Below are positions 1 through 24,305 of a DNA stretch of 24,305 nucleotides, piece by piece; position 1 is the stretch's first letter; each line of letters begins with the position of its first letter. The DNA lies in the IMG/VR virus record IMGVR_UViG_3300043466_003756, positions 1 through 24,305 of that record; one strand, given 5' to 3'. The position numbers were made by a program, and so were the translations under genes. Source of the stretch: a virus. The notes beneath the pieces are model-generated. The model did not search any database, was not told where the DNA came from, and was given only the letters and a program-made list of their open reading frames with translations.

Positions 1-1
1 T

Positions 2-76
2 AGAGTAATCTCTTTACTTTACTGTGTAGGGCGCGCCTCGGTGTTTTGGGATGAGAAGAGGTCCACGGTCCCCTAG
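2..76 (+). CDS. Possible C-terminal tail of a truncated upstream gene
   Basis: This frame is open from the window edge to a TAG at 74-76 and would encode about 24 residues ending in DEKRSTVP. The stop lies directly against the first late-promoter box, an arrangement also seen at other gene ends here (474, 12851). The stretch is too short to recognise and the open frame could be chance. Confidence 0.22.
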   Translation, partial: RVISLLYCVGRASVFWDEKRSTVP

Positions 77-131
77 ATAAATAATCTTACAAAAAAGAAA
101 TACAGATAATGCAAAAATTAATTAAAGGATT
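74..131 (+). repeat. Promoter-leader-targeting-peptide cassette, copy 1
   Basis: TAG, late box, the leader beginning TCTTACAAAAAA and the first seven or eight codons (M-x-KLIKGF) match 472-530 with a one-base length difference and a few substitutions. The protein sequences beyond the targeting peptide are unrelated. A third, looser copy starts at 3872. Confidence 0.75.
77..84 (+). promoter_or_regulatory. T4-type late promoter box (ATAAATAA) for the 109 gene
   Basis: ATAAATAA follows directly on TAG; the T4 late consensus is TATAAATA. The ATG lies 24 nt downstream, after an A-rich leader without Shine-Dalgarno sequence. The box plus its leader recurs almost exactly at 475-507. Confidence 0.7.
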
Positions 132-474
132 TCAACAGTTCGTAAATGAAAACCACATGGACCATGAAGACTCTAATTCCATTGCTAGAGAACTTGGAAC
201 AATGGGATTTCAGACGGTTGCAACTGCCTATTCGGGTAACAGTAACGACGACATGCTTAGGCTTGAGTTCAGCAACCTGCCGGGTAAAAACGTGCTAATT
301 AGCCTTGACTCATTAGCCAATGTACTGGATCCATCGGTACTCGACTCTGATTCGGATGAAGATCATGAGGCGGTCAATCAAGCACTATGGGATAGAGCAC
401 AAGAGATTGCAAGGCGTGCAGGTTGTTCTGTATTAATAGACAATGAATCGGGAGAAGAGATTGACTTGACCTAG
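109..474 (+). CDS. Capsid-targeted small protein, function unknown
   Basis: This encodes 121 residues. The first 14 residues (MQKLIKGFQQFVNE) form an amphipathic basic/aromatic peptide ending in V-N-E, which fits the [L/I]-x-E rule of the T4 gp21 prohead protease, so cleavage after E14 is predicted. The remainder is acidic, especially around 75-88 (DPSVLDSDSDEDHE), and resembles no family I recognise. It has its own late box, and the ATG is set by identity of leader and start with the 508 gene. Packaging in the head and injection are inferred by analogy with T4 internal proteins IPI-IPIII. The gene stops at TAG directly before the next late box. Confidence 0.8.
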   Translation: MQKLIKGFQQFVNENHMDHEDSNSIARELGTMGFQTVATAYSGNSNDDMLRLEFSNLPGKNVLISLDSLANVLDPSVLDSDSDEDHEAVNQALWDRAQEIARRAGCSVLIDNESGEEIDLT

Positions 475-530
475 ATAAATAATCTTACAAAAAAAAAAAT
501 ACAGATAATGAAAAAATTAATTAAAGGATT
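472..530 (+). repeat. Promoter-leader-targeting-peptide cassette, copy 2
   Basis: This is the second copy of the 74-131 element. Identity covers the stop codon, late box, leader and first codons (MKKLIKGF) and then fades within the targeting peptide. Confidence 0.75.
475..482 (+). promoter_or_regulatory. Late promoter box for the 508 gene
   Basis: ATAAATAA directly follows the TAG of the preceding gene. The A-rich leader to the ATG (25 nt) is nearly identical to the one upstream of 109. Confidence 0.7.
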
Positions 531-957
531 TACTCAATTCGTTAATGAGAACGAAATTCAAGAGGGCGATCGCATGGCTTCGTTTAGAACAACGACTGAG
601 TCCAACCTAATGACCGCCATTAAAATGGAAGTTGATAAGCTACTACCTGAATGGAATACATCTCTTCAAAAATCTAGCGACGTCGAAGGCGGCTACATCA
701 TCTATGTTGAGAGTCCAGAAGATCCTGAGAACTACTACTTCATTGAGCCCGCAACTGATAACTACTACAAGGGCCAGGAAGAAGAGGATGACTTTTCACC
801 GGCTGGCGATGTTGCTGACGTATTCATTACCAAGGGCGATGGGTCAACGAACCAAGACTCAATAACCGTGACCGCTAATCCTGGCGACTACTCAATGGAG
901 AAGCTTGCCAGACGAGTTGCACTAAAGCTTGCGACCTGGATCAGCGACGAAAACTAA
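508..957 (+). CDS. Capsid-targeted protein, function unknown
   Basis: This encodes 149 residues. The N-terminus MKKLIKGFTQFVNE is almost the same as that of the 109 gene and ends in V-N-E, so processing after E14 is predicted. The body is not similar to the 109 product. It is acidic, with a stretch rich in Tyr, Glu and Asp around residues 67-95, and shows no membrane segment or recognisable catalytic motif. It is driven by its own late box and followed by a strong terminator, so it ends this transcription unit. Role as an injected internal head protein is inferred from the targeting peptide alone. Confidence 0.8.
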   Translation: MKKLIKGFTQFVNENEIQEGDRMASFRTTTESNLMTAIKMEVDKLLPEWNTSLQKSSDVEGGYIIYVESPEDPENYYFIEPATDNYYKGQEEEDDFSPAGDVADVFITKGDGSTNQDSITVTANPGDYSMEKLARRVALKLATWISDEN

Positions 958-978
958 ACATTACTATTCAAGTTTAAT

Positions 979-1004
979 AAGGGGCCATTGAGCCCCTTTT
1001 TTTT
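979..1004 (+). terminator. Intrinsic terminator after the 508 gene
   Basis: AAGGGGC (979-985) pairs with GCCCCTT (992-998) around a 6-nt loop, followed by a T tract of about eight. The T tract runs straight into a TATAAT box. Confidence 0.88.
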
Positions 1005-1005
1005 G

Positions 1006-1011
1006 TATAAT
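1006..1011 (+). promoter_or_regulatory. TATAAT-type promoter for the tRNA cluster
   Basis: TTTTGTATAATAG matches the TTT(A/T)GTATAATA pattern seen at 7809, 9615 and 14029. It lies 9 nt before the acceptor stem of the first tRNA-like gene, so transcription could begin at or just before the tRNA 5' end. No -35 element is evident. Confidence 0.6.
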
Positions 1012-1020
1012 AGACTCTAT

Positions 1021-1092
1021 AGTCAGGCGCTGGGCGGTTACGACTCATAGAGTAGAGATGAAATTATACAGGTTCGAATCCTGTCCTGACTA
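1021..1092 (+). tRNA. Atypical tRNA-like gene
   Basis: The acceptor stem AGTCAGG/CCTGACT is perfect over 7 bp, and the T arm ACAGG-TTCGAAT-CCTGT is perfect with canonical loop bases. The middle is poor: the D stem is weak, and the best anticodon stem has only four pairs (TCAT/ATGA) with a loop around GAGTAGAG. If read in register, that loop would present GTA without the normal U33. No CCA is encoded. It may be a degenerate tRNA or one with unusual structure, and I cannot assign an amino acid. Confidence 0.45.
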
Positions 1093-1100
1093 CATGGTGC

Positions 1101-1169
1101 TCTGTAAAGCCTCTTATCGTGAGATAACGTAACAGAAGTGGATAATCCAGAAATGGATGACGCTCCACT
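1101..1169 (+). ncRNA. Candidate structured RNA with two GNRA hairpins
   Basis: Two abutting arms are visible. Arm A is TCTGT (1101-1105) with ACAGA (1132-1136), enclosing TTATC-GTGA-GATAA (1114-1127). Arm B is AGTGGA (1137-1142) with TCCACT (1164-1169), enclosing ATCCA-GAAA-TGGAT (1145-1158). All four helices pair perfectly, and both loops are GNRA tetraloops. There is no T-arm sequence, so it is not a normal tRNA. It sits between two tRNA-like genes and is probably co-transcribed with them. Confidence 0.45.
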
Positions 1170-1173
1170 ACAT

Positions 1174-1250
1174 AGTCAGGTGGCGGAATTGGTCAGACGC
1201 AAGCATCTACTGGATGCACTATATTACAGGTTCGAATCCTGTCCTGACCT
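1174..1250 (+). tRNA. tRNA-like gene, anticodon ACT if the loop is standard
   Basis: The D arm is classical (GCGG-AATTGGTCAG-ACGC) and the T arm ACAGG-TTCGAAT-CCTGT is perfect. The acceptor is GTCAGG/CCTGAC plus an A1-C72 mismatch. The anticodon arm is GCAT-CTACTGG-ATGC, closed by an A-A mismatch, which gives anticodon ACT (Ser AGU). The short variable loop does not suit a normal Ser tRNA, and C32-G38 could pair, so identity is uncertain. Its T arm and 3' acceptor strand repeat those of the first tRNA-like gene over 23 nt (1068-1090 and 1226-1248). Confidence 0.55.
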
Positions 1251-1269
1251 CTAATACAAATAGAACAAC

Positions 1270-1455
1270 ATGAAAGAACAAAAAGTACTCGTGACCGGTG
1301 ATCAGGGCTCGCATGAGGTGCAGGCCAAGGTGGATGCCCTACTTACCGAGGGTTGGCAGATTGTGTCAGTTACCGCACAGCACGTTTCCACAGGTTCAAG
1401 CCAGTTCTTTAGGGGCGGTTACTTCATCGTCTTTGAACGGGCGGTTGGAGAATAA
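1270..1455 (+). CDS. Small DUF4177-like protein
   Basis: This encodes 61 residues. The layout resembles DUF4177-type small proteins: a beta strand (KVLVTG), a helix, then LLTEGWQIVSVTAQ and a final strand GGYFIVFER. The EGWxxVS core is the most telling feature. No targeting peptide or signal is present. It lies directly downstream of the tRNA-like genes with no terminator between, so it is probably on the same transcript. Its TAA stop lies inside the next late box (1452-1459). Molecular function of the family is unknown. Confidence 0.65.
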   Translation: MKEQKVLVTGDQGSHEVQAKVDALLTEGWQIVSVTAQHVSTGSSQFFRGGYFIVFERAVGE

Positions 1456-1459
1456 ATAA
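1452..1459 (+). promoter_or_regulatory. Late promoter box overlapping a stop codon (1483 gene)
   Basis: ATAAATAA contains the TAA stop (1453-1455) of the upstream gene. The ATG is 23 nt downstream after an A-rich leader. Confidence 0.65.
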
Positions 1460-1482
1460 CTCTAACTAAAAAAGACTAACTC

Positions 1483-1962
1483 ATGAAATACCTTAAACTA
1501 TTTGAGAATCTCATGCATGACTCTGATGATGAGACCAGACCAGTCCGCTGCACGATACTGCCAACCGTTCGATCGGTTGGAACCAGCCTAACCCAACGAG
1601 CCCTTCGAATTGGGCTGGCCAATCTGGACAGGATCAGGACACGATACGAAAATGAGCCCGACTCATACACTCAATCCGGAACCAAGACTCTACACAAGAT
1701 GATAATAGACCGAGACACCGACGGTCTGCTTAAGTTTGAACCTCTATTGAAATTGAGCCCGGCTGAATTTGAGAACTTTAGCCTTGATGCGATGGACCGG
1801 GCAATGGATTTCGTAAAGGCCAACGGTCTGGAATTGATTGGCCCACGTGGATCGAGTTTTAGACTGCCGATTCGGCTGAATGCCCAATGGAAAAGCTATT
1901 GCGAGACCGAGACTGCCAAGCTAATCAAAGACTATGTTGGCGATAACCCAATTCAAGAATAA
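1483..1962 (+). CDS. Capsid-targeted protein, function unknown
   Basis: This encodes 159 residues. It starts MKYLKLFENL, the second class of targeting peptide in this window (KYIKLFEE type), with L-F-E at residues 6-8 as the likely cleavage site. The rest is rich in Arg and Leu, mostly helical in appearance, and matches no family I know. It has its own late box and is followed by an intrinsic terminator, so it is probably monocistronic. Its codons favour GAG, CTG and GGC more than the AT-richer genes further downstream. Confidence 0.75.
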   Translation: MKYLKLFENLMHDSDDETRPVRCTILPTVRSVGTSLTQRALRIGLANLDRIRTRYENEPDSYTQSGTKTLHKMIIDRDTDGLLKFEPLLKLSPAEFENFSLDAMDRAMDFVKANGLELIGPRGSSFRLPIRLNAQWKSYCETETAKLIKDYVGDNPIQE

Positions 1963-1980
1963 ACAAGTACACATGATTCT

Positions 1981-2012
1981 AAAAGGACCCATAGCAATAT
2001 CGGTCCTTTTTT
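1981..2012 (+). terminator. Intrinsic terminator after the 1483 gene
   Basis: AAAAGGACC (1981-1989) pairs with GGTCCTTTT (2002-2010) and is followed by further T residues. The T tract merges into the next late box. Confidence 0.8.
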
Positions 2013-2013
2013 A

Positions 2014-2021
2014 ATAAATAA
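2014..2021 (+). promoter_or_regulatory. Late promoter box, nearly leaderless (2026 gene)
   Basis: ATAAATAA ends only 4 nt before the ATG at 2026. With T4-like spacing, transcription would start at or next to the start codon. Confidence 0.7.
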
Positions 2022-2025
2022 CTTT

Positions 2026-2853
2026 ATGAAGTACATCATATCTAAGCAACTTTTTGAAAGTAGGGACCTACTAAAGCCCAAGCTAATGAGGCTTATTGAG
2101 AGTTGGGTCATGGGCAATGAAGAGAGTCTTAGGTTTACCGAATCGGATGCCGATGAACTGATTAGACTGATCGAGAACAATCCTTTCATCCGCGAAGAGA
2201 GCCTTAGGCAACTAGACTCCAAGAGAGTGAAGACTCTTTGGCGTGGGCTGCACCAGGACTGGGAACCGGATTCAGATAACTACACCATACATGATCGAAT
2301 AACCTCCTTTTCTTCTGATCGGGATGTTGCAGCCAGGTTCGGTGAACACACCCTATTGTCGATACCAATAGAAAAGGTTCGTCCGAATATTCTACTCTCC
2401 ATTGAATGGGCAGCCAGCTGGTTGGGTCTTGCCAAGGTCTCTCCGGAGCAGGCAAAGGCTGAAGAAGAAGGCGAGTGGAGCGATGATCCAGACGTAAGCT
2501 TTAGATACATGGCCTGGAGCCAAAAGGAGTATCTGGTTAAGTTGCCTCTGCCTGCTGAGACCAAGAGCACCAACATTCACCGCTCCCAGTCCATGGAGAC
2601 TCTTCATACCAAGGACGGCACCAAGATTATTATCACCCGCATTGGCCCTAGTCCCGAATTCGGTGCAAAAGACAGACTGGGTCCAGACCCTATTGTTGTA
2701 ACCAATGTGACCGTGAAAAACCCAAGATTCGGTCAGGATAGTAAGGAACCCATGAATCTTCCAATGCGCTCTGATTTTCCTGAAGGCACATCGAACGAGG
2801 AGATCCTGCGCTATTGGGAAGATCGACTAGCCGGCTCAAGTAACTACCTGTAA
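2026..2853 (+). CDS. Predicted capsid-targeted ADP-ribosyltransferase (Alt-like role)
   Basis: This encodes 275 residues. It starts MKYIISKQLFES with a possible cleavage site L-F-E at 9-11. The middle shows the R-S-E order of mono-ADP-ribosyltransferases: LWRG with R73, then ITSFSSDRDVAARFG (S94-S97, the STS-like strand with the vA..F helix), then WSQKEYLVKLP with Q166-x-E168 as the ARTT signature. The R-S-[Q/E]xE class transfers ADP-ribose from NAD+ to proteins. T4 Alt is a packaged ART injected with the DNA that modifies host RNA polymerase, and a comparable role is inferred. The 100-residue C-terminal tail is unassigned. QxE rather than ExE makes the target residue uncertain. The start is fixed by the late box 4 nt upstream. 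Confidence 0.65.
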   Translation: MKYIISKQLFESRDLLKPKLMRLIESWVMGNEESLRFTESDADELIRLIENNPFIREESLRQLDSKRVKTLWRGLHQDWEPDSDNYTIHDRITSFSSDRDVAARFGEHTLLSIPIEKVRPNILLSIEWAASWLGLAKVSPEQAKAEEEGEWSDDPDVSFRYMAWSQKEYLVKLPLPAETKSTNIHRSQSMETLHTKDGTKIIITRIGPSPEFGAKDRLGPDPIVVTNVTVKNPRFGQDSKEPMNLPMRSDFPEGTSNEEILRYWEDRLAGSSNYL

Positions 2854-2854
2854 T

Positions 2855-2862
2855 ATAAATAA
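2855..2862 (+). promoter_or_regulatory. Late promoter box, nearly leaderless (2867 gene)
   Basis: Here the full T4 consensus TATAAATA (2854-2861) is present, directly after the TAA of the previous gene. The ATG follows after 4 nt. Confidence 0.75.
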
Positions 2863-2866
2863 TCCC

Positions 2867-3343
2867 ATGAAGTATATTAAACTATTCGAGGAACTTGCCT
2901 CTGATCTACCGACCCTAAGGGACGTGGTCGAGAATAACCCTGACGAGTTCGAAGATTTTGAAAGGGCCGCACTTGAAACGGTCAATGCTCTTGATCTTAA
3001 ACTTGATCCAGATGAACAACGACTTCGGGAGATTGGCCTCATTGACGAGTACGAACTGTTCGATAGAGTCACGCTGGTGTTCAATATTAATGAGCTCACA
3101 CACGCTGATGGCCCAAGGCTCAGAGCCCTGGTTCAGAAGTTTCCGGGACTCTTCACGCTTGATTACGATGAGCTTATCGCCAGCCGCAAAGCGATTCCCG
3201 ACAAGGAGATTGATCCGGAAGCTGACATCGATCCTGGAGATCCAGTAGATGTGATCGTGTGGAAGGACTCAGCTGGTAATACTGCGGTCCAATGGGAGAG
3301 CTTCTATGTTAAGATGTGGTTCATGTTGGGCTCAGCATTATAA
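2867..3343 (+). CDS. Capsid-targeted protein with RLRExGL motif, paralogue of next gene
   Basis: This encodes 158 residues. The targeting peptide MKYIKLFEE has L-F-E at 6-8. Residues 52-58 (RLREIGL) carry a short motif shared with four other targeted proteins here. The body is related to the next gene: TLRDV near the N-terminus, the RLRExGL segment, a VFNINELTH segment, a KFPG segment, and a C-terminal strand ending in AVQWE are all matched in order. This points to a tandem duplication followed by divergence. No catalytic residues are recognisable. A leaderless late transcript is predicted. Confidence 0.75.
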   Translation: MKYIKLFEELASDLPTLRDVVENNPDEFEDFERAALETVNALDLKLDPDEQRLREIGLIDEYELFDRVTLVFNINELTHADGPRLRALVQKFPGLFTLDYDELIASRKAIPDKEIDPEADIDPGDPVDVIVWKDSAGNTAVQWESFYVKMWFMLGSAL

Positions 3344-3354
3344 AAAAAACTCAA

Positions 3355-3879
3355 ATGAAATACCTTAAGATATTCGAAGAATTCAATAATTCAGAACTTG
3401 CAACTCTACAGGACGTGCTCAATCCGGACCATTTTGCCGAGGCGGAAGACCGCCTTGAGATGTACTCAGAGGCCGCGATTGAGACCTGTAAAATGCTTGG
3501 CATTGAGCCACCGCCGGATGTTGCCAGACTCCATGAACTTGGCCTTGCTAATCAGCAACAACTGCTTGACAGCTTACCGCTGGACTCTGTGGTTGAGGTC
3601 TTTAACCTGCTGGCTCTCACCCACCTGACCGAGCCGAGCGTTCGTGAATTCTGCCGTCGCTTTCCTGGTATAATAACCTATGATCCGGACACCGACGAGT
3701 ATCGTCGACCTGAGAGTTCACGACAGCTTAAAGAGATCTTTCTTGAGTCGCCGGAATACGGGGACGAGGTTAGGGTGGTGCTCTTTGAGGACGGGAACGG
3801 GACTAGAGCGGTTGAATGGGAGGACCAAGACTATCTAGGCTACTTCATGCTTAGACGGGACCTTGAGTCTAATAAATAA
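3355..3879 (+). CDS. Capsid-targeted protein, diverged tandem paralogue
   Basis: This encodes 174 residues from the ATG at 3355. An in-frame ATG at 3316 would add 13 residues inside the upstream gene and hide the targeting peptide, so I reject it. The N-terminus MKYLKIFEEF has I-F-E at 6-8, and RLHELGL (58-64) is the shared motif. Similarity to the 2867 product runs through TLQDV, FNLLALTH, RRFPG and AVEWE. The spacer is only 11 nt and has no good late box, although TATAAAAA (3340-3347) could be a weak variant, so co-transcription with the 2867 gene is likely. Function unknown. Confidence 0.75.
   Translation: MKYLKIFEEFNNSELATLQDVLNPDHFAEAEDRLEMYSEAAIETCKMLGIEPPPDVARLHELGLANQQQLLDSLPLDSVVEVFNLLALTHLTEPSVREFCRRFPGIITYDPDTDEYRRPESSRQLKEIFLESPEYGDEVRVVLFEDGNGTRAVEWEDQDYLGYFMLRRDLESNK
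3872..3879 (+). promoter_or_regulatory. Late promoter box overlapping a stop codon (3904 gene)
   Basis: ATAAATAA contains the TAA stop 3877-3879. The leader starts TCTTACAAAAA exactly as at 109 and 508, making this a third, looser copy of that cassette. Confidence 0.68.
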
Positions 3880-3903
3880 TCTTACAAAAACAACAATAAA
3901 ACA

Positions 3904-4479
3904 ATGCAAAAATTAGTTAAAAACTTTAATCAATTCGTGAACGAGAGTCTTACTGGAGACGAAGAAGGCCGACTAAGGGAACTTGGATTACTTATTGATT
4001 GGGATGTTGAGCTCGAGATTGAGTTCGATCAAGCTTGTCAGAGTGAACCGGAATACATCAAGAGCAAATTGATTGAGTGGTTACCTGAAATTAATTCAGT
4101 TAGCTCCGATTTTCAGGTAAAGGAGGACTCAGTTGATATCGATGAATGGACCGAGGAGGATTACGTATCACGAGATGATGAGATTCCAACCGAAGATGAG
4201 ATTGACCAAATGAGAAAACCTGAGTTACTAGACTTAATTGATGAACTTGGGCTTGATGTTGATACTAAGGAAAGGCTCGGTGAGCTTATAGACCTTGTGA
4301 AGCAGGCGATAGAGGATCAAGGTTTTGACTCAATGAATTATGATCAGAGAAACTTTATTAGGTTCACGATCGTAACCACAACTGATAACCAGGATGAGGT
4401 TCACAATTGGATAGAAACCAATATTGTTGGCAACGGTAGAGTATTTAGTGGTATTGAGGAACTTGAAAGAGTCGGTTAA
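3904..4479 (+). CDS. Capsid-targeted acidic protein with SAP/Rho-N-like helix pair
   Basis: This encodes 191 residues. The targeting peptide MQKLVKNFNQFVNE ends in V-N-E (cleavage predicted after E14). RLRELGL at 23-29 is the shared motif. Residues about 102-138 (MRKPELLDLIDELGLDVD, then a second helix) resemble a SAP, HeH or Rho N-terminal helix-turn-helix module, a fold that often binds nucleic acid. The rest is strongly acidic. An internal head protein that contacts DNA would fit, but that is inference. A hairpin terminator follows. Confidence 0.75.
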   Translation: MQKLVKNFNQFVNESLTGDEEGRLRELGLLIDWDVELEIEFDQACQSEPEYIKSKLIEWLPEINSVSSDFQVKEDSVDIDEWTEEDYVSRDDEIPTEDEIDQMRKPELLDLIDELGLDVDTKERLGELIDLVKQAIEDQGFDSMNYDQRNFIRFTIVTTTDNQDEVHNWIETNIVGNGRVFSGIEELERVG

Positions 4480-4501
4480 ATAATAAAAAACGCAAGCAAT
4501 C

Positions 4502-4528
4502 AAAGCTCCAATATTTGGGGCTTTTTTT
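4502..4528 (+). terminator. Intrinsic terminator after the 3904 gene
   Basis: AAAGCTCC (4502-4509) pairs with GGGGCTTT (4517-4524), including one G-T wobble, and runs into seven T residues. Confidence 0.82.
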
Positions 4529-4546
4529 GTGCCAGTAGATCGGGCG

Positions 4547-4554
4547 ATAAATAA
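4547..4554 (+). promoter_or_regulatory. Late promoter box for the 4573 gene
   Basis: GATAAATAAC lies 18 nt before the ATG. There is no Shine-Dalgarno sequence in the leader. Confidence 0.65.
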
Positions 4555-4572
4555 CAATAAACTGGAATCCCT

Positions 4573-5076
4573 ATGTTCAACAACATTTCAGACATTCTTA
4601 AGAGCTTCACGCCAGCCCAGCGAATCACGGCCCTGCTCATACTTGTATTCACGATAGTGCTTATTAGTCTGGGTCCAAGCCTAATCGATCGCCACACGAC
4701 CGACTGTTCCGAGCTTGAGATCAGGGTCAAGAGCCAACAGACTCAGATCATGGAGCTCTCGGCCCAGGTCGAGAAACTCAATCGTGATCTCATTAGCGGC
4801 CAGAGCGAGTGCACGGCAAACCTAATTCAAAAACAGCAAGAGATCATGAACATTGTCAATGGCATGATCGAGGAGGCCCAGTGCAGTGTCAAGCCTGCAG
4901 TTCGTCGTCAAGAACAAATGATGAAGTCTAGACCCGATCAGGGATCTGGTGCCGGTGAAGGTGAACTGGCCTATTCCAGAGCCCCAGAGCCCGAACCTGT
5001 ACAGGTGATCGATGAGACCCTACCCAAGCTTAAGCAGCTCAAGGCTCAAATCCAAAAAACCATGAGGTCCAAGTAA
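4573..5076 (+). CDS. Single-pass membrane protein with periplasmic coiled coil
   Basis: This encodes 167 residues. A hydrophobic segment at about 17-37 (TALLILVFTIVLISLGPSLI) is followed by a heptad-rich coiled coil at about 45-75 and a second helix near 83-100. A Pro/Glu-rich linker (APEPEPVQ) and a Lys-rich tail complete it. It lacks the [L/I]-x-E targeting peptide of its neighbours. A short cytoplasmic N-terminus, one membrane helix and a long helical outer part would suit an inner-membrane spanin subunit or an envelope-anchoring protein, but there is no specific signature. It is late-expressed judging by its box. Confidence 0.65.
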   Translation: MFNNISDILKSFTPAQRITALLILVFTIVLISLGPSLIDRHTTDCSELEIRVKSQQTQIMELSAQVEKLNRDLISGQSECTANLIQKQQEIMNIVNGMIEEAQCSVKPAVRRQEQMMKSRPDQGSGAGEGELAYSRAPEPEPVQVIDETLPKLKQLKAQIQKTMRSK

Positions 5077-5100
5077 ATGCCAAGCGTAATAACCGGTTAA

Positions 5101-5108
5101 ATAAATAA
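5101..5108 (+). promoter_or_regulatory. Late promoter box for the TTG-start gene at 5116
   Basis: ATAAATAA is preceded directly by a 10-bp palindrome TAACCGGTTA (5090-5099). The TTG start lies 7 nt downstream. Confidence 0.68.
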
Positions 5109-5115
5109 TTCTACT

Positions 5116-5742
5116 TTGAAATACATTAAACTATACGAAAACTTCTTTGAGGACATGGAACGCGCAGCGGACCAAGCTCACAAGCCCGTGCCTTTCAAAA
5201 AGCAGGAGAAGAAGCCCAAGCCTGAACCTGCAGCCGAGCCTGAAGAGGAGCCAGTTAAGGTGCAAGAACCCGCTGAAACCGAGCCCGAAGAGGACACTAC
5301 TGAAACGACACCTGAAGCACCAGCGCCTGAGGAACCCAAAACATTTAAGGACTGGCTCACAGGTAAAGTAAAAAAGCTGGTTGAGTTCGAAGAGACCAAT
5401 GAGAGCGTGAAGTGTTGGGCCGAGCTTGAGAATGAAACCTCATGCCAATGGTCCATTTCAATGGAGGATTACCCAACAGTTGAAGCAAGTTTCAAGCTTG
5501 GAGCAGACACCGTCTACCTGGACGATGATACCTCTGGCGAGATTGCTCGTGAGTACTACACCAAAAAGCGAGAGTACGATCCAAAACCTTGGACCGAATG
5601 CGTGCTCAAGGTTGGAGCCCAGTTTCCGGACTTCATGAGAAGAATGGAGAAGGATGCAATCAATCGAGCAACAGATCAAGACATTGAACTCTCAAAGATA
5701 GTTGCAGCCCAATTCGGCACCCAAAAAACAGGCAAAAAATAA
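5116..5742 (+). CDS. Capsid-targeted protein with Pro/Glu-rich linker, TTG start
   Basis: This encodes 208 residues starting at TTG. The start is supported because it yields the targeting peptide MKYIKLYENF (L-Y-E at 6-8) immediately after a late box. Residues about 22-75 form a low-complexity region of Lys, Pro, Glu and Thr (KKPKPEPAAEPEEEP), probably disordered. This is followed by KTFKDWLTGKVKKLVEFEE and a folded C-terminal domain with WAELEN, CQWSISMEDY and VYLDDD. I do not recognise that domain. The extended linker suits a flexible internal protein. The next gene starts 10 nt after the stop, so both are probably on one transcript. Confidence 0.72.
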   Translation: MKYIKLYENFFEDMERAADQAHKPVPFKKQEKKPKPEPAAEPEEEPVKVQEPAETEPEEDTTETTPEAPAPEEPKTFKDWLTGKVKKLVEFEETNESVKCWAELENETSCQWSISMEDYPTVEASFKLGADTVYLDDDTSGEIAREYYTKKREYDPKPWTECVLKVGAQFPDFMRRMEKDAINRATDQDIELSKIVAAQFGTQKTGKK

Positions 5743-5752
5743 AAGATCATTC

Positions 5753-6091
5753 ATGAAAAATTTAAAAGCATTTGATCAATTCATAAACGAAGATCAAGAC
5801 CTCGATAAAGGCGAAAAGGACCGTCTTAGAGATCTGGGTTTAACTAATTACTCTGCCCCGTTTAAAGAACGTTACACAACTTTAGTTGACGAATGGAGTT
5901 CTGATCCGGAAGTAAATGCTGCAATCGATACTCTAAAATCTAAGTTCCAAGAACTGTTCGAAAAGCACATAGACTCTGAGTCTGATGACGATTCTCAAGA
6001 ACTTGAACAGGTTAAAACCTGGATGTATGATTCTAGCGGAATTGACGATATTGGTTGGTTCGAGTACATTTTGCTCAATGACCTTTACTAA
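5753..6091 (+). CDS. Capsid-targeted small protein with RLRDLGL motif
   Basis: This encodes 112 residues from the ATG at 5753. An earlier in-frame ATG (5702) lies inside the previous gene and would mask the targeting peptide. MKNLKAFDQFINE ends in I-N-E (cleavage after E13), and RLRDLGL at 24-30 is the shared post-peptide motif. The remainder is acidic and helical, with DSESDDDSQELEQ near 82-94 and WFEYILLNDLY at the end. Function unknown. It lacks its own late box, lies 10 nt after the preceding stop, and is followed by a strong terminator. Confidence 0.75.
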   Translation: MKNLKAFDQFINEDQDLDKGEKDRLRDLGLTNYSAPFKERYTTLVDEWSSDPEVNAAIDTLKSKFQELFEKHIDSESDDDSQELEQVKTWMYDSSGIDDIGWFEYILLNDLY

Positions 6092-6115
6092 TAATCAATA
6101 GATCTTTTATAACCG

Positions 6116-6141
6116 ACCGGCCCATGTGGCCGGTTTTTTTG
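6116..6141 (+). terminator. Intrinsic terminator after the 5753 gene
   Basis: ACCGGCC (6116-6122), loop CATGT, GGCCGGT (6128-6134), then a run of T. The terminator ends directly at a TACATT promoter-like box. Confidence 0.9.
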
Positions 6142-6147
6142 TACATT
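6142..6147 (+). promoter_or_regulatory. TATAAT-like promoter (TACATT) for the 6154-6871 pair
   Basis: TTTTTTGTACATTAAT sits as TTTTTTTGTATAATAG does at 1006, again right after a terminator. The ATG is 6 nt downstream, consistent with a leaderless start. Confidence 0.45.
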
Positions 6148-6153
6148 AATCTC

Positions 6154-6261
6154 ATGAAGAATCTTAATAAATGGACTCTCTGGGATTGGGCTATCGTATT
6201 CATCTTTACTGCATGGATAGTTGGCATGACCTGCATCCTAGTCAATACTCCGCTAAACTAA
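6154..6261 (+). CDS. Small single-pass membrane protein (35 aa)
   Basis: The short ORF encodes MKNLNKWTLWDW followed by a hydrophobic segment of about 19 residues (AIVFIFTAWIVGMTCILV) and a short tail NTPLN. It fits exactly between a terminator/promoter pair and the next ATG 4 nt after its stop. This position and the clear membrane helix support it as real. Such tiny phage membrane proteins often modulate host envelope or defence functions, but nothing in the sequence says which. Confidence 0.6.
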   Translation: MKNLNKWTLWDWAIVFIFTAWIVGMTCILVNTPLN

Positions 6262-6265
6262 CACA

Positions 6266-6871
6266 ATGAAAATAACCGATGAGATAATAGTCAAATTCTT
6301 TGGGCAGGGTCGAGGATTTGTAATGGTCTCGATAAAGAGATGGGGTGGATTCGTTAGCCATGAAGACGATCTTGAGCATGCCCAGTTCTGCGCAATTCGT
6401 AGCGCAGTTTCAGCCAAGAATCGAGAACTTGAATTTGAGAATGAGGTTCACATGGTAAATTACTTGATGAAGACTTGCTATTGGGGATGGTGTGAGGCCG
6501 TAAAAAAGAGGTTGGAAACACCGGTCGTTTTGGAAAGTCAATTAATTCCGGATTGGGCAGATGACGACTATGTGCCGTCCGGTAGACTCGAAGAAAGTGT
6601 TGAGCCTAAAGAAATTGTGTTGAACCCGCACCGGCTGCACGAGGTCGCAAAGAGATTAGTCCTCCACAAATTAGGACCGACCTATGCTCGAATCTTTGAA
6701 TTGCATCATGTTAATGAACTAGCTCTCAAGGAAATCTCTAAAGAGATTGGATTATCAGTTTCGACAATTACGACCAGATTATCAACGATTAGAAGACTAC
6801 TTCATCGTCGATTCAAAAGTTTTGCAAATAGAGATTACAAAATAGGCCAAAACCAACTTCAAAATTTCTAA
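6266..6871 (+). CDS. Sigma-70-family (ECF-like) protein, candidate phage sigma factor
   Basis: This encodes 201 residues. A region-2-like helical segment (HEDDLEHAQFCAIRSAV through YLMKTCYWGWCEAVKKR, about 30-85) is followed by an acidic linker. A convincing region 4 helix-turn-helix lies at about 150-182 (LALKEISKEIGLSVSTITTR, then LSTIRRLLHRRF). The two-domain layout and length match small sigma factors of ECF type. In T4-like phages a divergent small sigma (gp55) directs late transcription from TATAAATA, so this or the 7825 product is a candidate for recognising the ATAAATAA boxes. Its own promoter is of the TATAAT type, fitting expression before the late stage. A terminator follows. Confidence 0.62.
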   Translation: MKITDEIIVKFFGQGRGFVMVSIKRWGGFVSHEDDLEHAQFCAIRSAVSAKNRELEFENEVHMVNYLMKTCYWGWCEAVKKRLETPVVLESQLIPDWADDDYVPSGRLEESVEPKEIVLNPHRLHEVAKRLVLHKLGPTYARIFELHHVNELALKEISKEIGLSVSTITTRLSTIRRLLHRRFKSFANRDYKIGQNQLQNF

Positions 6872-6893
6872 GTAGTTTGGGCTTACTTATTCT

Positions 6894-6923
6894 AAACGGG
6901 CTCCTCTTGGGCCCGTTTTTTAT
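6894..6923 (+). terminator. Intrinsic terminator after the 6266 gene
   Basis: AAACGGGC (6894-6901) pairs with GCCCGTTT (6911-6918), followed by T-rich sequence. Confidence 0.88.
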
Positions 6924-6940
6924 TTTATGGGATCCGGCAA

Positions 6941-6948
6941 ATAAATAA
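6941..6948 (+). promoter_or_regulatory. Late promoter box for the annexin/lysozyme gene
   Basis: CAAATAAATAAC lies 25 nt before the ATG. A second, weaker TAAATAAT follows at 6954-6961 and could be an alternative start region. Confidence 0.62.
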
Positions 6949-6973
6949 CTAGGTAAATAATTAGTAACTCTAA

Positions 6974-7798
6974 ATGAAGCATGTAAAACTATTTGAGAGC
7001 TGGATAAACGAGGCCTTAACTGCAGACCAAATCGCTGCACAAATTCAGACATCAACCGCTGGAATGGGTACAGACGAGGAGGCTTTGGCTGCCGCCATCA
7101 AATCAATTCCAGATGCATATTCATTAGTCAAGATCAATAAGGCCTTGAAGGCAGGTCACGAGGATCCACAGAAATCATGGGAGTATCCAAGCGTTGGAGA
7201 TGCAATCAACGGCGAGCTTGGAATTATGGATTCTGACTACAAGAATCAAATAATGACCCACATCAAGAACATTAGAGCAGAACAATACCTCAACTCATTT
7301 AAAGCACCACCTCCCCCAACCGATCCGGTTATTGCTTCGATCAAGAATCGAGTTATAAAACATGAAGGCTCAAAACCTTTTAAGTATCTGGATTCCAGAA
7401 AGATCCCAACGGTAGGAGTAGGTTTTAATCTTAATCGTGAAGATGCGACTGCTCAGTTAAAAAAGGTAGGAGCTAATCCGGAAAAGGTTAAGGCTGGTAA
7501 ATCCCCATTGACTCAAGAACAGATAACTGCTCTGCTCTTTACTGATCTTAAGCAGGCTAAAGTTAATGCACAGGAATTAGTCCCGAACATGCCAAACCTA
7601 CCAACTCAAGTCCAGGGAGTCTTAACTGAAATGGTTTTCAATTTAGGTAAAAGAGGTCTCTCGGAGTTTACTAATTTCCTAACCCATATCAAACAGAAAA
7701 ACTTTGATGCTGCCTCTGAAGAAATGCTGAGGTCAACTTGGGCAAAGCAGGTAGGAGATCGTGCCAAGACTCTAGCCGATATCATTAAAACGTCCTAA
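6974..7798 (+). CDS. Capsid-targeted annexin-like / T4-type lysozyme fusion
   Basis: This encodes 274 residues. MKHVKLFESWINEA contains both L-F-E (6-8) and I-N-E (11-13), so cleavage after E13 is likely. Residues about 15-106 look like an annexin repeat: GMGTDEEALAAAIKSI at 30-45 is close to the GxGTDE core, and ELGIMDSDYKNQIMTHI suits its later helices. After a Pro linker (PPPPT), residues about 118-274 form a GH24 lysozyme with the T4 triad spacing E131-D140-T146 (HEG, YLD, IPTVGVGFN). It would hydrolyse peptidoglycan. A packaged lysozyme could open the wall during DNA entry, while the annexin-like part may bind membrane or virion. The late promoter supports a structural role. Confidence 0.8.
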   Translation: MKHVKLFESWINEALTADQIAAQIQTSTAGMGTDEEALAAAIKSIPDAYSLVKINKALKAGHEDPQKSWEYPSVGDAINGELGIMDSDYKNQIMTHIKNIRAEQYLNSFKAPPPPTDPVIASIKNRVIKHEGSKPFKYLDSRKIPTVGVGFNLNREDATAQLKKVGANPEKVKAGKSPLTQEQITALLFTDLKQAKVNAQELVPNMPNLPTQVQGVLTEMVFNLGKRGLSEFTNFLTHIKQKNFDAASEEMLRSTWAKQVGDRAKTLADIIKTS

Positions 7799-7808
7799 CC
7801 TTTTTTAG

Positions 7809-7814
7809 TATAAT
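7809..7814 (+). promoter_or_regulatory. TATAAT promoter for the ECF sigma gene
   Basis: TTTAGTATAATAAG is 10 nt before the ATG. The 12-mer TCCTAACCTTTT upstream (7793-7804) recurs before the similar promoter at 9615. No -35 TTGACA is seen. Confidence 0.68.
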
Positions 7815-7824
7815 AAGTCTACCT

Positions 7825-8370
7825 ATGGACTTAAACTTACGCCACACCGACTCATTGGTCGATGCGGCCCGAACTGGAAATCGTCGAGCTCTCACAGATC
7901 TGTGGGATCAGTGGAAACCTCTTGCTTACCAAAACGCTGCTCGATACTTAAAGGATCAAGACGACCTTGATCAAGCAGTAGCTCAAGGGCTGACTAAAGC
8001 TTTCATGAATCTTGATAAGTGGAGCGGCACCGGCCCTTTTGCTGCATGGTTGGCAAGGATCGTGCGTAATGAAACGGTTAATTGGATCAGACAGTTCAAA
8101 ACGAAAACTAAAGCATTCTCGGATATTGAAGGCATTGACATTGAAACCCAAGACGTTCATGCGGATCGACCGGCTTTGAACCTGATTAGGGAAATCGTAA
8201 ATCAACTTCCAACTCGACAGCAATTGGCATTTAAACTTGTTGTCTATGAGGACCTATCGTACGAGCAGGCAGCAGTTCACATGGGTACAACGGCAGGTGC
8301 AGTTAAATCAAACGTGCATGATGCCAAGACCAAATTAAGAAAACAGTTATCCAGGACTGGACTTCGATAA
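7825..8370 (+). CDS. ECF-type RNA polymerase sigma factor
   Basis: This encodes 181 residues. Sigma region 2 spans about 8-92, with DQDDLDQAVAQGLTKAF and the core-binding/promoter-melting stretch FAAWLARIVRNETVNWIR. Region 4 spans about 124-178, with LPTRQQLAFKLVVYEDLSYE followed by QAAVHMGTTAGAVKSNVHDA. This order and length are typical of ECF sigma factors. It would redirect host RNA polymerase to a phage promoter set, TATAAT-like or ATAAATAA. Its TATAAT-type promoter and short leader place it with the early or middle genes, although it lies between two late genes. Confidence 0.85.
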   Translation: MDLNLRHTDSLVDAARTGNRRALTDLWDQWKPLAYQNAARYLKDQDDLDQAVAQGLTKAFMNLDKWSGTGPFAAWLARIVRNETVNWIRQFKTKTKAFSDIEGIDIETQDVHADRPALNLIREIVNQLPTRQQLAFKLVVYEDLSYEQAAVHMGTTAGAVKSNVHDAKTKLRKQLSRTGLR

Positions 8371-8391
8371 TTCTTGAAGAATTCTACTAGA

Positions 8392-8399
8392 ATAAATAA
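8392..8399 (+). promoter_or_regulatory. Late promoter box for the 8423 gene
   Basis: ATAAATAA is 23 nt before the ATG. A palindrome AATTCTTGAAGAATT lies just upstream, after the sigma stop codon. Confidence 0.65.
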
Positions 8400-8422
8400 A
8401 CCTGAAATAAATTACGTAATAG

Positions 8423-9589
8423 ATGCCAAAGTACATAAAATTATTTGAAGAAAAAACGACTGACATATTAATGGCCGAGTTAGAAGATCTTGAGAGATTA
8501 AGGGAAATAGGGCTAGTCGATGATCAAGAATATGCTGAGCAGACGTCGAGTATTCGCCGTCAGCTTAACATACAGGCCAAAAGCATATTAAATACCAAAT
8601 CACAACATAAAGTTTATTCAAACGAATGGTTTGAAGATCTTAGAACGAAACCTGAATTCAGATGGCTGATCGATGTGTTTGATTCTCCGGAATATGCAGC
8701 CCTAGTTGAGAAAGGTGTTGTTCTATCATCATCATTCACTCAACTGCTCAATCGTACTCTAGTCTTTTCAAAGAGTTTTGATCGAAATCCAAAAGCTGAC
8801 TTTGCATTAGGCTTCTTCGCATCAACCAATGTAGTAAGGCGAATCGTTCCTAAAACTGGATACAGAGATTTGGACATGGTCATGAAGAGATTTGAAAGAC
8901 TTAGCGAAACTCAATTTTTTAAGACCGCTATGCGATGGGCATCAGATAATGTAGATTTTTCAGACCGATCGTTTCCGACTAAGAGAGCTTCAGCTTCAGC
9001 TAAAAGGGCAATCGATGATCAAACTATTTTGATGAACTTGATTACTAAACTTGTTCAAGAGGACATGACTAAAATTAGTGCAAGCGAGTCTCAAAAAACA
9101 ATTGAATCTCTTTACCATACGATGGGAGGCCTGAATGATGCAGCTCTTCGTAAAAATTCAATTAAGAATCTAACAAATTATTTCGAAAATGGTTCATGTA
9201 AGATAGTGTTTACCGGTAACCAAACTTACACGCAAGACATGATAACTGTTCTATCTAAGCCTGGAATATCAATTTCGCACGATAGATCAGGTCAATATCA
9301 ATTTGGAGGTCAAATTACAAACCTTGATAACTTTAACTTTCTACCTGTGAGCGATCCAAAAGTGAGATCTATTTCAATCTCACCAGATAAAAATCAGTCT
9401 CGTGAGATTGGTTTTGAGAGCTTGGAAGTGGTGCTTGATAAATTATCTAGTGTAGGAATAATGTTGGCTAGTTACGTTTCAGTCTACGGTGGAGGCAGGG
9501 CAATTTTTGCTGACGAAAACGAGAGAATTAAGAGAATTTCCAATCGACATGGAATCGATTACTTAAATGCTGACACAAGAGTTACTTAA
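8423..9589 (+). CDS. Large capsid-targeted protein, function unknown
   Basis: This encodes 388 residues. MPKYIKLFEEK carries L-F-E at 7-9. RLREIGLVDDQEYAEQ (25-40) is the clearest copy of the shared post-peptide motif and resembles a SHOCT-type helical hairpin. The remainder has a helical middle and a beta-rich C-terminal third, including CKIVFTGNQTYTQDMITVLS and VSVYGGGRAIFADENE. I recognise no catalytic site. It is the largest unknown cargo candidate in the window. Late expression is predicted from its box; no terminator separates it from the sigma gene upstream. Confidence 0.72.
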   Translation: MPKYIKLFEEKTTDILMAELEDLERLREIGLVDDQEYAEQTSSIRRQLNIQAKSILNTKSQHKVYSNEWFEDLRTKPEFRWLIDVFDSPEYAALVEKGVVLSSSFTQLLNRTLVFSKSFDRNPKADFALGFFASTNVVRRIVPKTGYRDLDMVMKRFERLSETQFFKTAMRWASDNVDFSDRSFPTKRASASAKRAIDDQTILMNLITKLVQEDMTKISASESQKTIESLYHTMGGLNDAALRKNSIKNLTNYFENGSCKIVFTGNQTYTQDMITVLSKPGISISHDRSGQYQFGGQITNLDNFNFLPVSDPKVRSISISPDKNQSREIGFESLEVVLDKLSSVGIMLASYVSVYGGGRAIFADENERIKRISNRHGIDYLNADTRVT

Positions 9590-9614
9590 TCCTAACCTTT
9601 TACTCTCAATTTAG

Positions 9615-9620
9615 TATAAT
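9615..9620 (+). promoter_or_regulatory. TATAAT promoter for the AEP-like gene
   Basis: TTTAGTATAATAAG, identical over 14 nt to the promoter at 7805-7818, ends 8 nt before the ATG, implying little or no leader. TCCTAACCTTTT (9590-9601) lies upstream. Confidence 0.7.
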
Positions 9621-9628
9621 AAGCCAGT

Positions 9629-10231
9629 ATGGTCAACAATACTGAGCAGATCAGATCGATGTTACGATTCGATTCTGAAGATACTTTCTACTTTTTACAG
9701 GTCTTTAAGAGACGTAAGGATAATCCTGATATGGCCAAGGACATGATTGTTCTTGCGAACTACTGTGTCAAATCATTAGGCCATTTTGACAAGCTTGTGC
9801 CTGATATAATTAAACAGTGTCAAGACAATAATGCCAGAGCTTATATTAGACTCAATCGTAGAAGTTATAAAAAGGCCGCTTTAAAAGCCATGAGATTAAC
9901 TGCTGAATACATTGAGGCTGGCCAATATAGATCAGTTCGAAAAGCATTTGACTGCGCAGCGGGACAGTATCACGCCGATCCTGACAAGACCTGGATAATC
10001 GATATTGATTACAAGGATCTTGAAGGGGACCATGATCAAGCGATCAATGCAATAATCAGCTCAGTTCAAAATCTAATCTCTGAAACTGATAGAGACGATA
10101 CAGTTTGGACGATCAACAGCAAGAACGGAATTCACCTGATCTGTCGACCTTTCAATCTTCAAAAATTTAAAATCTCGTACCCAAAAATAGACGTTCACAA
10201 AGATAATCCAACAATTCTATATGCAAACTAA
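9629..10231 (+). CDS. AEP (archaeo-eukaryotic primase)-like protein
   Basis: This encodes 200 residues. The C-terminal half shows three motifs in the order expected for the AEP primase/polymerase core: WIIDIDYKD (D125, D127) as metal-binding motif I, TINSKNGIHLICRPFN (S164, H169) as the S-x-H motif II, and YPKIDVHKDNPTILY (D188, D192) as motif III. The N-terminal half is helical and Lys/Arg-rich. The family could synthesise primers or be a repurposed nucleotidyl-binding fold. There is no helicase or zinc-finger domain, so it is smaller than typical prim-pol proteins. It overlaps the next gene by 11 nt. Confidence 0.5.
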   Translation: MVNNTEQIRSMLRFDSEDTFYFLQVFKRRKDNPDMAKDMIVLANYCVKSLGHFDKLVPDIIKQCQDNNARAYIRLNRRSYKKAALKAMRLTAEYIEAGQYRSVRKAFDCAAGQYHADPDKTWIIDIDYKDLEGDHDQAINAIISSVQNLISETDRDDTVWTINSKNGIHLICRPFNLQKFKISYPKIDVHKDNPTILYAN

Positions 10232-10427
10232 TTTATTACACGACCTAGCAACATACTTGATAGTGGGCCTCATTTGGGGAGCCATCATTGAATACATTGA
10301 ATCTAAGCAGACAAATCGACAGATCCCTAAAACTCTAATAGCTCGAGTAGTTGTCATCCTAACCTGGCCGATAACCGTGTTCGTAATGCTATTGGGAATG
10401 ATCCGAAATTTATTAACTGGAAAATAA
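10221..10427 (+). CDS. Small membrane protein (two predicted helices)
   Basis: This encodes 68 residues. Hydrophobic segments at about 9-25 (ATYLIVGLIWGAIIEYI) and 42-63 (ARVVVILTWPITVFVMLLGM) flank a short basic loop, predicting a two-pass inner-membrane protein. Its start overlaps the end of the AEP-like gene by 11 nt, indicating coupled translation. The overall shape would suit a holin-like or regulatory membrane protein, but no family signature is seen and it is not beside the lysis genes. Confidence 0.65.
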   Translation: MQTNLLHDLATYLIVGLIWGAIIEYIESKQTNRQIPKTLIARVVVILTWPITVFVMLLGMIRNLLTGK

Positions 10428-10432
10428 GAAAT

Positions 10433-10642
10433 ATGTCAAAAACAATAATCGTACACGAAAGATTTAGAACCAATGAACTAAGTCTTCGTCCTGGTGGTTA
10501 CTCGGTGACCGTCGTTTATTCAAATGGAACTCAAAGAGTTTACAATAACGTAAAGAATCCAAAGACCTACATTAATTCTATTGCAAAGGACGAGACAATC
10601 GTTAAGACTCTAGTGGATGGTGAAGTTTACTGGACAAGATAA
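10433..10642 (+). CDS. Small protein of unknown function
   Basis: This encodes 69 residues. It appears as a small beta-rich fold: TIIVHERF, YSVTVVYSNGTQRVYNNV, then a helix and VDGEVYWTR. The PGGYSVTVVYSNG stretch suggests a beta hairpin. No targeting or signal peptide is present. It follows the preceding gene by 5 nt, and its TAA stop lies within the next late box. Confidence 0.6.
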   Translation: MSKTIIVHERFRTNELSLRPGGYSVTVVYSNGTQRVYNNVKNPKTYINSIAKDETIVKTLVDGEVYWTR

Positions 10643-10646
10643 ATAA
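10639..10646 (+). promoter_or_regulatory. Late promoter box overlapping a stop codon (10652 gene)
   Basis: GATAAATAAT contains the upstream TAA stop (10640-10642) and ends 5 nt before the ATG at 10652, so the late mRNA should be close to leaderless. Confidence 0.7.
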
Positions 10647-10651
10647 TTCAA

Positions 10652-12034
10652 ATGCATGTATTCGATTTATGGTCCTATTCTGGACCTGATTTAACCGTAA
10701 ATATTGACGAGACCACCTTTCAAGGAGGATTTAAAATGGGAGACTTAATTTCCGTTTTGAATGTTGTTTGTGATATTAGAAGAAAGAACTCTAACTGCAT
10801 AATCAAATTTCATTTAGCTGAATCTTCAATTCAAAAGAGAGATTATGTTAGACTTTTTTTAGAGTTCGTAATGTCTAGAACTGATTATTTTGATGAATCG
10901 CCTGGTGAGATAAGTCTTGTACCTTATGGGAATTTGTGGGACTATCGAAAACGAGAGGGCGAATGGATAAAGATTTCGAACCCAGAAAATACTGAAAGAA
11001 AGTTGTGTCTATTTCCATTAGTTGATGCAGAGTATGATCCTCAACGAAATTGGCCACAGTCTGTTCTTCAAGGAATAATCGATGAATACTCTACGAGCGA
11101 ATACTCCGACTACTCTAGAATACTGTGTATTAAGAAACTGCCAGATAACATAGACCCAAAGGAGTTTACGATAAGTACTGATTTTACTGAGAACTTGGAA
11201 CACATTTTAACTTGCGAATACTACATCGGTGGCGCAACCGGGCTATCTTTACTTGCAAGTGTACTCGACAATCCAACTCGAAAGCTTGTGTATTACTATA
11301 ATGATGGAATGCATGGATCTTGGCCAAGCGTATTCACCGCGCCATTTTACATTAACTCAGATAATAGTGAGATGAGATTCTATAATTTTGACAAAGAACT
11401 TATGTTACCTAATTACAATAAAAATTCAGATGGCCTAATTTATCAAATTGAAAAAAACATCATTACGTACGATGAAGAGTACGTGAATACTCGATACAAC
11501 ACGTATGGAATTTTAAATGATTTGATGAGCAACTTGAGATTAGGATATGTGATCGGTTCAATCGGAAAGATTCCCGACTCTATAATGGACATAGGTTACG
11601 GAAACGGATCCTTTTTATCGACTTGTTCAAGCATTGTTAATTCGTGCTATGGATATGATGTAACCGGCTATCCTATTCCAGAAAATGCAATCTTTATTGA
11701 AGATTGGGTTTCGCATAAGGTTGAAGTCTTGACCCTGTTTGACGTCCTTGAACACATGGAAGATCCATATATTTTAAAAAATTGTCAAGCAGAATACATT
11801 GTAGTCTCTCTACCTTGGTGCCACTATCATTCGAGTGAATGGTTCGATAAATGGAAACACCGTCGACCTAACGAGCATCTTTGGTTTTTTGATGAAGCAA
11901 GCATTTTTAAATTCGCAAACTCGATTGGTTATGAAGTGATTAATTTTTGTAATCTCGAAGATTCAATACGCGTCCCGATCGATAGCGATACTAATATTCT
12001 AACATTCACTTTAAAAAGAAAACTCCATGACTAA
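10652..12034 (+). CDS. Glycosyltransferase-like / SAM methyltransferase fusion
   Basis: This encodes 460 residues. The C-terminal part (about 300-450) is a class I SAM-dependent methyltransferase: MDIGYGNGSF is the SAM loop with D313, followed by CYGYDVTGY and VLTLFDVLEHMEDP (DVLEH from 364), as in small-molecule or sugar methyltransferases. The N-terminal part resembles a GT-B glycosyltransferase of the heptosyltransferase type: CEYYIGGATGLSLLASVLDNPTRK looks like the donor-binding Gly-rich segment, but this is less certain. It overlaps the following GT2 gene by 8 nt, so the two probably act together on a glycan of virion or host surface. The late box puts it with the structural set. Confidence 0.6.
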   Translation: MHVFDLWSYSGPDLTVNIDETTFQGGFKMGDLISVLNVVCDIRRKNSNCIIKFHLAESSIQKRDYVRLFLEFVMSRTDYFDESPGEISLVPYGNLWDYRKREGEWIKISNPENTERKLCLFPLVDAEYDPQRNWPQSVLQGIIDEYSTSEYSDYSRILCIKKLPDNIDPKEFTISTDFTENLEHILTCEYYIGGATGLSLLASVLDNPTRKLVYYYNDGMHGSWPSVFTAPFYINSDNSEMRFYNFDKELMLPNYNKNSDGLIYQIEKNIITYDEEYVNTRYNTYGILNDLMSNLRLGYVIGSIGKIPDSIMDIGYGNGSFLSTCSSIVNSCYGYDVTGYPIPENAIFIEDWVSHKVEVLTLFDVLEHMEDPYILKNCQAEYIVVSLPWCHYHSSEWFDKWKHRRPNEHLWFFDEASIFKFANSIGYEVINFCNLEDSIRVPIDSDTNILTFTLKRKLHD

Positions 12035-12851
12035 TAAAGTAAGTTTTATTTGCACCACTTATCGCAGATACAGATGTGTTGAAAGAATTATAGAGCAATT
12101 TATTCAACAAGATTATCCACACAAAGAATTAATTATCTTCAACACGGATGTTAATAATCCAATGAGCCTTGATCCTGACCTTGCTGATTTAAACATAGTT
12201 CTTATCAATAATGATACTGACTACGTAACTGGCAAATCTTATACGAATAGAGGTGCGATATGTAGAGATGCAGTAACTCATGCAACTGGCGAGTACTTCA
12301 TGCTTGCTGACGATGACGATGCCTATTTACCATGGCATATTCGCCAAGCAGTGGATGGAATCTCTGCGAACGGTAAGGATGCTTGGAAACCTGAAAGAAG
12401 CATCTTTGCAACTCCACATAAGGTTGAACTTACTCGAAATACTCTGGAAGCATCAGTGATTGTAAAGATGAATCGAATCCGAGAAATTGGATTTAGGGAT
12501 GATATGACCGGTTACGAAGGTTTGAGCTGGTATACCAAGCTTAGGGATGAAAAGAATCTGGACGAACACTTTACACATTACGTTCCATCGTACTGTTTTA
12601 ACTGGTCGGATCCTTCGGACATGGCAGGTCACAAGCAGTCAGGCGATATTAATAATCCATCTAACTTTGACAATCACAAGATCGCATCTACTGACGTTTC
12701 AGCAAAACCATTGAATCGCTGCGGCCAGTCCGTAATCGAGCCTTTTTATAACAGGTTCTACGAATTTTTATCTAACACTAAAAACAATTACGATCCGGAA
12801 CTATGGGCAAAATACGTAAGCCCTTACGTCCTGGAGAGGTTGGATGCTTAG
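12027..12851 (+). CDS. Family 2-like glycosyltransferase
   Basis: This encodes 274 residues. The GT-A start KVSFICTTYRRYRCVERIIE is followed by KELIIFNTDVN and the nucleotide-sugar/metal motif LADDDDAY (D95-D98), then helices and a short C-terminal domain. This matches GT2-type enzymes that transfer a sugar from a nucleotide-sugar donor. The gene is translationally coupled to the GT/methyltransferase gene upstream by overlap. Likely targets are phage DNA-independent glycans such as tail or capsid glycoproteins, or host envelope polysaccharide; the sequence does not decide. The stop TAG directly precedes a late box. Confidence 0.78.
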   Translation: MTNKVSFICTTYRRYRCVERIIEQFIQQDYPHKELIIFNTDVNNPMSLDPDLADLNIVLINNDTDYVTGKSYTNRGAICRDAVTHATGEYFMLADDDDAYLPWHIRQAVDGISANGKDAWKPERSIFATPHKVELTRNTLEASVIVKMNRIREIGFRDDMTGYEGLSWYTKLRDEKNLDEHFTHYVPSYCFNWSDPSDMAGHKQSGDINNPSNFDNHKIASTDVSAKPLNRCGQSVIEPFYNRFYEFLSNTKNNYDPELWAKYVSPYVLERLDA

Positions 12852-12859
12852 ATAAATAA
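12852..12859 (+). promoter_or_regulatory. Late promoter box, nearly leaderless (12865 gene)
   Basis: ATAAATAA directly follows the TAG of the GT2 gene and ends 5 nt before the ATG. Confidence 0.7.
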
Positions 12860-12864
12860 TTCTG

Positions 12865-14022
12865 ATGAAACTTTTTAAATTTACCGAATTCATAAATGAG
12901 GGTCAATTCTATCAAGATCAATTGAATCCAATGGTCTGGGATGGAGAAGAAATTAACCCTGAGCTCAGAACCAAGCTTCTGCAAATCGCTCATGACTTCT
13001 ATGAGGACCTAAAAGTTAGTGCTCCAATTGAGGACATTCAACTTACTGGTTCCCTAGCTAACTATAACTGGACAAATTATTCTGACTTTGACGTACACGT
13101 TATCATGGATCTCTCCAAGATAAACGACGATGTTGAACTTGTAAAGATAGCAATGGAAGGTTTAAAAACCGTATGGAATCAACGCCATCCTGTAAATATT
13201 GGAGGATACGATGTTGAACTGTACGCACAGGACATAAATCAACTACACTTAGCATCAGGCCTATATTCTCTGTTAAGGGGAGAATGGATTAGAAAACCAG
13301 AATACAGCCAGCCTAGCGTCGATCCAAAAGACGTTCAGCTAAAATCCGACCATTACATTTATGCAATAAAGAAAATGATGGAAGAGATTAAAGGCGCTGG
13401 ACCTGAAGAGGCTCGTGATATTATGGAAAGAGCTTCTGTCCTAAAGAAAAAGATCTCAAGATCAAGGGACGAACAGCTCGCTCATAAGGGCGGAGAGTTC
13501 TCGGTTGAAAATCTAGTATTCAAGAGATTACGTAATGAAGGTTGGATCGGTAAATTGATTGACCTAAAATCCCAAGCATATTCACACATTTATTCAGAAC
13601 CATCTGATGCAGTAGATTCTAAATTCTCTACTGAAACTGATGTAGTTGACGAATCTGTTTCTTTCGGTAAGGGTAACACCGTCGTTGTAATGGGTCCTGA
13701 TGTAGACGGAGGTCGTAGGCTCTTCGTATTCTATGTTGATTGGGCTAGAGAAGTTGAAAGAGCTGGCCGTTGGGTAAACATGGTTGGACTCTCTTCGCCG
13801 ATGATGATTCGTCAGGAGAATGGAAATCTAGTTGCAAAGCCAGTCGTATTCAATTCTCAAACTCTACAAAAGTACGCAGGTCTTAGCGATTACCAAGTCG
13901 TTCTAAATTCAAAAACCAAAACTCCATTCTGGTTCGAGACTGTTAAGTTTTCAAATCATATTCCAATGCTTAGAGCATTAAGAAACCAGTTAATGGGAAT
14001 TCCCGGAGTTAAGATACCTTAA
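12865..14022 (+). CDS. Capsid-targeted nucleotidyltransferase (pol-beta superfamily)
   Basis: This encodes 385 residues. MKLFKFTEFINE is a QFINE-type targeting peptide ending in I-N-E (cleavage after E12). Residues about 56-82 hold the pol-beta nucleotidyltransferase signature: LTGSLANYNWTNYSDFDVHV with G62, S63, D74 and D76. A third acidic position is likely at D115 in YDVELY. The superfamily transfers NMP to proteins, RNA or small molecules. The C-terminal half is a separate region with KGNTVVVMGPDVDGGRRLFV and may be a second domain. If packaged, it could modify a host molecule on entry, as Alt does; this is inference. The late box fits. Confidence 0.72.
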   Translation: MKLFKFTEFINEGQFYQDQLNPMVWDGEEINPELRTKLLQIAHDFYEDLKVSAPIEDIQLTGSLANYNWTNYSDFDVHVIMDLSKINDDVELVKIAMEGLKTVWNQRHPVNIGGYDVELYAQDINQLHLASGLYSLLRGEWIRKPEYSQPSVDPKDVQLKSDHYIYAIKKMMEEIKGAGPEEARDIMERASVLKKKISRSRDEQLAHKGGEFSVENLVFKRLRNEGWIGKLIDLKSQAYSHIYSEPSDAVDSKFSTETDVVDESVSFGKGNTVVVMGPDVDGGRRLFVFYVDWAREVERAGRWVNMVGLSSPMMIRQENGNLVAKPVVFNSQTLQKYAGLSDYQVVLNSKTKTPFWFETVKFSNHIPMLRALRNQLMGIPGVKIP

Positions 14023-14028
14023 TTTTGG

Positions 14029-14034
14029 TATAAT
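14029..14034 (+). promoter_or_regulatory. TATAAT promoter, leaderless, for the secreted zincin
   Basis: TTTTGGTATAATAGC ends 6 nt before the ATG at 14041. Normal sigma-70 spacing would start transcription at the initiation codon. Confidence 0.7.
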
Positions 14035-14040
14035 AGCATT

Positions 14041-14499
14041 ATGCGAAAACTATTTTTAACGCTAATTTTATTGGCAGTAACCGGTGTATCCCATGCACAG
14101 ATCGTGATTGATCAAGCTGGAGATAATTGGAGAGCCAAAGTTGACTCAGCAATTACACTAATCAGGACAGCCCCTAGTTTTTATTATGGTGGGTTAATCG
14201 CAGTTTGCGATTCGGTCGCATTTTTTAATGCAAGCTTTTCAAGCTGCAAAGGTTCCTTAAATCAAAAGGGAACCATTTTTGTTTCAGCAAACGATGTTAG
14301 ACTAGGCATTCAGAATATTGCAGCGGTTCTTGTTCATGAAAGTCTACACTTAAACATAGTAATGAAAGGCCACTCTCTTCCGCCAAGAAAGGAAGAGCAC
14401 CTAGCCTACCTGTACGAATGGCAATTCCTAAAGAATTTACCCGGAGCAGACCCATCTTTAATTAAATACGCTGAGGCTCGTATGCTACAATTTAGATAA
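14041..14499 (+). CDS. Secreted zincin-type metalloprotease-like protein
   Basis: This encodes 152 residues. A signal peptide is clear: MRKL, a hydrophobic core (FLTLILLAVTGV) and cleavage after SHA (residue 19), leaving an N-terminal Gln. The mature part contains AVLVHESLHLNI, an HExxH zinc motif (H99, E100, H103), with an acidic pair at 118-119 as a possible third ligand. Two cysteines (56 and 69) could form a disulfide, consistent with export. Substrate unknown. A phage-encoded periplasmic protease expressed from an early-type promoter suggests a role in remodelling the host envelope, not in the virion. Confidence 0.68.
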   Translation: MRKLFLTLILLAVTGVSHAQIVIDQAGDNWRAKVDSAITLIRTAPSFYYGGLIAVCDSVAFFNASFSSCKGSLNQKGTIFVSANDVRLGIQNIAAVLVHESLHLNIVMKGHSLPPRKEEHLAYLYEWQFLKNLPGADPSLIKYAEARMLQFR

Positions 14500-14520
14500 A
14501 ACCTTTTATAAAAAATCGAA

Positions 14521-14526
14521 TACAAT
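14521..14526 (+). promoter_or_regulatory. TATAAT-like promoter (TACAAT) for topoisomerase large subunit
   Basis: GAATACAATAG ends 9 nt before the ATG. Upstream AACCTTTT recalls the 7793 and 9590 elements. Confidence 0.5.
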
Positions 14527-14535
14527 AGAAACTAT

Positions 14536-16371
14536 ATGGCATCTACTAAAGAAATAGGAAAGAAATACCAGCTACTCGATGAGATTGAACACGTTCTCAA
14601 AAGACCTGGAATGTACATTGGTTCCACTAAACCTCACACAGCAAATGAATGGATTCTTGGAGACGGCCTCTATTCAAAAGAGGAATTGACATACAATCCA
14701 GGATTCTTAAAGTTGTTTGACGAAATCATTTCAAATTCAGTTGACGAACACAAGAGGTCTGGTAAAATTAATACAATTAAAGTATCGGTTAGCGCGGACA
14801 CCATCACCGTGTGGGATAACGGAGGAATTCCAGTTGTTCAGCATCCTGAACACAAAGTTTGGATTCCTGAATTAATCTTCTCTAACTTGAGAGCTGGATC
14901 AAACTTCAATGATGATGAGGGTAGAACCGTTGCCGGAACGAATGGAGTGGGAGCTTCATTAGTTAATATTTTCTCAAAGCGATTCGTGATTGACACAGCA
15001 GACGGAAAGAATCGATTCTTACAGACATTCACAGATAACATGTCAAAGAGAACAACTCCAAAGACAAGTAGAACATCTCAAGGCTTTACTGAAATAACCT
15101 ATGTTCCAGATCTTTCAAGATTTGAAATGAAGAAGATCGATGATGCTCATTGTAAGATGATGCGCAAAAGAGTAATCGATATTGCAGCCGCAAATCCAGG
15201 CCTTAAGCTTGAATTTAACGGTGAGAAATATAAGTTCAAGACATTTAAGGAATACGTTGATCTTTACGTGAATGATTCAATTTGGGAAAGATCAAAGGAC
15301 TGGGAAATTTCTTTTGGAGTTTCAAAGGATGGTTTCCAATCAGTGTCATTCGTTAATTCAATCCATACAAAGGACGGAGGAACTCATGAGAGTTATATCT
15401 TAAATCAGGTAATTGAGTATCTCAGGGCCATGATTAAGAAAAAGCACAAGGTCGAGGTTAAACCATCTGAAATAAAGAACCATGTATTTCTCTTCATAAA
15501 CTGTACAGTAATCAATCCAGCATTCTCATCTCAAACAAAAGAAAAGTTAATCACTGAGGCCAAGGATTTCGGTACAAAACATGATGTGACTGAGAAATTT
15601 GCAAAGGCTGTATTTGGATCAGAGGTAATCCAATCTTTACTGGATTGGATTGAACAAAAGAAGAATGCCGAAGAGCGTGCTGAACTACGTAAGCTTAATA
15701 AATCGCTAGCTAGCACTAAAGTACTTAAGTTAATTGATGCAAAGGGCAAGGACCGAAATAAATGCGTGCTTGGAATATTTGAAGGAATGTCAGCTCTTTC
15801 TGCTGTACGTAAGTTCAGAGATCCTCAAACGTTTGGAGCCTTTCCGCTAAAGGGTAAGTTCCTAAACGTTAGTGAGATGACAAACTCTGGGGTCATTCAG
15901 AATGATGAGGTTGTTCAGCTAATGGCTTCATTAGGAATCAAATTAGGAGAGGAACCGGGTGATCTGAGATATGGCAAGGTGTACATATATACTGACGCAG
16001 ATCCGGACGGAGACTCAATTGCCGGTCTGTTAATTAACTTCTTTAATAAGTATTGGCCGGAACTCTTCGAACAGAACCGAATCTTTAAGGTAATGACTCC
16101 ATTGGTCGTTGCTAAAAAGGGCAAGGAGGTAAAACCTTTCTATTCAAACGAAGAATACTCTGACTGGGAAAAGAAAACTGGAGCAAAGGGTTGGGAAGTC
16201 GAATACAAAAAAGGTCTTGCGGCATTGGAAGATGTTGAGTACAGAGACATTATTCATAATCCAGTCTTGGTTAAATTACAGAACGATAAACAATATAAAG
16301 ATAGTCTAAGCGACTGGTTCGGCTCAGATTCTGAACCTCGTAAGGAGAAACTACTTAAACTTTCAATATAA
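14536..16371 (+). CDS. DNA topoisomerase II large subunit (T4 gp39/gp60-like)
   Basis: This encodes 611 residues. The N-terminal GHKL ATPase shows FDEIISNSVDE (61-71, catalytic Glu and Mg-binding Asn), WDNGG (93-97) and GTNGVGASL (134-142). The TOPRIM domain shows CVLGIFEGMSALSAV (E416) and YTDADPDGDSIAG (D487, D489, D491). With the gp52-like subunit it forms the ATP-dependent enzyme that relaxes or decatenates phage DNA. In T4 the large subunit is split into genes 39 and 60; here it is one continuous ORF. A 27-aa ORF overlaps its stop as TAATG. Confidence 0.93.
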   Translation: MASTKEIGKKYQLLDEIEHVLKRPGMYIGSTKPHTANEWILGDGLYSKEELTYNPGFLKLFDEIISNSVDEHKRSGKINTIKVSVSADTITVWDNGGIPVVQHPEHKVWIPELIFSNLRAGSNFNDDEGRTVAGTNGVGASLVNIFSKRFVIDTADGKNRFLQTFTDNMSKRTTPKTSRTSQGFTEITYVPDLSRFEMKKIDDAHCKMMRKRVIDIAAANPGLKLEFNGEKYKFKTFKEYVDLYVNDSIWERSKDWEISFGVSKDGFQSVSFVNSIHTKDGGTHESYILNQVIEYLRAMIKKKHKVEVKPSEIKNHVFLFINCTVINPAFSSQTKEKLITEAKDFGTKHDVTEKFAKAVFGSEVIQSLLDWIEQKKNAEERAELRKLNKSLASTKVLKLIDAKGKDRNKCVLGIFEGMSALSAVRKFRDPQTFGAFPLKGKFLNVSEMTNSGVIQNDEVVQLMASLGIKLGEEPGDLRYGKVYIYTDADPDGDSIAGLLINFFNKYWPELFEQNRIFKVMTPLVVAKKGKEVKPFYSNEEYSDWEKKTGAKGWEVEYKKGLAALEDVEYRDIIHNPVLVKLQNDKQYKDSLSDWFGSDSEPRKEKLLKLSI

Positions 16372-16454
16372 TGAAACGCTTTATACAGTTCATAGCAAAA
16401 ATACAGAGGTCAATTGATTGGACTCGCGAACGCTCAACATTTCAAAAATTCTAA
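16371..16454 (+). CDS. Tiny basic peptide ORF (27 aa)
   Basis: ATG overlaps the topoisomerase stop (TAATG), and the ORF ends directly against the ATG of the next gene, with no spare base on either side. The peptide MKRFIQFIAKIQRSIDWTRE is basic and amphipathic, and its start resembles the targeting peptides here but without the [L/I]-x-E end. Perfect packing suggests translational coupling. It may be a real small protein or only a translated spacer. Confidence 0.45.
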   Translation: MKRFIQFIAKIQRSIDWTRERSTFQKF

Positions 16455-16835
16455 ATGACAGACAATAAAACCCTAATCCTTGCAGAGTTTGAGAAACTCA
16501 AAGGCCAGTTCGTAATCAATGCTTGCTGGGATATCGAAAGACTTATTGCGGTCGGCGAAGATGCGATGGATTACTATTGGATAACTTATGACGGCCGTAA
16601 GCTTAAGTGGAATACTTGCGTCGGTGGACTCATGCCGCTCAAGGGCCATTTAAGAGATACGGATTATGCTGAACTGATTAGACTGGCCAAGCTAAATCAT
16701 TACGATCAGGTAACTCTTTGGAGTAACAGCGAGCCTGAGAAATTTCAAGCGGCTCGTGAAGACCATATCAGAGAGCTTTTGACTCTACCTGAAGACCATC
16801 GATTTTTAACAACGGTCTGTTTAGACCTAAATTAG
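16455..16835 (+). CDS. Unknown protein between the topoisomerase genes
   Basis: This encodes 126 residues. It appears as an alpha/beta fold with WDIERLIAVGED, YYWITYDGRKLKWNTCVGGLMPL, a helical middle and VTLWSNSEPEKF. No known motif is recognised. It lies 0 nt after the 27-aa ORF and 14 nt before the medium-subunit gene, with a promoter-like box in that gap. Position between two topoisomerase subunits hints at early or middle expression with replication genes. Confidence 0.65.
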   Translation: MTDNKTLILAEFEKLKGQFVINACWDIERLIAVGEDAMDYYWITYDGRKLKWNTCVGGLMPLKGHLRDTDYAELIRLAKLNHYDQVTLWSNSEPEKFQAAREDHIRELLTLPEDHRFLTTVCLDLN

Positions 16836-16841
16836 TATATT
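16836..16841 (+). promoter_or_regulatory. TATAAT-like promoter (TATATT) for topoisomerase medium subunit
   Basis: TTAGTATATTAAT ends 8 nt before the ATG and overlaps the end of the upstream gene. It fits the TTTAGTATAATA pattern with one change. Confidence 0.58.
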
Positions 16842-16849
16842 AATAACAC

Positions 16850-18211
16850 ATGATTCAATTAAAGAATAAAACTGTAACTGAATATCTCGATCAAGATTAT
16901 GCGATGTACGGTATGTACACATTAGAAAATCGAGCGATCCCCTCGGTGATTGATGGATTTAAACCTACTGCTCGTAAGATCATCTTTATTGCTGATAAAG
17001 TTTGGAGATCAGGTAATGAGAAGCCCCTAAAGATATTTCAATTAGGTGGTAAGATTGCAGCTGATGCTCATTATCATCACGGTGACGGCTCATTAAATGG
17101 TGCAATCATTGGTATGGCTCAGTCATTCAAGAATTCCCTACCTTTACTTGATGAGATCGGTCAGTTCGGATCCCTAAGATCGCCTGAAGCTGGTGCAGCT
17201 CGTTACATCTCTACCAAGCTTACTGGTAATTTCAGACTCTTGTACAAAGACTTTGAACTATTGGAGAATCAAGTAGAAGAGGGTAATGTGATTGAGCCTA
17301 AATTCTTTTTACCAATCATTCCGACTGTTTTACTAAACGGTAGTTCGGGAATTGCAGTAGGATTCGCCACGAATATTTTAAACCGAAACCCTCTGGATCT
17401 TGTTGATTCTTGCCTAAAGGTTCTTGATGGAAAGAAAGTCGGTAAGCTTTTACCTTGGTGGAAGGAATATTCTGGCCCGGTTGAGAACGTTACTGGAACC
17501 AATCAGTACATAATGCGTGGAGTCTATGAAATCCAGAATACGACAACTGTCAACATCACAGAGCTTCCGCCATCAATGACCTTTCAGAAATACGAGACTC
17601 ATCTTAACTCATTACAAGATAGGGGTATCATTTACTCGTATGAAGATAACTCAACGGATGGAATCAATTACACCATTAAATTCGCAAGAGCAACTCTCTC
17701 TGACTTAATCGCAAAGGGTAAATTGGATCAGACTCTAAAGATGATTGAGACTGAAACTGAGAACTTGACTTGTTTGAATGAAAAGGGCAAGCTAATCATA
17801 TTCGAAGAAGTTTCACAAGTGGTGGAATACTTCGTTAATTTCAGATTAGGCTTCTATTCAAAACGTAAGGCATTCCTAATAAAGAAGTACGGCGAAGAAT
17901 TGGTTTACTTATCAAACAGAGCGAAGTTCGTAAAGTTAATCATTGATGGTAAACTAAAGATCAATAACGTTCCACGTAAAGAAATCGTTAGTTACTTACA
18001 GACCGCAGGTTTTGATGAGGTTAATGGATCGTATAATTACCTACTGAACATGCCGATTCATTCATTAACTAAAGAGACTTACGAACAGCTTTTAAAAGAG
18101 GTTGCTGAAAAGAAAGCTGAATTGGCTGAGATTAAAAAGAAGGAGCCAATTGATATGTACAGAGAAGATTTAGTTGAACTAAAGAAAAACCTTAAAACCA
18201 CATTGAAGTAA
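16850..18211 (+). CDS. DNA topoisomerase II medium subunit (T4 gp52-like)
   Basis: This encodes 453 residues. Motifs of the GyrA/ParC breakage-rejoining core are present in order: IPSVIDGFKPTARKIIF (about 30-46), HYHHGDGSLNGAIIGMAQ (about 74-91), and AGAARYISTKL with R118 and catalytic Y119, which forms the covalent link to DNA. The coiled-coil arm follows near 320-440. Length agrees with T4 gp52 (about 440), lacking the GyrA C-terminal domain. It forms the topoisomerase with the 14536 product and probably supports phage replication. Confidence 0.93.
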   Translation: MIQLKNKTVTEYLDQDYAMYGMYTLENRAIPSVIDGFKPTARKIIFIADKVWRSGNEKPLKIFQLGGKIAADAHYHHGDGSLNGAIIGMAQSFKNSLPLLDEIGQFGSLRSPEAGAARYISTKLTGNFRLLYKDFELLENQVEEGNVIEPKFFLPIIPTVLLNGSSGIAVGFATNILNRNPLDLVDSCLKVLDGKKVGKLLPWWKEYSGPVENVTGTNQYIMRGVYEIQNTTTVNITELPPSMTFQKYETHLNSLQDRGIIYSYEDNSTDGINYTIKFARATLSDLIAKGKLDQTLKMIETETENLTCLNEKGKLIIFEEVSQVVEYFVNFRLGFYSKRKAFLIKKYGEELVYLSNRAKFVKLIIDGKLKINNVPRKEIVSYLQTAGFDEVNGSYNYLLNMPIHSLTKETYEQLLKEVAEKKAELAEIKKKEPIDMYREDLVELKKNLKTTLK

Positions 18212-18220
18212 AATAGGCTT

Positions 18221-18370
18221 ATGAATATTGAAAGTGCAAAAGATCAATTGATCGAATTATACGAATCTCAAATAGCTGATTTGACTATGATGTCAAAGAT
18301 TGAGTTAGGAGACGATGTTATTGAAGAAATTAAAAGACTAAAAGAAATAATTACAAATGACAATATTTAA
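18221..18370 (+). CDS. Small helical protein (49 aa)
   Basis: This short ORF encodes MNIESAKDQLIELYESQIAD and continues as an acidic amphipathic helix ending KEIITNDNI. It starts 9 nt after the medium-subunit stop, just behind a weak TAAAAT box (18209-18214), and overlaps the next gene by 14 nt. The position and coding character support it. The all-helical form suggests a small coiled coil or partner-binding protein. Function unknown. Confidence 0.58.
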   Translation: MNIESAKDQLIELYESQIADLTMMSKIELGDDVIEEIKRLKEIITNDNI

Positions 18371-18734
18371 AGAAACAGCCAGTAAAATACTAGGCATGAA
18401 CGGCCGAATGATCTCTGGCTCAAAGAGCGGATATTGCAATAGGTATCCAAAAAACATTGCAGTATTTAATGCAAACGTGTGTACCAAAAACGAAGGAAAG
18501 ATCTGGTTCGGTGACATTGACTTGACATTAAGTCACGAAGAACTATCTGAACTAGCAAGATCATTGGAGACTGACGTTTATGTTCTTTATGAAATGGATG
18601 CTAGATTCGAGAACGAAGCCTCTCCTAAATTAGAAAATGCACTAGTCGTATTTAGACAAGACGGCTCTTATAAAGTAGGCAAACGCTACGAAGATTACTT
18701 AGACTCAGAAAGTTTAACCCATAAAAATCGTTAA
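18357..18734 (+). CDS. Unknown protein
   Basis: This encodes 125 residues. The centre reads as a small alpha/beta domain (KIWFGDIDLTLSHEELSELA, then VYVLYEMDARFENE and NALVVFRQDGSYKVG). No catalytic motif or signal is recognised. It overlaps the 49-aa ORF by 14 nt and lies 3 nt before the 2H phosphoesterase gene, so it is part of a compact early-type unit running to the Prs gene. Confidence 0.68.
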   Translation: MTIFKETASKILGMNGRMISGSKSGYCNRYPKNIAVFNANVCTKNEGKIWFGDIDLTLSHEELSELARSLETDVYVLYEMDARFENEASPKLENALVVFRQDGSYKVGKRYEDYLDSESLTHKNR

Positions 18735-18737
18735 TCC

Positions 18738-19289
18738 ATGATTAAATCATTCACACAATTCATCGCAGGTCTTTTTGAAAAGAAGGGCGATTCTCATTCC
18801 TATGGCTGTGCCATGGTGTATTTCGATTTTCCACAGATGCAGGAATTTCATGCTGAAATAGATTCAGACGACGTTTATACTGAAGAAGGCGATCGATCTT
18901 TTGGATTAGAGGATGAACCTCACACCACTCTACTCTACGGCCTTCACTCAAACGAGATCAATGACGATACTGTAATGGACATTTGTAAGTCTAGACCAAT
19001 AGGTCCGTTGATGTTAGTCAATGCTTCTCTATTTGAAAATGAGAAATACGATGTACTGAAGTTCGATGTTCAGAACTCAGCTCTATACGAAATTAATGCC
19101 AAGCTTAGCGAACTACCTCACACCACCAATTTTCCGGACTATCATCCACATGCGACGATCGGTTACTTAAAACCTGGAATGGGCAAGAAATACGTTGAGA
19201 AATTCAAGAACAAAGCGTATGAGGTAAATCCAAACAAGATAGTTTACTCAAAACCGGATGGCGATCGTATAGAAGAATCATGGAATTAA
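18738..19289 (+). CDS. 2H phosphoesterase, Acb1 (anti-CBASS)-like candidate
   Basis: This encodes 183 residues. Two H-x-T motifs define a 2H phosphoesterase: EPHTTLLYGL (H62, T64) and YHPHATIGYLKPG (H138, T140). The YFDFPQMQEFHAEID and GLEDEPHTTLLYG stretches are of the phage type that includes Acb1 (T4 57B), which cleaves cyclic oligonucleotide signals of CBASS. Function here is inferred. The N-terminus MIKSFTQFIAGLFEKK resembles the window's targeting peptides and has L-F-E at 12-14, but no late box precedes it, so packaging is doubtful. It overlaps the thioesterase gene by 10 nt. Confidence 0.75.
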   Translation: MIKSFTQFIAGLFEKKGDSHSYGCAMVYFDFPQMQEFHAEIDSDDVYTEEGDRSFGLEDEPHTTLLYGLHSNEINDDTVMDICKSRPIGPLMLVNASLFENEKYDVLKFDVQNSALYEINAKLSELPHTTNFPDYHPHATIGYLKPGMGKKYVEKFKNKAYEVNPNKIVYSKPDGDRIEESWN

Positions 19290-19741
19290 TTAGCACATAC
19301 ATCTGTAAGAAAGGAGATATCGGAATTCACGATAACATGTTCGGCGGAACAATCCTTTCAATAATAGACGATGCCTCCGCAAGTTATGCATCTCAGACCT
19401 GCGATACTCAGAGAGTCGTGACCTTAAAAATAGATGAGCTTATCTTTGCAAAGCCAGTAAAGGTAGGTAATATTCTAAAAGTTTACGGTGAGGTCAAGGA
19501 ATTTGGAACAACATCAATTACTCTCTACATTGAGGTTCGTAAGCACAACGTCTTCACCGGCCTTCAGACAGTAGTAACACATACGAATATCAAGTTCGTA
19601 AGAATTGACGATGAGGGTACTCCGCTTGCAATTAGCGAAAGAGTCAAGGAGAGATACGCTGAGCGTATGAAGGAATACGGCAGAGCACTGCTTACGCCAG
19701 AGGAAATGATTAAAAAGAAAACAAATTCCAAAAAGCAATAA
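19280..19741 (+). CDS. Hotdog-fold acyl-CoA thioesterase-like protein
   Basis: This encodes 153 residues. The hotdog core is readable: HDNMFGGTILSIIDDASASY (about 17-36, with D26-like helix), VVTLKIDELIFAKPVKVGNIL, then strands VYGEVKEFGTTSITLYIEV. This pattern fits YciA-type acyl-CoA thioesterases. The Lys-rich C-terminal tail is an extension. The expected reaction is hydrolysis of acyl-CoA, possibly affecting host lipid metabolism during infection. It overlaps both neighbours (10 nt before, 1 nt with Prs as TAATG), so translation is coupled. Confidence 0.78.
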   Translation: MELISTYICKKGDIGIHDNMFGGTILSIIDDASASYASQTCDTQRVVTLKIDELIFAKPVKVGNILKVYGEVKEFGTTSITLYIEVRKHNVFTGLQTVVTHTNIKFVRIDDEGTPLAISERVKERYAERMKEYGRALLTPEEMIKKKTNSKKQ

Positions 19742-20694
19742 TGAACTACAAAATTTTCTCAATCGACGGCTCAAAGCTAGCCAAAGACATCGCGATCCAA
19801 TTGGACTCTGACGACTACGACCAAATTCTAGGCAAATTTAAGGTGGACACCTTTTCTGACGGCGAGATTAGCCCGCAGTTCATGGAATCGGTTAGGGACA
19901 AGAAAGTTTTCTTGGTCTCAAGCACAACCTCTCCTGAGAAAATGTTGACACTATTACTCTCAATAGATGCCGCAAAACGTGCATCTGCGTCTGAAGTAAT
20001 TGTAGTATTGCCGTACTTTGGCTATTCAAGACAGGATCGAAAGGAAGGCATGCGCGGAGCAATCGGTGCAAAATTAATGGCCGATCTTTTACAAACGGCA
20101 GGTGCCAACCGAATCATTTCAATCGATCTACATGCAGAACAGATTCAAGGATTCTTTGACATTCCAGTCAACATGATTCCTGGTCATGTAGCATTCGCTC
20201 CATTCATTAGGACTCTAACCTCTGACGAGTACTGTATCTGTTCCCCAGATGCAGGTGGCGTAAAAAGAGCGAGCCGTTTCTATCAGAAGTTTCTGTATAA
20301 ATTTCCGGACACTCACTTTGCGATGCTATCAAAACTAAGAGACAAGCCAAATTCAATTGAGAGAATGGATTTGATTGGAGACGTCAAGGATCGTCACGTG
20401 ATACTAGTGGACGATATGATAGACACCGGCGGAACCTTAGTCAATGCAGCTCGACTCTTAAAAGAAGGCGGTGCAAAGAAGGTAACTGCGGTGATCTCAC
20501 ATGGAGTACTGTCAGGCCTAGGTCATGAAAGAATTGCAGGCTCAACTGATCTTGATAAGCTAATCATTACTGATTCTATTGAGCAAATCAATAACCCCAA
20601 GATCCAGGTGGTAAGCTGTGCTCCATCAATTGCAGCTGCAATCGAAGCAATAGTTAATTCAATCTCAATGGACAAACACTTAGAAAAAATATAA
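19741..20694 (+). CDS. prs: Ribose-phosphate pyrophosphokinase
   Basis: This encodes 317 residues, close to bacterial Prs (about 315). Signatures are complete: SDGEISPQF early, SRQDRKEGMRGAIGAKLMAD, the DLHAEQIQGFFDIPV signature, CSPDAGGVKRA and the PRPP loop VILVDDMIDTGGTLVNAA. It makes PRPP from ribose-5-phosphate and ATP, feeding nucleotide and NAD synthesis. Phages often carry it with NAD salvage genes, but no NAMPT or NadR-like gene is in this window. Translation is coupled to the thioesterase gene. No terminator is seen directly after it. Confidence 0.95.
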   Translation: MNYKIFSIDGSKLAKDIAIQLDSDDYDQILGKFKVDTFSDGEISPQFMESVRDKKVFLVSSTTSPEKMLTLLLSIDAAKRASASEVIVVLPYFGYSRQDRKEGMRGAIGAKLMADLLQTAGANRIISIDLHAEQIQGFFDIPVNMIPGHVAFAPFIRTLTSDEYCICSPDAGGVKRASRFYQKFLYKFPDTHFAMLSKLRDKPNSIERMDLIGDVKDRHVILVDDMIDTGGTLVNAARLLKEGGAKKVTAVISHGVLSGLGHERIAGSTDLDKLIITDSIEQINNPKIQVVSCAPSIAAAIEAIVNSISMDKHLEKI

Positions 20695-20698
20695 TCAC

Positions 20699-20875
20699 AT
20701 GATAACCCAAGAAATCTTAGACTCTTTCGTTTACGAAACTCTTAACGGAGAATTCGAAGTTACCGATCCAACTGAATTTGATCAAGTATTGGTCGCTGGG
20801 CCTTTTAAAACAAAAAAAGCAGCCGAAGCTGCTTTCCTTGAATTTGTTGAGAAAAACTCAATTGAATTCGAGTAG
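20699..20875 (+). CDS. Small acidic protein (58 aa) convergent with lysis genes
   Basis: The ORF encodes MITQEILDSFVYETLNGEFE and ends near NSIEFE. It starts 4 nt after the Prs stop, so it is probably translated from the same mRNA. A KTKKAAEAAFLEFVE helix near 37-51 is encoded by the DNA that also forms the minus-strand terminator, which explains its repeated Ala codons. Function unknown. Confidence 0.6.
   Translation: MITQEILDSFVYETLNGEFEVTDPTEFDQVLVAGPFKTKKAAEAAFLEFVEKNSIEFE
20812..20835 (-). terminator. UUCG-capped intrinsic terminator for the minus-strand lysis/tail unit
   Basis: On the minus strand the sequence reads AAAGCAGC-TTCG-GCTGC followed by seven T residues: an 8-bp stem closed by C(UUCG)G. 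It lies inside the coding region of the plus-strand 58-aa gene, about 45-65 nt past the end of the tail-collar gene. Confidence 0.82.
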
Positions 20876-20878
20876 TTT

Positions 20879-21184
20879 CTAGACAGGTTTACCGACTTGT
20901 GCTACGACGATATACGTAGGAATGTACGAACCGTAACCTTCAATCATCTGGCCAGGAGAAGCGTCGATAACCTCACCACTAAAATTCCTAGGCCGACAGT
21001 CTGGCAAAACCCCATAGTCAGCTCCATAACCGGAAAGAATTTCGGCTAACTCTGGATACTCTTGAGGATTGTAGTTCGAACCGTCGCACAGTAGCCAATT
21101 AGATTGTCTTCTGCTCAACGCCCTAAATATTTCTCCGACTGCTTTCGCTGGGACTATTCGCCTTATGCGTATTGGTGCTGGCAT
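20879..21184 (-). CDS. Tail-collar (short tail fibre-like) protein
   Basis: This encodes 101 residues. A phage Tail Collar domain is visible: GEIFRALSRRQSNWLLCDGSNYNPQ then EYPELAEILSGYGADYGV and LPDCRPRN (usually LPDLRGR). This domain begins many short tail fibre proteins. Here the protein consists of little more than this domain, with no fibre shaft or receptor-binding tip, so it may be a small tail or baseplate accessory. It lies 10 nt downstream of the endolysin gene on the same strand, probably co-transcribed. Confidence 0.78.
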   Translation of the reverse strand: MPAPIRIRRIVPAKAVGEIFRALSRRQSNWLLCDGSNYNPQEYPELAEILSGYGADYGVLPDCRPRNFSGEVIDASPGQMIEGYGSYIPTYIVVAQVGKPV

Positions 21185-21194
21185 TGTCTAATCG

Positions 21195-22022
21195 TTATTT
21201 TAGTAGAGCGTAGTACTCTTTAAAGTGTTTCAAACGATCAGCAAGACCGATTGTTCCACCGTTAACTCTCTTAGTAACTGAAGTTACAGTAGCATCGTCA
21301 GCTCCCTTATCGCAAATTGCCCAAAGACCATTTGACTGAAAAAAGAATGCAGCAGATGCCAATGGATACTTGGTTGCAACTAGGTCTGGATTTGCGATAA
21401 TATTCTCATCAACCGTTTTGTCGAATCTAGAGTAGTTATCCTTTCCAGTCAGTTGAATATAACCACGACCGCGAAATTTATAACCTTCACCAGTAGTTTC
21501 AGCACCATTACCCATACGGTTACCGTAAACTAGGTTAGCAATTTTTTCCGGCTTACGCTCGTATTCTAGAGCTTTTGCATCGGTTGGGAAGTACTTCGCA
21601 AAAATACCTCTTAGACCCTTTGCTCCGTAATTTAAGTTTTCTTGAACTGCTTTGAATCCGCCAGACTCATGGCCACATTGTGCCAAGAAGTGAGCAAGTC
21701 TCAATGGAGTTGTGATGCCGAATTTTGCAGCAGTATCAGGAATCTGAGCGATTACTGTATCCGGAACGTGTCCTTTTAGATTAGCTAGTTTAAATTCGCT
21801 AACTGGGATTGCAACTGGTGCAGCTGCTTGAGCTGGGGCTGCTCCCATTAATTTTGACCAAGAGGCCGGGCCAACAATACCGTCAGCCGATAGGCCGTTA
21901 GCTGCTTGCCATTCTTTTACCTTAGTCTCAGTGCCAGGTCCAAATTGACCGTCTGCGGTAAGACCAAGTTTTTCCTGAAGTTGTTTAACTTCAGGTCCTG
22001 AAGATCCATTCTTTAGTAACAT
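21195..22022 (-). CDS. Endolysin: peptidoglycan-binding domain + GH19 hydrolase
   Basis: This encodes 275 residues. An N-terminal PG_binding_1 domain (about 4-59: GSSGPEVKQLQEKLGLTADG, then FGPGTETKVKEWQ and GIVGPASWSKL) is joined by an Ala/Pro linker to a GH19 chitinase-fold domain (about 80-270). GH19 marks include FLAQCGHESGGF (catalytic E119) and ETTGEGYKFRGRGYIQLTG. GH19 endolysins cleave the glycan strand of peptidoglycan for lysis. There is no signal peptide, so a holin would be needed. Transcription is from a minus-strand late box. Confidence 0.92.
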   Translation of the reverse strand: MLLKNGSSGPEVKQLQEKLGLTADGQFGPGTETKVKEWQAANGLSADGIVGPASWSKLMGAAPAQAAAPVAIPVSEFKLANLKGHVPDTVIAQIPDTAAKFGITTPLRLAHFLAQCGHESGGFKAVQENLNYGAKGLRGIFAKYFPTDAKALEYERKPEKIANLVYGNRMGNGAETTGEGYKFRGRGYIQLTGKDNYSRFDKTVDENIIANPDLVATKYPLASAAFFFQSNGLWAICDKGADDATVTSVTKRVNGGTIGLADRLKHFKEYYALLK

Positions 22023-22038
22023 AAGTATGATTTTCTTG

Positions 22039-22046
22039 TTATTTAT
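22039..22046 (-). promoter_or_regulatory. Minus-strand late promoter box for the endolysin
   Basis: On the minus strand this reads ATAAATAA within TCTAATAAATAACAAG, 16 nt before the endolysin ATG. It is divergent from the plus-strand box at 22074. Confidence 0.7.
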
Positions 22047-22073
22047 TAGAACCGTATGGGCCTAAAAGGTCTA

Positions 22074-22081
22074 ATAAATAA
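22074..22081 (+). promoter_or_regulatory. Late promoter box for the 22089 gene
   Basis: TCTAATAAATAATCC, nearly the same context as the divergent minus-strand box 28 bp away. It ends 7 nt before the ATG at 22089, deciding that start over the one at 22056. Confidence 0.68.
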
Positions 22082-22088
22082 TCCTAGT

Positions 22089-22460
22089 ATGAGCCCTCAC
22101 GTCAATCTGAAAAGTGCAAAGTTAATTCTTAGTTGGTGTATTGAAAAATACGGGCCCAGCGAATACGCTAATTTAAAAACTCTAAAGATCAAGCTTGATT
22201 CTAATTTAGAGTACATTGGCCAGTACATGCAATACAACAATACAATTACTCTGAACCCAAGGTATCACCGGTCCTTATTGGGTTGGTGTTCGACGGTCAT
22301 TCATGAGTACACTCATTTTCAACAGGACATGAATAAGTACCACGAATATCGGACGAGTTATGAAAATCATCCCTATGAGATAAGTTCAAATAATCGAAGC
22401 AACCGCGACAAACTTGAGGCCAAGCGATTTATTCTTGGGAAACTCCGAGCTAAAAAGTAG
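22089..22460 (+). CDS. Zincin-like metalloprotease domain protein
   Basis: This encodes 123 residues from the ATG at 22089. An in-frame ATG at 22056 lies upstream of the late box and is rejected. The protein contains STVIHEYTHFQQDM, an HExxH motif (H72, E73, H76), with likely third ligands among the following YHEY and NHPYE residues. No signal peptide is present, so it acts in the cytoplasm, in the virion or after lysis. It is short and lacks other domains. SprT-like or other zincin folds are possible; substrate unknown. Confidence 0.62.
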   Translation: MSPHVNLKSAKLILSWCIEKYGPSEYANLKTLKIKLDSNLEYIGQYMQYNNTITLNPRYHRSLLGWCSTVIHEYTHFQQDMNKYHEYRTSYENHPYEISSNNRSNRDKLEAKRFILGKLRAKK

Positions 22461-22466
22461 TATAAT
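22461..22466 (+). promoter_or_regulatory. TATAAT promoter for the lipoprotein gene
   Basis: AGTAGTATAATAATAA directly follows the TAG of the zincin gene. The ATG is 36 nt downstream; the leader is nearly all A, T and C, with no Shine-Dalgarno sequence. Confidence 0.62.
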
Positions 22467-22502
22467 AATAACTCAATCTTTAAAATAAAAAAACAAACAG
22501 AC

Positions 22503-22676
22503 ATGAAAAATCTATTTTTCGCGATCGCAATGATCTTCGCTGGAGCTTTGACAAGCTGTCAAAATACCGCGACTGAGGCAACTTCTACTAGTCAAGATAC
22601 AACTCAAGTTGACTCGACTGCAACTGCAGTTGACACAACTAGTATCAAGGCTGATACAGCTTGCTGCTCAGAGTAA
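22503..22676 (+). CDS. Small lipoprotein (57 aa)
   Basis: The ORF encodes a lipoprotein signal peptide (MKNLFFAIAMIFAGALTSC) with lipobox L-T-S-C, so Cys19 would be lipidated. The mature part is a low-complexity chain of Thr, Ser, Ala, Asp and Gln ending TACCSE. There is no folded domain. Hydrophilic Thr/Ser-rich lipoproteins of this kind are common on Bacteroidota surfaces. For a phage, a role in superinfection exclusion or envelope modification during infection is possible, but that is inference. A strong terminator follows. Confidence 0.75.
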   Translation: MKNLFFAIAMIFAGALTSCQNTATEATSTSQDTTQVDSTATAVDTTSIKADTACCSE

Positions 22677-22701
22677 TTAGCTAATCTTTTTTACGACTTT
22701 T

Positions 22702-22731
22702 TCTGCCCGAGCCTAGGTTCGGGCAGATTTG
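22702..22731 (+). terminator. Intrinsic terminator after the lipoprotein gene
   Basis: TCTGCCCGA (22702-22710) pairs with TCGGGCAGA (22719-22727), a 9-bp stem followed by TTTGTTTT. Confidence 0.85.
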
Positions 22732-22737
22732 TTTTGG

Positions 22738-22745
22738 ATAAATAA
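22738..22745 (+). promoter_or_regulatory. Late promoter box for the cohesin/dockerin-like gene
   Basis: GGATAAATAAT lies 17 nt before the ATG and sits inside the outer inverted repeat. Confidence 0.68.
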
Positions 22746-22762
22746 TAAAAAAGTCGTAAAAA

Positions 22763-24305
22763 ATGAAACAAATCCAAGCTTTATTTCTTGGGGTGTGCCT
22801 CTTATTAGTAGGCATTTCCAATCAGGTTGCTGCACAAACTTGTCCAGTGGCACCAACCTCAGCAACACCTTACGTCCTGATCGATTCTTCGTACCAGGTC
22901 GGAACTGTTGCTTCGGGCAAAACCTATGCTAGCTTCTGCTATGCCAATCCAACTTCCACAAAAATTACAGGTCTCCAGTTCAGAGTATGGTATGACAAGA
23001 CTGCATTTGCCGGCGCAAATCCAGTTGTTACCTCAGCCAATACTAGCTGGTCACAAAGCCTGAATTACGTGGTTGACTCCACTGAGGGTAATATCACAAT
23101 TACCATCGCGTACACCGGTTCTAGTTCAACATTCACTATTCCAGACGGAAGACAATTCAACGTTGAATTTACTCACTCAATAAACTTCCACACGTACACT
23201 TCAATTTCAAATCTCGCGATTACCGGAACAACCACTTTCCCAGCGAGCTCTGCGAACATTAACGGTTTAGATGACACATTAGCTCTTTATAGTTACGGTG
23301 GAGTCATGAAAAACGTTAAGCTTAATTTTCGTGGTGAATTCGCAAACGTGACTGGATCTCCAGCAAAGAACTTAACTCTGGCTTTAGAGAAAAAGCCTAA
23401 AACTGGTTCTACTTGGACTCAGGTTGCTACCTACACAACTAACACTCTAGGTAAATTCTCTTTCTCAGAAGATGTTGATACTACTTACTATGATGCTCGC
23501 CTCTATGTTAAAGGTGATACTCTTAGCGTAGGTAACATCGTCTCAACCGCAGATGCTCAAAAAATCAATGACTGGATGTTAGGAGTAGCTACTCCTACTG
23601 GTTTTGACTACTACACAGGAGACGTTAACGGATCAAACGGAATTACCGTTGCTGACGTTTACGGTGTATTCGGAAGAATCGCTGGCCGTTTCAGCACATG
23701 GCCGAATTCTGTTAAAGATGTGTTATTCTTCTCTGCTTCAGAATACTCAACAATTAACGGATCATCTACTAATTATAGATCAACCATTCCAGGTACAACC
23801 GAACTTTATTACACAATTAGTGGCGGAGTAGTAGACTCTGTTAAGTTCTATGTTGCTTCTCCTGGTGATGCTAACGGTACCGGTTATAACATGGCACGTT
23901 TAACTCCAATTCCAATTGTTAACCCAGCAAATGCTCACAAATACGTAATTGATGAAACCGTTGAATACGATAATTTAACTCTTTCAGTAATGGAGGTTAA
24001 CGTTCCTAAATTATCAGTAGAAGAAGGTAACCTAGTTAATATTCCAGTAAAGGTTTTAACTAACGGTTCGGATCGAGTAGGAGCTCTTCAATTAGCTCTA
24101 AAGTACGATGAATCTCTATTGGAGTTCAGAGGTGTTAACGGCACTGAAAAATCTCAAAAATGGATGGCATTCGTTAATCCATCGAATGGAGTAGTTGAAT
24201 GGGGAGGATTTGATCCAACCGGTAAAGATAACTTAATGAACAATGGCGAAGAAGTAGTTACTATTCAATTCGCAGCACTTAAGCCTCAAGACGAATGGGG
24301 TAAAA
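22763..24305 (+). CDS. Exported protein with dockerin-like and cohesin-like modules (partial)
   Basis: The reading frame stays open for 514 codons to the window edge, so the 3' end is missing. A signal peptide (MKQIQALFLGVCLLLVGISN) is predicted to be cut after VAA (residue 24). A beta-rich domain follows (about 27-190), then a possible carboxypeptidase-regulatory-like beta domain (about 195-255). Residues about 250-312 hold two related segments, GDTLSVGNIVSTADAQKIND and GDVNGSNGITVADVYGVFGR. The second has D287, N289 and D298 in dockerin calcium-loop positions. From about 413 comes a cohesin-like start (LSVEEGNLVNIPVKV, then GALQLALKYDESLLEFRGV). Probably displayed on the cell or virion surface; the role is open. 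Confidence 0.72.
   Translation, partial: MKQIQALFLGVCLLLVGISNQVAAQTCPVAPTSATPYVLIDSSYQVGTVASGKTYASFCYANPTSTKITGLQFRVWYDKTAFAGANPVVTSANTSWSQSLNYVVDSTEGNITITIAYTGSSSTFTIPDGRQFNVEFTHSINFHTYTSISNLAITGTTTFPASSANINGLDDTLALYSYGGVMKNVKLNFRGEFANVTGSPAKNLTLALEKKPKTGSTWTQVATYTTNTLGKFSFSEDVDTTYYDARLYVKGDTLSVGNIVSTADAQKINDWMLGVATPTGFDYYTGDVNGSNGITVADVYGVFGRIAGRFSTWPNSVKDVLFFSASEYSTINGSSTNYRSTIPGTTELYYTISGGVVDSVKFYVASPGDANGTGYNMARLTPIPIVNPANAHKYVIDETVEYDNLTLSVMEVNVPKLSVEEGNLVNIPVKVLTNGSDRVGALQLALKYDESLLEFRGVNGTEKSQKWMAFVNPSNGVVEWGGFDPTGKDNLMNNGEEVVTIQFAALKPQDEWGK

What the first reader, a model, noticed from the sequence alone, without database searches (positions are those of the whole stretch)
2026..2853. 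Predicted injected ADP-ribosyltransferase, an Alt analogue with a QxE signature
R73 (LWRG), an STS-like SFSS at 94-97 with the vAxxF helix, and Q166-x-E168 occur in the R-S-E order of mono-ARTs, behind a targeting peptide and a late box. QxE rather than ExE would predict a target residue different from the Arg modified by T4 Alt.
Basis: partly seen in the sequence, partly recalled or inferred. Interest (0 to 1): 0.72.

Follow-up and report, generated by a model that had tools for sequence, protein, structure and literature searches.

The report
Phage-packaged ADP-ribosyltransferase, probably injected
A freshwater giant phage appears to pack into its head an enzyme that would tag host molecules with ADP-ribose on infection, built like known phage and bacterial enzymes of this kind but probably with an altered active-site residue that may change what it modifies.

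Summary
Window 2026-2853 encodes 275 aa with LWR73G, S94FSS..VAxxF and Q166-K-E168, a T4-internal-protein-like tag and a late box. The triple motif occurs in no other of 2,399 phage ORFs and in 0 of 20,000 shuffles. Evidence that it is an ADP-ribosyltransferase (ART) of the R-S-E clade: the only meaningful Pfam matches are two ART families, DRAT and ART; hhalign to T4 ModA/ModB-type enzymes gives P 5e-6, far above shuffles and other phage ORFs; an AlphaFold model from a 22-row alignment shows the ART strand order, and its PDB neighbours are mostly ARTs, though plain Foldseek has no significant match. Relatives encode a gp21-type prohead protease, supporting tag removal and packaging. Corrections: the catalytic domain is Mod/DraT-like, not Alt-like; it is Alt-like only in its predicted route. 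QxE is likely but not settled: a second acidic pair, E148-G-E150, is where a DraT profile places the catalytic pair. A non-arginine target is therefore plausible, not shown. It is a new member of a known kind (virion-packaged phage ARTs), in a fast-changing cargo island.

The parts
2026..2853 (+). ART gene, 275 aa (P0001)
   Evidence: intact in a second contig
2026..2058 (+). predicted capsid-targeting tag MKYIISKQLFE, cleavage predicted after E11
   Evidence: same 12-residue register as MKYLKKYKIFES/MKYIKKYKIFES tags in relatives; T4 IPII/IPIII start MKTYQEFIAEA; Peptidase_S77 in relatives
2014..2021 (+). late-promoter-like box ATAAATAA
   Evidence: association with tagged genes
1981..2010 (+). 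hairpin plus T run, intrinsic terminator of the preceding gene
   Evidence: fold -12.8 kcal/mol, z -4.9; not called by the simple terminator scan
2236..2247 (+). LWRG, R73 = first ART motif
   Evidence: aligned with invariant R-G of Mod-type and DraT ARTs
2305..2343 (+). SFSSDRDVAARFG, S94-G106 = second ART motif and following helix
   Evidence: same motif in DraT and phage ARTs
2521..2529 (+). Q166-K-E168, favoured catalytic QxE
   Evidence: aligned with E-x-E of the ModA/ModB family; predicted strand 168-172
2467..2475 (+). E148-G-E150, rival ExE
   Evidence: DraT profile alignment puts the catalytic pair here
1483..1962 (+). neighbouring tagged cargo gene (MKYLKLFENL)
   Evidence: no family
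2867..3343 (+). neighbouring tagged cargo gene (MKYIKLFEEL), conserved in a relative that lacks the ART at this place
3355..3879 (+). neighbouring tagged cargo gene (MKYLKIFEEF), conserved in relatives that lack the ART at this place

Best explanation
The gene encodes an R-S-E clade mono-ADP-ribosyltransferase made late in infection, packed into the phage head through an N-terminal tag that the prohead protease removes after E11, and delivered with the DNA into the next host, where it binds NAD through R73 and S94 and uses E168 to move ADP-ribose onto a host macromolecule. Shown here by computation: the three-motif order, the profile relationship to ModA/ModB-type and DraT ARTs, the ART-like predicted fold, the tag, the box, and a gp21-type protease in relatives. 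Inferred: packaging, cleavage, injection, enzymatic activity, QxE as the catalytic pair, and the target (by analogy with T4, transcription or translation proteins; residue possibly not arginine).
For: Pfam: DRAT E 0.0037-0.018 (in one sub-stretch 0.039) and ART (PF01129) E 0.08-0.11 over residues 60-118; no other family named at E up to 1 for the whole protein. hhalign to 15 ModA/ModB/Mod-like phage enzymes: score 43.4, P 5e-6, against 23.8 for the best of 200 shuffles and 22.1 for the best other phage ORF. A DNA pattern for the S motif alone, scanned over bacterial genomes, recovered 93 places: 45 had both R and [EQ]xE motifs (dominated by genes of DraT type), 45 had neither, 3 had one. Linker L244 carries all three motifs and matches phage proteins annotated RNA polymerase ADP-ribosylase (E down to 2e-14) and phrog_832 (2.6e-7). 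L239 with the same motifs matches ADPrib_exo_Tox at 7.8e-18. AlphaFold on 22 rows: pLDDT about 80 over most of residues 41-170, strands 70-75, 92-96, 109-114, 122-125, 168-172; most of the VIA-align rows are ART-fold proteins, the best being KptA/Tpt1 Z 6.5, 82 residues, 3.0 A. Tag and protease.
Against: No single database match passes a curated cut-off. The folding alignment was chosen for ART motifs, so the model is not an independent proof; without an alignment the model is uninformative (pLDDT 36); plain Foldseek has no match with E below 3 in the PDB or 0.1 in BFVD; VIA Z values are middling. The tag is a slightly longer variant than its neighbours'. With the box so close to the ATG, a T4-type late start would give a leaderless message. 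No virion proteomics. No relative of the whole protein was found outside this phage, so conservation of the catalytic residues within a close family could not be tested.
Confidence: 0.72

Rival explanations
1. It is an ART, but the catalytic pair is E148-G-E150 (ExE), QKE lies outside the active site, and the target is arginine as for DraT and T4 Alt/Mod.
For: The DraT profile alignment, in local and global mode, places E148/E150 on the invariant ExE of DraT; EGEW resembles GEGEY of DraT and EEKEW of L244.
Against: The ModA/ModB-type profiles, whose R-S to E spacing is longer as here, put E168 on the catalytic Glu and Q166 on its partner; Y169-L-V-K-L continues as a predicted strand while W151-S-D-D-P does not; the phage relative L186 has QSEVIVK.
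Confidence: 0.2
2. It is a packaged protein of ART descent that is catalytically dead or acts only as an NAD glycohydrolase, for example to lower host NAD or to bind ADP-ribose.
For: The first Glu of ExE is replaced; the protein is fast-evolving, with no close relatives found.
Against: R, S, F, VAxxF and the second Glu are all kept, which a dead enzyme need not keep; QxE enzymes such as C3 are active transferases (PMC6628389).
Confidence: 0.15
3. The ART works inside the producing cell late in infection and the tag has another role, such as binding the head scaffold or serving a structural purpose.
For: A late box predicts late expression; T4 Mod enzymes, its closer relatives, are made in the cell rather than packaged (established knowledge of T4).
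Against: The tag resembles that of T4 internal proteins, whose known role is packaging (PMC3012670, PMC5694885), and the clade carries dozens of unrelated tagged proteins.
Confidence: 0.15
4. The motifs are chance and the protein is not an ART.
For: No curated cut-off is passed; the S motif alone also occurs in unrelated proteins such as adenylation domains; plain Foldseek finds nothing significant.
Against: 0 of 20,000 shuffles carry the triple motif; hhalign far above decoys; two ART families as the only Pfam hits.
Confidence: 0.05

Closest known systems
Mod family of phage ARTs (T4 ModA/ModB; Kuttervirus, Agtrevirus and Erwinia jumbo phage 'RNA polymerase ADP-ribosylase', phrog_832)
   Same: LW/YRG, S-F-S/T, AxxF, a long stretch between S and the catalytic pair, and an upstream helical region of similar length; hhalign P 5e-6 over residues 35-114
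   Different: Family members seen here with that region intact have a Glu-x-Glu pair, this one probably QxE; it carries a capsid tag and a C-terminal extension of about 95 aa; phrog_832 does not reach it in hmmscan
DraT, dinitrogenase reductase ADP-ribosyltransferase (PF07357)
   Same: Best Pfam match; SFSSDRDVA is identical to the S motif of several DraTs, and EYLV follows the catalytic Glu position
   Different: Below the cut-off of 25 bits; about 30 residues more between S motif and QKE; QxE for ExE; no DraG-type hydrolase found in six phage records searched; capsid tag
T4 Alt (Alt/VIP2 family)
   Same: Predicted route: head-packaged, tag removed by a gp21-type protease, injected; R-S-E clade
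   Different: T4 Alt is 682 aa with LYRS, FVSTS and NEMEVILP; no Alt PHROG match for this protein
C3-type QxE ARTs
   Same: Q-x-E in place of E-x-E
   Different: No sequence match; different host and context; used only as an analogy for residue choice (PMC6628389)
T4 internal proteins IPI-III
   Same: Short N-terminal tag, MKTYQEFIAE in IPII/IPIII and MKTFKEF in IPI
   Different: No similarity noted beyond the tag

Membership tests
ADP-ribosyltransferase superfamily, R-S-E clade | R, S-x-S/T and [EQ]-x-E in this order | tested here: met
ADP-ribosyltransferase superfamily, R-S-E clade | Profile similarity above decoys to known members | tested here: met
   hhalign score 43.4 against 23.8 best decoy
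ADP-ribosyltransferase superfamily, R-S-E clade | ART split beta-sandwich | tested here: inconclusive
   strand order fits and neighbours are mostly ARTs, but the alignment was chosen for ART motifs and Foldseek is not significant
ADP-ribosyltransferase superfamily, R-S-E clade | NAD-dependent transferase activity | not testable with these tools
   needs a biochemical assay
Mod family (phrog_832) | Family profile match | tested here: inconclusive
   no hmmscan match at E up to 1; profile-profile P 5e-6
Mod family (phrog_832) | ExE catalytic pair | tested here: inconclusive
   aligned pair is Q166-K-E168; rival E148-G-E150
DraT (PF07357) | Score above the curated cut-off of 25 bits | tested here: not met
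   13.6-16.9 bits
T4 Alt/VIP2 family | Alt profile match (phrog_802 and relatives) | tested here: not met
   no match at E up to 1; T4 Alt control scores 873 bits
T4-type capsid-targeted internal proteins | N-terminal tag ending at a [LI]xE-type cleavage site | tested here: met
   MKYIISKQLFE, compared with IPII/IPIII MKTYQEFIAE and relatives' tags; the [LI]xE rule itself is from established knowledge of T4
T4-type capsid-targeted internal proteins | Cognate prohead protease in the genome | tested here: inconclusive
   Peptidase_S77 in four relatives, one with 96% identical topoisomerase; the 67.5-kb partial contig of this phage itself shows none
T4-type capsid-targeted internal proteins | Presence of cleaved protein in virions | not testable with these tools
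   needs virion mass spectrometry

The most novel reading that the evidence does not exclude
A Mod/DraT-type ART was turned into an injected enzyme by adding a T4-like capsid tag and a late promoter, and its ExE became QxE, so that a phage would mark the host at the moment of entry on a residue other than arginine, a specificity that I did not find described for T4-like phage ARTs.
Probability: 0.3. Interest if true: 0.65.

Novelty: new member of a known kind. Interest (0 to 1): 0.42.

Why it matters
Virion-packaged ARTs are a known theme in myoviruses (PMC9503650), but the best-studied examples come from T4. This gene would show that the Mod/DraT branch, which T4 makes inside the cell, can also be carried in the head, and it gives a clean case to test whether a natural QxE phage enzyme modifies something other than arginine. 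It also helps to define a tagged cargo island in giant phages from environmental metagenomes, where a tag alone predicts what is injected.

Tried and rejected
Direct sequence searches for the whole protein gave only the phage itself: phages, plasmids, viral contigs, PDB sequences, NCBIfam and 30 related phage records. Single-sequence AlphaFold was uninformative (pLDDT 36). A pattern with AGR arginine and the full triple motif found nothing. My notebook entry 1 overstates that result ('all with 3rd motif'); the count here is the right one. An alignment-based scan with four ARTs returned only self. Toxin-antitoxin reading: no ADP-ribosylglycohydrolase or Macro family in six phage records, though records are partial. 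phrog_832 is absent from five phage records of this group. The Pfam scan of 51 other tagged proteins of the group named no ART family among its matches. No T4 Alt, KptA or PARP assignment is made from the structure list, since Z values are tied and middling. The plain Foldseek lists name no confident relative.

Full report
What was checked. It is intact in a second, near-identical contig of 67.5 kb. The strict R / S / [EQ]xE pattern is unique to it among 2,399 ORFs of 100 aa or more in the sequences fetched from this phage group by then, and absent from 20,000 shuffles of its own letters; a loose form of the pattern appears in 379 of 20,000 shuffles, so only the strict form is informative.

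Is it an ART? In Pfam the protein gives DRAT (E 0.018; 0.0037 for the first 125 residues) and, for sub-stretches, NAD:arginine ADP-ribosyltransferase (E 0.08-0.11), both over residues 60-118 and both under their cut-offs; nothing else is named at E up to 1. To reach relatives I scanned viral contigs for the DNA pattern of the S motif alone. It returned, next to unrelated proteins, L239, L242/L243 and L244 with complete R-S-E motifs. L239 matches ADPrib_exo_Tox at 7.8e-18 and L242 matches DRAT at 2.4e-5. L244, a 177-aa protein of a 332-kb viral contig, matches phage proteins annotated RNA polymerase ADP-ribosylase in Erwinia jumbo phages, Kuttervirus and Agtrevirus and phrog_832. The same pattern over bacterial genomes recovered 93 places, of which 45 carry both other motifs and read as DraT (several from Magnetospirillum, Rhodopseudomonas, Rhodobacter and Methylocapsa), 45 carry neither (many are adenylation domains) and 3 carry one. 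So the S motif by itself is not specific, but the three together are.

Profile test. Against an alignment of T4 ModA, T4 ModB and 13 relatives (A5), hhalign gives P0001 a score of 43.4 and P 5e-6 over residues 35-114; the best of 200 shuffles reaches 23.8 and the best other phage ORF 22.1. Adding L186, a viral-contig protein with LWRG, SFS and QSEVIVK, raises this to P 4e-7. Against DraT the score is 50.3, P 3e-7, but those DraTs were chosen by the S motif, so this number is partly circular; the A5 members other than L244 were not chosen that way, though some were reached through L244.

Structure. With 22 rows AlphaFold gives mean pLDDT 68 and block means from 73 to 87 between residues 41 and 170 except for a loop at 81-90, with strands at 70-75, 92-96, 109-114, 122-125 and 168-172. 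In the VIA-align second look most of the 50 rows shown are ART-fold proteins (KptA/Tpt1 Z 6.5 over 82 residues at 3.0 A first, then Z 3 to 4 for bacterial ART toxins, ART2.2, PARPs and DarT) with only a few unrelated chains. Plain Foldseek gave nothing significant. I take this as consistent support, not proof, since the alignment was chosen for ART motifs. Coordinates are not exposed, so the distance between R73 and E168 could not be measured.

Which catalytic pair? Profiles of ModA/ModB type align E168 with the catalytic Glu and Q166 with the first Glu (for A6 this is read directly, for A5 from the printed alignment, since the script's residue counter slipped at an insertion there; the A3 rows of that call are not usable for the same reason). 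The DraT profile, which lacks the extra residues, instead places E148-G-E150 on the ExE. The residues after E168 form a predicted strand, as in other ARTs, and those after E150 do not. I put QxE at about 70-75% given that it is an ART. QxE occurs in C3-like enzymes, and the reference list of PMC6628389 names work in which changing that Q to E turned an asparagine-specific enzyme into an arginine-modifying one. A non-arginine target is thus a fair but conditional prediction.

Packaging. MKYIISKQLFES aligns without gaps with tags such as MKYLKKYKIFES and MKYIKKYKIFES of a distant relative, and belongs with the MKYIKLFE and MQKLIKGFQQFVNE tags that open many genes here. T4 IPII and IPIII begin MKTYQEFIAEA and IPI MKTFKEF; the T4 tag suffices to package foreign proteins and is removed by gp21 (PMC3012670, PMC5694885). 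Four relatives, including one with a 96% identical topoisomerase, encode a Peptidase_S77 (gp21-type) domain. TAAATA boxes go with tagged genes. The ART gene follows a hairpin with a T run (z -4.9) and its box lies directly in front of the ATG; with T4 spacing (own knowledge) the message would be leaderless or nearly so.

Island turnover. None of 30 related phage records has a match to the ART, but many of these are fragments that may not reach this place. Two relatives do reach it: in one, the position upstream of the next tagged gene holds a small protein that reads as a GNAT-type acetyltransferase, and in the other the same protein lies upstream of the tagged gene after that; its family was not tested. 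The cargo region is mosaic, as is known for T-even internal proteins (PMC3012670).

Placement. A survey of viral ARTs reports T4Alt/VIP2 and Mod as the common R-S-E families, and that about 44% of phage ARTs lie in contexts suggesting packaging (PMC9503650). This gene fits that picture: a new member of a known kind, with a Mod/DraT-like domain, a T4-like tag and a probable QxE. It is not filed as Alt or as DraT, because those profile tests were not met.

Noticed in passing
window 1022-1090 and 1174-1251; also L077, L038, L044, L108, L102: Repeated tRNA-like elements share GTCAGG...GGTTCGAATCCTGTCCTGAC ends but have varied or missing anticodon arms; only one in the window is called (tRNA-Ser act, Rfam tRNA 37 bits), and in L077 several alternate with small ORFs.
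   Followed up: partly
window 109-14022: Twelve or so genes open with MK/MQ capsid-type tags; in the group, tagged proteins match AAA ATPase, CHAP, lysozyme, nucleotidyltransferase, M78 peptidase and LRR families, a candidate set of injected proteins.
   Followed up: partly
L010 26-373; L077 11250-11597: A small GNAT-looking gene sits in the same cargo region in relatives that lack the ART there.
   Followed up: no
L149 and L233 (C-terminal ~120 aa of a 745-aa ORF): A protein that looks like a portal protein carries a C-terminal region with ART-like motifs AWRG, SSFSDDRKVAAKF and ENEII; no Pfam family matched that region.
   Followed up: no
L244/L249, 332-kb viral contig: A second giant-phage-size contig encodes a stand-alone Mod-type ART with EKE.
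   Followed up: partly
window 1969-2013: A 45-bp block of terminator plus late box recurs at 91% identity in two other relatives, as if it were a cassette boundary.
   Followed up: no

Follow-up and report, generated by a model that had tools for sequence, protein, structure and literature searches.

The locus and completion of the truncated gene

The window analysed here (24,305 nucleotides) is an entire 24.3-kb viral contig. The gene of interest, which we call the scaffold gene, lies on its plus strand at 22763–24305, where it is open at the 3′ end and encodes 514 residues. A second contig, IMGVR_UViG_3300043436_004382 (L002), which shows a single mismatch to the window across 11,543 shared bases, supplies the missing 3′ end and brings the full scaffold protein to 640 residues. 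The part absent from the window and present in L002 comprises the remainder of a cohesin domain (to residue 541) and a C-terminal domain (CTD) of type A of the type IX secretion system (T9SS, residues 560–640), a signal that was invisible in the truncated gene on which the original prediction was based. That the gene is phage-encoded, as this prediction had it, agrees with the matches to an endolysin and a phage-type topoisomerase II in the window and with homologues in about 150 viral loci. Since these loci share the gene and a separate contig carries it onward, host contamination or misassembly, including a misjoined host segment, is rejected.

An GATAAATA motif is found at 22737–22744 on the plus strand, 26 nt before the scaffold start codon. 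The GATAAATA/TATAAATA motif occurs seven times in the window (at 76, 474, 2854, 4546, 10638, 12851 and 22737), on the plus strand only and each time 13–34 nt before a gene, a placement for which 4.9% of the window qualifies. We take this motif to resemble the late promoter of phage T4, and its position suggests late expression of the scaffold gene. The late control proposed originally is plausible for this phage, and less clearly so for the family as a whole, because the motif lies within 120 bp upstream of only 12 of 63 scaffold relatives (background, 1.8% per 150 bp).

Domain organization of the scaffold protein

By sequence inspection, the scaffold begins, as had been claimed, with a Sec signal peptide (residues 1–24, 22763–22834, plus strand), with cleavage at MKQIQALFLGVCLLLVGISNQVAA/QT. 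It is followed on the same strand by a divergent, cohesin-like N-terminal domain (residues ~28–180), a transthyretin/CPRD-like stretch (residues ~183–250), a dockerin-like module (residues 251–310, 23513–23692) and a second cohesin domain (residues 410–541 in the full protein; 23990–24305, where it is cut by the window end). The T9SS type A sorting domain (residues 560–640) is present in L002 only. The transthyretin-like matches are weak (E 0.007–0.03), and a stand-alone CarboxypepD/transthyretin function for this stretch was dropped.

The second cohesin domain is a bona fide cohesin. It matches the Pfam cohesin profile PF00963 with an E-value of 8.5e-12 in the truncated protein and 2.4e-12 in the complete one (47.7 bits, cut-off 24.1), and the same profile scores above cut-off in 17 of 18 phage records and is matched, at E up to 1, in eight of nine family members. 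The AF2 model of the whole scaffold, computed from a nine-row alignment, is of low confidence (mean pLDDT 51). Its cohesin region (residues 412–539), where local model confidence is moderate, superimposes on 6kgc_A with a Z-score of 10.6 (2.8 Å, 122 residues) and on solved cohesins with Z of about 10.5 over ~122 residues at 2.7–2.9 Å. The cohesin predicted to start at residue 413 is thereby placed at residue 410 and upheld by both profile and fold. The N-terminal domain, which the original prediction had missed, is probably a second, divergent cohesin, because 11 of 18 phage records have a weak Pfam cohesin match there, with scores under the cut-off; a direct hhalign comparison of the two domains gives a probability of 3% and an E-value of 0.013.

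The C-terminal domain of the L002 protein scores above cut-off with both TIGR04183 (35.9 bits, cut-off 23) and PF18962 (31.9 bits, cut-off 27), as does that of the cultured Flavobacterium phage vB_FspM_immuto (Immuto). Por_Secre_tail is found in all nine scaffold family members, and the 17 phage records in which T9SS CTDs were counted contain exactly one such locus each, namely this one. A homologue in BFVD, A0A6J5M064, is named by its sorting domain alone. These matches indicate that the scaffold is a predicted cargo of the host type IX secretion system, and the type A domain points to a surface route via this system rather than to a virion protein. A search of the phages for the T9SS gene SprA gave no match and carries no weight, because its control gave none either.

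The dockerin-like module

The original prediction described a duplicated dockerin segment. Two GD-x(10–11)-D segments are indeed present, at residues 251–264 and 286–298, but the second alone forms a full dockerin-type calcium loop (D287-x-N289-x-S291...D298). In this loop D1, N3 and D12 are invariant in 41 of 41 representatives, and position 5 is mostly S, D or T. Loop 1, with 13 residues, exceeds the expected length by one; its position 3 is hydrophobic, and it carries no ligands at positions 3 and 5, so that of the two F-hand calcium loops expected of a type I dockerin (PF00404) only loop 2 qualifies.

A relaxed loop pattern is found in 128 of 143 scaffold homologues, compared to 2.8% of shuffled scaffold segments, and in 126 of 131 copies of a second exported protein encoded nearby (the partner, see below), whose loops can take a textbook form, for example DVNGDGKVTVSD. 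Among Pfam families, Dockerin_1 matches the partner modules most often (13 of 22, best E 6.6e-6); where bit scores are given, the highest is 22.3 and another is 20.2, against a curated cut-off of 22.9. No Pfam dockerin match was obtained for the scaffold protein of the window, nor a Dockerin_1 match in the L002 record, and the scaffold module has a weak PDB match to the ScaB dockerin 4uyp_B. Because the module has a single canonical loop and its Pfam scores are mostly below cut-off, we describe it as dockerin-like, with a single loop that looks functional, and do not claim a standard type I dockerin.

A conserved cassette with a CsgG-fold protein

The scaffold is the first gene of a cassette of six to seven genes in large Bacteroidota phages, whose order is near-constant over 157 loci. 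It is followed by one or two genes for small membrane-type proteins (P112, sometimes also P134). The other members are a CsgG-like gene (L002, 12890–13606), a low-complexity protein with a signal peptide, a long linker rich in Ser and Gly and a conserved C-terminal region, the partner, which is encoded three to five genes downstream of the scaffold, and, as the last gene, a secreted protein of 150–165 residues. The scaffold search yielded 63 viral loci and the CsgG-like search, with 330 relatives above threshold, yielded 80, some of them on the same contigs. The scaffold is present in 79 of the 80 loci fetched solely via the CsgG-like gene, and the remaining locus starts at a contig end.

A PDB sequence search with the CsgG-like profile gave no match, and a fold search then found CsgG. 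The predicted model (pLDDT 69) has CsgG (4uv2) as its best Foldseek match (E 8e-7) and aligns with it over 150 residues at 3.0 Å (Z 12.2), which shows a CsgG fold at the level of the model. Pfam CsgG (PF03783) matches four of ten members (best E 9.7e-4), the L002 member not being among them. Searches for CsgF or other PDB relatives of the low-complexity protein and of the 165-residue protein returned low-complexity or chance matches only.

The cassette is apparently restricted to phages. Of 395 sampled Bacteroidia genomes, 394 lack the CsgG-like family and the N-terminal 379 residues of the scaffold, apart from short marginal scaffold matches in two further genomes (E 5e-5 and 1e-3). The sole exception (L156; CAIWBA010000291.1, 8001–9929) is a 254-kb phage contig binned in a Bacteroidetes MAG, with genes for a phage-type topoisomerase, an endolysin and a PRPP synthetase resembling those of the window. 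The L156 cassette holds an additional barrel-like exported protein (14198–15019).

A split scaffold in Immuto and exchange of partner domains

In Immuto, the scaffold is split into two genes, and both products start with a signal peptide: gp014 consists of the N-terminal domain, the transthyretin-like stretch and the dockerin-like module, and gp015 of the cohesin and the CTD. A third protein, gp013, combines a C-type lectin with a dockerin-like module. The location of the cohesin and the dockerin-like part on separate chains favours docking between chains. At the site that corresponds to the Immuto gene break, three related phages carry an in-frame TGA between the dockerin-like module and the cohesin (L105, 7081–7140; L090, 7310–7370; L084, ~1745). 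The junction reads GTG-I-TGA-ATG-A-R-L, the piece downstream has no signal peptide, and readthrough or reinitiation may operate there.

The partner has a signal peptide and no T9SS CTD. Its N-terminal domain differs among phages and may be a C-type lectin, laminin-G/ConA-like, PA14, GEVED or Ig_7 domain; an EPN...WND-type motif of C-type lectins occurs in 88 of 131 partner proteins. No glycoside hydrolase was found among two sets of ten partner proteins, which contain lectin, PA14, GEVED, laminin-G or unassigned domains instead. Among 63 pairs of phages whose CsgG-like proteins are at least 90% identical, 16 have partner N-termini of less than 35% identity; in one such pair (L037 and L040), the scaffold and the CsgG-like protein are both 94% identical and the partner N-terminus is 16% identical. 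Partner N-termini that diverge beside a constant scaffold and CsgG-like protein are what is expected of a binder that can be swapped on an unchanging platform. In a swapped partner the dockerin-like module itself can drop to ~30% identity while the scaffold stays at ~94%, which strains the idea of a tight, specific pair.

A putative surface-display system

We consider it somewhat more probable than the reverse that the cassette is a phage-specific, probably late, surface-display system and that the gene in the window encodes its scaffold. Host Sec would export the scaffold by means of its signal peptide, and the type A CTD would pass it to the host T9SS, which would place it on the external side of the outer membrane. 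There, the cohesin or cohesins of the scaffold may bind the dockerin-like C-terminus of the partner in a calcium-dependent manner, and the interchangeable N-terminal domain of the partner, presumably a sugar-binding one, would coat the infected cell with a glycan binder of the phage's choice. The combination of cohesin and dockerin-like modules in an exported protein, which the original prediction had recognized, is retained in this account, but its emphasis on self-assembly is revised. Assembly on a surface is sensible, but the two modules need not share a chain, as Immuto shows, and the likelier docking partner is the second dockerin-like protein with its swappable lectin-type domains, so that self-assembly is better read as a scaffold with arms.

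Docking is the step that separates this account from its best-surviving alternative, in which the T9SS cargo works on its own as an adhesive or receptor-masking coat and the cohesin and dockerin-like parts never dock but serve as stable spacers; β-sandwich and calcium-stabilised spacers are common in Bacteroidota secreted proteins. The single loop and mostly sub-threshold scores of the dockerin-like module, the divergence of the partner module beside a conserved scaffold, and the existence of cohesins outside cellulosomes (the non-cellulosomal 2xdh is among the fold matches) are all compatible with such spacers. However, two exported proteins of one cassette share the transthyretin–dockerin-like module beside a true cohesin, the calcium ligands are invariant, and Immuto naturally separates the cohesin from the dockerin-like part, which leaves the spacer explanation unlikely.

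In the surface-display account, the CsgG-fold, low-complexity and small proteins could provide the partner's route or platform; whether the partner would cross the outer membrane through the CsgG-fold pore or be carried on the scaffold is a guess. The same CsgG-fold pore, together with the late promoter and the pair of small membrane proteins, could also belong to a lysis or release device that acts at the outer membrane late in infection, with the scaffold and lectin proteins helping to disrupt the surface. A lysis hypothesis has been published for phage CsgGF (Melnitz, PMC9004378), and an endolysin gene adjoins the cassette in the window and lies within ~10 kb of it in Immuto. The Immuto cassette, however, adjoins replication and ribonucleotide-reductase genes rather than the endolysin gene, and a T9SS-sorted cohesin protein and swappable lectin domains are left unexplained, so that we regard a lysis device as improbable. 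A location in the virion, as capsid decorations or tail adhesins with signal peptides and CTDs as remnants of bacterial origin, is the least probable reading: Ig-like, lectin and PA14-type domains do decorate phage particles and there are weak matches to tail- or baseplate-type proteins in a viral structure library, but the export signals are retained above cut-off although only about half of the residues are shared in the family, persist in the split Immuto version, and would make a Sec-exported protein unavailable to virion assembly in the cytoplasm. No virion proteomics was found in the paper on phages of LMO8, the host strain of Immuto.

If surface display is correct, infected cells wear a glycan-binding coat chosen by the phage, a trait relevant to superinfection exclusion, to aggregation and to the ecology of phages in lakes and seas. 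The benefit is probably either masking of receptor glycans, by which superinfection and readsorption to debris would be avoided, or the sticking together of sibling cells for the released virions; adhesion and capture are slightly favoured over masking because expression looks late. The most specific form of the proposal, that a large clade of Bacteroidota phages has a cellulosome-like display system of its own and uses a T9SS-placed cohesin scaffold and exchangeable dockerin-tagged lectins, delivered with the aid of a CsgG-fold pore, to alter what the infected cell adheres to or to hide its receptors, is put forward tentatively, as possible but short of probable.

Relation to known systems

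Like the cellulosomes of Clostridium/Acetivibrio and Ruminococcus, the cassette comprises a true cohesin, a dockerin-type calcium loop, an anchored scaffold and an invariant docking module fused to variable effector domains, and the Ig-like module beside the dockerin-like one recalls X-dockerin dyads. Unlike cellulosomes, it is phage-encoded, has a T9SS CTD in place of SLH or sortase anchoring, one degenerate F-hand and just one or two cohesins, and its effectors are lectin-like binders without enzymes or CBM3.

T9SS cargo has been reported in Cryophage (Bellas et al. 2020, PMC7468147) and noted in crAss-BACON phages (PMC6949934). There, too, a type A sorting domain is presumed to hijack the host and superinfection exclusion is proposed, but the cargoes are an endoglucanase, GH39, PA14 or BACON, and the cited parts of these papers mention no cohesin, dockerin or CsgG. 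Phage csgGF genes of pelagimyophages (PMC7029224) and the methylophage Melnitz (PMC9004378), discussed in terms of "sibling capture" and lysis, likewise encode a CsgG-fold protein and lie in a conserved operon beside genes of unknown function. They differ in pairing CsgG with CsgF and in their Proteobacteria hosts, and T9SS cargo, a cohesin or a lectin is undescribed there. Immuto gp013–gp019 are a cultured homologue of the same cassette, with the difference that the scaffold is split and the lectin gene comes first; their annotations read "lectin C-type", "cohesin domain-containing" or hypothetical.

No phage cohesin–dockerin system was found in the open-access literature searched, within which the combination of phage T9SS cargo, a CsgG pore and cohesin–dockerin modules appears to be undescribed. 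The cassette unites these three elements, previously known apart, and adds a variable lectin slot. It also offers a hypothesis for the puzzling CsgG genes of phages, which would go together with secreted adhesive proteins. Immuto with Flavobacterium sp. LMO8 provides a cultured pair in which the cassette can be studied.

Other genes on the contig

The product of 2026–2853 contains a WRGL...FSSDRDVAARFG pattern that resembles a mono-ADP-ribosyltransferase and has no Pfam match at E 0.01. Pfam links the product of 18738–19289 weakly to 2H phosphoesterases, among them the anti-CBASS protein Acb1 (E 3.4e-4, below cut-off). A short N-terminus, M-K-x-I/L-K-L-F-E or K-L-I-K-x-F-x-Q-F-V-N-E, recurs in many predicted proteins (gene starts at 109, 508, 1483, 2867, 3904, 6974, 8423 and 12865). 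It recalls the capsid-targeting sequence of T4, and these proteins, one of which (6974–7798) has a phage lysozyme domain, are possible internal proteins of the head. Two sigma-70-type proteins, encoded at 6266–6871 (region 4) and 7825–8370 (regions 2 and 4), are possible promoter-specificity factors of the phage.
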